A stretch of 64,000 nt of DNA, from NCBI GenBank assembly GCA_947568835.1, contig OX387612.1:3038001-3102000 (forward strand), given 5' to 3'. This stretch comes from Protonemura montana. Lineage: Eukaryota > Arthropoda > Insecta > Plecoptera > Nemouridae. The number at the start of each line of letters is the position of its first letter. The first letter of the stretch is position 1. Of the stretch, positions 1 to 64,000 are shown piece after piece. Made by a program: the position numbers and the translations under genes. Below the pieces are notes generated by a model. The model was not told where the DNA came from. It ran no database searches and was given only the letters and a program-made list of their open reading frames with translations.

Positions 1-578
1 ATTTGAAAATTTCTGTGTTTTAGAAACGATGATGTGATTGGCTGGTTTTTTGGTGCTAATAGCTATGACGTCCAAGTCCGAGCTCGTGACAGTGATTTTA
101 ATTTTGATAATTGTTGTGTTTTAAAATTCAAGGACTTGGTTGGGGAAAAGTTTGAAATAATTTGAACTTGGTGAAATAATTTGGTGGTCGATTATGTTCC
201 TATCAGTCCATGCAAGGCTGGCAGTGACGTTCGTACCCTTATCAACGGTGACTAAGGTAATTGCTGTTTGCTTTCAAAGAATTGATAGCAAAAGGTTAAA
301 AATGCTTCAATTTTTGTTGCACCTAACTTTTATGTCTTTTGCGTTCAATAAAAATAAAAATTTTTAGTAAAAATCTTAATTTTTTATTAATCTAGTGATA
401 TTGATACTATCGGCGATATTTCAATGTTTTGAAAAGTGTCTCGCTTTTTACAAAGCGACAAAAGCGCCGTTTTTTTTTCGCCAAGACTTCAAAAAAAAAC
501 AGCTCAAGAACGTTCTGGAGATGACGAAACAGTTGCAGACAAACTTTAGCACCCACACACCCTGACATCTTGATAAAA

Positions 579-901
579 TGGCCGAACGGTTTGATGTATT
601 GAAAAAACCGGTCCTAGTGATATTACCGAAGTTAAGCAACACTGCGCTGGGTCAGGTATTAGATGGGTGACCATCATACACATGACCAGTTCTGTTCGGG
701 AGAGAGGTTGGAGGGATGAAAGTTAAGCAACACTGCGCTGGGTCAGGTATTGGATGGGTGACCATCATACACATGCCCAGTTCTGTTCGGGAGAGAGGTT
801 GGAGGGATGAAAGTTAAGCAACACTGCGCTGGGTCAGGTATTGGATGGGTGACCATCATACACATGACCAGTTCTGTTCGGGAGGGAGGTTGGAGGGACG
901 A
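579..901 (+). mobile_element. 5S-derived SINE, 3 tandem 5S-like units, 3' truncated
   Basis: The sense strand is plus. It starts ggccgaacggtttg, then carries three copies of the 91-base unit aagttaagcaac…gggtcaggtattggatggg…gacc, which resembles the A-box, intermediate and C-box promoter of 5S rRNA. The body and tail seen in other copies are missing. Confidence 0.8.
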
Positions 902-1789
902 AATATTTGATGAAATTAACATGATTTTATTTATCAATGCAGCTTAAGTACAGTTTAACATGACATTTTACAGTAATTTATCAATTTCTAACGAGTAAAA
1001 AGCTTAGATTTTATTAAAAAATTTAAAACTTATTTTAGCAAGCAGAATTTCTTAGACGTGCAATTTATTTTGTTGGTTACTTGGTGTTGGTAACTAGGAT
1101 AGCAAAAAACCAGCTGCAAATAGTTGACTTGTTCACATTTTTAGCGATAAAAAGTAGATTAACGATATTTAAATACTTGTTAGTAGATAACAATGACTAG
1201 TGTGACCAAATTCTTCACATTTTCATAAGAAAAGAACAACCGTAGCAGCTGTGAATCAAAGAATTTCTTCAATCTGTTAACACTTACAAGTTTAATATAA
1301 AAAAAAAATACAAAAAGCAACAATTTTGACATTATTAGCTTTATAGTTTTATCCTATTTTTTTTTATCTATCCTTTTTTCGAATGGATTTTCCGGGAAAT
1401 TTTCCAAAAAAATAGATTTTTTTGTTGGGAAACATTTGCTATCAATCCCAATTAAAAAATCAAAAATAGCATTTTTTCCTTGGTTTCCCCAGAAAGAAAT
1501 CTGGAGGCGAAACAACCTCACTAAAAGTCATTTAAGATGACGTTTTAGCTTTTGCACAAAGTTGTCCATGCTTTGTGACAATTCTAAATTTAAACAAATT
1601 TAATAATTCTACCTTTTCGTTTGTTATATGAATAAACTGCAGTTTTATCAAAACGGCAAAGCTTGCTTAGTTTTCGCTAAAGTTTTTATTTTTATTATTT
1701 AAATTACTAAATAATCTCAAGGAGTCTGCTAAGCATTTTTTAAATGTGAATTCACCAGTAAGTAGCTGCTAGATTCTTATAACTTTAGT
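902..1789. other. AT-rich stretch without recognised features
   Basis: Homopolymer-rich, stop-dense in all frames. I see no gene, RNA or repeat family here. Confidence 0.5.
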
Positions 1790-1945
1790 GCTAGGTACTT
1801 ATGCTTCTGACGTTTACGACTGGTCTGCACCGGGGCGGGTTTGTAACTTGCTCAATGACGTCACGCTCTCCACTGGGTTTGCACCAGCTCCGAGCGAGAG
1901 CGCTCCCACCCGAACACGTGACCACTAGCTGTCAGTGCATTCATT
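1790..1945. promoter_or_regulatory. GC-rich patch with CRE and E-box
   Basis: It contains TGACGTCA near 1857 and aacacgtgacc near 1915 in a locally GC-rich stretch. It lies about 0.7 kb beyond the 3' end of the aminopeptidase P gene, so it could belong to a neighbouring gene. No exon is visible. Confidence 0.22.
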
Positions 1946-2127
1946 TCTTTTACAATTACACTAACTGCAGTTTTTTTGCACATTTTTTTTAAATACATTT
2001 TTTTCCACTTTGCCACCCAGTTACTATAAAATTAAGTGTGTTAAACTGGTCCAAAGATTAAATTTTAAATTCCAAAACAATACAGCAACTATCTTAACTA
2101 AGGTAAATATTACAAGGTCTCTTTTTA

Positions 2128-2640
2128 CTAAAGGTCAATTTCACCAACGTCGTTTAGGTGTGATTTTAATCGGCGCAGTAATTTGCTTTAAAACAATGAT
2201 ATTTTAATAATTGCAAACCAAGAAACTTTGACAACACACGAAGAACAAGAATAAAATAGTTTTTAACAATGTGTTTGCTTCGAAACGGAATATTTGGTGA
2301 CTTGGAAATACAAACAAAATATCAATGGGACTTCTTACTTTGACCTCCAAATGACAGTTTAAAAGTTAAACCCCGTCCTTCCAGGTTCAAATATTAAACG
2401 GTTATTTGGACAGAGAGAAAATAGTGACGGCTGCTGAATAAAATTTCTTTTATGTGACAGGACAAAGCCTTCCTGAATCATCACCAAATTCAAATTTAAA
2501 TTTACATCTTTTTTTTGTGTATTTATCTAAACATTCTCTTTCAAATCTTTCAAAATGTCGGCTTAACGGGGAAAATCAGCAGATTTTTTTAAATTCAGAC
2601 TAAGCAAGATCTAAACGGCGTTGGTGAAATTGACCCTAAG
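2128..2640. mobile_element. TIR MITE family A, complete copy
   Basis: Terminal inverted repeats of about 25 bases (aggtcaatttcaccaacg at the left, cgttggtgaaattgaccc at the right) are flanked by TA, as for Tc1/mariner-type elements. The interior (about 510 bases) is non-coding. It lies just beyond the aminopeptidase P stop codon. Confidence 0.85.
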
Positions 2641-2680
2641 TTGTTTCACTGAGACGATGTCATTATAATTTTAGACAACA

Positions 2681-2908
2681 TTATTCAAAGCGTGCTTTGT
2701 GATGATTGACAGCTAAGTAGGCGAACAAAACAAAAGCTAGGAAATCGCTTGGCGTGTTCCTATTGGTCGAGCCCCGGACTACGCAGTACTCAGGAATGTA
2801 TGTAGTTTTCTCCATCATCCAGTAGAAGCCTCGCATTCGCATTTGCTTCTTGAGTTCGGCGCCAACTGTGTTGCGCAATCGATCGTTGTACTCGTTCAGC
2901 CAGTGTCT
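2681..2908 (-). CDS. XPNPEP2: Aminopeptidase P exon 13 (C-terminus and stop)
   Basis: The acceptor tgatttcag precedes AGACACTGG. It encodes [20 protein letters not shown], matching the conserved WLN-YH-- helix at the family C-terminus. After about 40 residues comes the hydrophobic run [12 protein letters not shown], then a short charged tail and TAA at 2683..2681. The 3' UTR runs into a TIR MITE that ends at about 2640. Confidence 0.92.
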   Translation of the reverse strand, partial: RHWLNEYNDRLRNTVGAELKKQMRMRGFYWMMEKTTYIPEYCVVRGSTNRNTPSDFLAFVLFAYLAVNHHKARFE

Positions 2909-5900
2909 CTGAAATCAAGACCGTAACTGTCTCTGAATTGAACAAGATTATAAACTATTCTTTTTATTATTTGTGGTGTTTAACGACGCACTGTTTTGAC
3001 ATCTGGCCATGCGGCACTAGTATAATGGCGTCGGTGAACCTAATGCCGGCAAGTTCCCTACTCCGGTGACCATCGGCTTAACGTCCCTTCCGAAGGACGG
3101 TACAACTCGAAAAACAGGATTCCTCCACAAATCCATGCTGTCGAGAGGTTGATAAGCAAGGCGAGTGAAGTTGCTGTACTAACTTTCATCCCTCCAACCT
3201 CTCTCTTGAACAGAACTGGTTATGTGTATGATGGTCACCCATCCAATACCTGACCCAGTGCAGTGTTGCTTAACATTCATCCCTCCAACCTCTCTCTTGA
3301 ACAGAACTGGTTATGTGTATGATAGTCACCCATCCAATACCTGACCCAGCGCAGTGTTGCTTAACTTTCATCCCTCCAATCTCTCTCCCGAACAGAACTG
3401 GTCATGTGTATGATGGTCACCCATCCAATACCTGACCCAGCGCAGTGTTGCTTAATTTCGGTGATCTCATGAGAACCGGTGTTTCCAACACACCAAACCA
3501 TATGGTAGAATAGATCATTTGAAATAAAGTTGAAGTACAAAGCAAACTTTGACATAGATTAAATCTTGTTTAAATTGCAAACGCTTGCAATGCGCTTTGA
3601 CATATTTAGTAAAAAGGCTTTATCAAGATTTACAAGGGCTTCACGAACGCAATTTAAAATGTGTTGTAAGATGAGCTGAGTAATATTTAGGGATGATATA
3701 ATGTTAAGCCGATCCGTTATATAGATCAAAGCAAAAAAAAATGTTTGAAAAAATTTGTTACATTTCAAATGTAATTGTTTTCTTTATTTTATATATTTTC
3801 CAAACAGTTTTCGAGCAGTTGTTGACACGATTTTTACCATAGCAACAGATAAAATTGACGAAATTTAACCGGAAATTTGTGAATAAAAATAGAAAGAAAA
3901 TTCATACGGACTCAAAAACTGCCTAACTTCTTAATTTTGATTTATTCTATGTATTAGCAAAGTTTAGTGAAAAAATATTTTACTCATTCGACGGTGCCAC
4001 TCCAATACGGTAACACAAAATCCAAAAAATTCGTAAAAACTGAAGAAATTTTAATGCTATTTGACCGATTTTCTTGAAAAAAACGCAGTGGATCTAAGTT
4101 GAGAACACGATATGCACAAAAAAACGTACATAAAAACATAAAAAACACCCTATTTCGGATTAAGTGAAATTGAAGATTTCACTCCGCTCGCTATGCTGAT
4201 TAAAAATAGTCATCGAAATCAAGTATGAACCTGGTTTCAGCAGAATTTTTAATCTAATCTGTTTCATTTAAATAAACTATCAGCATTTTTATTTTTTTGT
4301 AAAGATATGCCAGATTGCAAAAGTTTAAATATTTATGTGTGCTTGACAAAACAGTCACAGTGGATGGGAAAGTCCTGCCCAGGCAATATGCTAGAACAAA
4401 AAATATGAAAAAAATACGGGATTCTAATGATAATACAGATTTAATCAAATTCTCTAATCCCACTTCTGGCACCAATTGTACTGTGTGGTACGAAAGCTGG
4501 CCGCCAATGTAACGTTTTGATTTAATTTTTTTCTCACGTGTTCGCTTGTCAACAGTGACACGTCAATCAGTTTCGGCTCGTACGGCACCAGCGTGCTCGG
4601 CCGGAAGCTGAAGTACGGCCCCCGGAAGTGATGACGCGTTTCCGTTTTGACCACCTCGAGCACGTTTTCGAGGCGCACACCGAACTGGCCACGATGATAG
4701 TATCCAGGCTCTGACAGAGATGTAACATACAGATTGTTGAGATTTCACTCACACCGCTTAAAACGCTTCTAAGCGAAGTTTAGGGGCGATTGAAACTGGT
4801 GCAGTAATTTGATTTCAAACAATTATAGTTTCAATATTGAAGCTATAAAAACGTGAAAACTCTCAAAAGGTACGAGGCCAGTTATATTTTTCAGTTTTTT
4901 TACTTTTTTTTAGTTTGCTGCTTCAGACTTGATTAGAACGAAATTACTTTTTCAATACTACCAGAAGACTACCTTAATAATACCATAATAATACCAAAAA
5001 AATACCATCAGACTACCATGAGAATACCATTAGACTAAGCAGTGAAATACAAACTCACTTTTGGGTAATTTAAATAAGGTTGGCTAACATTTACTATAAC
5101 AAAAAGAAATAACTTTTTTTATGGTTTTTAGACTCATGTCTACTTGATTTATCCTTAGCACTAGTTTTAAGAAAAACTATTTCAACTGGGTTTTGAATGC
5201 TAAGTAAAGGGCTACTTAATTTCCCGACGTTTTGTAACATATACTAGTTACTTCTTCAGAGGTTTGAGCAGTCCTGACAATTTTCCAATAACAAAAGAAC
5301 CACATAAAATTTATGATGGTTTTTAGACTCATGTCTACTTGATTTATCCTTAGAAATTTAGTAGCCCTTTACTTAGCATTCAAAACCCATTTCAAATAGT
5401 TTTTCTTAAATAACTTTTTTTTATTGTTTTTATTAGTAACTACTCTTGACGGCTTGTTTAAGATAAATATGAGCTTGACTTACCATCTGAGAAGAAGTAG
5501 CCCTCTTTGAAGGCCACCCATTCGCTCGGCGGCGACTTGTAGGCGATGTGGATTGGTGCTGGGAAAATAAACGGTATAAGGGGCTTAAATTTTATGTGCG
5601 TTAAACTTGAAAAAGTGCACTTAATATTTTTCTCAAAACAGAATTTACCGATATTTGAAACTGTACCTGATTTAGACTGAATTGCAACCACTAAGGGCCA
5701 ATTTTACCAACGCCGTTAATATCTTGCTTAATCGGCGTTTAAGGTTTTATTTACGGCCAAGAATTGATTTTCTCCGTTAAGCCGACACTTTGAAATATTT
5801 AAATGCGAATGTTTATAAAAAGAAGATGCCGATTTAAATTTTAATTTGGTGATGATTCAGTAAGGCGTCGTTTTGTCAAATAAAATAAATTTTATTTAGC

Positions 5901-8900
5901 AGCCGTCACTATTTTCTCTCTGTCCAAATCACCGTTTGATATTTGAACCTGGAAGGACGGGGTTTAACTTTTAAACTGTCATTTGGAGATCAAAGTAAGA
6001 AGTCACATTGATATTTTGTTTGTATTTCCAAGTCACCAAATATTCCGTTTCGAAGCAAACACATTGTTAAAAACTATTTTATTCTTGTTCTTCGTGTGTT
6101 GTCATAGTTTCTTGGTTTGCAATTATTAAAATATCATTGTTTTAAAGCTAATTACTGCGCCACTTAAAATATAAACGGCGTTTGAGTGCGTTTTAAACGG
6201 CGTCGGTGAAATCGGCAAAATCGGTTAATATATATCCTGCAAGAATCGAACTGGCGACCTCCTTACACTCGTGAACTCCTAGGAACGCGCCGATCCCGTG
6301 CCCAGTGCCGTGCATGAACCCGAGACCGGCTTTCCACAGTGGAGCTCTTGCCAACACGTCCACCATCGTAGTCGTGATATTATCCGGGAAGACGAGCATC
6401 GCCAGCTGGATCTGTCCCATCAACACTCGCGTGTACACTTCCTTCTGGAAGGCTGTGGGATTGCCGAAGTGGAGCGTTCGAGTGACGTCAGTGGTGCCAT
6501 CTAGGGACAAAGAACATCACTTTTATCAGCACAAGAGTTTAAATATTTTACATTTCTCTGGTTCTTTTGGATTGTCGAGCTTATTTGATATTAGATTTAC
6601 CAAGTGTCAGTGTTTCAGTGGCACTTTAAAAAAAATTAACAAACCGTTAAGAAACAAATAACATTTTCTGATTGGCTGTCACTAAGCAATTAACAAATTA
6701 ACGGACTGTTTGATTCTTAGCGGACGACCTATAGTAAAATAATTTCGGTGTTCTCTGCGCTACAGTCATCAAAAAAACCTTTATCAAGATCTAAAAACTG
6801 ATCAAAAAAGGCTTTCGTTACAAATTGGCCATTTGAGGGCAAAATATTTAAAAAACGTAGTTTCTTTGTAACATAAAAATTTTGATTTGACGTGTTCTAC
6901 AATTATGCTTTAGATAGAAAAGGTCTGCAGACCTAACAAGAGGCTAAAATATCGACGTTTTGGCGAGCCGCGACTTATCACCTTTTGAAGATGAGTATGA
7001 AGATGGAAGAGATCTTCTTCTCCTGAGAATGACGAGCCGTGCCTCGCAGAAACGTCGAATTTTTAGCCCCGTTTTAGCGCCGCAAAGCTCTTCTATCCAA
7101 AGCATAATCGTATTTCAACTTAAGTATGTTGTTTCCTTGGTTCCTTTTCTGCAGTTCATATATAACTTGTTTTGCACTCTTACCATTATTCTACTTAATC
7201 AAAAACTACTTTCTAGAGAACTAGAAACAAACAAAAATCAAACAAAAAATAAAAAAACCACGGCTTTGAATCAATTAGGCAATCATTGAAATTTTGAGCC
7301 TCTAAAATCAACTTACTGCGTACAGGAAATACTGATTATTATTGTTGTGTTGAGTATCGGCCTAGCTCAGTTGAAATTTACTTCTGATCCTAAAATGACC
7401 AACAAAGTCAAAGATTCGCCTGCGTTTTTTTTCTCAACGTTTCTTGAATTATCTTTTATATTTAGATTTTTAGACTCATGTCTACTTGATTTATCCTTAG
7501 CACTAGTTTTAACAAAAACTATTTGAAATGGGTTTTGAGTGCTAAGTGAAGAACAACTGTATCCTTAACTGTGTCCTTCACTTAGCATTGAAAACCCATT
7601 TCAAATAGTTTTTGTTATATCTTAAATATTTGTTTCTCAACGTTTTGTCGGCGCCGACTTTTTAGGTCCTTTTTAGGACCACAAGTCAAGCTCAACAGAG
7701 CAAATCCTTGACTCACCACAACATTCTCCCACGGCTCTGAACAACTTCACCAAACTATTGATTATTATTGTTCAATACGGCTAAGCGCAATGGTTTGATT
7801 GTGTTGCGTTACCCATGTATTGTCCCCCCGAATCTAGCACCAGTGTGCTGCTTTTGTCAACTGTCAGGCTGGTCGTCTCCCCGGGCTCGTAGTGGGGGTA
7901 CGCCCCGTTGCGTCCAAACCCGGCGATTGTAGCGAAGCTGATGCCGTGGCTCAGGTTCTGTTCACGACGGTATTGGTCCAGCGATGTTGACACGTTCCAT
8001 TCTGTCCAATGGTTGCCGTCGAGAATCTGACAGGAAAAGAGCGTCATATTTTTATTTAGATTTGATAGCAGTTATCGATATCCAAAACCCTCTGCCCAGC
8101 AAAAAAAATAATATTAAAACGGTTTTTTTTGTGTGTGTGCAATTAAAGATTTGTTAAGACAAAATATGTATTATACAATCTTGACGGTACATTTTATTTC
8201 ATTTGAGATATGAAAAGCATTTGTGACATTTTTCATAACGAAGTGAATGATTTTTTTTTCCTCATCTGGTAGGTATATTTGATGGACTAACAAAAATAAG
8301 CAAATAAAAAATTAGAAATAAACTTTACCATAGGAAACCAGTCGGGGGATAGGGTTAAAGACCTGCACCCAGTTCACCCGATTTATGTGTCTCCCCACTC
8401 CACTGTTTGGAGGGGTAATGAGTAGCTACCGATTCATGTGTCTCCCCACTCCGCTGTTTGGAGGGGTAATGAGTAGCTACCGATTCATGTGTCTCCCCAC
8501 TCCGCTGTTTGGAGGGGTAATGAGTAGCTACCGATTCATGTGTCTCCCCACTCCGCTGTTTGGAGGGGTAATGAGTAGCTACCGATTCATGTGTCTCCCC
8601 ACTCCACTGTTTGGAGGGGTAATGAGTAGCTACCGATTCATGTGTCTCCCCACTCCACTGTTTGGAGGGGTAATGAGTAGTTACCGATTCATGTGTCTCC
8701 CCACTCCACTGTTTGGAGGGGTAATGAGTAGCTACCGATTCATGTGTCTCCCCACTCCACTGTTTGGAGGGGTAATGAGTAGCTACCGATTTATGTGTCT
8801 CCCCACTCCGCTGTTTGGAGGGGTAATGAGTAGCTACCGATTCATGTGTCTCCCCACTCCGCTGTTTGGAGGGGTAATGAGTAGCTACCGATTCATGTGT

Positions 8901-11900
8901 CTCCCCACTCCACTGTTTGGAGGGGTAATGAGTAGCTACCGATTCATGGGTCTCCCCACTCCGCTGTTTGGAGGGGTAATGAGTAGCTACCGATTCATGT
9001 GTCTCCCCACTCCACTGTTTGGAGGGGTAATGAGTAGCTACGATTCATGGGTCTCCCCACTCCGCTGTTTGGAGGGGTAATGAGTAGCTACCGACAGCAG
9101 ACTTTTAACACAATTAAAAACAATTATTTTATTTGAAATGAAAGAAGTAAAATGCCTAAACACTTTTCACTTTCTCAAAATTTGTATTGTTTATGTAATA
9201 AAAAATGCAAATAACTCAACTCTATTACTTCTTGGGAAACCGAAGGCGACAACAAAAAGTTTTTTATTCTGAGTTTCCCACAAATTTCCCGCAGAATAAT
9301 TGTTTGAGTATTTTATTAGTGACTCAGCAACACGTGAGAATAACGCCATGCAAACAGATTTGCTTTAATAGTGGTCTGTACGGGCCATGCTAAAAGCCCA
9401 GTTAAGCTTTTTTTTTTTCTCTCGTTTTAGCTTTGTCCTTAGATTGCAACTATTTGTATGAAAAAGAACCGTCCCTTAATGGTATTAAATGCTGTTTTAT
9501 TTGCATTTGTTTCTTTCTCTAATACACTGGTTCCTCTGTTGACAAGGCAAGGAGCAGACTTACCGATTCCTCGAGTTCGGCCAAGAAGTCACAGAGGGCG
9601 ACAGCGTCTCTCACGTGAGCGCTGCGCATGCCCGAGATTTCGACAGGGTTTTTCATGGCCTTCATGAAGATTATCGGCGACTCGACTGTCAAAATCTTGT
9701 CTCTTGGTACCTGTATTGGAAAACAGCTGCTAGAAAGAGTGAAGCTACGCCTGTCTCTGTTTATTGTTAAACCAGAAATGCGTTGGAAAGGAAGCTGGAC
9801 TGGAAAAATGTGCAACTCCAGTCTAAATTGCTTTCCATTCTTCGCTTGCTGGTTCCAGCTTCCTTCCCATCCTTCGCTTGCTGGTTTCAGCTTCCTTCCC
9901 ATCCTTCGCTTGCTGGTTCCAGCTTCCTTCCCATCCTTCGCTTGCTGGTTTCAGCTTCCTTCCCATCCTTCGCTTGCTGGTTTCAGCTTCCTTCCCATCC
10001 TTCGCTTGCTGGTTTCAGCTTCCTTCCCATCCTTCGCTTGCTGGTTCCAGCTTCCTTCCCATCCTTCGCTTGCTGGTTTCAGCTTCCTTCCCATCCTTCG
10101 CTTGCTGGTTTCAGCTTCCTTCCCATCCTTCGCTTGCTGGTTTCAGCTTCCTTCCCATCCTTCGCTTTCTGGTTTCAGCTTCCTTCCCATCCTTCGCTTG
10201 CTGGTTTCAGCTTCCTTCCCATCCTTCGCTTGCTGGTTTCAGCTTCCTTCCCATCCTTTGCTTGCTGGTTCCAGCTCCCTTCCCATCCTTTACTTGCTGG
10301 TTCCAGCTCCCTTCCCATCCTTTACTTGCTGGTGTCAGCTTCCTTCCCATCCTTCGCTTGCTGGTTTCAGCTTCCCTCCTATCCTTCGCTTGCTGGTTTC
10401 AGCTTCCTTCCCATCCTTCGCTTGCTGGTGTCAGCTTCCTTCCCATTCTTCGCTTGCTGGTTCCAGCTTCCTTCCCATCCTTCGCTTGCTAGTTTCAGCT
10501 TCCTTCCCATCCTTCGCTTGCTGGTTTCAGCTTCCTTCCCATCCTTCGCTTGCCGGTTTCAGCTTCCTTCCCATCCTTCGCTTGCTGGTTTCAGCTTCCT
10601 TCCCATCCTTCGCTTGCTGGTTTCAGCTTTCTTCCCATCCTTCGCTTGCTGGTTTCAGCTTCCTTCCTATTCTTCGCTTGCTGGTTCCAGCTCCCTTTCC
10701 ATCCTTCGCTTTCTGGTTTCAGCTTCCTTCCCATCCTTCGCTTGCTGGTTTCAGCTCCCTTCCCATCCTTCGCTTGCTGGTTTCAGCTTCCTTCCCATCC
10801 TTTGCTTGCTGGTTTCAGCTTCCTTCCCATCCTTCGCTTGCTGGTTTCAGCTCCCTTCCCATCCTTCGCTTGCTGGTTTCAGCTTCCTTCCCATCCTTCG
10901 CTTGCTGGTTTCAGCTTCCTTCCCATCCTTCGCTTGCTGGTTCCAGCTTCCTTTCCATCCTTCCCATGGCACAATTTTCCAGGCTAGCTCCCCTTTTCAT
11001 CCATTGCTTATTGGTTAAAGCTTTTGTGTGCGAAAAACCAGAAAAATCACAAAAATCCTGCTTTTCCATTGATCTTCTAAAGATATAAAAACAGGATTTT
11101 GGAAAAAATGAGAGACGAGGTTTGGCTCTTTAATAAGCATTCTTGGCGATCTGAGTACTACTTGTCTATGTAAGTCAGTAAAATTATGTATGCCTTGATA
11201 GCTCAATTTTTAGAGCACACGCCAGTACAAGGTCCCGGGTTCGCATCTCAGTTTAGTGGCACGTTTTTCCAGGCTGTAGCTGCTCTACCTAACACAGTGG
11301 TAAGGAATGTTGTGCATGTCAAAAACACATCATTCAAACAAATAATCACATTCAAAATAAGCTAGTTATTTCGGGTTCTACGAAAATAATTTACAAGTGT
11401 CCTTCACTGTTGTCATAGCTGGTGACTTTCATTATAATTACATCGCAGGTTTAATTTTCTAAAACCTCATTGCATATAAGAAATGGTTGACTCTATTGCA
11501 TCATAGTAATAACTTCTTCCATAACATACGGACAAATGTTTATTTTTGAACTGCTTATAGTTATTATTATTATTTTTGGTGTTTAACGACGCACTGTTTT
11601 GATATCTGGCCATATGGCACTGGTCTAATGGCATCGGTGAATGAGTGGATGATGATGAGGATGATGATGAACCTAACCTAGCCTAGAAGGGAGGAGGGCA
11701 AACCCGGTGTCGACACGTAGCCTACTCCTGTCGAAGAGCACCAAGGGGACCACTGGCTTCACGTCCCTTCCGAAGGACGGTACAACGTGAAGAACAGGAT
11801 TCCTTCACAAATCCATGCTGTCGAGAGGTTGATAAGCAAGGCGAGTGAAGTTCCTATACTAACTTTCATCCCTCCAACCTCTCTCCCGAACAAAACTGGT

Positions 11901-14900
11901 CATGTGTATGATGGTCACCCATCCAATACCTGACTCAGCGCAGTGTAGCTTAACTTTCATCCCTCCAACCTCTCTCCCGAACAGAACTGGTCATGTGTAT
12001 GATGGTCACCCATCCAATACCTGACTCAGCGCAGTGTTGCTTAACTTCGGTGATCTAACGAGGACCGGTGTTTCCAACACGCCAAACCGTTCGGTTGCTT
12101 ATAGTTTCACTGACCGCTGTGTAGATGGCGTGGCTGACGCCCTTGGTGTAGACGCACTCGTCAGGTAGCAGCACTTTGGTCCACGCCTGGGAGAACGTGC
12201 GGATGTCGCTGACAACAGTCTCGTATGGATGCACCCTGGCGGTCGAGGATCAAACGTAAAGTCAGATCAAGATGTACCAAATCTTACAGAGCTGGTAATC
12301 ATGAGATAGAGTTAGTTATCATTTTCAATTCATTGAAAATCTAGAAATTGTCTTTTCAGTAATATTTTGGGATTTTGGAATAAAGGAATAATAATAAAAA
12401 AAAAATTAAAAATTAATAAAATGACGAAAAGCAATAAATAAAGTTAACCAGAGTTTGTGTGTTTAGTTGTTATCACCATGGTAACAAGTACTACTAAACA
12501 TCTGGAAACACAGTCTGTGATTGGCTGATCAACTTTTAACTCTGGGGTTAAACATTAACTTTGCTTTCTGGAACAAGACTCTCAATTTCGCTGCAGGTAA
12601 TTGGAATTAACCATGGCAAAAAAAACATATACAAAAAATCGTTTGGTAACATGAGTAAAAAACGATGAAATTTGAAAGATTATCAAAGATCAACCCTTTT
12701 TTGGCTTGCTGATCTAACGTTGAATGGAGGTGAAAGCGAAAATCTATAAAATTTTCCATCATTTGAGACGGTTTTTCCAAACATTTCAATTTAATAAATG
12801 CATATGATTAGCCCTTGGTACAAAAACGACTATACATACTACCTACTCTAAACGCTTACCTTGTACAGAAGGTAGATTCCGAGCAGTGGTCGATCTTCAG
12901 TTGCCTCCTGACAGCAAGACTGATCTTTTTGTCGTCAACATAAAGATGCAGTTTATCCATCTCGATGATGACAAACGCCTTGACAAACGGATTGAACGGA
13001 ATATCCTGGCCACGTATGTTCAGGAGCCAGGCAACCTCGTCCAGGGCCGTCACGACCATCGCACTGGCGTTGAACGTCTTTAGCTTGATGCGAAGAGACT
13101 CGACTTTAGACAGCCAGGAGACTCCTGAACGAGCATGCAGATAACAGACCGGTAAGACTTACCACAAAGATGGTGTTTTTACAAAATTCAGACAGAAATA
13201 TCCACTCAGGGCAGTTTTACCAAAATGTTCAACTATAAGTTGGATCTCTAGCTCACAGAAACATCTGAATTTCACTGCATGTGATTGGAAGTCGTCATGG
13301 CAACAGTTTCAACAAAATGTTCAACTATAAGTTGGATCTCTAGCTCACAGAAACATCTGAATTTCACTGCATGTGATTGGAAGTCGTCATGGCAACAGTT
13401 TCAACAAAATGTTCAACTATAAGTTGGATCTCTTACTCACAGAAACATTTGAATTTCACTGCATGTGATTGGAAGTCGTCATGGCAATATTTTCAACAAA
13501 CACTTCATCTAGGAGGCGAGATTTTGGTAAATTGGACCTTAGTGAGGTCAGTTTGTAGATCAGTATATAAATGTGGCCAAAGTTACTCAAAAAAGTACCA
13601 TAAATAGATATTTTTTTAGCTTAATTTTTTTTAAATAAATAAAAAAGTAAATACTATGGTTTGAGAAGGTAAGATGATGGAAGTTAGTACAGCAAATTCA
13701 CTCGCCTTGTTTATCAACCTCTCGTCAGCATGGATTTGTGGAGGAATACTGTTGGTCGAGTTAACTAAATCGTATGGTGTTGGGTTTCCTCTCTTATTTA
13801 AACTAGGTCAAAGTAGGTTGGTAAACAAACTCATTTACTGACACCTTAAGACCCGTTGTCAAAACAGTGCGTCGTTAAGCATGACAAATTATCATCGGCT
13901 TACCGGCAAACGCAATGTCGTAGACATACGCAGGTGACGTCGAGTAGGTTGGTCGGTCTGCGGTCCATATTTTGTCCACCATGTTGGAGCTCAGCGCGAC
14001 AAGCGTGATGCCGGACAACGCTGGGATTTGAAACAAAGATGTTCGCTCACAGCAAGACTTTTTAGCCACAAGAACTTATGAGTTTTCTTCCCAAAGAGGC
14101 TCTTAAAGAGGCTTGCACCTTGACAGATTTAAAATGTTTTGAACATAAATCTGACCAGCTTAGATAAAGGAATACAAATAATCTTCGAGAAGGAGATATA
14201 TACGAAAAGAAAGGCTTCAAATAATGGATTTTTAGACTCATGTCTACTTTATTTCACCTTAGCACTTTTGTGGTTCTTTTGTTCAAATGTCAGGACTGCT
14301 TTAACCCCTGATAAAGTAACAGGTACAAGTTACGAAACGTCGGGAAATTTAGTTGTTCTTCACTTAGCATTCAAAACCCAGTTGAAATAGTTTTTTAGTT
14401 TGAAGTTCGATAGTTTTACTGTTTTGAGTAAAAGTTAGTTCGGCCTTGCTTATCAACCTCGCGACAGCATGGATTTGTCGAGGAATCCTGTTGTTGGCGT
14501 TGTACCGTCCTTCGAAAGGGATGCTAAGCCGGTGGCTACATGCCAGCGCCGGGTTTCCCCTCTTCTATACTAGACTAGGTAAGGTTCATCATCATTCTCA
14601 ACATCAACCACTCATTCACCGACGCCATTAGACCAGTGCCGCATGGCCAGATGTCAAAACAGTGCGTCGAAAAACACCACAAACCGATTCCACCTTTTTC
14701 AAGCTCAACTCCAGAGGTTCTTGTTATTTTTTTGTTATATTTTGTTCATGATGGACTCACTGAGCTGCTCGCTCCATTTCCGCCACTTGGTGTGTGGTAT
14801 TAGGTGGGCGTCTGCACCAACTTTCGAGCCCGGCTTCAGCTTCTGACGCAGCCAGTCGGGGACCGAAGGCACCCCGAGCTCTCCCTCCTTCATTATCAAC

Positions 14901-17900
14901 CTGGAAACATCCAGAAAAAAAACTTACATACTTACCCGTAGTTGATGATCTTTTGTGGTTTTACAATGTCTACTTTCTTATGAAGGGTTTGTAGTTGTGA
15001 AAAGGCCTTTCGGCTAAGTTTGTTCCGCTATATTCAGGGAATAGTCTTACTTTGAAGATCGTTCGGATTATACCTTGATTTTTTAGGATGCCTAGACAAG
15101 GTATTTGTTTAAATTTTGTGTGGTTCTTCTGTAATCGGAAAATTGTCAGGACTGCTTTAACCCTTGATAAAGTTACATGTACAAGTTACGAAACGTCGGG
15201 AATTTAGTTGTTCTTCACTTGGCATTCAAAACCTAGTTTTAAATAGTTTGTTTATTTCAGAGAAGTTTGTAGTGCACCAACCAGTCACAGCTTAGTTGAG
15301 CGTCAGCTTGCAGGAAGTACCGTCCGTCCGTCCAGAGCGCTGCATCTTGGCGCGTCACAACAGCGTCACCGTACGAACCAGAGAAGCCGGACACGTATTC
15401 TCGGCGTCGGTCACGGCTAGCCACGTACTCACTCTAGCGGCGTCAAAAAGAATGAAAACCACTCATAGTTAGAACAAAATGGCGCTAGATTATATCACAT
15501 GCCAATTGTTTCAATTTTACTTCAAAGTAGTATAAATGGAAAATGTTGCAAGACAGCTGTGTGGTCGACCATTTTAACTGGTGGACTTCACCATTGCTCT
15601 TTTGAGTTAATGTTGCAAGCCAGCTGTATTGTCGACCATTTTAACTGGTGAACTTCACCATTGCTCTTATGGTTTAATGTTGCAAGACAGCTCTGTGTTC
15701 GGCCATTCTTACTGGTGGATTTCACCATTGCTCTTATGGGTTAATGTTGCAAGCCAACTGTGTGGTCTGCCATTCTAACAGGTCGAATTTACCATTGCTC
15801 TTATGGGTTATTGTTGCAAGACAGCTGTGAGGTCGGCCAATTTAACTTGTGGACTACATCAATGTTCTTATGGGTTAATGTTGCAAGACAGCTGTATGGT
15901 CGGCCATTCTAACTGGTGGACTTGACCATTGCTCTTATGGGTTAATGTTGCAAGACAGCTGTGTGGTCGGCCATTCCAGCTGGTGGACTTCACCATTGCT
16001 CTTATGGGTTAATGTTGCAAGACAGCTGTGTGGTCGGCCATTCTAACTGGTGGACTTCACCATTGCTCTTATGGGTTAATGTTGCAAGACAGCTGTGTGG
16101 TCGGCCATTCTAACTGGTGGACTTCATTGCTCTTATGGGTTTATGTTGCAAGACGCCATCGCTATTTCAACATTTGGTACCAACTTATTTCTTTAGATAT
16201 TTTCTGTTAACACAATTTTAAATCTAAGAGGTCTACTTTTTACAGAAAATACCGACCTGGTGCTCGTCATCCGACGTCACGATGAAAGCTTCTATGGAGC
16301 GGGCCGTGTTCTCTCTGTGCATGGCGATGCGCAGGCGCGCTAGACGGGAGCTGGTGTTTACTCTGTGAGGCGATGGCAGCGCTCGCATGTTTGGCGGGCA
16401 ACCTTCACGAGAGTAGACTCGAGTCTCTTCGGGCATGTTCGGGTCGCCACTGCTCACAGATGCGAACACTGGAAGAGTAGACATGCGCGATGACGTTAGA
16501 TATTGTTTTTTTGAGTTGTTTTTTTCCTGAACTCAAATGATATTATTCTTTTTTGGAACTAAACAAATTGTCTGTCAAAAACAGGCGGTAATTTTTCTCT
16601 TTGAAAAGGTAATATCTAAACGAGGATTGGAACCCCGATCTCCACCTGTTGGTGGTGTTGCTCTAACCAATTGAGCTACTTGAACCCCGATCTCCACCTG
16701 TCGCGGGTGTTGCTCTAACCAATTGAGCTACTTGAACCCCGATCTCCACCTGTCGCGGGTGTTGCTCGAACCAATTGAGCTACTTGGACCCCATCTCCAC
16801 CTTTTGCGGGTGTTCTAACCAATTGAGCTACTTAGACCCCGATCTCCACCTGTCGCGGGTGTTGCTCTAACCAATTGAGGTACTTGAACCCCGATCTCCA
16901 CCTGTCGCGGGTGTTGCTCTAACCAATTGAGCTACTTGAACCCCGATCTCCACCTGTCGCGGGTGTTGCTCTAACCAATTGAGCTACTTGAACCCCGATC
17001 TCCACCTGTCGCGGGTGTTGCTCTAACCAATTGAGCTACTTGGACCCCGATCTCCACCTTTTGCGGGTGTTCTAACCAATTGAGCTACTTGAACCCCGAT
17101 CTCCACCTGTCGCGGGTGTTGCTCTAACCAATTGAGCTACTTGAACCCCGATCTCCACCTGTCACGGGTGTTGTTCTAACCAATTGAGCTACTTGGACCC
17201 CGATCTCCACCTGTCGCGGGTGTTGCTCTAACCAATTGAGCTACTTGGACCCCGATCTCCACCTGTCGCGGGTGTTGCTCTAACCAATTGAGCTACTTGG
17301 ACCCCGATCTCCACCTGTCGTGGGTGTAGCTCTAACTAATTGAGCTACTTGGACACATAATTTGTTTAAATAATTTTAGTGCACTTGATGAGAATAACTT
17401 ATCTCCAAAGAGTTGATTCACGAGGCTGTAAATACTCACAGTCACTCTGATTTTAATAATATTTTAATGACATGTTCATTTGTTCAAAAACTTGTCTTTT
17501 TTTTTAAATTTGAACGGACATTGGTCATTTTATCTTTAACATTTTCTAAAACTCTTCTCTCTTATCGTTGATTGTATTCTAGCACTGGTCTAAAAGTGTT
17601 TGAAAGCAAAAACCACGAATCTTTTGATAGCAAACGAATTCAATGGAAGACATTCGCTGACATATGTCAGATTATGAAACATTTGCCGACTTTCCGATCG
17701 GTCTATCAAATGATTGATGTTGCACTAATGGAGTTTAATGTAATTTTGATGCCGAGCACGAGATGGAGCTGTCAAACAGAACCTGTGACAGGTGCATGAT
17801 GAATGACAGGCGCACCCAAATTTCTGTTCTTTCAGCAATCGATTGGTTTCTACCATTTAGTTGACAGGTTTTGGTCAATGTCCCAGCACCTATTGATACA

Positions 17901-20900
17901 TCCGCACAAAAAAGGCAAAAAATCCACATTTATAAAAAGAAAAATTAATGAGACTACCAGATGGAGTCTCCGTCGTTTCGAATGTTAAGCAAAGTCATTT
18001 CGTTATTTCTCGCAGAATACTCGCATTTACTAAACAGCAAGCGCCATCGGGTGGCACCTACCGTTACTACGTGTTGCCGGCCCCGTTTGCTCAGCAGCAA
18101 GCGCCATCGGGTGGCACCTACCGTTACCACGTGTTGCCAGCCTCGTTTGCTCAGCAGCAAGCGCCATCGGGTGGCACCTACCGTTACCACGTGTTGCCGG
18201 CCTCGTTTGCTCAGCAGCAAGCGCCATCGGGTGGCACCTACCGTTACCACGTGTTGCCGGCCTCGTTTGCTCAGCAGCAAGCGCCATCGGGTGGCACCTA
18301 CCGTTACTACGTGTTGCCAGTCTCGTTTGCTCAGTAGCAAGCGCCATCGGGTGGCACCTACCGTTACCACGTGTTGCCGGCTTCGTTTGCTCAGCAGCAA
18401 GCGCCATCGAGTGGCACCTACCGTTACTACGTGTTGCCGGCCTCGTTTGCTCAGTAGCAGGCGCCTTACGGTGGCGCCTACCGTTACCACGTGTTGCCGG
18501 CCTCGTTTGCTCAGTTGCAAGCGCCATACGGTGGCGCCTACCGTTACTATGTATTTCCACGCTTAACCCAATGCCCTACATAACTTTTATGTTTAGTAAT
18601 AATTATAAAAACATTTGCACGCATTTTGCCTCTAGTTTTGGCAGTGGAATGCTTTTCCTCTTCGCACCGCTACCTTTAGACTGTCATTGCCAGAATAGCA
18701 AACAGACGTGCGTGAGACGTGCGTATCGCCACGTGGCATGTGTGTAAAAACGCCACGCATGCCACGTGTTGAAAATAAACATCCGGTGGAGTGAATCCAC
18801 GGTCCGTTCAGAGTAAGCCAGTGACAGATTCTCTGTTGTAATATCTCCAGGGGATATATTTGAAGCGTTTATATGGGCTTGGATTTGGAATTAGCTCTAA
18901 GAGCAAAAGATTCTGTAGAAACTTGCACGCACCATCTTTGCAATTACTTAACAAATATTTCTAAAAGTCAATAAAAATAACGACTCCACTGCCATGTTTA
19001 GTTTGTGACTAAAAATAAAAACATCAAACGAGTTTTTAAAACTCAGTTCAAATAGTTTTTGTCAAAACTTGTGCAAAGTTTAGATGAAACAGATATGAGT
19101 CTAAAAACCAATGGAATTGAGTTTTTCAATTTAACAATGTCTAGTTTTACAAGAAAAGTAAGATTATTACATAATTATAAAGAAAGATTATTTAACCTAG
19201 AAATTTGGCTACTTGCCAACAGCCTAAAATTGACCAACTCAAAGTTTTTTTGTGATTATTTGATTGATTTTTGGCCCTAAAAGTGTTCTTTTATGCGTGG
19301 AAACCTTGAAATATCGTTTGTATAATCTTGAATGTTTGCTGTAATGTCAGGCGATATGCATATGGACTTATTTCAATCATAACGCGCAGGTTTTTAATAC
19401 AATTTTGGACACTTTTTGGTAAATAATCACCTAGTTTTGTATATGTTTATTGGCTACTGACTAGTAAAATTATAATTGTATATGCCTTATATTCTTGTAA
19501 AGATTTTTATTGGTAGGTAATGTTGGACAAATTGTTTTAAAGTAATAATAATAATAATAATAATAGTGGAAGGTATAGAATGTCATAAAATGGTAGTAAT
19601 TAGAGTAGTAATAATGGTTTAAATAGCGGAAGTTGTTAATTACCAAGTTATTTGTAGTATTGAAAGAGTAAACCTGTCAAGTGCTTTGCCTGAAGCGTAG
19701 TTTGTCGTCAGGTTTTCGTGGCTTGGTGTGAATTGACAGCTGAGATTTGAATCTCTGTGCGCGAAAACAGCTGCCTGTCGTGCAAGTGAAGAGAGACAAT
19801 AATGTTGGCAGGGGAAGAAAACAGTTTGAAAAGAGATCTTTTTGTCAACGCTTTTCACACAGTTGTTTCATCGAGAACAGCAAATATTATCACCTATTGA
19901 GAATCAAAATGGTGAAAGCTATTTTTTTAAATAAGAAACACATTTAAATTTTGTAACGGCAATGTTTTCTATCTATTTTGGCACACCATCAGCTTTTTCC
20001 TCGGCCTTTTTATCTAAGACCGGTGTTTCTAATACGTCAAACCGTTTGGTGGTCACTCATCCAGTACCTGACCCAGCGCAGTGTTGCTTAACCTTCATCC
20101 CTCCAACCTCTCTCCCGAACAGAACTGGTCATGTGTATGATGGTCACCCATCCAATACCTGACCCAGCGCAGTGTTGCTTAACTTTCATCCCTCCAACCT
20201 CTCTTCCGAACAGAACTGGTAATGTGTATGATGGTCACCCATCCAATACCTGACCCAGAGCAGTGTTGCTTAACTTTCATCCCTCCAACCTCTCTCCCGA
20301 ACAGAACTAGTCATGTGTATGATGGTCACCCATCCAATACCTGACCCAGCGCAGTGTTGCTTAACTTTCATCCCTCCAACCTCTCTCCCGAACAGAACTG
20401 GTCATGTGAATGATGGTCACCCATCCAATACCTGACCCAGCGCAGTGTCGCTTAACTTTCATCCCTCTAACCTCTCTCCCGAACAGAAATGGTCATGTGT
20501 ATGATAATCACCCATCCAATGCCTGACTCAGCGCAGTGTTGCTTAACTTCTGTTATCACATGATGACCGGTGTTTCGTATTAGGTTTACCTTAATTTTTT
20601 TTTTCTTTTACATCATGATGAAACAACAACACTTCACTAATATCGGTAATCGATTTCTGAATCTCATTACGATTATTAAAAATGAGAGCAAAATATGGTG
20701 CAATATCCTGTGGCACGTACTTCAAGTAATATATTATCTATTATTTGATAAAATACTCAATAATGTCTCCTCAGGTGATTTGTACATTTACATCGTGGGT
20801 TTGCATCTGTTCTGGTCATCTGGCGTAGAAGTTTACCCGATGTGATTTTTTTTAGGGGAAACACAAGAAAAACCAGTTAGAAAGTTGGGATCATTTCCTG

Positions 20901-23900
20901 GACACCGTCCTGCATAGGGTGAGTTTACGTACATATAATACAATTTATTGTATATATTATATACAATATAATATCATTAGTTAGTCTTGTATTTTTTTTT
21001 TCTGAAATAGCTGACTATTTAGACGGGTTTCATCTAGGTTGAAACGGTCTGGATTGGTCTGGATCTGGTTTTGACCACCAGGCATTGGACAGTTAAGTTA
21101 TGTCTTTAAATTAACAAATTATTCCATTTTGAGAATGTTTAAAATAATTTTTTCCAAACAGTGTAGATGAGTTTGAAAAATCTTCTTGATTTAAAATTAA
21201 ATCCTGATTATCGGCCCGATCTCACCAAAATTAAGCTAAACTTGGCTCAAAATCTGTTTAATCCCCAAATTACCACAGAAAACTCGGTAATTCACATTTA
21301 AATTATTGAGATTAATTGAAAAGTTAATGAAGTTATTAACAAAAAATTATAAATTAATAATTAATTATAGTTATAGTTATTGTTTTTAATTGAAAATATG
21401 AATTACATAATAAATAATATATTTAAAAAACGGAGGTAATTATTTAAGAAATCACATTTGGAAAAATTCACGACCAAAATGTCGGTGAATCAAAAATAAA
21501 TGTTTCAAAAAACTAAATCAGAAATTTAAAATTTCTATAATTTTTTTTGTCATTGTGGTACTAATTGACATTTGAATCTGGCCCAGGCTAAACATGGATC
21601 CCAACGTAAAACACCTGGTCGACAACCTCGTCAAGTCCGACAACGACCAGCGACTCTAACGAGCACTGGAACTAAACAATGGCATGAAAATCCTCCTGAT
21701 CAACGACAAAACAACTGACAAATCAGCCGCAGCCCTTGACATCAATGTCGGTCACCTCAGCGATCCGGCAAAACTTCCAGGACTTGCACATTTCTGTGAA
21801 CACATGCTCTTTATGGGTACCGAAAAATATCCACCTGAAAATGAATACAGTAAATTTTTGTCTGATTTTGGAGGTTTAAACAATGCATCAACATATGCGG
21901 ACCATACCAAATACTATTTTGACGTCGTTCCTGAACAACTACCTGGAGCTCTGGATAGGTTTGGACAATTCTTTTTGTGTCCTCTCTTTACTCAGAGTGC
22001 TTCAGACAGAGAAGTGAACGCAGTGAACGCAGAACACGAGAAGAATGTTCAAGAGGATTCCCACAGGCTATATCAGCTGAAAAAATCAAACGGAAATAGA
22101 TTTCACGCATACCACAAATTTGGAACGGGAAATATTAAAACCCTGGACGTTTTACCAAAAGAAAATGGAATAATTGTGCGAGAAGAATTGCTTAAATTTC
22201 ATGAAACTTGGTACTCGTCGAATGTCATGAGTCTTGTCATTTTGGGAAAGGGTGAGTACATTAATTTGTGGTGTTTAACGACGTAATTTTTTGATAGCGG
22301 GTATGTGGCACTGGTCTAATGGCGTCAGTGAATGAGTGGATGATGATGAACCTAACTTAGACTAGAAGAGAGGAGAGGATCCCCGTGCCCGCACGTAGCC
22401 TACTTCTGTCGAAGACTAAAGGGACCAACGGCTAAACTTCCTTTACGAAGGACGGTACGACGTCAACAACAGGATTCCTCCACAAATCCATGCTGTCGAG
22501 AGGTTGATAAGCAAGGCGAGTGAAGTTGCTGTACTAACTTTCATCCCTCCAACCTCTCTCCCAAACAGAACTGGACATGTGTATGATGGTCACCCATCCA
22601 ATAACAGACCCAGCGCAGTGTTGCCTAACTTTCATCCCTCCAACCTCTCTCCCGTACAGAACTGGTCATGTTTATGATGATCGCCCATCCAATACCTGAC
22701 CCAGCGCAGTGTTGCTTAACTTTCATCCCTCCAACCTCTCTCCCGAACAGAACTGGTCATGTGTATGATGGTCACCCATCCAATACCTGACCCAGCGCAG
22801 TGTTGCTTAACTTTCATCTCTCCAACCTCTCTCCCGAACAGAACTGGTCATGTGTATGATGGTCACCCATCCAATACCTGACCCAGCGCAGTGTTGCTTA
22901 ACTTTCATCCCTCCAACCTCTCTCCCGAACAGAACTGGTCATGTGTATGATGGTCACCCATCCAATACCTGACCCAGCGCAGTGTTGCTTAACTTTCATC
23001 CCTCCAACCTCTCTCCCGAACAGAACTGGTCATGTGTATGATGGTCACCTAAACAATACCTGATCCAGCGCAGTGTTGCTTAACTTTCATCCCTCCAACC
23101 TCTCTCCCAAACAGAACTGGACATGTGTATGATGGTCACCCATCCAATAACAGACCCAGCGCAGTGTTGCCTAACTTTCATCCCTCCAACCTCTCTCCCG
23201 TACAGAACTGGTCATGTTTATGATGATCGCCCATCCAATACCTGACCCAGCGCAGTGTTGCTTAACTTTCATCCCTCCAACCTCTCTCCCGAACAGAACT
23301 GGTCATGTGTATGATGGTCACCCATCCAATACCTGACCCAGCGCAGTGTTGCTTAACTTTCATCTCTCCAACCTCTCTCCCGAACAGAACTGGTCATGTG
23401 TATGATGGTCACCCATCCAATACCTGACCCAGCGCAGTGTTGCTTAACTTTCATCTCTCCAACCTCTCTCCCGAACAGAACTGGTCATGTGTATGATGGT
23501 CAACCATCCAATACCTGACCCAGCGCAGTGTTGCTTTACTTCCGTGATCTGAGAACCGGTGTTTCCAACACGACAAACCGTCCTGTTTATTTTTAAACGT
23601 AATCCATGCCCAATTTGATCAAAGAGAATTTAAGATTACTTGTATTTGCTAGCTGCCCTAACTTTCTGTTACGCGTTACTCCAGACGTTTGTAGCGAATT
23701 TTTTCTATTTTCATTTGTTTAACATAAAATGGCGGCGACGCGCGTAAAGCCCAACTGTTTACTGACATAGAGTGGCCAACTCTTTATAATGTTTATTAGG
23801 TGCTCGAGTTTTCGTGGTGGATCTTTGGAGGTACGTGTTTTTCTTGGCACCGCTTTTCAAGCACCGACCGCTTCTGTTCAAGAAGACTTCATTTGGTTGA

Positions 23901-26900
23901 ACGACATTATTATGTTGTGACTTACAAGTGGCAAGACACCCAAGTTGTATGGTTTTTACGGCCGACTGTGACTTAACTAAACGGTTTTGTTGTCATTTTG
24001 AAACTGCTAGCATGTAAGTGTTACTCCATCGAGATAAAGATAAAGATAACGATAACGAATTTATCTTGATCGGTTATCTTTTATTTATCTTAAATTTTCT
24101 CTAGCATCAGAGCAATGTTGCCATCAAAAAATTTTTTTTTAGTAAAAAAAATCTTTGTTTCCCAGTAAAAAAAAATAATAACTTGAAAGAACATTAAAAC
24201 ATGTGTGTATTGTTTTTATCTTCCATAACTTCCTAGGTGTGATCATAGACCAAAGACTTGACTGGGAAATGCACATTTCAAAGACCTGCCTAAAGGTAGC
24301 ATCTAGCTGTTACTTAATAAGGAAACTAATGCTTACCTGTAACCTAGAGACGGCCAAACTTGTATACTTTGCTCAAATACAATCGCGCTTAAGCTATGGT
24401 ATAATATTGTGGGGCTGGACACCACATCCCAAAAGATTATTTATATTACAGAAGAAATCTGTAAGGATACTTGGGAAAGCAAGCAAAGACCCATGTGCCG
24501 AGGTATACTACAAAGACTCATGCTCAACTCTCTTTAAAAAATTCTGTATTTTAACCTTACCTAGTTTGTATATATACTCAGCCATTATGTATGTAATTTT
24601 AAATAGCCATTTAGTGACTGCGAACGCAGATGTCCACCAGCACTACACCAGAGGCTACGAGCAAATGTATGTAAAGAAAAATAAATTAAAAAAATCTGAC
24701 AAATGCCCTATGCATGCCGGAGCTCTATTATATAACAAACTGCCAGCCAATATTAAAATTAAAAAGGGAGACAATTTTAAGAAAATGCTAAAACAATAGG
24801 TATCTCTTAAATGAATGTTTTTTTTTAAAAGATGATTTTTTACATAAGTAGACAACACACTGCAACGATGGTTTGCACTATACTGTATGAGTCACATTTC
24901 TATTCTACTTTTATTTTAGTTTTAAAGGATTGACTGTCTTCATAATATGTACAATGTTCCTGCTGACAATAAACAAATTATTATTATTATTATTATTATT
25001 AAATCGTTGGGATAGTGCACATTTTTTTCTTGGTGAAAAAAATAAAAAATACGGTTTACCATATTGGCTAGACACAATGAACGGTCACAATATGGTCGTG
25101 ATCAGATGATGAGTTTTCCAAAATTGGTTTTATTCAAATGTAGATAAAAAAGATTAAATATTTAAAAATTGTTTATCAGTGTCTAGCAGGTACTGCTTTG
25201 CAAATGTAGTTTATTTCCATGGACGCCAATGTGCACCAAAACGCGCATTAAAAAAAAATAGAGGGAATATTTTGCCAATTTTTTTTGCATATTCAGGTGC
25301 CAGAACATTAATGTTTATATACATAATTTTTTTTATCCAAGTCCTGTGCTTGCTAAAACTTAACTTCTATTTTGTAAGACAAAATTTGCATACAAAAATA
25401 ATGCGAAAGTATATGAACGCCAAAAAACCTCATCGAGTTTAAAAATGCTGACCTACTGGCAAATTTGTATAAAATAATAAATCAGAATTACATTAGCAGA
25501 ATACACGATGTGAATTTGATTGATTATAAATTGTGTTAACTCTATCCAACCCCCGCAAAGCGTGCGCTAAAATCTTGCAGTCCATCGTTCCATCTGTCAT
25601 TCTTGTCACAAACATCTGTTCGTCGGCGGCTTCCTCAGCTTGTGTTCTGTTTTTAGGCGTGTGACAATTACCTACTTCTAGAAACGTCATCTATAAATAG
25701 ATCGTACGTGTCCGCCAATAGGCGAGGCACTTGAAGAAACAAAAACATTGACCTGCGAGTAGCAAATCCGCTAGCCGACTTTGATCTCGATTTTAATTCA
25801 GTTCGTTCATTTTTATTGCACAGAAAATAATTTTTCTGTCTCATTGTCAGTAAACCAATGTAAATCATACATAAAGAATAATAATTTCTTTGAGGTTTTG
25901 AAAGCCGTTGGTGTATGAATCTTGTGGTATTTCGGTTTGTCTCTTTTTCAAAGGGTATTTTGTCCTAAAAAAGACTTCTGACGTTTCATCGGTCCCACCC
26001 TGAAGATGACAGATCGACAGACTGTCAAAACTTTGGGGCAAATCATTTATATATTTATTTATGAAACAGATTGCTACAATTATGCACAATGTCTGAGTAC
26101 TCTCTTCCATTCTTCCATCACACGTCTTTCTTTTACCCATTATCTAAAACTTTTCAAATTTGTTTGTCTCTTTTTCATCCAAAATTGCATTCCACTCTTT
26201 ACCACCTCTACCTACAATCACAGTCCCTTTCCTTCCTCATTGTTTTATCCTATCAATTTAAATTCATGTCCATTTTTTCCTCTTAACTTTGCCTTCTCTA
26301 ATCTGTCTCCTTCCTTCTTCCATGCAGTTCACCCCAGAAAGCATTTATACGTATATGTTAATTTTGTAAGTATTCTTCTTTTTTGTAATACTTCCTATTT
26401 GAATTCTGAAGTTAATTTTAGTAATGCTTATGTACTTTTTAGGACTAAAAACCCATAAAAATATACCATTAACTAAAAAACCACTAGATTCATAAAGAAT
26501 AGCCTTCAAACGTTGATCGCATCTTTATATTTATGCCCACCTTTACTTTTCGTATCAAGTGGGCGCACTCCAGATAGTCAATTTAAGAGGTTTTGATCAA
26601 ACAAAAAGGAAGCTAGGAGTAGAAACCGCAAGGCCGCGACTCGATAGCGTGGATTTCTGGAAATAGCCACAAGCGATGATTGACAATCTCAGGATGTTAG
26701 TTCGCTACCACCGGTCGCTATTGCAGACCAGAGGACCACGCCCTTGCGGCTAGTGATATTTCACTTAGAAAGATATAGAGGGCGACACTGTGATTTATTT
26801 TCTCTTTTTATTTTTTATCATTTTTGAGATAATGTTTGAAACGACGGTTCGTTTGATTATTATTTTACGTTGCTGATTGATTGATTAGTGGTGTTTAACG

Positions 26901-29900
26901 ACGCACTGTTTTCACAATGTTTTATTTGGCACTGGTCTAATGACATCGGTGAATAAGTGGATGATGAAGATGATTTTAACTTAGCCTAGAAGGAAGGAAG
27001 AGAAACATCGGTGCCGACACGTAGCCTACTCCTGTCGAAAACCAATGGGACCACTGGCTTAACGTCCCTTCCGAAGGACGGTACAACGTGAACAACAGGA
27101 TTCCTCCACAAATCCATGCTGTCGAGAGGTTGATAAGCAAGGCGAGTGAAGTTGCTGTACTAACTTTCATCCCTCTAACCTCTCTCCCGAACAGAACTGG
27201 TCATGTGTATGATGGTCACCCATCCAATACCTGATCCAGCGCAGTGTTGCTTAACTTTCATCCCTCCAACCTCTCTCCCGAACAGAACTGGTCATGTGTA
27301 TGATGGACACCCATCCAATACCTGACTCAGCGCAGTGTTGCTTAACTTTCATCACTCCAACCTCTCTCCCGATTAGAACTGGTCATGTGTATGATGGTCG
27401 ACCATCCAATACCTGACCCAGCGCAGTGTTGCTTAACTTTCAACCCTCCAGCCTCTCTCCCGAACAGAACTGGTCATGTGTATAATGGTCACCCATCCAA
27501 TACATGACCCAGCGCAGTGTTGCTTAACTCTCATCCCTCCAACCTCTCTCCCGAACAGAACTGGTCATGTCTATGATGGTCACCAATCCAATACTTTACC
27601 CATTGCAGTGTTACTTAACTTTCATCCCTCCAACCTCTCTACACATTTATTTTCAAATTCAGGTACCAGATCAATAAGATTTTAGGTGTTGTTAAAAAAA
27701 CTGCTTGTTAGCCGAAGTTCCGCCCCAGAACTATTGGAAGCCAACACAAGGTCCAAAAGCAAAAATGGAGAGAATTCAAGCAAATAAAAATCAAGCTACA
27801 CATTTGATTAAATATGTTTTCAAATGAAGCTAACGATCTAGACAAAATATTAACCAGCACCGTATGACACGGGCATTTATCATTATAACTCGAGGTGAGA
27901 AACGCACGCATGTCACGCATGCAAATCTGTCATCTGGCAACATATCAAACGTCATCAACATGAAGACCAGCGTGAAGTTTGCTAGAGAACTTCACCATTT
28001 TGGCAGAGAAAGTGGACCTTCTGTCGGCAATCTGTGAGTTTGATGCAAAAATGACCGCATTTTCTTTAGTAATTTGCATAAATAGTATTGATTGGAATCG
28101 ATTGAAAGTTGCATTAGACATAATGGTTTTTGATAACGCATGGTAAACATCTTGGTGACACGTCGGGTGGATTTCCAACAGTTAAATTATTTGAAAAATT
28201 TTAAATTTATATTGTATTTATGATATTAATGCAATATTATTTTTAATGTAACAGATTTACATGTATTGTGCATCTATTTACATTTTCAATATAAAGAAGA
28301 TATTCATGTCTCCGTATCAGCAAATTTCTCTTTAGCTGGAAACTTAAGTCGGGTTTTACCAAAATTTTGAACACTTAGTTGGATCTCTAGCTCACAGAAA
28401 CATCTGAATTTCACTGCATGTGATTGGAAGTCGTCATGGCAACAGTTTCAACAAAATGTTCAACTATAAGTTGGATCTCTAGCTCACAGAAACATCTGAA
28501 TTTCACTGCATGTGATTGGAAGTCGTCATGACAACAGTTTCAACAAAATTTTAAACAATAATTTGGATCTCTAGCTCACAGAAACATCTGAATATCACTG
28601 CATGTGATTGGAAGTCGTCATGGCAACAGTTTCAAGAAGCACTTTAACTAGGAGGCAAGATTTTGATAAAACCAGACCTAAATATCAAAAAATCTAAACT
28701 GTAAAATACTGTTGTAGGTCAACTTAACAGGAAGCAAGAATAAAGCCTCCTTGAATGACTCTATGACATTAACGTAGCTTTGAAATATGTCACAAAAAGT
28801 AACGTAACTTTTGTCTTTTGGAATTAATTTAATTAGTTGTGTTCCAGAAGGCGTCGGCTTTGTCCTTGTCACAGAACAAGGACACGCTGGTGACGTACTC
28901 GACTTGTTTCCAGGAAGGGGTGGTCTACGTGAATCGGTTGTAAAAAGTAGGTGTGTTGAACTTTCTTTTGATTTGTTGATGGATTGTCGTGACTGGAGGA
29001 AGGTTTCAAACGTGGGTTTTACAACAATGTAATTAAATCTAGCTTTACTTGGTTTCTATTTGGTTTCAAGAGAAAATTATTTACTAACAATTTCAATAAT
29101 ATTTTATGATCAATGATCAAAAACAATGTGATCAATAAACAATGATATTTTAATAATTGCAAAACAAGAAACTATGACAACACACGAAGAACAAGAATAA
29201 AATAGTTTTTAACAATGTGTTTGCTTCGAAACGGAATATTTGGTGACTTGGAAATACAAACCAAAAATCAATGGGACTTCTTTTGTGATTTTTTACTGGC
29301 AAATCCAATTGAAAATATTTTGGCTCTTGCAACACTTCGTCCCCACCCCCTTTAGGTCCAGTTTTACCAAAATCTCGCTTCCTACTTGAAGTTTTAGTGA
29401 AAATATTGCCATGACGACTTCCAATCACATGCAGTGAAATTCAGATGTTTCTGTGAGCTAGAGATCCAACTTATAGTTGAACATTTTGTTGAAACTGTTG
29501 CCATGACGACTTCCAATCACATGCAGTGAAATTCAGATGTTTCTGTGAGCTAGATATCCAATTTATAGTTCAAATTTTTAGCAATACCCAACATCAAATC
29601 CACGTACCCCTGATTTAACCATTGAAACAAAATATAATAACGTCTAATCTTAGTTAAGTCAATCAATCTTTAAGCTCTTTAAGCACCCACATAAGCTTAC
29701 CTCCAACAAAACCTAGCGGAAACTAACATCCAAAAAAAACCGCTAACCCACGTGTGATTTTTCAGCAATTTTAAATTAAAAATATTATAATGAGCAAGCA
29801 AGCAGTCGGTCGCAAGTCACGTGGTTTCTAGAAATATTCTTCAGAAGTGATGACGTCACTGCATGGGGTGATATGGCGTGAGTGCTGCTGGTATATTTAT

Positions 29901-32900
29901 GTTTGTATTAAACAGAGCTGGTCTATGTGTTTCGGACGTGACAGTCCATTAATTATGATGGCCGTGGTCTTGATTATCCTTGTGGCCGGGAGAGATGTAG
30001 TTTCTTTTTTTTTTAAATAAGTCGATGGTTTTTCCCGCTAGATTGCAGTTTGCATCATAGGCATTGTAAATGTGGTACTGTTTAAATTATATTGCTCTTC
30101 TAATGTCGATTTCAGTACTGAATTAAGCGTAGGTTGGTCATTTCAGATATTGCTGATTTTATTTTGAAGTCTTGAGAAACACAAATTAATGTATTTTGAC
30201 ATAAAATATCTATTCCTATACCTACTTTTATGTATTTTAAGATAGTCTTTTTTATTACCGTACAAATTAAACCAACACAGATCTAGCTAGCGAGTGGGAA
30301 ATGTCCAAAGCAAATTTAAATTAATGTGTAATCGAATAACTGTATTTTAAATTTGCCTTTTCAATTCGTTGTCAAATTTGACCAACCCATCAAAAAAGGA
30401 ACTGTCAATTTTCATAAACATATCAAACTTTGGTTAGTAAATCAATATTTTCTTTGAAGAAGAACCTCAATTAAGGATTTTTATAAAAATAAAACTCTGA
30501 AAATTTCGTGCAAATCGGAGCAGGCATTTGGCCAGAAAAGCAAAATAAAATGGTGATTTTTTTTTCTGTGGTAGGTACATAAAATTGAAGATTTTTCTTT
30601 GCTCGGTGCATCATCAATACATTTTAATCAACACAATAGATTTTTTTTTAAGAAACCTAACTTTAAAATTTTTGTCAAAAGAAGGGCAAGCCTGCAAAAA
30701 AAACTATATATCATCATATAATCAAGTTGACTTTTAAAAAAACAATTCAACAAAACTCAACCTTTCGCCGAAATGTCCCAGTAGTTATCATCAGCACTCG
30801 CATCGCTACGCAGCCGACGCAATTCCCTCAAATCCCTAGGGAACTACACGTGTACAACGCCCCAACCCCCGCCCATAGCTTACAAATCACCTGACATTTC
30901 CCGCGCTCGCCCCCACGTGGAAACAAGATCGCCTCCCCCGAGACGGCAATCATGTTGATCGCCCTCCCTACGCTTTGATTGACTGGTACAAACTATGAAG
31001 ACACATGGTACACACCTTCCGCAACCAACTCTAATTATTATCAAACAGTTTAGAAAGAGGTCACTGATCGAGGAGGCCAGAAATAAGGGGGACATTTTCT
31101 CAATTTAAGCGAGATATTTAATGGTCTTTAGTGTTTTTAGAGATCTTTTCACGTGTTCGACTAGGCATGTGACTCTGTCCCAGTGCAACTTTCACGTGTT
31201 CGACTGGGCATGTAACTCTGTCCCAGTGCAACTTTCACATGTTTGACTGGGCATGTGACTCTGTCCCAGTGCAACTTTCACGTGTTCGACTGGGCATGTG
31301 ACTCTGTCCCAGTGCAACTTTCACGTGTTCGACTGGGCATGTGACTCTGTCCCAGTGCAACTTTCACATGTTTGACTGGGCATGTGACTCTGTCCCAGTG
31401 CAACTTTCACGTGTTCGACTGGGCATGTGACTCTGTCCTAGTGCAACTTTCACGTGTTCGACTGGGCATGTGACTCTGCCCCAGTGCAACTTTCATGTGT
31501 TCGACTGGGCATGTGACTCTGTCCCAGTGCAACTTTCACGTGTTCGACTGGGTATGTGACTCTGCCCCAGTGCAACTTTCACGTGTTCGACTGGGCATGT
31601 GACTCTGTCCCAGTGCAACTTTCATGTGTTCGACTGGGCATGTGACTCTGCCCCAGTGCAACTTTCATGTGTTCGACTGGGCATGTGACTCTGTCCCAGT
31701 GCAACTTTCACGTGTTCGACTGGGCATGTGACTCTGTCCCAGTGCAACTTTCACGTGTTCGACTGGGCATGTGACTCTGCCCCAGTGCAACTTTCATGTG
31801 TTCGACTGGGCATGTGACTCTGTCCCAGTGCAACTTTCACGTGTTCGACTGTGCATGTGACTCTGTCCCAGTGCAACTTTCACGTGTTCGACTGGGCATG
31901 TGACTCTGTCCCAGTGCAACTTTCACGTGCTCGACTGGGCATGTGACTCTGTCCCAGTGCAACTTTCACGTGTTCAACTGGGCATGTGACTCTGTCCCAG
32001 TGCAACTTTCACGTGTTCAACTGGGCATGTGACTCTGCCCCAGTGCAACTTTCACGTGTTTGACTGGGCATGTGACTCTGTCCCAGTGCAACTTTCACGT
32101 GTTCGACTTGGCATGTGATTCTGCCCCAGTGCAACTTTCACGTGTTTGACTGGGCATTTGACTCTGTCCCAGTGCAACTTTCACGTGCTCGACTGGGCAT
32201 GTGACTCTGTCCCAGTGCAACTTTCACGTGTTCGACTGGGCATGTGACTCTGCCCCAGTGCAACTTTCACGTGTTTGACTGGGCATGTGACTCTGTCTAA
32301 GTTCAACTTTCACGTGTTCAACTGTGCATGTGACTCTGCCCCAGTGCAACTTTCACGTGTTTGACTGGTCATGAGACTCTGTCCCAGTGTCACTTTCACG
32401 TGTTTGACTGGGCATGAGACTCTGTCCCAGTACAACTTTCACGTGTTCGACTTGGCATGTGATTCTGCCCCAGTGCAACTTTCACGTGTTTGACTGGGCA
32501 TTTGACTCTGTCCCAGTGCAACTTTCACGTGCTCGACTGGGCATGTGACTCTGTCCCAGTGCAACTTTCACGTGTTCGACTGGGCATGTGACTCTGCCCC
32601 AGTGCAACTTTCACGTGTTTGACTGGGCATGTGACTCTGTCTAAGTTCAACTTTCACGTGTTCAACTGGGCATGTGACTCTGCCCCAGTGCAACTTTCAC
32701 GTGTTTGACTGGTCATGAGACTCTGTCCCAGTGCAACTTTCACGTGTTCAACTGGGCATGTGACTCTGTCCCAGTGTAACTTTCACGTGTTCAACTGGGC
32801 ATGTGACTCTGTCCCAGTGCAACTTTCACGTGTTTGACTGGGCATGAGACTCTGTCCCAGTGCAACTTTCACGTGTTCGACTTGGCATGTGATTCTGCCC

Positions 32901-35900
32901 CAGTGCAACTTTCACGTGTTTGACTGGGCATTTGACTCTGTCCCAGTGCAACTTTCACGCGTTCGACTGATAGAGTTGCTAGAGTTCCTAATAATAAAAT
33001 ACCCCACGCATTGCAAGCGTTTCCAATTTTCACATGAAGTAGGTTTTTTTTTTATATTATCTCGCACTATTTATACGCAGTTGCTGTCCGAATTTCAGCA
33101 CTTTTGACTGAGAATATTGTGCGCCTTCGACAAAGTCTGGGCTTATAACTAACAACCCGTTAAAGGCAACAAAAATAAAAACACCATTGCAAAACTTGGA
33201 TAATTATGGTTAGCGGACAGAAATGTATAAAAATGTTAAGCTGTGGGTCACTGATAGTAAAAATTTAAACAATATAATTCTGAAATTTTTCTAGTGAGAT
33301 TTGCGATGCACTTTGGGAAAAACTACAATAAAAATCATGTAAATATGACAGTTTTGCTTCAGGAATAATTTACAATTGTAAATATTTCAAGTTGAAATCT
33401 CTTAAACTGAGTGATTAATTATTTGTTTAATCAGTATTAAAATGTAATTCACTTTTAAACCATATAATCAAAGATATAAAATAGGTTCAACGTCACGCTA
33501 TCAACTCAAAGGGCGAGTCCTGTTCCCCCTAAATATCTGCAATATTATCTGTAGAATGCATCCGTGTTCCAATGGTTGCCTATCTGGTGTTTGCAAGGCG
33601 CACGTGAGATCTAGGCGTGGTCCCGTGGGTCGTGACCTACTTAGCCAATCACCGCAACCCAGATGCAAGGCGATGAGGAATTTTCATTGTTTGTTGTTCC
33701 GTCTCTCGATCAAAACTTTGCAGTTGTTAAAGTCTAATTTACTGAGCTCTTTTAAAGCACTTTTATGTTGTGCTCCAGTTCGAAGTTTGGTTAATTTAAG
33801 ACAAAAACTACACTTTTTATTTATTTACTGTTTAAAAATGGATTTAAAAACCATTTTCATCATTTTAAGATTATGTTTAAGTTTATTTTTGAACTTTTAG
33901 TGTATTTTTGTACTTTCAATATTCCTGGAAGATAATTTAAAATTAATAAAAATATCAATTCATAATAAACACAAGCTTGAACTACGAATTTGCGAATATC
34001 TTTAAAGGATTTCTAAGTATTTTAAAGAATATAATTGACTATTCATTGATTCAAAAGAATTCCAGTAAAAGCTATGTTTTAAGAAGTTAAAAAAATTGTA
34101 AACACGTGTCAGTTGTAATGAGATTCTTTCTAAAAATAAACGAGTTTCTCAATTTAGGAATTCATAATCTCTTAAATTTTTAACATTTCAAGGCACAATT
34201 GACCAAAACCTCGTTGAAAAATTGTTAAATGTGTCCAAATTGGAACGTAAAAGCGATTGATTTAAAAAAAAAAATACATTTCAACGTCAAATTTATTCAA
34301 TATACGTGATATTCTGGCAAAAACCTCTTTTAACTCGAAGAGTGGTAAAAAAATGTTAACCTTAACGTCTAGATTCAAACTGAAAACAAAAATTAGCTTA
34401 TGAAGAAAAAGAATTGACAGCTCCGCATTAATTTAGAATTAGCTGGTTGTCGATATTCCTCGGTTTCCCTACCTATATTTAGCTGCGTATTTCTACCAAT
34501 TCATATTATGCAAGAAGGTGACGAAAGCTGTTAGCTGGTCCACCTATAAGGCCAATATTAACGAAACCGGATACCGGAAGCGTCGAGATCGATCTCTTAA
34601 ACATAATACCGTCTCCACCCAGAGTGAATCTATTCCTGCCAAGTCGTAAACATTATCATGGCATTGTAAAAATCAACTACAGTCCAGCCAGTGAGAGAAA
34701 ATACCAGCACAAGGACTGTTTCCTGCATTGCTACAGTCTAGCCCGTGAGAGAAGATACCAGCACAAGAACTGTCCCCTGCATTGCTACAGTCTAGCCCGT
34801 GAGAGAAGATACCAGCACAAGGACTGTCCCCTGCATTGCTACAGTCCAGCCCGTGAGAGAAGATACCAGCACAAGGACTGTCCCCTGCATTGCTACAGTC
34901 CAGCCCGTGAGAGAAGATACCAGCACAAGGACTGTTTCCTGCATTGCTACAGTCTAGCCCGTGAGAGAAGATACCAGCACAAGAACTGTCCCCTGCATTG
35001 CTACAGTCTAGCCCGTGAGAGAAGATACCAGCACAAGGACTGTCCCCTGCATTGCTACAGTCCAGCCCGTGAGAGAAGATACCAGCACAAGGACTGTCCC
35101 CTGCATTGCTACAGTCCAGCCCGTGAGAGAAGATACCAGCACAAGGACTGTCCCCTGCATTGCTACAGTCTAGCCCGTGAGAGAAGATACCAGCACAAGG
35201 ACTATCCCCTGCATTGCTACAGTCTAGCCCGTGAGAGAAGATACCAGCACAAGGACTGTCCCCTGCATTGCTACAGTGTAGCCCGTGAGAGAAGATACCA
35301 GCACAAGGACTGTCCCTGCATTGCTACAATCTAGCCCGTGAGAGAAGATACCAGCACAAGGACTATCCCCTGCATTGCTACAGTCTAGCCCGTGAGAGAA
35401 GATAACAGCACAAGGACTGTCCCCTGCATTGCTACAGTCTAGCCCGTGAGAGAAGATACCAGCACAAGGACTGTCCCCTGCATTGCTACAGTCTAGCCCG
35501 TGAGAGACGATACCAGCACAAGGACTGTCCCCTACATTGCTACAGTCTAGCTCGTGAGAGAAGATACCAGCACAAGGACTGTCCACCAGCATTGCTACAG
35601 TCTAGCCCGTGAGAGAAGATACCAGCACAAGGACTGTCCCCTGCATTGCTACAGTCTAGCCCGTGAGAGAAGATACCAGCACAAGGACTGTCCACCAGCA
35701 TTGCTACAGTCTAGCCGGTGAGAGAAGATACCAGCACAAGGACTGTCCCCTACATTGCTACAATCTAGCCCGTGAGAGAAGATACCAGCACAAGGACTGT
35801 CCCCTGCATTGCTACAGTCTAGCCCGTGAGAGAAGATACCAGCACAAGGACTGTCCCTGCATTGCTACAGTCTAGCCCGTGAGAGAATATACCAGCACAA

Positions 35901-37600
35901 GGACTGTCCCCAGCATTGCTACAGTCTAGCCCGTGAGAGAAGATACCAGCACAAGGACTACCTTTGGACTGCCTGTGCAAATTAATGATATGATTTTAGT
36001 GACAGGATTCCAAAATACTTCTAAGATCTGCAAAATAATTCTTTAGAATGTAAAAATTTGTAGAAAAATGATCATTATAGCTTTAAAAACTAAACATCTT
36101 TTCAAAGCAAAGGTTCTAGAACAAAATTAAAAGTTTGTTGTGTTTTTTTTTAATTACAGTTGACCTGTATGTCAACCCATAACGACCGTAGCGCCTCTGC
36201 CGGGAAAGTATCATCTCACGCTGAATGGAGTGTAGTCGTTCAAACAAATTAACTTTAACTCGAACAGTTTAAGTTTAATGTGCTAGTTAATCATGGATTA
36301 ACGACGTCAGTAAATTGTTCTCATGACAAACTGTTTTAGTGTGTTTTTGTTTTTACAACAATCGAAGTCTGGTTTGTTGGTTAGCAATTTTAATTCAGTT
36401 AAAATAACTATGGGATAATCTTTCGGCAAACATCTGGGGAAAATAATCGTTTTTAATTTTCCTACAAAACTTATCTGCGTTTTAGTTGAATTTATTTTAT
36501 TTAATAACAATGCGTGCAACAATTACCAAGCTATGAATCAGGTCAATGTTCTAATGTGTAAAAAGCTTCATCAAGATGAGTTGCAAGAAACTCATCCAGG
36601 CTTGAAAATTGTTTCTCTGTAAGGAATATTGCCAGCCCATTGTTGAAGTCAGGTCAATCTTTGGTGTCTTTAATTGCTTCTGGAAGATTGTTGTCAATTC
36701 TCCTGGCCTCGATCAGGATTTGTCTGGACGATATTTGGATATTTGAATCAAAGGGTTTTATTATTTCTTGAGGTTTTTATAGCTAATTCTTAATTTACGT
36801 TTCAGATCAACGGATTTTTATTTGAGGTTTGTTAATTAAAGTTTATTTTATGACACTAAATAAAAAAAAAAAATTTATGTTTTTTTTTTTCGTTTGGTTT
36901 TCTTGCTGTAATTACGGCTGATCGTAAATGAAAAGATCTTTCATTGTTACAGCACTAAAATGTTGTGTTGTTCTTAATTAGACTTCACTTGATTGGCAGG
37001 TTTATGTCGATAACAAAACACTGAAGCCAAAGCATATCAACTGTCACTTTAACGAGACTAAATTACAAAAAAAATTTGTATCAATAATTAAAAGTAACAT
37101 TTTGTGAAACATAATTCTGTAGATTTCGTGAAATTTCGGGTTTTATTAACGAAATTTACCAAAAATTTAACAGAATTGGAGCAAAAGAGTGTAAAAATTT
37201 AGCAGGCTCCTAAAAATATATGGCATTCGACAGCAAACACAAAGAGGGTGCAATTGTTTTAAATTTAAAATAAATGCAATAAACAGAATAATTATAACTA
37301 GAAATTTTGTGTTACTAGAATCAGAGTGACTGTGAGTATTCACAGCCTCTTGGTTCAACTCCTTGGAGAACTGTCATTCTCATCAAATACACTAAAATCA
37401 TCTCAAAAAGCCAGTGTCCAAGTAGCTCAATGGGTTAGAGCAACACCAGCGACAGGTGGAGATCGGGGTTCGAGTCCCCGTTTGGGCATCAATTTTTGAG
37501 AGATTGTTAGCGTTATTAATAATAAAAAAGAAAAAAAGGAAGATTATTTATTTAAAAACTCACCCAAAGCAAAATAAAAAACTGCAACTTTCGGCTCCAT
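2681..37600 (-). CDS. XPNPEP2: Membrane-type Xaa-Pro aminopeptidase (aminopeptidase P), complete 13-exon gene
   Basis: The span holds 13 coding exons on the minus strand, joined by GT-AG introns with matching phases: 37564..37600, 16257..16468, 15282..15433, 14761..14900, 13904..14020, 12860..13124, 12115..12235, 9564..9710, 7813..8026, 6267..6500, 5484..5558, 4538..4710, 2681..2908. They total 2115 bases (704 residues plus TAA); the human enzyme is about 674. The family removes an N-terminal residue preceding proline and uses two divalent metals (M24 pita-bread fold). Visible parts are a signal peptide (about 1-19), two creatinase-like N-terminal domains (about 50-350) and the M24 catalytic domain (about 360-630). 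Metal ligands are D462, D473, H536, E572 and E586; active-site histidines are H442, H532 and H545. Residues 685-696 are hydrophobic near the C-terminus, suggesting a GPI signal or a short membrane anchor; the charged last eight residues are atypical for GPI. XPNPEP2 rather than cytosolic XPNPEP1 is inferred from the signal peptide and tail. Confidence 0.92.
2971..3502 (-). mobile_element. 5S-derived SINE just upstream of the last aminopeptidase P exon
   Basis: The 3' end (ttgtggtgtttaacgacgc at the low coordinate), a shortened body and three 91-base 5S-like units are present in the minus orientation, followed by the 5' end aacaccggttctcatgagatc. It lies in the intron between exons 12 and 13. 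Confidence 0.85.
3503..4453 (-). other. Aminopeptidase P intron 12, AT-rich part
   Basis: Between the 5S-SINE and exon 12. A short segment at about 3567..3590 (aaattgcaaacgcttgcaat) belongs to the repeat associated with the tRNA-like SINE; otherwise nothing is recognised. Confidence 0.5.
4538..4710 (-). CDS. XPNPEP2: Aminopeptidase P exon 12 (glutamate ligands)
   Basis: The acceptor is tctctgtcag and the donor GTGAGA. It reads [20 protein letters not shown], giving the DEPGYY and RLEN motifs with ligands E572 and E586 (spacing 14, as in the human protein). It then encodes [20 protein letters not shown], the usual aminopeptidase P C-terminal strand. Confidence 0.95.
5118..5412. mobile_element. 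Foldback (hairpin) element
   Basis: Opens with actcatgtctacttgattta and gggttttgaatgctaagt, closes with the inverse of the latter (acttagcattcaaaaccc). The interior contains tttcccgacgttttgtaac. It lies between exons 11 and 12. Confidence 0.7.
5484..5558 (-). CDS. XPNPEP2: Aminopeptidase P exon 11 (75-base small exon)
   Basis: The acceptor is attttcccag and the donor GTAAGT. It encodes [19 protein letters not shown] then YFFSD, corresponding to the variable loop between the VHE motif and DEPGYY. Both phases fit neighbouring exons; the final base G joins exon 12 to give E572, the fourth metal ligand. Confidence 0.88.
5691..6215. mobile_element. TIR MITE family A filling an intron
   Basis: Inverted relative to the first copy: starts taagggccaattttaccaac, ends aaacggcgtcggtgaaat. 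It makes up most of the 708-base intron between exons 10 and 11 of the aminopeptidase P gene. Confidence 0.8.
6267..6500 (-). CDS. XPNPEP2: Aminopeptidase P exon 10 (metal/active-site core)
   Basis: The acceptor is ttgtccctag and the donor GTAAGG. It encodes [13 protein letters not shown] with ligand D473, and [17 protein letters not shown] with H532, ligand H536 and H545. Spacings between these residues match the human enzyme (11 between the aspartates, 63 to the ligand histidine). 234 bases, entry phase 1, exit phase 1. Confidence 0.96.
6501..7465 (-). other. Intron between exons 9 and 10, largely unassigned
   Basis: Contains an imperfect inverted pair tcgacgtttt (about 6952) and gaaacgtcga (about 7050) that may belong to an old mobile element, and a pyrimidine-rich part. 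No exon seen. Confidence 0.4.
7466..7622. mobile_element. Foldback element
   Basis: Long inverted repeat: aaaaactatttgaaatgggt at left is mirrored by acccatttcaaatagttttt at right, separated by about 60 bases. Same family as the 5.1-kb copy. Confidence 0.75.
7813..8026 (-). CDS. XPNPEP2: Aminopeptidase P exon 9 (first metal ligand)
   Basis: The acceptor is ttttcctgtcag and the donor GTAACG; 214 bases. It contains [19 protein letters not shown] with the active-site histidine H442, and [10 protein letters not shown] with the first metal-binding aspartate D462. The final split codon becomes D469 of the MDGTTD motif in exon 10. Confidence 0.95.
8378..9094. repeat. 51-bp minisatellite, about 14 units
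   Basis: Unit core tgtctccccactccgctg … ggaggggtaatgagtagc; CCCCACTCC and GGAGGGG can pair as a hairpin in each unit. A 231-codon open frame through it only reflects the period (17 codons). Lies in the intron between exons 8 and 9. Confidence 0.93.
9564..9710 (-). CDS. XPNPEP2: Aminopeptidase P exon 8
   Basis: The acceptor is ccaatacag and the donor GTAAGT; 49 codons, phase 0 at both ends. It encodes [13 protein letters not shown], then [20 protein letters not shown] and [10 protein letters not shown], the conserved helix that opens the M24 catalytic domain (family pattern KN--E--GMR-AH--DAVAL). Confidence 0.95.
9838..10968. repeat. 32-bp pyrimidine-rich minisatellite, about 35 units
   Basis: Unit cttccttcccatccttcg + cttgctggtttcag; about three quarters of plus-strand bases are pyrimidines, so the aminopeptidase P pre-mRNA (minus sense) is purine-rich here. 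The period is not a multiple of three, so all three plus frames are open. Intron between exons 7 and 8. Confidence 0.93.
11198..11265 (+). mobile_element. tRNA-like sequence (another family)
   Basis: A-box TAGCTCAATTTTTAGAGCA and B-box GGGTTCGCATC at normal spacing, but stems are poorly paired. Probably the head of a tRNA-derived SINE or a tRNA pseudogene. Confidence 0.5.
11563..12095 (-). mobile_element. Full-length 5S-derived SINE with target-site duplication
   Basis: It has a complete structure: 5' 5S-like head (two units), a body with (gat)n-rich segment, and 3' end gcgtcgttaaacacc with an (AAT)n tail. An 11-base direct repeat tgcttatagtt flanks it (11552..11562 and 12096..12106). The right copy lies only about 8 bases from the exon 7 donor of the aminopeptidase P gene. 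Confidence 0.9.
12115..12235 (-). CDS. XPNPEP2: Aminopeptidase P exon 7
   Basis: The acceptor is gaccgccag; the donor GTCAGT lies directly after codon GCG. It encodes [14 protein letters not shown] and continues to SHAIYTA, which aligns without gaps to the end of N-terminal domain 2 only if the donor at 12114 is used. A 5S-SINE begins within about 20 bases of this donor. Confidence 0.9.
12443..12572. mobile_element. Small MITE, family C
   Basis: Inverted ends ttaaccagagttt and aactctggggttaa flank gttatcaccatggtaac and tgattggctgatcaac, about 130 bases, non-coding. Between exons 6 and 7. Confidence 0.6.
12860..13124 (-). CDS. XPNPEP2: Aminopeptidase P exon 6
   Basis: The acceptor is tcgttcag and the donor GTAAGC. 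The 265-base exon encodes the core of N-terminal domain 2: [13 protein letters not shown], then [20 protein letters not shown], matching the family signature VTALDEIAWL-N-RG-D-. The family's NP (residues N-P) and the following hydrophobic strand are also present. Exit phase 2. Confidence 0.95.
13205..13543. repeat. TIR MITE family B with short 92-bp array
   Basis: Inverted ends (agggcagttttaccaaaat and attttggtaaattggacct) enclose about three copies of a 92-base unit (atctctagctcacagaaac…gattggaagtcgtcatgg). It lies in the intron between exons 5 and 6. Confidence 0.78.
13676..13890 (+). mobile_element. Diverged 5S-SINE body fragment
   Basis: It matches the SINE body (gaagttagtacagc, then tatcaacctctcg and catggatttgtggagg) and ends tcaaaacagtgcgtcgttaa. 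The 5S-like head is missing. It sits just downstream (in gene sense) of exon 5. Confidence 0.7.
13904..14020 (-). CDS. XPNPEP2: Aminopeptidase P exon 5
   Basis: The acceptor is caaatcccag and the donor GTAAGC. It encodes 38 codons with [14 protein letters not shown], matching the conserved N-LVD-IW--RP block that joins N-terminal domains 1 and 2. The exit phase 1 base G combines with exon 6 to give G-V-S-W. Confidence 0.91.
14226..14400. mobile_element. Foldback element copy
   Basis: Carries ttagactcatgtctac at left and cattcaaaacccagttgaaa at right, with tacgaaacgtcgggaaattt inside. Confidence 0.65.
14435..14695 (+). mobile_element. 5S-SINE body fragment
   Basis: Plus-strand SINE body and 3' end (gcttatcaacctcg to caaaacagtgcgtcg, then caccacaaac) without the 5S-like head. 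It lies between exons 4 and 5. Confidence 0.75.
14761..14900 (-). CDS. XPNPEP2: Aminopeptidase P exon 4
   Basis: The acceptor gtttccag and donor GTGAGT are both good. It encodes 46 codons including [18 protein letters not shown] and [10 protein letters not shown], aligning with the end of N-terminal domain 1 (family pattern W..V.P.GS.VG.DP.LIP). Entry phase 2 (one base completes the codon), exit phase 1. Confidence 0.9.
15115..15250. mobile_element. Foldback element partial copy
   Basis: Right-hand part only: ggttcttctgtaatcgg, gacaagttacgaaacgtcgg-type block and cattcaaaacctag. Confidence 0.6.
15282..15433 (-). CDS. XPNPEP2: Aminopeptidase P exon 3
   Basis: It begins [20 protein letters not shown] and contains [12 protein letters not shown], both highly characteristic of aminopeptidase P N-terminal domain 1. 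The acceptor is cgctag; the donor GTTGGT is weak, but it is the only nearby site that keeps frame with the next exon (the W codon is split 2+1). 152 bases, phase 0 to phase 2. Confidence 0.92.
15542..16155. repeat. 67-bp minisatellite, about nine units
   Basis: Unit includes atgttgcaagacagctgtg and ggtcggccattctaactgg. Diverged toward the low-coordinate side, more uniform near 15900..16140. It fills most of the intron between exons 2 and 3. Confidence 0.9.
16257..16468 (-). CDS. XPNPEP2: Aminopeptidase P exon 2
   Basis: The acceptor is ctcttccag at 16477..16469 and the donor GTCGGT follows CAG. It encodes the end of the signal peptide, a short acidic linker and the first helix of the N-terminal domain. 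The reading [20 protein letters not shown] followed by [10 protein letters not shown] matches the family start, where a similar block ends in DAHQSEY. It enters at phase 1 and leaves at phase 0. Confidence 0.92.
16618..17352 (-). repeat. 52-bp tandem array made from a tRNA-like SINE head
   Basis: About 14 units of 52 bases in intron 1. Each unit carries the A-box half and anticodon arm of the tRNA-like head (gagctacttgg…aaccaattgagctac as read on plus). The intact T-arm and 3' end survive only at the low-coordinate end, and the acceptor 5' half only at the high end. The array therefore expanded inside one element. Confidence 0.88.
18030..18565. repeat. 60-bp minisatellite, about nine units
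   Basis: Unit includes cagcaagcgccatcgggtgg and ttaccacgtgttgccgg; most units carry a CACGTG or TACGTG core. Open frames on both strands follow from the period of 20 codons. Intron 1. Confidence 0.92.
19540..19566. repeat. (TAA)n microsatellite
   Basis: About eight TAA repeats within AT-rich sequence of intron 1. Confidence 0.85.
20015..20575 (-). mobile_element. 5S-SINE head array, six units, no body
   Basis: About six 91-base 5S-like units in the minus orientation, with the 5' terminal sequence (gaccggtgtttc) at both ends of the array and no SINE body. This suggests a rearranged or recombined copy. Confidence 0.75.
21594..22251 (+). pseudogene. IDE: Insulin-degrading-enzyme-like (M16) partial gene with in-frame stop
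   Basis: The frame from ATG 21594 reads like the IDE N-terminus but meets TAA at 21657..21659, where the family has tyrosine (REYRGLE-type block). It then stays open for nearly 200 codons. Visible M16 features are [10 protein letters not shown], the inverted zinc motif HFCEH (21789..21803) followed by [10 protein letters not shown] and ENEYSKFL, and NAEHEKN with the third ligand glutamate 77 residues after the second histidine, as in human IDE. It ends at a good donor AAAGG|GTGAGT. Only about one fifth of an IDE is present, and no further IDE exon was recognised downstream. It lies antisense in intron 1 of the aminopeptidase P gene. A downstream start at 21684 would avoid the stop but lose the first strand. 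Most likely a duplicated, broken copy. Confidence 0.8.
22264..23585 (-). mobile_element. 5S-SINE with eleven tandem 5S-like units
   Basis: SINE 3' end and body occupy 22264..22530, followed by eleven 91-base units (unit starts at about 22534, 22627, 22718 and so on to 23447) and the 5' end at 23540..23585. Two variant units (ataacagaccc and gtttatgatgatcgccc) recur after 546 bases, showing a six-unit block duplication. It begins 12 bases beyond the IDE-like exon donor. Confidence 0.88.
23586..24224 (+). other. Unassigned stretch with a possible small first exon
   Basis: aaaATGGCGGCGACGCGC|GTAAAG near 23730 resembles a CpG-containing start codon context with a donor after six codons, but nothing supports it further. 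A (gataaa)n-like patch lies near 24035. Confidence 0.2.
24225..25005 (+). mobile_element. 5'-truncated non-LTR retrotransposon (LINE) 3' end
   Basis: The open frame to TAG near 24799 encodes the C-terminal part of a LINE reverse transcriptase protein: [32 protein letters not shown] and [10 protein letters not shown] are typical post-catalytic blocks, and [11 protein letters not shown] is a typical C-terminal motif. A 180-base 3' UTR follows, ending in (ATT)n at about 24979..25002, the expected tail. The catalytic YADD region is absent. Jockey/CR1-type is a guess. Confidence 0.8.
25006..26884. other. Mostly AT-rich intron 1 sequence
   Basis: One minus-strand frame at 25690..25493 ([20 protein letters not shown]) stands out slightly in composition but lacks good splice sites and was not recognised. 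The rest shows no gene. Confidence 0.3.
26885..27645 (-). mobile_element. 5S-SINE with about five to six units, 5' end missing
   Basis: The 3' end (agtggtgtttaacgacgc) and body run to about 27165, then a run of diverged 91-base 5S-like units stops at tccaacctctctac without the 5' terminal segment. Confidence 0.82.
27960..28034 (+). other. Candidate small exon ending in a consensus donor
   Basis: ATG at 27960 opens a frame ([20 protein letters not shown]) that runs to CGGCAATCT|GTGAGTTTG, a consensus donor. No acceptor is evident upstream, so if real it is a first exon. The peptide is not recognised. Confidence 0.18.
28345..28682. repeat. TIR MITE family B with short 92-bp array
   Basis: Ends aagtcgggttttaccaaaat and attttgataaaaccagacct, about three 92-base units inside, same orientation as the 13.2-kb copy. 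Confidence 0.78.
28853..28940. other. Exon-like island in intron 1, strand ambiguous
   Basis: An island with C/G-ending codons stands out in AT-rich DNA. On the plus strand it follows a good acceptor (gttgtgttccag) and reads [20 protein letters not shown]; on the minus strand it reads [20 protein letters not shown] up to a TAA. Neither was recognised, and no convincing donor exists on either strand. Confidence 0.25.
29130..29285. mobile_element. TIR MITE family A fragment
   Basis: Contains the family A segment aatgatattttaataattgc through cgaaacggaatatttgg. The ends are missing. Confidence 0.7.
29354..29580. repeat. TIR MITE family B, one-ended copy
   Basis: Starts with the terminal repeat taggtccagttttaccaaaa and holds two units; the right end is lost. 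Confidence 0.7.
29810..30000 (+). promoter_or_regulatory. Candidate promoter with CRE, E-box and TATA-like motifs
   Basis: Motifs in order: CACGTG near 29819, a CRE palindrome TGACGTCA near 29850, a TATA-like tatatttatg near 29892, then ATG 29957 opening a short hydrophobic frame [14 protein letters not shown]. This arrangement resembles a core promoter plus leader-peptide start inside intron 1. No second exon was found. Confidence 0.25.
30760..31095. promoter_or_regulatory. GC-rich island in intron 1
   Basis: A roughly 300-base GC-rich stretch contains GC-box-like gggcggggg (minus strand, near 30868) and CACGTG motifs near 30850 and 30912. It directly precedes the 43-bp minisatellite. An intronic enhancer or alternative promoter is possible; no exon is evident. 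Confidence 0.25.
31145..32970. repeat. 43-bp minisatellite, about 42 units
   Basis: Unit tttcacgtgttcgactgg + gcatgtgactctgtcccagtg; nearly every unit has an E-box CACGTG. A variant pair (gacttggcatgtgattctg, then gggcatttgactc) recurs at 32101, 32444 and 32875, indicating multi-unit duplications of eight and ten units. Intron 1. Confidence 0.94.
32971..34680. other. Intron 1 stretch, mostly AT-rich
   Basis: At 32985..33050 the segment ccccacgcattgcaagcgt belongs to the tRNA-like SINE neighbourhood. A plus frame from ATG 33556 ([20 protein letters not shown]) lies in a GC-richer patch but runs into AT-rich sequence and has no homologue I recognise. Confidence 0.3.
34681..35962. repeat. 54-bp minisatellite, about 23 units
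   Basis: Unit tagcccgtgagagaagat + accagcacaaggactgtc + ccctgcattgctacagtc. The 18-codon period gives long open frames on both strands with no other coding sign. Intron 1, about 1.6 kb upstream (in gene sense downstream) of exon 1. Confidence 0.93.
35963..37340. other. AT-rich intron 1 sequence
   Basis: No gene, RNA or tandem repeat recognised. Confidence 0.5.
37414..37490 (+). mobile_element. tRNA-like SINE head (monomer)
   Basis: A cloverleaf-compatible sequence: acceptor GTCCAAG pairs with TTTGGGC, A-box TAGCTCAATGGGTTAGAGC, T-stem CGGGG/CCCCG and B-box GGTTCGAGTCC. The seven-base anticodon loop has G instead of the invariant U at position 33, arguing against a working tRNA. The flanks (cattctcatcaaa upstream, gagagattgttag downstream) recur at other copies, so it is a dispersed element. 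Confidence 0.75.
37564..37600 (-). CDS. XPNPEP2: Aminopeptidase P exon 1 (start codon, signal peptide)
   Basis: ATG at 37600..37598 follows a CpG-rich leader. The 12 codons read [12 protein letters not shown] plus one base, then a consensus donor GTGAGT (37563 downward). The phase-1 end matches exon 2, and the joined reading continues VFASVSS, completing a normal signal peptide with small residues at the expected cleavage region. This exon is too short for ORF finders. The join across 21 kb is inferred from phase and from the completed signal peptide; cDNA would confirm it. Confidence 0.82.
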
Positions 37601-37930
37601 TTCGTTCCAACACTGCACAAAGATCACTTGAAAAACAGCTGAAACCTCACGACAAACGACGCTCACTTCGTCATGCCGTCGTTTCTGGCACCGACGCCTG
37701 ACGTTAGCGACCGACTTGCAAGCGTCGCGACGTCGCACTGACTCATCCACGGAGGCGTCGGCGTCGGTTTGCGAGACGCGGACTACCGCTCGTCTCGAGG
37801 TGTCCCGAGTGGAGACCGTTTGACTCCTACGTAGTCGATCTTGATGAGCAATTAGAACGGAAAACACGTGTGGTTTAAAAATATTAAGAAAGCCAGACTT
37901 ATTATTATAAATGCTGATATTTTTAAAAAT
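37601..37930 (-). promoter_or_regulatory. CpG-rich promoter and 5' UTR of the aminopeptidase P gene
   Basis: About 37670..37830 is rich in CG dinucleotides (many CGTCG, GCGTC and CGACG words), unlike the AT-rich surroundings. It lies immediately upstream of the start codon on the minus strand. A CACGTG E-box is at about 37865 and an AT-rich TATA-like stretch is near 37905. Upstream it is bounded by a 50-bp minisatellite starting near 37940. The promoter role is inferred from position and composition. Confidence 0.6.
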
Positions 37931-37939
37931 AGTTTGTAT

Positions 37940-38778
37940 AGTTTAGCAAGCCATGTCTTGAGCTGGACAACAGCATGAACTGCAAGCTTTGTTTGGCAAG
38001 CCATGTCTTGAGCTGGACAACAGCATGAACTGCAAGCTTTGTTTAGCAAGCCATGTCTTGAGCTGGACAACAGCATGTACTGCAGGCTTTGTTTGGCAAG
38101 CCATGTCTTGAGCTGGACAACAGCATGAACTGCAAGCTTTGTTTAGCAAGCCATGTCTTGAGCTGGACAACGGCATGGACTGCAAGCTTTGTTTGGCAAG
38201 CCATGTCTTGAGCGGGACAACAGCATGGACTGCAAGCTTTGTTTAGCAAGCCATGCCTTGAGCTGGACAACTGCATGGACTGCAAGCTTTGTTTGGCAAG
38301 CCATGTCTTGAGCTGGACAACAGCATGGACTGCAAGCTTTGTTTGGCAAGCCATGTCTTGAGCGGGACAACAGCATGGACTGCTAGCTTTCTTTGGCAAG
38401 CCATGTCTTGAGCTGGACAACAGCATGGACTGCAAGCTTTGTTTGGCAAGCCATGCCTTGAGCTGGACAACAGCATGGACTGCAAGCTTTGTTTGGCAAG
38501 CCATGTCTTGAGCTGGACAACAGCATGGACTGCAAGCTTTGTTTGGCAAGCCATGTCTTGAGCTGGACAACAGCATGGGCTGCAAGCTTTGTTTGGCAAG
38601 CCATGTCTTGAGCTGGACAACAGCATGGACTGCAAGCTTTGTTTGGCAAGCCATGTCTTGAGCTGGACAACAGCATGGACTGCAAGCTTTGTTTGGCAAG
38701 CCATGTCTTGAGCTGGACAACAGCATGGGCTGCAAGCTTTGTTTGGCAAGCCATGCCCTGAGCTGGACAACAGCAGGG
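37940..38778. repeat. 50-bp minisatellite abutting the promoter island
   Basis: About 17 units of gtttggcaagccatgtcttg + agctggacaacagcatgg + actgcaagcttt. It begins within about 80 bases of the CpG island of the aminopeptidase P gene, on the upstream side. Confidence 0.93.
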
Positions 38779-39087
38779 ATCGACTGGTCGTCCTACAGTC
38801 GGGCTCGAAGGCTTACTCTTTCTCAGTTGATTGTGGCAAAAGCAAAAATTTTTGAGTGAACGAGGAGCTTGACCGATCGAGTTGGGTGCTAGGCATGCGG
38901 GAACAATGAAAGGTTTCCAACATATTACACAAACCTATTCCAGAGATGGATTGATAGACTTCTATTCCCAAGTCGGTTACACAAAGCGAGCAGTCGATGT
39001 TTTGGGCAGACATCCGATTGTTTTTGCTCAAGTGAACCGGGATTTCAAATATGAAATTCAAATACGTCCATCTCACTCTATCCTGTA

Positions 39088-39170
39088 CGACCGTCTGCGT
39101 GGCACAATGGTAAAGTCGCTGCTTCGATAACGCCTCAACGCTACAAGACCTGGATCGAACCACCTGGAAT
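39088..39170 (+). mobile_element. tRNA-like sequence
   Basis: TGGCACAATGGTAAAG (A-box-like) and GGATCGAACC (B-box-like) at tRNA spacing. Flanking sequence 38800..39380 has no recognised gene. Likely a tRNA-derived SINE head. Confidence 0.4.
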
Positions 39171-39751
39171 GCGATAGCTTTTTACTGTGGCAATACGACA
39201 TAGATTAAACACACTCGATACCCGGGATTGGGAAACTTATATACAAAAAAAATTATGGTATTACATAGAAATTCACGTGGTCGGGCGGATAGAATCTTCT
39301 GCAAAGAAATCGCCAGGTCATGATAATTATGAGATACCAGTTTCAAATCCTGTACAAGCATCTACAATTTTGCTTTTTTTTTTGGGCGTATGTTTTAGAC
39401 AGTAGCAAAATTTCCGAGCGCTCCTGGCGCTTCGCGCCAATTTTGCGGGCTTAGAGGTTTGTGTAGGTGCTAGGGGTCGAAAAATCACTACGGGTTATTT
39501 CTTATGGGAGTTTTTTTTTCTAAGCACTCAAGCCGAAAAACACGGACTTTGGCAATTTCTGCACGAACAGCCGTGGACACAGGAGTTTTTTTTTATAGTC
39601 CAAATGCCATAAATAAATCTTCCAAATCGATGGTAAATAATAATTTTGAAGGGTAAATGCCCTTTTTAGTAACGTCATTAGAGAGATTAGGCTCCAGGCG
39701 GTGTCCAAATCTTTGGTAATAATTGGCTGTTATTTAAACTAGTTGGATGAT

Positions 39752-40138
39752 GTCGTGTGGATGATCGTGTAGCATGTCCGGTATGGGGGACATGGGTCGT
39801 GTGGATGATCGTGTAGCAGGTACCGGTATGGGGGACATGGGTCGTGTGGATGGTCGTGTAGCATGTCCGGTATGGGGGACATGGGTCGTGTGGATGATCG
39901 TGTAGCATGTCCGGTATGGGGGACATGGGTCGTGTGGATGATCGTGTAGCATGTCCGGTATGGGGGACATGGGTCGTGTGGATGGTCGTGTAGCATGTCC
40001 GGTATGGGGGACATGGGTCGTGTGGATGATCGTGTAGCATGTCCGGTATGGGGGACATGGGTCGTGTGGATGATCGTGTAGCATGTCCGGTATGGGGGAC
40101 ATGGGTCGTGTGGATGATCGTGTAGCAGGTACCGGTCC
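39752..40138. repeat. 44-bp minisatellite, about nine units
   Basis: Unit gtcgtgtggatgatcgtg + tagcatgtccggtatggg + ggacatgg. Units are almost identical, suggesting recent expansion. Confidence 0.92.
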
Positions 40139-40644
40139 TCGTATTACAAACCAGAGCACGATTGACAGGTAACTCTCACTCTCAACAGAACAGTTGCAGC
40201 GGGTTGATTCATGATACAGCGATTGAGCTCTTATACGGGTTGGTTTTTTTAGATGTTTACATGCTTCGTTTAGATGTGTTTTACGTTGTTGCCCTGTGAT
40301 GAGGAGGTTTCCGACCCTTTCTTATCAGGAGATTACAAGAGAATTACTAGTAACTAATTTTTTACTCATTGAAACGGAAATACCTTCATAAGCAAATGGG
40401 GCTCGCCTTTCCAAAGAAAAATACATGATTAAAGATTAAAATAAACTGCGTTCATCTGTACAATGTAACGCAAATTGAGTTTGCAATTGCGTTTATATTT
40501 ACTTGAACCCATAGAGCCAGTTAACTGCCGATGTACAGTTTATTCACCGGTAAATTGATTGAACAATTAATTGATTAATTGATCTATTAAAACGTTTCAA
40601 AGCTCCATAAGCTTGACTAAAAAATAATTTTTGCTCTTTATAAA

Positions 40645-40818
40645 AACTATTTGAACTGGGTTTTGAATGCTAAGTAAAGGGCTACTAAATTTCCTTTAGT
40701 TTAATACTACTTTAATTAAGTAGCCCTTTACTTAGCATTCAAAACCCAGTTGAAATAGTTTTTCTTAAAACTAGTGCTAAGGATAAATCAAGTAGACATG
40801 AGTCTAAAATCCATCATA
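40645..40818. mobile_element. Foldback element with near-perfect hairpin
   Basis: ctatttgaactgggttttga at left pairs with tcaaaacccagttgaaatag at right across a short AT spacer, then continues to gtagacatgagtctaaaa. No coding capacity. Confidence 0.8.
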
Positions 40819-40964
40819 ATTCAATAATGCTTAGCAAAGTTACAAAGCCACAGAGATCTTATTAATGTCTCACTGTCTCCAGAGTCGATGTACTTTAGTG
40901 TGCGAATTTTTTAAACTTGTGCAACTAACGAATTAACTAGTAAACAATCCAGATGGCAGAGTTA

Positions 40965-41095
40965 AGTTTAATTCCCGTAAAGCTGTGTGTGTAAAGTAGT
41001 TATCACCATGGTAACCATGGTAACCATGGTTACATCTGTAAACAAAGTCTGTGATTGGCTGATCAGTTTTCATACTCAAAGGGTTAAAAAATAGC
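40965..41095. mobile_element. Small MITE, family C copy
   Basis: The same core (agttatcaccatggtaac, tgattggctgatcag) with an extra local triplication of ccatggtaa at 41008..41034. Confidence 0.55.
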
Positions 41096-41588
41096 CACTG
41101 TTTTTTTAATCCAGGTCCTGGTGTAGAGAACTGGAAATTGTTTTTGCTAACTAATAGAGATCGTGAACATATTTTATTAATATTCATAATTACAATCTCC
41201 GGGTACAAAGATAGCTTGCGGTCAAGATTAAAATGGATGCATCTAATTGACTGTAACCATGGAGACGAGTTAATGACTGGCTGATATATTTTTATTAAGA
41301 CATTACAATGTCAATATTGATTTTTTTTTATTTTGAAAATGAAACTTGTTGAAAGTTGTGGTGTTTTGGAACTAAGTGGCCGTGACGTGCGAGCGCCTGG
41401 GAGTATTGCAACCCGCACGACACGTTGAAGTTACGTCAACTGCCACTGAAGCAGCACATTCGGTCGGTTCTTTTCAAGTAAGAACAAGAAATAAAATTAA
41501 TTCAAGCAAATTATTAATTATTGAGCTTATTATTAAGTCCCTTACATTCTGTAATTTTTTTCCAATGATATTTGTTTATGTTCATTAA

Positions 41589-41730
41589 TATCAATGGGAC
41601 TTCTTACTTTGACCTCCAAATGACAGTTTAAAAGTTAAACCCCGTCCTTCCAGGTTCAAATATTAAACGGTGATTTGGACAGAGAGAAAATAGTGACGGC
41701 TGCTAAATAAAATTTCTTTTATCTGATAGG
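41589..41730. mobile_element. TIR MITE family A fragment
   Basis: Interior portion only (atcaatgggacttcttac to gacggctgctaaataaaa). Confidence 0.7.
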
Positions 41731-41811
41731 TTTGGCAACTAAAATTGCACAAGTTTTTTAAACAATATAATAGTATTATAGGAAGTGAAGCTAGATTGGA
41801 AAAATGTGTAA

Positions 41812-41882
41812 CCAAACCTGGATATGAACCCTGGACCTCCTAATTGCCAATTGTTCGACCAACTGAGCTATCCGGGCACACA
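41812..41882 (-). mobile_element. tRNA-like sequence
   Basis: On the minus strand it reads GCCCGGATAGCTCAGTTGG with a downstream CAGGGTTCATATCC, resembling A- and B-boxes. The stems do not fully pair, so a functional tRNA is unlikely. Confidence 0.5.
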
Positions 41883-42301
41883 TATTCCAGCTTTAGGGAT
41901 CTCTTTTGTAGATGTTTTGGTAACCCTTAGTGTTTTGTGCCTGAATCAGCTGAATTTTTTGAGGCCAAGAGGTGATTGATTCGAGTCTTAAATATAATTT
42001 TAATTCCAAATCGAATCATACGATCGCAAACATTTTTTTTTATTCATGTCTCTATTACCGAAAAAAAATGTTTGTTCGTAAAATTTAATTTCAGAGAAAT
42101 GTGCAATGATTTTTGGAACTTGGTTATGTGGAAAATATGGAAATGGTGTGCTTAGAAAAGTTTAGATCAAAATATTCTGATGTTTTTTTTGCTGACAACG
42201 TTTACTACGTTGAGAAATATTATTTCTGTAAACGAGCCATGTCTCGACAAAACGTCGAGACGTTTGCGGCCCTTATTAGCACCGCAAACCTCTTCAACAC
42301 A

Positions 42302-44350
42302 GAGCAAAACTGACTAAACCTGACTTAACCTGTAAACCTAATGGTAGGACGTTTAATATTGGCGCTGTGACTCTGACTAAACCTGTAAACCTAATGGTAG
42401 GACGTTTAATATTAGTGCTGTGACTCTGACTAAACCTGTAAACCCAATGGCAGGACGTTTAACATTAGCGCTGTGACTCTGACTAAACCTGTAAACCCAA
42501 TGACAGGACGTTTAACATAAGCACTGTGACTCTGACTAAACCTGTAAACCCAATGACAGGACGTTTAACATTAGCGCTGTGACTCTGACTAAACCTGTAA
42601 ACCCAATGGCAGGACGTTTAACATTAGCGCTGTGACTCTAACTAAACCTGTAAACCCAATGGTAGGACGTTTAACATTAGCGCTGTGACTCTGACTAAAC
42701 CTGTAAACCCAATGACAGGACGTTTAACATTAGCGCTGTGACTCTGACTAAACCTGTAAACCCAATGACAGGACGTTTAACATTAGTGCTGTGACTCTGA
42801 CTAAACCTGTAAACCCAATGACAGGACGTTTAACATTAGCACTGTGACTCTGACTAAACCTGTAAACCCAATGACAGGACGTTTAACATTAGCGCTGTGA
42901 CTCTGACTAAACCTGTAAACCCAATGGCAGGACGTTTAACATTAGCGCTGTGACTCTGACTAAACCTGTAAACCCAATGGCAGGACGTTTAACATTAGCG
43001 CTGTGACTCTGACTAAACCTGTAAACCCAATGGCGATATGTTTCACATTGGCGCTGTGACTCTGACTAAACCTGTAAACCCAATGACAGGACGTTTAACA
43101 TTAGCGCTGTGACTCTGACCAAACCTGTAAACCCAATGACAGGACGTTTAACATTAGCGCTGTGACTCTGACTAAACCTGTAAACCCAATGACAGGACGT
43201 TTAAATTAGCGCTGTGACTCTGACTTAACCTGTAAACCCAATGGCAGGACGTTTAACATTAGCGCTGTAACTCTGACCAAATCTGCAAACCTAATGGCAG
43301 TATGTTTAAGATTAGCGCTGTGACTCCAACTAAACCTGTAAACCCAATGGCAGGACGTTTAACATTAGCACTGTGACTCTGACTAAACCTGTAAACCCAA
43401 TGACAGGACGTTTAGTATAAGCGCTGTGACTCTGACTAAACCTGTAAACCCAATGACAGGACGTTTAAATTAGCGCTGTGACTCTGACTTAACCTGTAAA
43501 CCCAATGGCAGGACGTTTAACATTAGCGCTGTAACTCTGACCAAATCTGCAAACCTAATGGCAGTATGTTTAAGATTAGCGCTGTGACTCTAACTAAACC
43601 TGTAAACCCAATGGCAGGACGTTTAACATTAGCACTGTGACTCTGACTAAACCTGTAAACCCAATGACAGGACGTTTAGTATAAGCGCTGTGACTCTGAC
43701 TAAACCTGTAAACCCAATGACAGGACGTTTAAATTAGCGCTGTGACTCTGACTTAACCTGTAAACCCAATGGCAGGACGTTTAACATTAGCGCTGTAACT
43801 CTGACCAAATCTGCAAACCTAATGGCAGTATGTTTAAGATTAGCGCTGTGACTCTGACTAAACCTGTAAACCCAATGGCAGGACGTTTAACATTAGCGCT
43901 GTGACTCTGACCAAACCTGTAAACCCAATGACAGGACGTTTAGTATAAGCGCTGTGACTCTGACTAAACCTGTAAACCCAATGACAGGACGTTTAAATTA
44001 GCGCTGTGACTCTGACTTTACCTGTAAACCCAATGGCAGGACTAACAAAAATTATTTGAAATGGGCTTTGAATGCTAAGTTAAGGACAACTTAATTGTCA
44101 GGACTGCTCTAACCCTTGAAGAAGTAACTAGTACATGTAACGAAACGTCGGGAAATTTTGTTGTCCTTTACTAAGCATTCAAAACCCATTTCAAATATTT
44201 TTTGTTAAAACTAGTGCTAAGGATAAATCAAGTAGACATGAGTCTAAAAACCATCATCAATGGTAGGACTTTTAACATTAGCGCTGTGACTCTGACCAAA
44301 TCTGCAAACCTAATAGCACTATGTTTAAGATTAGCACTGTGACTCTAACT
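42302..44350. repeat. 53-bp minisatellite with higher-order structure
   Basis: Unit tctgactaaacctgtaaac + ccaatgacaggacgttta + acattagcgctgtgac. From about 43190 a five-unit block repeats every 264 bases (variant tttaaattagc at 43201, 43465, 43729 and 43992). A foldback element interrupts it at 44046..44262. Confidence 0.93.
44046..44262. mobile_element. Foldback element inserted in the 53-bp array
   Basis: The same family (atttgaaatgggctttgaat at left, attcaaaacccatttcaaat at right, cgaaacgtcgggaaatttt inside) interrupts the 53-base tandem array, which resumes with aatggtagg at 44260. Confidence 0.8.
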
Positions 44351-44414
44351 AAACGTATAAACCTAGTGCCTGAACAGAGGTTACAACGGGAAGAGGTCGA
44401 ACTTTCTCCGCGGC

Positions 44415-44543
44415 ATGCGTCAGACTCTAGTATCGGCTGTGATGGGCGCTCTGTGGCTTGCAACGATGGGTGCTGGTGACTTCTACGCTGGAGCAGGCTG
44501 CCAGTCGTCTCCAGTACCGCAACACAGTTACACGCTTCTTTGA
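44415..44543 (+). CDS. Candidate short secreted-peptide ORF, 42 codons
   Basis: A GC-richer island (44370..44640) follows the 53-bp array. The ORF starts MRQTLVSAVMGALWLATMGA, a plausible signal peptide, and stops at TGA 44541..44543 after another 22 residues. In-frame sequence extends upstream to 44371, and a possible acceptor (ctgaacag) is at 44372..44379. A donor-like site GAG|GTAATT is near 44635. It may be coding, a 5' leader, or chance. Confidence 0.22.
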   Translation: MRQTLVSAVMGALWLATMGAGDFYAGAGCQSSPVPQHSYTLL

Positions 44544-45034
44544 AGGACCGGCTTCGAGACCGGAACACGCGTGTCGTGAACTCGTGTGTTTGTGTTAACC
44601 GTGCCTTGTTGGATTTATTGACTTGTGATGAGGTAATTATTATTATTTTTTTAGGTTAAAATCTGAAAAAGCAATTTTGTGTATATTAATTTTCATTGAA
44701 ATTGAGGCCTGCATTTCTTAATCACATGTTAAAAAATAACTGTCCGTTTTTATTATTTTCTTTTTAAGGTAATTAAAATTTTTCCTTTTTTTAAGGTTGA
44801 GATCCAAAAAAAACTATTTTTTGGATGTTATTTTTAACACAAATTAAAACTTCATTATCTGGCTGCCTTAATCATCTGTTAAAATAACTAACGGTCTGGT
44901 CATTTCTTAAAGGACGTTTTTTTTCATAACGTTTTTGAAATAAAAGTCGTTTTTTTTTAGTTAAATCATTTGCAAAGTAATAAAAAAACAAAAAATTGAA
45001 TAATAATTTTAAATTCCGTCAGTTTATTTAAAAT

Positions 45035-45100
45035 TTAGATTCATCTGGGGACTTGAATCCCGGTCCCCAGCTTAAGTAGGTGTTGTTCTAACTAGAACCA
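45035..45100 (-). mobile_element. tRNA-like fragment
   Basis: Minus strand: agttagaacaacacctac, then gggattcaagtcccc, similar to the anticodon arm and T-arm of the other tRNA-like SINEs. The A-box part is degraded. Confidence 0.45.
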
Positions 45101-45449
45101 TCATTTCTTATTCAACGTGATGAGAGGAAGCTTTATTAAAAGTAAAATTAAAACGTTTTTAACTTTGATATGTGCGAGCAAACGCAATGGGGCTACATTA
45201 AAATAGCCGGTTAAGAGATAACTGCCCGTTAAAGACTCATCTCCATGGTAACAGCCAACCAAATGCGTTCTTGTCAAGCTGCATTGGTCTTTGCATACAG
45301 GAGAAGAATTAAAAAAAAACAAGAAACCAAGAAATTTTAAATGTCAATGAAAATGTTAATTAAAATGGGAATAAACTTTTGTGTAGCTGACTGATTATTA
45401 ACTTCATCGTCATGGTTACAGTAAGCAGGTTATTGATAACTATTTGAAG

Positions 45450-45935
45450 AGTTCAACAAAGCCGTTTAAATCTTGCTTAATTGGCGTTTAAGGGAGGTTT
45501 TAGAAAGCAATTATTTTCCCTGTTAAGCCGACATTTCGAAAGATTTGAAAGATAATGTAAAGATCAATGCACAAGAAAATTTGTACATTTAAATTTTAAT
45601 TTGGTGATGATTCAGGAGGCTTTGTCCTGTCAAATAAAATAAATTTTATTTAGCAGCCGTCACTATTTTCTCTCTGTCCAAATCACCGTTTAATATTTGA
45701 ACCTGGAAGGACGGAGTTTAACTTTTAAACTGTCATTTGGAGGTCAAAGTAAGAAGTCCCATTGATATTTTGTTTGTATTTCCAAGTCACCAAATATTCC
45801 GTTTCGAAGCAAACACATTGTTAAAAACAATTTTATTCTTGTTCTTCGTGTGTTGTCATAGTTTCTTGGTTTGCAATTATTAAAATATCATTGTTTTAAA
45901 GCAAATTACTGCACCGGTTAAACGGTGTGTAAGAG
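45450..45935. mobile_element. TIR MITE family A copy
   Basis: Nearly the whole interior is present in the same orientation as the 5.7-kb copy; both terminal repeats are eroded (gccgtttaaatcttgc at left, ggttaaacggtgtg at right). Confidence 0.75.
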
Positions 45936-46669
45936 CGTTTTTTTGACAATTTTTTTCTAAAAAAGCTCCAGCGTAAATGCACATTCTGGTCCACAGAATG
46001 TTCAAGGTAGAAATTAGTTTGGACCAACAGACCTAGCCACAAGGTAGCACATCTTTTATAGCTGTCAAAATATTGACTGTCATTTGGGAAAGTCTTAATA
46101 AAAGCCTTCTACTGAGCTGTAGTCTTAGACTCATCAATCTCGAAGGGGTTTTACCGATTTCTCGACGCTGTCTGCTGGTTTGCCTGTGACAAATTTTCAC
46201 TGCGAAAAATTATGGGACGATGATTTCTCTTGGAATTTTTTTTTATTATTAAAATTGAGGACATCCGATTGAAAATTTGAAACTTATTAATGTTGCTTTT
46301 TCGCTGTGTGCCTTTATCTAGTTACGCCGAGCTTTTAAATCACATTTAATTCACAGATTTTTTATAAAAACTTATAAAAGTCATGTGTATACAAAAATTA
46401 AAAACAACGTTAAAAAAGTGCAAAAAATTCACTTAAAAAAAATTAATTAGGTTTAAACGCTTGTTTGTCCAAAAACAAGGTAATAAAATTGAACGAAATG
46501 GGAATTTTTATATATGAATTTATATGTTTTAATTGCAGTTGAATTGTTTTCAGTACGATTACTGGAAAACAAGTGCTAACAGTAAAAACATGACTGGGAT
46601 TTCAATACTGTAAATCTGATTTCATTCTAAACTCACTCTTAAACGTCTCTGAAGTAAATAAAAAACTAG

Positions 46670-46925
46670 TCAACTCTACTTTAGATAAACTTAGTTTACC
46701 TAATTCAGCTTATTTTTGCTTAGTTTAGCTTATTTAAGCTAAGCTGAGCTCAGTTTTTGGCTTTTTTTTTTAGATAAGGTTGGCTTCGTTCAGCTTATTT
46801 TAGCTTAGTTTTCTTTATTTTAGCTTAGTGTACCCACCTTATTTCCGCCTGTTATTTTAATTTTAATATTTTGCTAATACTTTAGTTTGGGTTATCTAAT
46901 ATTAGCTTAGTTGAGCTTAGTTTTT
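46670..46925. repeat. Degenerate TTTAGCTTA-type low-complexity repeat
   Basis: Irregular repeats of short words such as ttagctta, tttagct and agcttag over about 250 bases. No gene. Confidence 0.7.
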
Positions 46926-47029
46926 GGCTGAACACATTTAGCACATGAATGTGACAGATAAGGTTATAAAAACTGATGCCATATCGATGAGGTAACTGTC
47001 CACGGTCCAGAGTAACATAGTACAGAGCA

Positions 47030-47135
47030 ACAGAGTGAAACAAGCGCTTGTAATTACACGTTGCACTGCCTGCTGTGTTCATACGAGGATCGAACACCCG
47101 CATAATGGTCTCACTCTCGATATCACCGTGGTATT
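47030..47135 (-). mobile_element. Possible tRNA-like sequence
   Basis: On the minus strand accacggtgatatcgagag and gggtgttcgatcctcg sit at A-box to B-box spacing. An open frame runs through but has no recognised product. Confidence 0.3.
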
Positions 47136-48506
47136 ACATATGAGTGACAGGTACCAGCATCATAAGCTTTGCTCAACATTACCGATTCGTTTGAAAACAA
47201 GCCTGTGATTTCGGTTGGTTAGGTAATACAGATTTCAATTGTGTTATCAAAATATTTCGTAAAGTTATATTAAGAAATTGTTTTCAAGATTTTACCGAAC
47301 TGTCAAAATTAGCTAATTTGCCAAAAGCGAAAATTTGCTAAAAATGTGTAAAGTTTGTTAAGAAAAAAAATACCTTTCGAGTTATTAATGGTTGAAATTA
47401 AAGGTTGGATTTTTGCCACCCCTAAACTTGATAATGATTATTATTTTAGAACTAGTCCCATTCTTTTAAGTTTATTTGTTCAAACGTTAGAGTGAACATA
47501 GTGAACGGCCGTGCGGGGCAAAAAGTAAAATATTTTATTTTTCCATCCCCTGCCACGGGCAAACCGCTAGGCGTATGGAAAAAACAATTTTAACTGAGTT
47601 TTTATTTCTGGTGTTTTAGGCATTCTGAAAACTTCGTCAAATTCTGAGATAGTGAAGGTTTTGAGTGACGGGCACTTGATGTGGAATGACACAAACATTA
47701 AAAAAAAGCCACGCCATAAAATGGATTTTATTAAAGGTTTGTCGCTTCGTGAACTTTTAGTTGCGTTGTAAGTTGAGCGTAGCGATATTAAGAGATGATA
47801 AAAATGTGAAGCCGATCCGTTGTATGGATCAAAACAAAACAGACAAAATTCACAAAATTAAGTCGGAAGTTTGTGAATAAAAAGAGAGAAAAAAAACACT
47901 TAAAGCTTCAAAAACTGCACAGTTACTTAATTTTAGTGTGTTTCACATCTTTGTAAAGTTTGATGAAAAAATATCAAATTTTTTTGGCTGTTCAATTCCA
48001 TTACGTTTATAAAAAAATCTAAACTATTTCGAAAATGTTGAATAGTTTCAAAACTTTAAGACTAATTTTGTTGAAAAATGCAGGGGGTCTAAGTTGACAA
48101 CACAAAAATGTGCTCTGCAAATTTGATTTAATTTGGAGCTGGCGTTTGGCCGCTAGGGCTCGAACAAAGTGAATTTAAAAAATAATATATCGTTTCAATA
48201 TTTGAAAATCTCTACAATAAAGGGTTAGAAACTTTCTAAGACAATGTTTGATTAGGTGAGTAGAACAAATGAAGACAATTCTCGGTCATTAAGATCTTAA
48301 AGGTCTTCTAGCAAAAAAAAAAAAAAGTTCCGCTTCTTGACCTTGAAAATATGTAGACAGCAAATGACTTGAGGCATCGATCATAAGCCACGCTTTGACA
48401 GCAAATTAAGTTAAATAAACAAAGGCTCAGCTTTTTGAAGAATGTTCCTGGTCCACTTCCGGGTGGTGAAGATGATAAAGTGGGCTCTGATTCAGATATT
48501 TAATTG

Positions 48507-48532
48507 TTTTTTTTTTTTTTTTTTTTTTTTTT
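48507..48532. repeat. Poly-T tract
   Basis: A run of about 26 T residues; could be the tail of a minus-strand retrocopy, but no element body is recognised beside it. Confidence 0.9.
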
Positions 48533-49055
48533 AGACTACTGTGAATTATAAACAAATTTGAAAATAACTGATCGTTTCAGAGAGGATTTTTTAATATTAA
48601 TTTTTAACCATCAGCTAAAACGTTGAAATTATTTTATTTATACACATTTTGGCATCGATTTTTGAGAGGTTAGTAGTGTTCCTAATAATAAAATACCCCA
48701 CGCATTGCAAGCGTTTGTAATTAAAATTAATTTTCACACGAAAACACTCGTTTATAATATATTTTACATTACCCATTTATTTCGACGCCATTTTTGCCTT
48801 TTTTTATACATTGAAAAGTTTATAAATACTATTTATAAGCATTATTTTTTCTCGTAAATTTTCTGAATTTTTTGTGTGGATAATTTTTACAATAGAAGCT
48901 TTTTTCTAAACACATTCGTTTATCGACTGTCACTTTTAAACTTTTCACTTTCGTTAAACGAAATCACGAACCTTTTTTTACTAATTTTTCACACGCGATG
49001 TCTGCATAATAACCAGTTGATTAAATTGTCAGTCATTTTCTAATTACCCACTTAC

Positions 49056-49190
49056 CACTGTATTGTAGGTCAAGGTGGCTGTACACTTGTAGACTTGATC
49101 GCCAGAGTGGATGGAGATTACACGGAACGCAACAAGCCGTGAATCGAGCGTCAAACGTTGCTCAATCAGCTGTTTTTCGAGCAGTTTCAT
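49056..49190 (-). CDS. Candidate first coding exon, unknown gene
   Basis: ATG at 49190..49188 opens 45 codons that end at an excellent donor, CAGTG|GTAAGTGGG (49055 downward). The peptide starts MKLLEKQLIEQRLTLDSRLV and continues with alternating hydrophobic residues typical of beta strands (VAFRVISIHSGDQVYKCTAT). Upstream sequence stays in frame to 49316, so the start could differ. No partner exon was identified and no family recognised. Confidence 0.35.
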
Positions 49191-49974
49191 AGTTGTGTGC
49201 AGAATTCGATGCTTTTTTAGTTTCAAGTGGTTTTTCCCGAGAAAACTGCGAGCAAAGAAGTGTTTACTCTTTTTATTTGAGTCAGTGGTCAAACTTGATG
49301 TCAAATTTGGCATCAAATATGGAACAGATTTAAATTACTAGCAAAGAAACTTAAAATTAAATGCATACATCTTTTTTTAGAATTTCATATGATTTTAAAG
49401 ACGTTTTATTAATTTTAAACACATGCATGTCTAACCTTTTAAGATATTTTGTGGTCAAAACTTAACTTTATTTCCACTTGATCTTTGCTTTGTGTATCCA
49501 ACTATTTTTCTGATACGAATTTCAATGAAATTTCCAGTACATTTTTAATAACTAAAATTAAATACTCGCAAGTTTTAAAAATGCATATTAAAAAATGTTT
49601 AATTCAATTTTAAAACTAAATCAAATGATTTTAAGTCACAAATAATTTGACTACACGCAGATTTTTTTTCTCAATTGATCGGAATTCCAACACGACCTTG
49701 CGGTTTACTCTCAAAATTCAAAGAGGAGACAATTTTTTTTCACCACAATATAAACGAAACAACGGATATTCGTTTGTTATTTGTGGTTTTACGGTTGATG
49801 CCATTTTTTCTTGTTTTTAGTCCTAAAAATGACTTCTCTCAACGTAACGTCAGAGTTTGCTCTGTCATCTTCAAGGTGAGACTGGTTTGTTGCAAACAAA
49901 ACTGAAAAACATGTCAATACGCTCATCTTTTAACGCGACTTAGCTTGGATAGCGTTTGCCTAACAACATATATA

Positions 49975-50405
49975 TCACAATACCAAGAAACTGAGACAAC
50001 ACACGAAGAACAAGAATAAAATAGTTTTTAACAATGTGTTTGCTTCGAAACGGAATATTTGGTGACCTGGAAATACAAACAAAATATCAATGGGACTTCT
50101 TACTTTGACCTCCAAATGACAGTTTAAAAGTTAAACCCCATCCTTCCAGGTTCAAATATTAAACGGTGATTTGGACAGAGAGAAAATAGTGACGGCTGCT
50201 AAATAAAATTTCTTTTATGTGACAGGACAAAGCCTTCCTGAATCATCACCAAATTCAAATTTAAATTTACATATTTTTTGTGTATTTATCTCAACATCCT
50301 CTTTCAAATCTTTTAAATGTTGGCTAAACGGGGGAATTCAATGTTGGTATTAAACCTCCCTTAAACGGCAATCAAGCAAGATTGTAACTGCGTTGGTGAA
50401 ATCTG
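49975..50405. mobile_element. TIR MITE family A copy, left end missing
   Basis: Begins inside the element (ataccaagaaactgag) and ends at the terminal repeat gcgttggtgaaatc. Confidence 0.75.
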
Positions 50406-50515
50406 CTCTCAGCGAATCTTGAAGACCTATGCGAGCTTCATCTCCAGCTGACTGTCTAGTCGTCCCGGGAGATTGTAAGACTTGCAGAAGGTCACTTGGC
50501 TTGTGAAGATGACTT
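50405..50515. other. Exon-like island next to a MITE copy
   Basis: On the plus strand the segment is bounded by a good acceptor (ctgctctcag) and donor (GATT|GTAAGA), but every plus frame has a stop. On the minus strand one frame reads FTSQVTFCKSYNLPGRLDSQ and ends at TAG. No family recognised. It could be a non-coding exon or a relic. Confidence 0.2.
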
Positions 50516-50751
50516 TAATCGCGTGTATATTTCAAGGACGTTTCTTGTTTATTTGGCATTTCAACCGCATGATCGTGTCGCACATTCCTCTTCAAACTCG
50601 CGAGAAATTAATTGAATTTTTACAACTAGAATCCACGCCAGCGGATTCAATTTGTGTAATTTGTGGTAAAATTCAAGTAATTGCTAGTTTTTAAATGTTG
50701 GGATATGACAAAAAATGTGTTTAACCGTTTATTTATGGTATTAAAGATAAC

Positions 50752-50895
50752 CGGAACCGGATCTACAGAGTAGAGTTTAAGTTTGTACCCCATAAGCTGT
50801 GTTTTTAAAGTTGTTATCACCAGGGTAACGAGCATCGAACATCTGGAAACACAGGCTGTGATTGGCTGATCAACTTTATGGGATTAAAATTTTAA
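50752..50895. mobile_element. Small MITE, family C copy
   Basis: Core gttgttatcaccagggtaac and tgattggctgatcaac with weakly inverted ends (ccccataagc and ctttatggg). Confidence 0.55.
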
Positions 50896-51035
50896 ATCTT
50901 ATTTGAGATCCGGCTACCAAAGCTTGAAGAAGTAATCAGTCGAGTGCAAAATATTTTAGTTGCGTTGTCAATGTAAGATATAGGTTTACAGTTATGATGA
51001 AAACTACTACCGTCTCAAATATTAACGTGCAAACG

Positions 51036-51240
51036 GGGACTGGAATTCCGATCTCCACCTGTCGCCTGTGTTGGTCTAACCAATTGAGCTACTTGGACAG
51101 ATATATTTCAGTGCATTTGATGAGGATGACGGATTTCCAAGTAACCATCTAAGGATTTTTTTGAGATCTAGCATCAATTTTTGGGAGAATAATAGTGTTC
51201 CTAATTATAAAATCCCCGGCGCATTGCAAGCGATTGCAAT
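51036..51240 (-). mobile_element. tRNA-like SINE copy
   Basis: Minus-strand head (gagctacttggac at the 5' side, ggaattccgatctcc at the 3' side) followed at 51180..51240 by the associated segment ending gcattgcaagcgattgcaa. Confidence 0.65.
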
Positions 51241-51472
51241 TTATATCAGATTTCATATAATCCAAACGATTATCAAGAAAATTCGTCTGGTATTCCCGTC
51301 TCACAGCAGCAAAGATCGAAGAGTCATTTTATTTCTCAGTAAATAGTTTCGCCGAATGATTCAATTTCTCCAATCAAGTCGCATCATCTTGGCAGAATCT
51401 ACAAGGTGAAAATAATATGACGTGTTTTTATTATTTTTAGAAACCCTTTCAAAATTGCATTCCTCCATCATC

Positions 51473-52180
51473 AAGTCCAATAGACCTGAGTAAGCTCCCA
51501 CTCCAATAGACCTGAGTAAGCTCCCACTCCAATAGACCTGAGTAAGCTCCCACTCCAATAGACCTGAGTAAGCTCCCACTCCAATAGACCTGAGTAAGCT
51601 CCCACTCCAATAGACCTGAGTAAGCTCCCACTCCAATAGACCTGAGTAAGCTCCCACTCCAATATACCCGAGTAAGCTCCCACTTCAATAGACCTGAGTA
51701 AGCTCACACTCCAATAGACCTGAGTAAGCTCCCACTCCAATAGACCTGAGTAAGCTCCCACTCCAATAGACCTGAGTAAGCTCCCACTCCAATAGACCTG
51801 AGTAAGCTCCCACTCCAATAGACCTGAGTAAGCTCCCACTCCAATAGACCTGAGTAAGCTCCCACTCCAATAGACCTGAGTAAGCTCCCACTCCAATATA
51901 CCCGAGTAAGCTCCCACTTCAATAGACCTGAGTAAGCTCACACTCCAATAGACCTGAGTAAGCTCCCACTCCAATAGACCTGAGTAAGCTCCCACTCCAA
52001 TAGACCTGAGTAAGCTCCCACTCCAATAGACCTGAGTAAGCTCCCACTCCAATAGACCTGAGTAAGCTCCCACTCCAATATACCCGAGTAAGCTCCAACT
52101 CCAATAGACCTGAGTAAGCTCCCACTCCAATAGACCTGAGTAAGCTCCCACTCTAATAGACCCGAGTGAGCTCCCACTAC
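51473..52180. repeat. 26-bp minisatellite, about 27 units, with higher-order structure
   Basis: Unit cctgagtaagctcccactcc + aataga. The variant block tatacccgagtaagctcc + cacttcaatag recurs after 234 bases (nine units; about 51664 and 51898), followed by a further tatacccg variant near 52079. Confidence 0.93.
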
Positions 52181-52924
52181 ACTAAGTAAGCTCTTGATGT
52201 TCATATGCTGGCTTATCTGGGTTGTATAACGCATTCCAGCGGCGAGAAGCTGTCAGGCGTGCTGTACCTAGATCTGGGTCAAAGTTGAAAAGGAGGAGAG
52301 GTGTGATCTCATGTACATGTCTTCTATCCGCATATGCAAATATGTTTTATAACTTTTTTAATAGTCGGTTGAATAAATTAGCTGTGTTTTAAGCGTGTGC
52401 TGATTATTGCGTTGATTTTTGATAGCGTTTTTTAAGTGACAAGCGAAAGCAAGGGAAATGATTATAGTGCAGTTCGGTGATTTTTACCATTTGAATAAGG
52501 ATGATTTATTTATCAAATGTCAGGTTTTAGTTGAGCGAAAATTTAAATTTATGATTATTCATGATTAATGTTTGAAAATTACGACGATTTTTTTGATTAC
52601 ATTTGTTGATATGACACTTTGACTTTTAGTCTAATCAAAATGACATGCAATTAGATAAGATAGCATAAAAGAAATTATATATATAAAAGAAATTAAACGT
52701 GTACATTTCTTTCAAAAATCGGTGTAAAGTTAACATCGAAACCGTAGCCAAAGAAAAAAGCAGTAAAATTGGCAATTTTTTAGATATTTTCAAACTAAAA
52801 AAAAATAAGAGAAAACTAAACATTTGGCAAAACGTGAATATAAGTTCAGAAATGTCTGCAATAACGAAAACTTGGGTCAGAACTCAGTAACGAGGAAAAT
52901 GTGCTGTTGTACCTAGAGCCAATA

Positions 52925-54640
52925 AGGCCGGGTTATATCAAAATTTCGCCTCCTAGTTGAAGTGTTTGTTGAAACTGTTGCCATGACGACTTCTAATCAC
53001 ATGCAGTGAAATTCAGATGTTTCTATGAGCTAGAGGTCCAACTTATAGTTGAACATTTTGTTGAAACTGTTGCCATGACGACTTCCAATCACATGCAGTG
53101 AAATTCAGATGTTTCTGTGAGCTAGAGGTCCAACTTATAGTTGAACATTTTGTTGAAACTGTTGCCATGACGACATCCAATCACATGCAGTGAAATTCAG
53201 ATGTTTTTGTGAGCTAGAGATCCAACTTATAGTTGAAGTGTTTGTTGAAACTGTTGTCATGACGACTTCCAATCACATGCAGTGAAATTCAGATGTTTCT
53301 GTGAGCTAGAGATCCAACTTATAGTTGAACATTTTGTTGAAACTGTTGCTATGACGACTTCCAATCACATGCAGTGAAATTCAGATGTTTTTGTGAGCTA
53401 GAGATCCAACTTATAGTTGAAGTGTTTGTTGAAACTGTTGTCATGACGACTTCCAATCACATGCAGTGAAATTCAGATGTTTCTGTGAGCTAGAGATCCA
53501 ACTTATAGTTGAAGTGTTTGTTGAAACTGTTGTCATGACGACTTCCAATCACATGCAGTGAAATTCAGATGTTTCTGTGAGCTAGAGATCCAACTTATAG
53601 TTGAAGTGTTTGTTGAAACTGTTGTAATGACGACTTCCAATCACATGCAGTGAAATTCAGATGTTTCTGTGAGCTAGAGATCCAACTTATAGTTGAACAT
53701 TTTGTTGAAACTGTTGCCATGACGACTTCCAATCACATGCAGTGAAATTCAGATGTTTCTGTGAGCTAGAGATCCAACTTATAGTTGAACATTTTGTTGA
53801 AACTGTTGCCATGAAGACTTCCAATCACATGCAGTGAAATTCAGATGTTTCTGTGAGCTAGAGATCTAACTTGTAGTTCAACATTTTGTTGAAACTGTTG
53901 CCATGACGACTTCCAATCACATGCAGTGAAATTCAGATGTTTTTGTGAGCTAGAGATCCAACTTATAGTTGAAGTGTTTGTTGAAACTGTTGTCATGACG
54001 ACTTCCAATCACATGCAGTGAAATTCAGATGTTTCTGTGAGCTAGAGATCCAACTTATAGTTGAACATTTTGTTGAAACTGTTGCCATGACGACTTCCAA
54101 TCACATGCAGTGAAATTCAGATGTTTCTGTGAGCTAGAGATCCAACTTATAGTTGAAGTGTTTGTTGAAACTGTTGTCATGACGACTTCCAATCACATGC
54201 AGTGAAATTCAGATGTTTCTGTGAGCTAGAGATCCAACTTATAGTTGAAGTGTTTGTTGAAACTGTTGTCATGACGACTTCCAATCACATGCAGTGAAAT
54301 TCAGATGTTTCTGTGAGCTAGAGATTCAACTTATAGTTGAACATTTTGTTGAAACTGTTGCCATGAAGACTTCCAATCACATGCAGTGAAATTCAGATGT
54401 TTCTGTGAGCTAGAGATCCAACTTATAGTTGAACATTTTGTTGAAACTGTTGCCATGACGACTTCCAATCACATGCAGTGAAATTCAGATGTTTCTGTGA
54501 GCTAGAGATTCAACTTATAGTTGAACATTTTGTTGAAACTGTTGCCATGAAGACTTCCAATCACATGCAGTGAAATTCAGATGTTTCTGTGAGCTAGAGA
54601 TCCAACTTATAGTTCAACATTTTGGTAAAACCAAACCTTA
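52925..54640. repeat. TIR MITE family B with giant 92-bp array
   Basis: The element ends (aaggccgggttatatcaaaa and ttttggtaaaaccaaacctt) enclose about 18 copies of the 92-base unit (gccatgacgacttcc…gttgaaactgtt). Two subtypes alternate, with gaacattttgttg or gaagtgtttgttg at the unit end. This is a satellite-like array bounded by transposon termini. Confidence 0.88.
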
Positions 54641-54711
54641 TTCTTACGGTAAACACGAAGTAACGCGCAATGCGGAATTAAAAAATGTGTACATAAAACA
54701 TATGGCCTCTA

Positions 54712-55455
54712 TAGTAGTAATCTTTATTTATTAGCAAAATTGCAATTTTTTCTCTAAGATACATAGTTAAAAGCACAACAGTAAATAATTATTTCTTACA
54801 ATTAAGAGTACAAAATATCCCAGTATAGGGTTACCTCATTTTTTCTAGGAACTAGTTTTTCTTCTTTGATAAATTTACAGCAGTTACGTCTAAAACTCTT
54901 GACTGTTTCACATTGTCTTATTTCTAATGGTAATCGATTAAATATCCAAATTCCTTTAACATAGATCGAGTTTTCTTTAAATTTAGAGTTTGGTCTATCA
55001 ATAAAAATATTGCTATTACTTCTAGTGTTATGATTATGAACATTACTTTTATTTTTAATATTATTTGTTAAATAGCTAGGTGTAATTCCTTGACATATTT
55101 TATAAATTAAAGTTAGGGTGTTTAGTATAATTCTTTTTTTGACATTCAGCCATGACAGGGCTTCACACATTTTCCTTACAGAAGTATATTTATTCACTAG
55201 GAGAATACTCCTCATCGCTCTGTTTTGAAGTTTTTGTATTTTTTGCTATTTCATTTTTATTTAATAAGAAAAGAAGGGAGCTGCAATAATCGATGTGGGG
55301 AGCAATGATTGCTTGGTAAATGTCAATTTTAGCTTGAATTTGAAGGCCTTTATTATTTCTACGGAAGAGTCCTATTTTACTAGCTACACATGACAATTTC
55401 ACTGTGATCCGCAAATAACAAAAGCAACCCGCGACAATTTTTACAATCAAAACAA
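54712..55455 (-). mobile_element. LINE 3' end, frameshifted
   Basis: Two minus-strand frames (55450..55190 and 55215..54802) together give the C-terminal portion of a LINE reverse transcriptase: YQAIIAPHIDYCSSLLF, then NTLTLIYKICQGITPSYL and IWIFNRLPLEIRQ. The frames are offset at a run of A residues near 55235, a simple indel. The element ends after AATAAATAAAG with a short repeat tail. It differs in sequence from the LINE at 24.2 kb. Confidence 0.78.
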
Positions 55456-56027
55456 TACTTGAAACGTGGTTTCTATTGCGTCAAAGTTGCCGAAATGTAT
55501 TGAAGTGGTTTTATAATGTCTGCAAGACGTTGTTAAAATTCGCAGACAATAATTGGATGCGTAATTGTGTTCATGCCCTTCCATTGTGTGTGCAGTTCTG
55601 ATGTGAAAGCGTACATATTGCAGATGAATTATGCGACAAAATTATGAACACAATGGTTTTAAGATTCTTTCATGTATTGTTTCCAGTTATCAACGAATAG
55701 GCGACTAAATTAGCCAAATTATTTTTGAAATGGGAGGTTTTTTGGTTGTTAATTTTCTTTAAAATCCATGCATATGATTTGAAAATTTTGAAAATCTTAT
55801 AATCTTAAAAAAGAGATTAAAAAGTGTACTGCACATACTGTTATTTTTTGAGTCCCTGTTGAACATTTTTTGTTTAAATGGTCTTAAATATTTTCTTAAA
55901 AATTGTACACTATTGTAGAAGAAGGAGGCCTTTTCTCTTAACATAAATAATTATTCTCACGTGACTTTTCGTTGAAAAATATTGTAAAAGCCATAACCCT
56001 TAGACATGACCTTAGGGTCCTTGGTTG
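55456..56027. other. AT-rich sequence between a LINE and a SINE
   Basis: No coding potential or recognised repeat. Confidence 0.5.
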
Positions 56028-56640
56028 ATTTGTGGTGTTTAAAGACGCACTGTTTTGATATCTGGCCATGCGGCACTGGTCTAATGGCGTCGGTGAATGA
56101 GTGGATGATGATGAGGGTGATGATGAAACTAACCTAGCCTAGAAAGGAGGAGGGGAAACCCGGTGCCGGCATATAGCCTACTTCTGTCGAAGAGCACCAA
56201 GGGGACTACCGGCTTAACGTCCCTTCCGAAGGACGGTACAACTCAAACAGCAGGATTCCTCCAAAAATCCATGCTGTCGAGAGGTTGATAAGCAAGGCGA
56301 ATGAAGTTGCTGTACTAACTTTCATCCCTTCAACCTCTCTCCCAAACAGAACTAGTCATGTGTATGATGGTCACCCATCCAATACCTGACCCAGCGCAGT
56401 GTTGCTTAACTTTCATCCCTTCAACCTCTCTCCCAAACAGAACTAGTCATGTGAATGATGGTCACCCATCCAATACCTGACCCAGCGCAGTGTTGCTTAA
56501 CTTTCATCCCTCCAACCTCTCTCCCGAACAGAACTGGTCATGTGTATGATGGTCACCCATCCAATACCTGACTCAGCGCAGTGTTGCTTAACTTCGGTGA
56601 TCTAAAGAGAATCGATGTTTCCAACAGACCAAACCGTTCG
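56028..56640 (-). mobile_element. 5S-derived SINE, three units
   Basis: Complete SINE in the minus orientation: 3' end ttgtggtgtttaaagacgc, body, three 91-base units, then the 5' end gaccaaaccgttcggt. A short repeat ggtcctt appears on both flanks and may be the target-site duplication. Confidence 0.85.
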
Positions 56641-57699
56641 GTGCTATGGTCCTTATGATGACACCCGTCATGTTGTGACATAAAAACATCGTTCAAAGTT
56701 CCTGTCAGGTTATATGGAGTAAAGTTTGAGGTAAACAATCTTTAAAAAAAAAATTTTTTGTAATTTTTTGCTTTTTGATAAGAAAATAATTTATATAGTT
56801 ATATATTTTTTTATTTGACAGAAAATTGAAGTCTTTTAAAATGCATTACGCTCTCGCTTTTAAATTGCCGTTAACCTACTTAGTAAATTGAATTTGCATC
56901 TCCATGTAAGAGACCTATGTTGATCACTGCGTCGTTAAACAAAATAAGCCCTCATTTGAGCGACGTTAAAGATCCCGGATTTAATTTCTTTGCAGTTTTA
57001 TGGCTTCTTTGAATTTCGTGGCGATATTTCGGTTGGTTGAAGGTTGCTTGGTGTTGAACTCGTGACATTTCATGCTCGTCAGGTTCTTCGAGAAAGTGGT
57101 CGATTATGTAAAGACGACGCCGTGGTAAGAGCCATGCAGAGAGAGAGAGACAATGTGTGGGTCTCTACGAAGATGACGATCTAGGTTCGATGGGATTGGT
57201 GATAAACATCAAGCGGGCGGCAAAACTGGGCAGAATAAATATTAATTATAGTAATTATTTGAAATTGCTATTCAACTGCGTACATAGACTGTGACGGTGC
57301 AAGCATTGTTGCGTTGTTGGATGAGCGAAGTGGACAACTAGTCTATTTAAGAGATTTTTGTAAGTTTTTGTGAATTTTAAATGCCAAAAATCACAAAATA
57401 TCATTGAAAAAATTGAAACTAATTCAGGTTTTTACATTTTTTTTGTTGTTGTTTTGAGAACATATAACAAAAGTTTAAGTAAAAAATAAATAAATAAATA
57501 AATGAAAACACAATGAGTTAAAAACCTAAGTTTATAATAAGTCAATAAGTTTAAGTGAATTTTAAATGCCAAAAATCACAAAAAACCATTGGAAATTTGA
57601 AATAAAGTCAGATTTAGGATAAAATCTGATTTAAATTGCAAACGCTTGCAATACGCGGGGTATTTTATTATTAACAACACTAGAATCGTCTCAAAAAGT

Positions 57700-57781
57700 C
57701 AGTGTCCAAGTAGCTCAATGGTCCAGAGCAACACCCGCGACAGGTGGAGATTGGGATTCGAGTCCCCGTTTGGGCATCAAT
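57700..57781 (+). mobile_element. tRNA-like SINE head (monomer)
   Basis: Second single-copy head with the same acceptor, A-box and B-box (ATTCGAGTCC variant). Upstream sits aaacgcttgcaatacgcgg, a segment also found beside copies at 33.0, 48.7, 51.2 and 61.4 kb. Confidence 0.72.
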
Positions 57782-58714
57782 TTTAAAGAAGGTTATAGTG
57801 TTGTTGATAATTAAAAAAATAAGATTTTTACTTTTTTTTTAGTTTCCAGAAATTGTTTAGGTATTAAAAAAAAAATAAAAACATGTAATGAGCTACAAAC
57901 CTTCATATTCCTATATATATATGAAGGATTTTTTATTTTTTTTTTTTAAGACACCTTTTCATATTAGTCGAAGAAATATGAAGTGGTTTTGTCACTCAAG
58001 CATTCGCAAAATATGGCTCGTTACAATAGTATTGTAATTATAAGAAATGCAGAATCTGTGACTTCAAAAAGCTATCAACTTTACAGAAATCTGATCTAAA
58101 GTTAGCCCAGTCGAGCTCGCAATCTAATTTTTATGAAGCTGTTCGAACCTTTGTCTGTATTATTTGTATGTATAGTACCTGTATGATATTGTGTATGTCA
58201 TAATGTACATTGTACCAACAATGTATGTAATAATAATACAACTATGTACATTGGAAATATGTAACGAATACATTATGTGCAATGTTATTCGCTGTCATTT
58301 ATCGATCAGAAAAAAAATACAAAATATAAGCAAGCATATCTTAAGAGCATATAAGATTATTTAAAAACTATTCTTCGTTCGTTTGGCGTGGTAAGTCAAT
58401 CGGAAATTTCAGTGACAAACTTTAAAAATCTAGAAAAAAAAAAACCTAAAATAACGGCGTAAATTGATGATCATTTTAGAACTTAAAACTTGAATAAAAA
58501 TTGTCTTCAGTCAATAATCTTAGCATGAAACGAGACTGTCTATCATGTTGGCTCCACTGCTTCCCGGTTCCAACAGATTTTCAAGGTGTCTTACCTCAGA
58601 GTAATCTTTTCCGATTGTTTCGGCCAAACAAACTAAACAATGTAATCTTAAACAAGGTCACAAGGATCATTTCGGCATCTTACAAGATTTTGACCTCAGA
58701 GTAAGGTCATGATT
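57782..58714. other. AT-rich sequence without recognised features
   Basis: Homopolymers and short AT repeats only. A 67-codon open frame at 58501..58704 has no supporting evidence. Confidence 0.45.
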
Positions 58715-58790
58715 GATTTGTGGTGTTTAACGACGCACTGTTTCGACAACGGGTCATGTGGCGCTGGTCTAATGACGTTGGTCAGGCATT
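58715..58790 (-). mobile_element. 5S-SINE 3' end fragment
   Basis: Only the last 75 bases of the SINE (ttgtggtgtttaacgacgc to tctaatgacgttgg) are present. This is the deep 5' truncation typical of retrotransposed copies. Confidence 0.7.
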
Positions 58791-59315
58791 TGGCTGGTAT
58801 GATTTATTTTCAGTCGAACACTTTATGAGTATGCTTTAAATATTGAATTGAAAACCCATTTTGACAAAATTTGCAAGCTTAAGGAAATTCTAAAAAGGTA
58901 CAGAAAAGTGAAAACTCTACTTTTTCTTAATTTGCGGTGATCTCTTTTATAAAATTTTGTGGTAAAGATATATTAGATTCTTTTAACTCCAAAGACTTAC
59001 AAAATGCGTTTAAATTGAAATCGAAACTTAAAATATCACACACAAAAAGTATGAAAAATGTGTACGAAAAGAAAGATACAAAGATATTTTAATTCAAAAT
59101 TATTAAAGTTTTGGAATAATAATAATAATGTTTATAATAATAATAATTTCTTTATTGTCACGATTGACCATAAGGTATGAGACTAGTCATTTTTACACAG
59201 ATACAATATACAATAAAATACAAAAAATGCAAATCTTTGAATATGATTATCATAGCATACGAATATAATTGTATTCACAATTCACATGAGTTCATATGTA
59301 TTCATATATGATTAT

Positions 59316-59334
59316 CATATATATATATATATAT
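59316..59334. repeat. (AT)n microsatellite
   Basis: About nine AT repeats preceded by related TCATATATG words. Confidence 0.8.
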
Positions 59335-59807
59335 AATACTTCGAGGGTTAAATTAAGAAACTTTAACAAAAGTGTTAAGGTTAAAGGCTAAATGCTAAGA
59401 GGCGCAAAATGACCAAAAGGTTGACGAGCCTCTAAACCACAGTGTTCAATCTAAATGTTAAGACTAAATCAAGTAGACATGAGTCAAAAAACCGTCATAA
59501 GCGACAAACTAGTTTGTTTTGATTTTGTGTGTGTGTTCATGTATATATATTTTTTTCAATCAGTCCCACGCAGATTCAAAGTATCATATATAAAAATGAG
59601 AAATAAAACTGTGTTCCGGTTCAGTTGAACATTTTTCTAGTCCAGCTTTTACCTACGTTCCAAAAAATGTGGTGTTCATTAAAAATTGACTGAAACGCAG
59701 TTGAGAAGCAAGTTTTTCGGTACCTAATACAGGGCCGTACTACTTATAAATACGGTAACCACAAACGGTCAAACCCTACAAGTAAGTTAATTATATCAGT
59801 GATTATT

Positions 59808-60606
59808 ATTTGTGGTATTTAACGTCGCACTGTTTTGACATCTGGCCATGCGGCACTGGTCTAATGGCGTCGGTGAATGAGTAGATGATGATGAGGATGA
59901 TGATGAACCTAATCTAGTCTAGAAGGGTTGAGGGGAAAACCGATGCCGGCACGTAGCCTACTGCTGTCGAAGAGCACCAAGGGGACCAACTGCTTAACAT
60001 CCCTTCCGAAGGACGGTACAACTCGAACAGCAGGATTCCTCCACAAATCCATGCTGTCGAGAGGTTGATAAGCGAGGCGAATGAAGTTGCTGTACTAACT
60101 TTCATCCCTCCAACCTCTCTCCCGAACAGAACTGGTCGTGTGTATAATGGTCACCCATCCAATACCTAACCCAGCGCAAAGTTACTTAACTTCCATCCCT
60201 CCAACCTCTCTCCCGAACAGAACTGGTCATGTGTATAATGGTCACCCATCCAATACCTGACCCAGCGCAGTGTTTACTTAACTTTCATCCCTCCAACCTC
60301 TCTCCCGAACAGAACTGGTCATGTGTATGATGGTCACCCATCCAATACCTGACCCAGCGCAGTGTTTACTTAACTTTCATCCCTCCAACCTCTCTCCCGA
60401 ACAGAACTGGTCATGTGTATGATAGTCACCCATCCAATACCTGACCCAGCACAGTGTTGCTGAACTTTCATCCCTCCAACCTCTCTCCCGAACAGAACTG
60501 GTCATGTGTATGATGGTCACCCATCCAATACCTGACCCAGCACAGTGTTGCTTAACTTCGGTGATCTAAGGAGAACCGGTGTTTCCAACACGCCAAACCG
60601 TTCGGT
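59808..60606 (-). mobile_element. 5S-derived SINE, five units
   Basis: Complete copy: 3' end ttgtggtatttaacgtcgc, body and five 91-base units, then 5' end ccaaaccgttcggt. The flanks share tatcagt (about 59795 and 60611), a probable target-site duplication. Confidence 0.85.
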
Positions 60607-60917
60607 TTTCTATCAGTTGACTATACCTACCAGCCAACAAGTCCGACCAATATTGCCATCAAACAAAGAATCAGCAAAACGCTTACCTCAAGCAAGATCT
60701 AATTATATTTACTAAGCTCTGCACAGGTATACATATCAACTTACAAGACGCGGATATGTAACTCGTCGTTACCACGAGCAGAGCAAAATCTAGAGCAGGC
60801 AATATAAAACGCAGAGGAAAGATCATAATTACCACAATCAATTTACATAGACTGGCAAGATGGCGTCACTGTGGCAATGACCAGGGTTAACATATTAATT
60901 TTTACATGGTACTTCCC

Positions 60918-61070
60918 CCTTTAAGCAGTTCTGACAATTTTCCGAATCTTTATCGGAAAATTGTCAGGACAGCTTTTACTCTTGATAAAGTAACTAGTAG
61001 ATGTTACGAAACGTTGGGAAATTTAGTTGTTCTTCACTTAGCATTCAAAACTCAATTTTTAAAAGTTACT
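60918..61070. mobile_element. Foldback element partial copy
   Basis: Contains ctgacaattttccgaatc, its inverse, then gttacgaaacgttgggaaat and cttagcattcaaaactca. Confidence 0.6.
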
Positions 61071-61483
61071 GTGGTCTTCTTCAAATTGATTCCATTTAAA
61101 ATCATGCAGGTGAAAAATAAAGTCCTATCCTAGATGACCGTCACCGCGTACCTGGCTAGTGTTGGTTAATTCAACCGCAACAGGATTCCAATTATATTCA
61201 ACATCAGATGGGGTCAGATGTGAAACAATTTGATATCATTCGTTCAATCTTAGCTCGTGAATTACACCGTGGATTCGATTCACAGTAGTATGACTCATGC
61301 AGAATAAATCCAGTCCCAGTTTGATCTCATTTCGGTCAGATTAACTGACGCTAGAAAGTCAATGTCAAAGTCAAAGTCAACATCGAAAATGTGACGTCTA
61401 ATTTAAATTGCAGACGTTTGTCATGCGCGGGGTATTTTTTATTAGGAATACTATTTACCTCTCAAAAATTGATGCCCAAATGG

Positions 61484-61948
61484 GGACTCAAACCCCGATC
61501 TCCACCTGTCACGGGTGTTGCTCTAACCAATTGAGCTACTTGGACCCCGATCTCAACCTGTCGCGGGTGTTGCTCTAACCAATTGAGCTACTTGGACCCC
61601 GATCTTCACCTGTCACGGGTGTTGCTCTAGACAATTGAGCTACTTGGACCCCGATCTCCACCTGTCGCGGTTGTTGCCCTAACCAATTGAGCTACTTGGA
61701 CCCCGATCTCCACCTGTCGCGGGCGTTGCTCTAACCAATTGAGCTACTTGGACCCCGATCTTCACCTGTCACGGGTGTTGCTCTAGACAATTGAGCTACT
61801 TGGACCCCGATCTCAACCTGTCGCGGGTGTTGCTCTAACCAATTGAGCTACTTGGACCCCGATCTTCACCTGTCACGGGTGTTGCTCAAACCAATTGAGC
61901 TACTTGAACCCCGATCTCCACCAGTCGCGGGCGTTGCTCTAACCAATT
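61484..61948 (-). repeat. Second 52-bp tRNA-like tandem array
   Basis: About nine units of the same 52-base repeat, with an intact T-arm and 3' end (gatgcccaaatgggg) at the low-coordinate side and truncated at the other. Preceding sequence 61400..61470 is the associated gcaaacgtttg-type segment. Confidence 0.85.
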
Positions 61949-62399
61949 ACTAACAACTAAAAAGTACTGTTTAGTTTTGAAAAGTTCTTTGGCATTGATC
62001 AATTTTGCAAATTTAGCATACAATTTACAGATTTTATTTAAAAAATCGAATCTAATTGGGGTTTCCAGTATTTCAAAACGCCATACATATTTCATACAAA
62101 GCGTTTTAGCAAAAAACAAACGTCCAAACATTGTGGTTTGTACCAAATTGTTATGTATTTTATTGTAAATAAAAGTCCGCTCATTCCTATGATTGGAAAT
62201 GATCTGCAAAGGAATTACTAAACTACAATAATAAATAATTTAACTGTTTTGCCTTTCTCGCGTTAAATGAATCAACAAGGAAGAACATTTGATCAAACAG
62301 TGGTCCATTCTTAAAGAATATGTCTCTTAAATCTGTCACATGTATCGTTGGTACACAAATATTATAAATTCATTTTATGAATTTTTTTAAACCGCCGAC

Positions 62400-62660
62400 C
62401 ATCTGTAACGCTGCTTAAAGCGCATATCCCCCAGACACACACGCGTGCAAAGTTACCATCGCCAACGCCCACATCGGAACTCCCATAAGAAATCGTCTGG
62501 ACTGGATTGTTACCTAGCAATTACTGAGACTAACGGTATCCATAGGTGACGTCACTCCTGCATCACTGACCGGTAACCAATCGACTTAACACATACTAAT
62601 TGCGTGACACACCGCAAGACTTGAGGCGGATTGTTATTACTTTTTACTTGTTATGGAATA
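62400..62660 (+). promoter_or_regulatory. Candidate promoter upstream of the 63.6-kb gene
   Basis: This stretch is locally richer in CG than its surroundings. It contains a full CRE palindrome TGACGTCA near 62547 and a CCAAT element (aaccaatcg) about 30 bases further on. It lies about 1 kb upstream of the leader-peptide exon at 63586, with a 5S-SINE between. The role is inferred from motifs and position only. Confidence 0.3.
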
Positions 62661-62820
62661 CTTTAATGGATCAGCAATATTTAAATTGATCCCATGGATG
62701 CACCCAAAACATTGGTATTCCAGTTGTCGAATAATAGGGTGCCGTTAGCATCATTTCAAGATGTTTATAATACTCTATGTGCGGTTTTAAACTTAAAGAT
62801 CGCCGTTAATGTGTTAATTT

Positions 62821-63236
62821 ATTGTTGTGTTTAACGACGCACTGTTTTGACAACGGGTCATGCGGCACTGGTCTAATGGTGTCGGTGAATATGTGAATGG
62901 TGATGAATCTAACTTAGTCTAGAAGGGAGGAGGGGAAACCTGGTGCAGGCACGTCTTACTCCTGTTGAAGACCAAGGGGACCACCGGCTTAACATCCCTT
63001 CCGAAGGACGGTGCAACAAGAACAACAGGATTCCTTCACAAATCCATGCTGTCGAGAGGTTGATAAGCAAGGCGAATAAATTTGCTGTACTAAATTTCAT
63101 CCCTCCAACCTCTCTCCCGAACAGAACTGGTCATGTGTATGATGGTCACCAATCCAATACCTGACTCAGCGCAGTGTTGCTTAACTTCGGTGATCTCACG
63201 AGGACCGGCATTTTCCAACAAGCCAAACCGTTCTGC
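62821..63236 (-). mobile_element. 5S-derived SINE, single-unit head
   Basis: Copy with the 3' end tgtttaacgacgc, body and essentially one 91-base 5S-like unit plus the 5' end. The array is at its shortest here, so this copy helps define the ancestral element. It lies between the candidate promoter at 62.5 kb and the exon at 63.6 kb. Confidence 0.85.
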
Positions 63237-63585
63237 AATTGTGTAATTCCTTTCAGCTATTTATAATGTTCTGTAAATAGATAGTGTTTTTGCTAAATAA
63301 ACAACTTCAAACAAACAATACCGTATACATGTACACCTATTCAAAGACATAAATGCCAAATACGGTTATACAGGTTATAAATCGTGTCTTTAAAGCATTT
63401 GCTATTAAATAATTTCTACGAGTACGAACATCTAAGATATTTTACTTCCCAGATAACCATAATCGTAAAACTATGCAAGGCTAGATGGCTTATAGTTATA
63501 ACAAAATAAAAATTAATGTTTTCTAATTTTTCGTTATAGACAGTAAATTTCAGCGAGTGATGCTTAACATATTTTTATTTTTCAG

Positions 63586-63800
63586 ACTGTGGTGCAGCCT
63601 GCTTCTGCTGTGCTCATGGTTAGCATGGGGATCGACCACTCAGCACCTCCACCCTCCCGTCGAAATCGAGCCGTTGCCGGCGCCCCCTAAAGTAACGACT
63701 CCTTCAGTAACGCCGACGGAGATGTCCGCCTTTGTCGAGAAGGCTGTGGTCGCCATGGGCGACAGATTTGACAGATTGGAGGTTGAAATCTCCAAGAAAG
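63586..63800 (+). CDS. N-terminal exon of an unrecognised secreted or membrane protein
   Basis: A strong acceptor (pyrimidine tract ending ttcag at 63585) and a strong donor (AAAG|GTACGT at 63801) bound an open frame of 71 codons plus one base. It begins LWCSLLLLCSWLAWG, a hydrophobic leader, followed by a proline-rich segment (HPPVEIEPLPAPP) and an amphipathic stretch FVEKAVVAMGDRFDRLEVEI. An in-frame ATG at 63560 just before the acceptor could instead be the start of an unspliced first exon. The gene continues past the window. I do not recognise the family. Confidence 0.72.
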
Positions 63801-64000
63801 GTACGTAGATCCTTCAATGATGCAGTGTCTTTTGTATCTAGCGCAAAGCACTGGCTTGGAATGGACGCTAGAGCCGGGGATCTTTTTCTAGAATCTTTTT
63901 TTCCGATGCTGAAAGGTCAAAAGCTCTTAAAGTTGAGAATGATCGAGAAAACAGGTAAATTTTAGATGAAATCTGATTTTGAATTGCAAACGCTTGCATT

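Follow-up and report, generated by a model that had tools for sequence, protein, structure and literature searches.

Tandem arrays built on a dispersed 5S rRNA-derived SINE of Protonemura montana are best read as SINE-derived satellites of a new variety which were made in place, and not as a new kind of SINE. It is proposed, with a probability of about 0.7, that single-unit SINEs insert and that their promoter segment then expands in place within minisatellite-prone zones which lie mostly near chromosome ends. Unrelated minisatellites and a tRNA-headed repeat family are tandemly arranged in the same zones, and the arrays accordingly resemble the outcome of a local DNA-repeat effect more than the hallmark of a novel SINE. 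The window, that is the whole stretch of 64,000 nucleotides under analysis, corresponds to C15:3,038,001-3,102,000; C15 is a contig of 12.97 Mb in a genome of 258.48 Mb and 34 contigs.

The focal element occupies 22264-23586 on the minus strand and consists of a head followed by eleven units of 91 bp and by a unique body. The unrepeated 5' part of its 5S-derived head (23542-23586) falls within a match to the Rfam 5S_rRNA family at 23474-23586, and the head of the family aligns to the genome's own 5S gene. The eleven units (22541-23541) each contain counterparts of the A box, intermediate element (IE) and C box and are 94.5-100% identical to the 91-bp unit, while the body and 3' end (about 22264-22540) lack a clear target site duplication. 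The array harbours the six-unit (546-bp) block duplication that had been read from the sequence alone: at a lag of six units the array is 99.3% identical to itself over 461 bases, compared with 93-96% at the other lags between one and nine. Units 2-5 (23087-23450, minus strand) represent the first copy of the block and units 8-11 (22541-22904, minus strand) the second, with the same changes found in both. Next to the element, a coding stretch at about 21900-22255 resembles by eye an exon of an insulin-degrading enzyme, in which case the focal SINE would sit in the following intron.

Judged by its sequence, the element is a 5S rRNA-derived SINE of the SINE3 class whose promoter is predicted to be of the Pol III type 1, an identity which the sequence-only reading had already proposed and which the head, the Rfam matches and the flanking repeats bear out. 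The 5S-related head includes A box, IE and C box, and the copies are dispersed and accompanied by target site duplications. Among 44 copies whose body match reaches the 3' end, 24 are flanked by an exact repeat of at least 7 bp (range 7-15 bp), compared with a mean of 2.4 and a maximum of 6 for shuffled flanks. The 3' tail varies and is made up of repeated AAT, AAAT or AATC, and the 3' end pattern occurs 6,831 times genome-wide, without an excess over the SINE counts. The 418-bp consensus has no LTRs, as its longest exact direct repeat is at most 7 bp.

The 91-bp unit corresponds to about positions 48-120 of 5S rRNA followed by about 20 bases. When aligned to the genome's own 5S gene (C11:1-240), the stretches GATCACCGAAGTTAAGCAACA on the A-box side and TTGGATGGGTGACC in the C box match exactly while the IE region is similar, and the predicted correspondence of every unit to the internal control regions of 5S rRNA thus holds. 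The sequence-only reading had equated the unit with the entire 5S-like head; the 91-bp tandem period stands, but the unit does not include the initial 45 bases of the head. Genuine 5S genes are found at other places; the scored matches (47 of 52,711 first-look candidates) are all full-length at 109-118 bits. Twenty-nine of the 47 are located at the start of contig C11 (C11:70-105,743) in repeated cassettes of about 9.5 kb which contain three genes each, two forward and one reverse.

Nine unit-bearing copies are present in the window, in line with the earlier count of at least eight copies carrying one to eleven units, and eight of the nine have at least two units. In order of position they comprise a copy with three units but no body on the plus strand (586-901), followed on the minus strand by copies with three units (2969-3505), two units (11572-12096, with an exact flanking repeat of 11 bp), five whole units and a partial one but no body (20012-20576), the eleven units of the focal element, five units without a head (26884-27640), three units (56028-56642) and five units (59808-60608), the last two each flanked by an exact 7-bp repeat, and finally a single unit (62822-63236). 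Head or body is thus missing from three of the nine. The heads of six copies match Rfam 5S_rRNA at the gathering score, namely that of the focal element and those at 60486-60606, 11975-12095, 3387-3505, 56522-56642 and 63120-63236. The minus strand holds eight of the nine window copies; genome-wide the unit-unit junction is balanced between the strands (13,376 versus 13,272).

An exact 27-mer of the unit matches the genome 10,662 times. Searches for junctions, which allowed up to three mismatches in 29 bases and may give lower bounds for the repeat counts, returned 26,648 junctions of the unit-unit type, 10,085 of the head type and 9,556 of the unit-body type, and reversed-pattern controls returned none. 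The ratio of these junctions amounts to a mean of between three and four units per insertion, where the head-junction count is not an exact number of insertions because the head pattern recurs in some arrays with a 92-bp period. The strong variation in unit number between insertions that had been suspected is evident from copies with anything from 1 to 49 units. The genome-wide search for the unit which the sequence-only reading had called for shows that multi-unit copies outnumber single-unit ones among young copies, with 1,084 that have at least two units and 513 that have one (up to three mismatches in 119 bases).

The number of units depends strongly on place. Forty loci were sampled on contig C1, covering 47 of the 48 exact head matches up to 27.36 Mb (the match at 930,831 was excluded), and copies were counted as unit-bearing if they include at least 50 bases of the unit, so that shorter ones such as those at loci L006 and L033 are uncounted. 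At least two units are found in 16 of the 17 unit-bearing copies at 0.22-1.75 Mb, with up to 49 units, and in none of the 32 copies at 1.76-27.35 Mb, which include fragments and one copy cut by the edge of its locus that was excluded from the divergence work. Window and C1 end combined, 24 of 26 copies are multi-unit as opposed to 0 of 32 in the C1 interior (Fisher P 2.5e-14), with a zone boundary that was chosen post hoc once the data had been seen, as was the 5-Mb cut-off applied below. Copies near the end are on average younger than interior copies; age does not explain the contrast, as it persists at a matched body divergence of 3.9-10.6%, where 12 of 13 copies in the end zones are multi-unit and 0 of 17 in the interior (P 1.5e-7). 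The description of the element as having an amplified promoter can consequently be kept for the tandem segment with its predicted type-1 promoter, but not for amplification as a property of the SINE itself.

Across the genome, 49 of the 50 listed exact matches to multi-unit heads (119 bases) are located within 5 Mb of a contig end, a region which makes up 44% of the eleven large contigs. The same is true of 44 of 54 young single-unit copies with zero or one mismatch (Fisher P 0.008 against the multi-unit list), and of seven out of eight at zero mismatches, which is the strictness applied to the multi-unit heads; when multi- and single-unit copies are compared by a rank test of how far they lie from a contig end, P is 0.08. 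The preference for chromosome ends known from SINE-derived satellites is therefore seen in the multi-unit copies, and exact single-unit copies share it. Since young copies of both types are mostly near contig ends, the whole-genome lists alone fail to separate them, while the local comparison on C1 does. A tree of head and body sequences is weakly resolved and does not separate interior from end copies with good support; several C1-end copies cluster together in it.

The array-rich zones are general MINISATELLITE zones. Tandem repeats with a period of 15-300 bp account for 26.7% of bases in the window and 30.0% in the loci at C1 0.22-1.75 Mb, but for 5.4% at C1 1.76-7 Mb and 0.6% at C1 7-27 Mb, and once the 5S arrays are subtracted the respective values are 21.3%, 16.7%, 5.4% and 0.6%. 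All tandem repeats at C1 1.76-7 Mb belong to a single locus, L013 at 1.76 Mb, whose SINE copy has one unit. Ten small loci on several contigs, whose unit numbers are no independent evidence because they were chosen from the single- and multi-unit lists, have no tandem repeats in the four interior single-unit cases and non-5S tandem repeats in four of the other six. The window itself contains ten minisatellites with units of 26-67 bp (8378-9094, 9831-10963, 15542-16154, 18035-18547, 31147-32969, 34677-35959, 37941-38779, 39752-40136, 42320-44042 and 51476-52178), which lie outside both promoter-bearing families and a 92-bp tandem family, and eight of them have no match elsewhere among the loci examined. 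This 92-bp family is unrelated to the 5S unit and forms arrays of 2 to 18 units at 13212-13500, 28353-28635, 29398-29578 and 52954-54631; outside the window one short match only was found in the 40 C1 loci. GC content was considered as a simple cause of the zones and rejected, given that the array-rich samples (38.9% in the window, 46.9% at the C1 end) straddle the interior value of 42.6% at C1 7-27 Mb.

A tRNA-headed repeat family shows parallel behaviour. Two of its elements on the minus strand of the window consist of tandem 52-bp units which run from A box to B box, with 14 units at 16613-17351 and nine at 61473-61948, and single-unit copies are found on the plus strand at 37416-37488 and 57704-57776. 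Genome-wide the family has 13,773 unit-unit and 3,830 3' junctions. Among the listed exact matches at C1 2-27 Mb, its arrays are within 10 kb of a 5S array at five out of five places (0.05 expected), which are not all independent: C1:20983300-20984100 and C1:22422900-22423700 are 99.1% identical over 794 bases including flank that is not SINE, so that the arrays at 20.98 and 22.42 Mb stem from the duplication of a single segment. The flank of these duplicated interior arrays resembles an exon and intron by eye.

The proposed mechanism would begin with the retroposition of a SINE that has one promoter-bearing unit, and after insertion the 91-bp stretch running from the A box to the beginning of the body would undergo a first tandem duplication. 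This would take place in expansion zones which comprise mostly the outer few megabases of the chromosomes plus a few interior pockets, and further units and block duplications would be added via unequal exchange or replication slippage. Expansion after insertion is the probable order of events, and slippage or unequal exchange the presumed agent. The block duplication in the focal element and the interior array at C1 8.96 Mb, in which twin units carry private changes, suggest growth by one of these two routes. The unit most similar to a given one belongs to the same array more often than expected, in 61 of 144 cases where 15 are expected, and pairs with at least three common changes make up 11 of 1,373 within arrays and 2 of 14,737 between elements. 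The place effect has exceptions, however, in the form of interior arrays at C1 8.96 Mb (five units) and 19.36 Mb (eight units), the tandem-rich locus L013 with its single-unit copy, and the young single-unit copies that are likewise close to contig ends.

Expansion in place also has to account for the uniformity of the arrays. Independent slippage events should yield varied units, yet nearly all sampled arrays share one common 91-bp joint. The element contains 21 direct repeats of 6-7 bp, and the one at this joint, AAGTTA (6 bp), is not among the best in three gapped self-alignments, although the match extends to AGCAAC with a 4-base insert, giving 12 bases in all; microhomology is thus insufficient as the cause of the fixed joint, because the 20 other direct repeats are equally good. 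Unit position 22 is A in the first unit and G in later units of four out of 24 arrays, as if units had been copied from elsewhere, and divergence within arrays (4.0%) is not far below that between arrays (5.4%). Other joints do occur. A second 5S type with a period of 92 bp and 5S positions 1-90 is found in L007, L010 and the end of the L064 array, and in L073 as judged by its period; the array at L011 has a 42-bp sub-repeat, and a 68-bp minisatellite in L007 has 25 bases of similarity to the SINE body. The part common to both main 5S joint types is the promoter.

A possible explanation for this uniformity, albeit clearly a less likely one than expansion at each locus, is that the initial duplication had one or a few origins and then spread from copy to copy in recombination-rich zones, by ectopic gene conversion or through repeat circles that were excised and reinserted. 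It would account for the single joint in spite of equally good direct repeats, for the A-then-G pattern at position 22 and for the restriction to zones. However, no interlocus homogenisation of units was found in the ratio of unit to body divergence, in the comparison of edge and middle units or in common haplotypes. The ratio is 0.52 in multi-unit and 0.41 in single-unit copies, which means that cross-locus homogeneity of units is not above the prediction from body age; middle units are no nearer to the family consensus than edge units in 20 arrays, whether compared with the last unit (P 0.45) or with the first (P 0.85), and unit haplotypes are almost never common to different elements. Growth after insertion is part of both this reading and in-place expansion, and the probabilities given to the alternatives overlap and do not add up to one.

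It is rather improbable that ready-made arrays were inserted, having formed in master copies or through template switching at the reverse-transcription step. Multi-promoter sources of this kind would be consistent with the shared joint, with the excess of young multi-unit over single-unit copies, both mostly near contig ends, and with the closeness of within- and between-array divergence, but every sampled interior copy of matching age has a single unit, arrays have almost no unit haplotypes in common, and unrelated minisatellites as well as the tRNA-headed family keep to the same zones. A role of the promoter in the expansion itself is likewise doubtful. The three main unit types (5S 46-136, 5S 1-90 and the A-to-B segment of the tRNA-headed family) always contain the whole internal promoter, and promoter-bound complexes in the zones near chromosome ends may trigger local re-replication, such that binding of Pol III factors or transcription would drive the expansion and convert SINEs into arrays of binding sites.

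The same feature, that the whole internal promoter lies within the units of the tRNA family and of the two main 5S joint types, would be expected if selection maintained stacked promoters, either for their transcription or so that Pol III factors can bind at chromosome ends. This is less probable still, as the box columns vary at least as much as the others. No extra conservation of the boxes is apparent in internal units, where box columns depart from the consensus in 2.4% and other columns in 1.9% of cases in 129 non-first array units (the 95% interval for this difference runs from -0.6 to +1.1 points, with CpG columns excluded), and the A and C stretches are both exact in 53 of these 129. 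The low box divergence of single-unit copies is not evidence here, because these copies were chosen by an exact match over the first 18 bases of the unit. Moreover, the ten window minisatellites of neither family have expanded as well. Tandem arrays are hard to assemble, but an assembly artefact is very improbable given that arrays are bounded by exact flanking repeats (e.g. L008, L005 and L004), that their units are diverged and ordered, and that one array recurs within the same assembly in two segmental copies at 99.1% identity including flank.

The closest precedent for arrays made in place is provided by the squamate SINE-derived satellites sSat1-3, in which a fixed part of a SINE is in tandem and a SINE terminus is kept (PMC10702118). 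The arrays described here likewise consist of tandem partial-SINE units whose ends retain SINE sequence. The squamate satellites are described as having a subtelomeric preference, a few to hundreds of units and up to thousands of loci, and the snake sSat has one dominant unit which includes the promoter box B (PMC10702118). They differ in that they derive from tRNA-derived SINEs in vertebrates (PMC10702118), whereas here each unit of a 5S-derived SINE in an arthropod contains the whole predicted type-1 control region, the tRNA-headed family is affected simultaneously and the arrays lie within a general minisatellite zone. Vassetzky et al. (2023) regard the restriction of SINE-derived satellites to squamates as uncertain (PMC10702118), and the present arrays suggest that subtelomeric SINE-derived arrays extend beyond squamates and beyond SINEs of the tRNA type.

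In insects, 5S SINEs of the SINE3 class include HaSE3 (PMC3272025), PxSE4 and PxSE5 (PMC8010984) and SINE3-1_TC (named in PMC3272025). Like the present element they combine a separate body with a 5S-like head that contains A, IE and C boxes, and target site duplications are reported for some (PMC3272025, PMC8010984). PxSE4 and PxSE5 measure 389 bp (PMC8010984) as opposed to the 418-bp consensus here, and the word 'tandem' is absent from the main text on HaSE3 (PMC3272025) and on PxSE4 and PxSE5 (PMC8010984), whereas the promoter part of the present SINE is repeated. A limited search of titles and abstract openings in the open-access literature found no prior 5S-derived SINE with a tandem promoter. 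Cassandra, which by the title of one article forms long tandem arrays (PMC7215508), and Ajax are also mobile and possess a 5S-type promoter (PMC7215508, PMC10886601). Their 5S part is described as residing in paired LTRs (PMC7215508, PMC10886601), unlike the SINE here, in which no exact direct repeat exceeds 7 bp, and their target duplications have a fixed length of 4-5 bp (PMC10886601) in contrast to the present SINE, where 24 of the 44 copies have exact flanking repeats of 7-15 bp. Tandem DNA derived from the promoter-bearing part of a SINE-like element, as in the present case, is also represented by Hydromantes Hy/Pol III and Xenopus Satellite 1; these are reported as satellite-type (PMC9659126), while the arrays here are short and spread over thousands of separate insertions.

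With its roughly ten thousand related insertions, this 258-Mb genome offers a natural reporter of the place effect. As the same sequence is single-unit in the sampled interior and has several units near the ends, the birth of minisatellites and satellites becomes directly testable, both in terms of where and how fast they arise and in terms of the share that place, sequence and age have in the process.

Several minor observations concern individual contigs. Exact matches to multi-unit heads of the 91-bp type are absent from the 29.6-Mb contig C16, which has four young single-unit matches near its end, one of them (L073) actually with two units of a 92-bp period; from the contig order one might guess that C16 is a sex chromosome. 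Its first 200 bases (C16:1-200) start with telomere-like (CCTAA)n, and C13:1-200 starts with (AAACC)n, which is possibly a variant. The (CCTAA)n repeat and the mitochondrial frames described below are traits that point to an arthropod. Nuclear copies of the mitochondrial cox1 region are present at C4:5760925-5762262 and C4:5776811-5777755, and one of them scores equal to the mitochondrial contig C34. On the latter, neighbouring frames look like nad2, cox1, cox2 and atp6 by eye, with cox1 alone confirmed by a family search.
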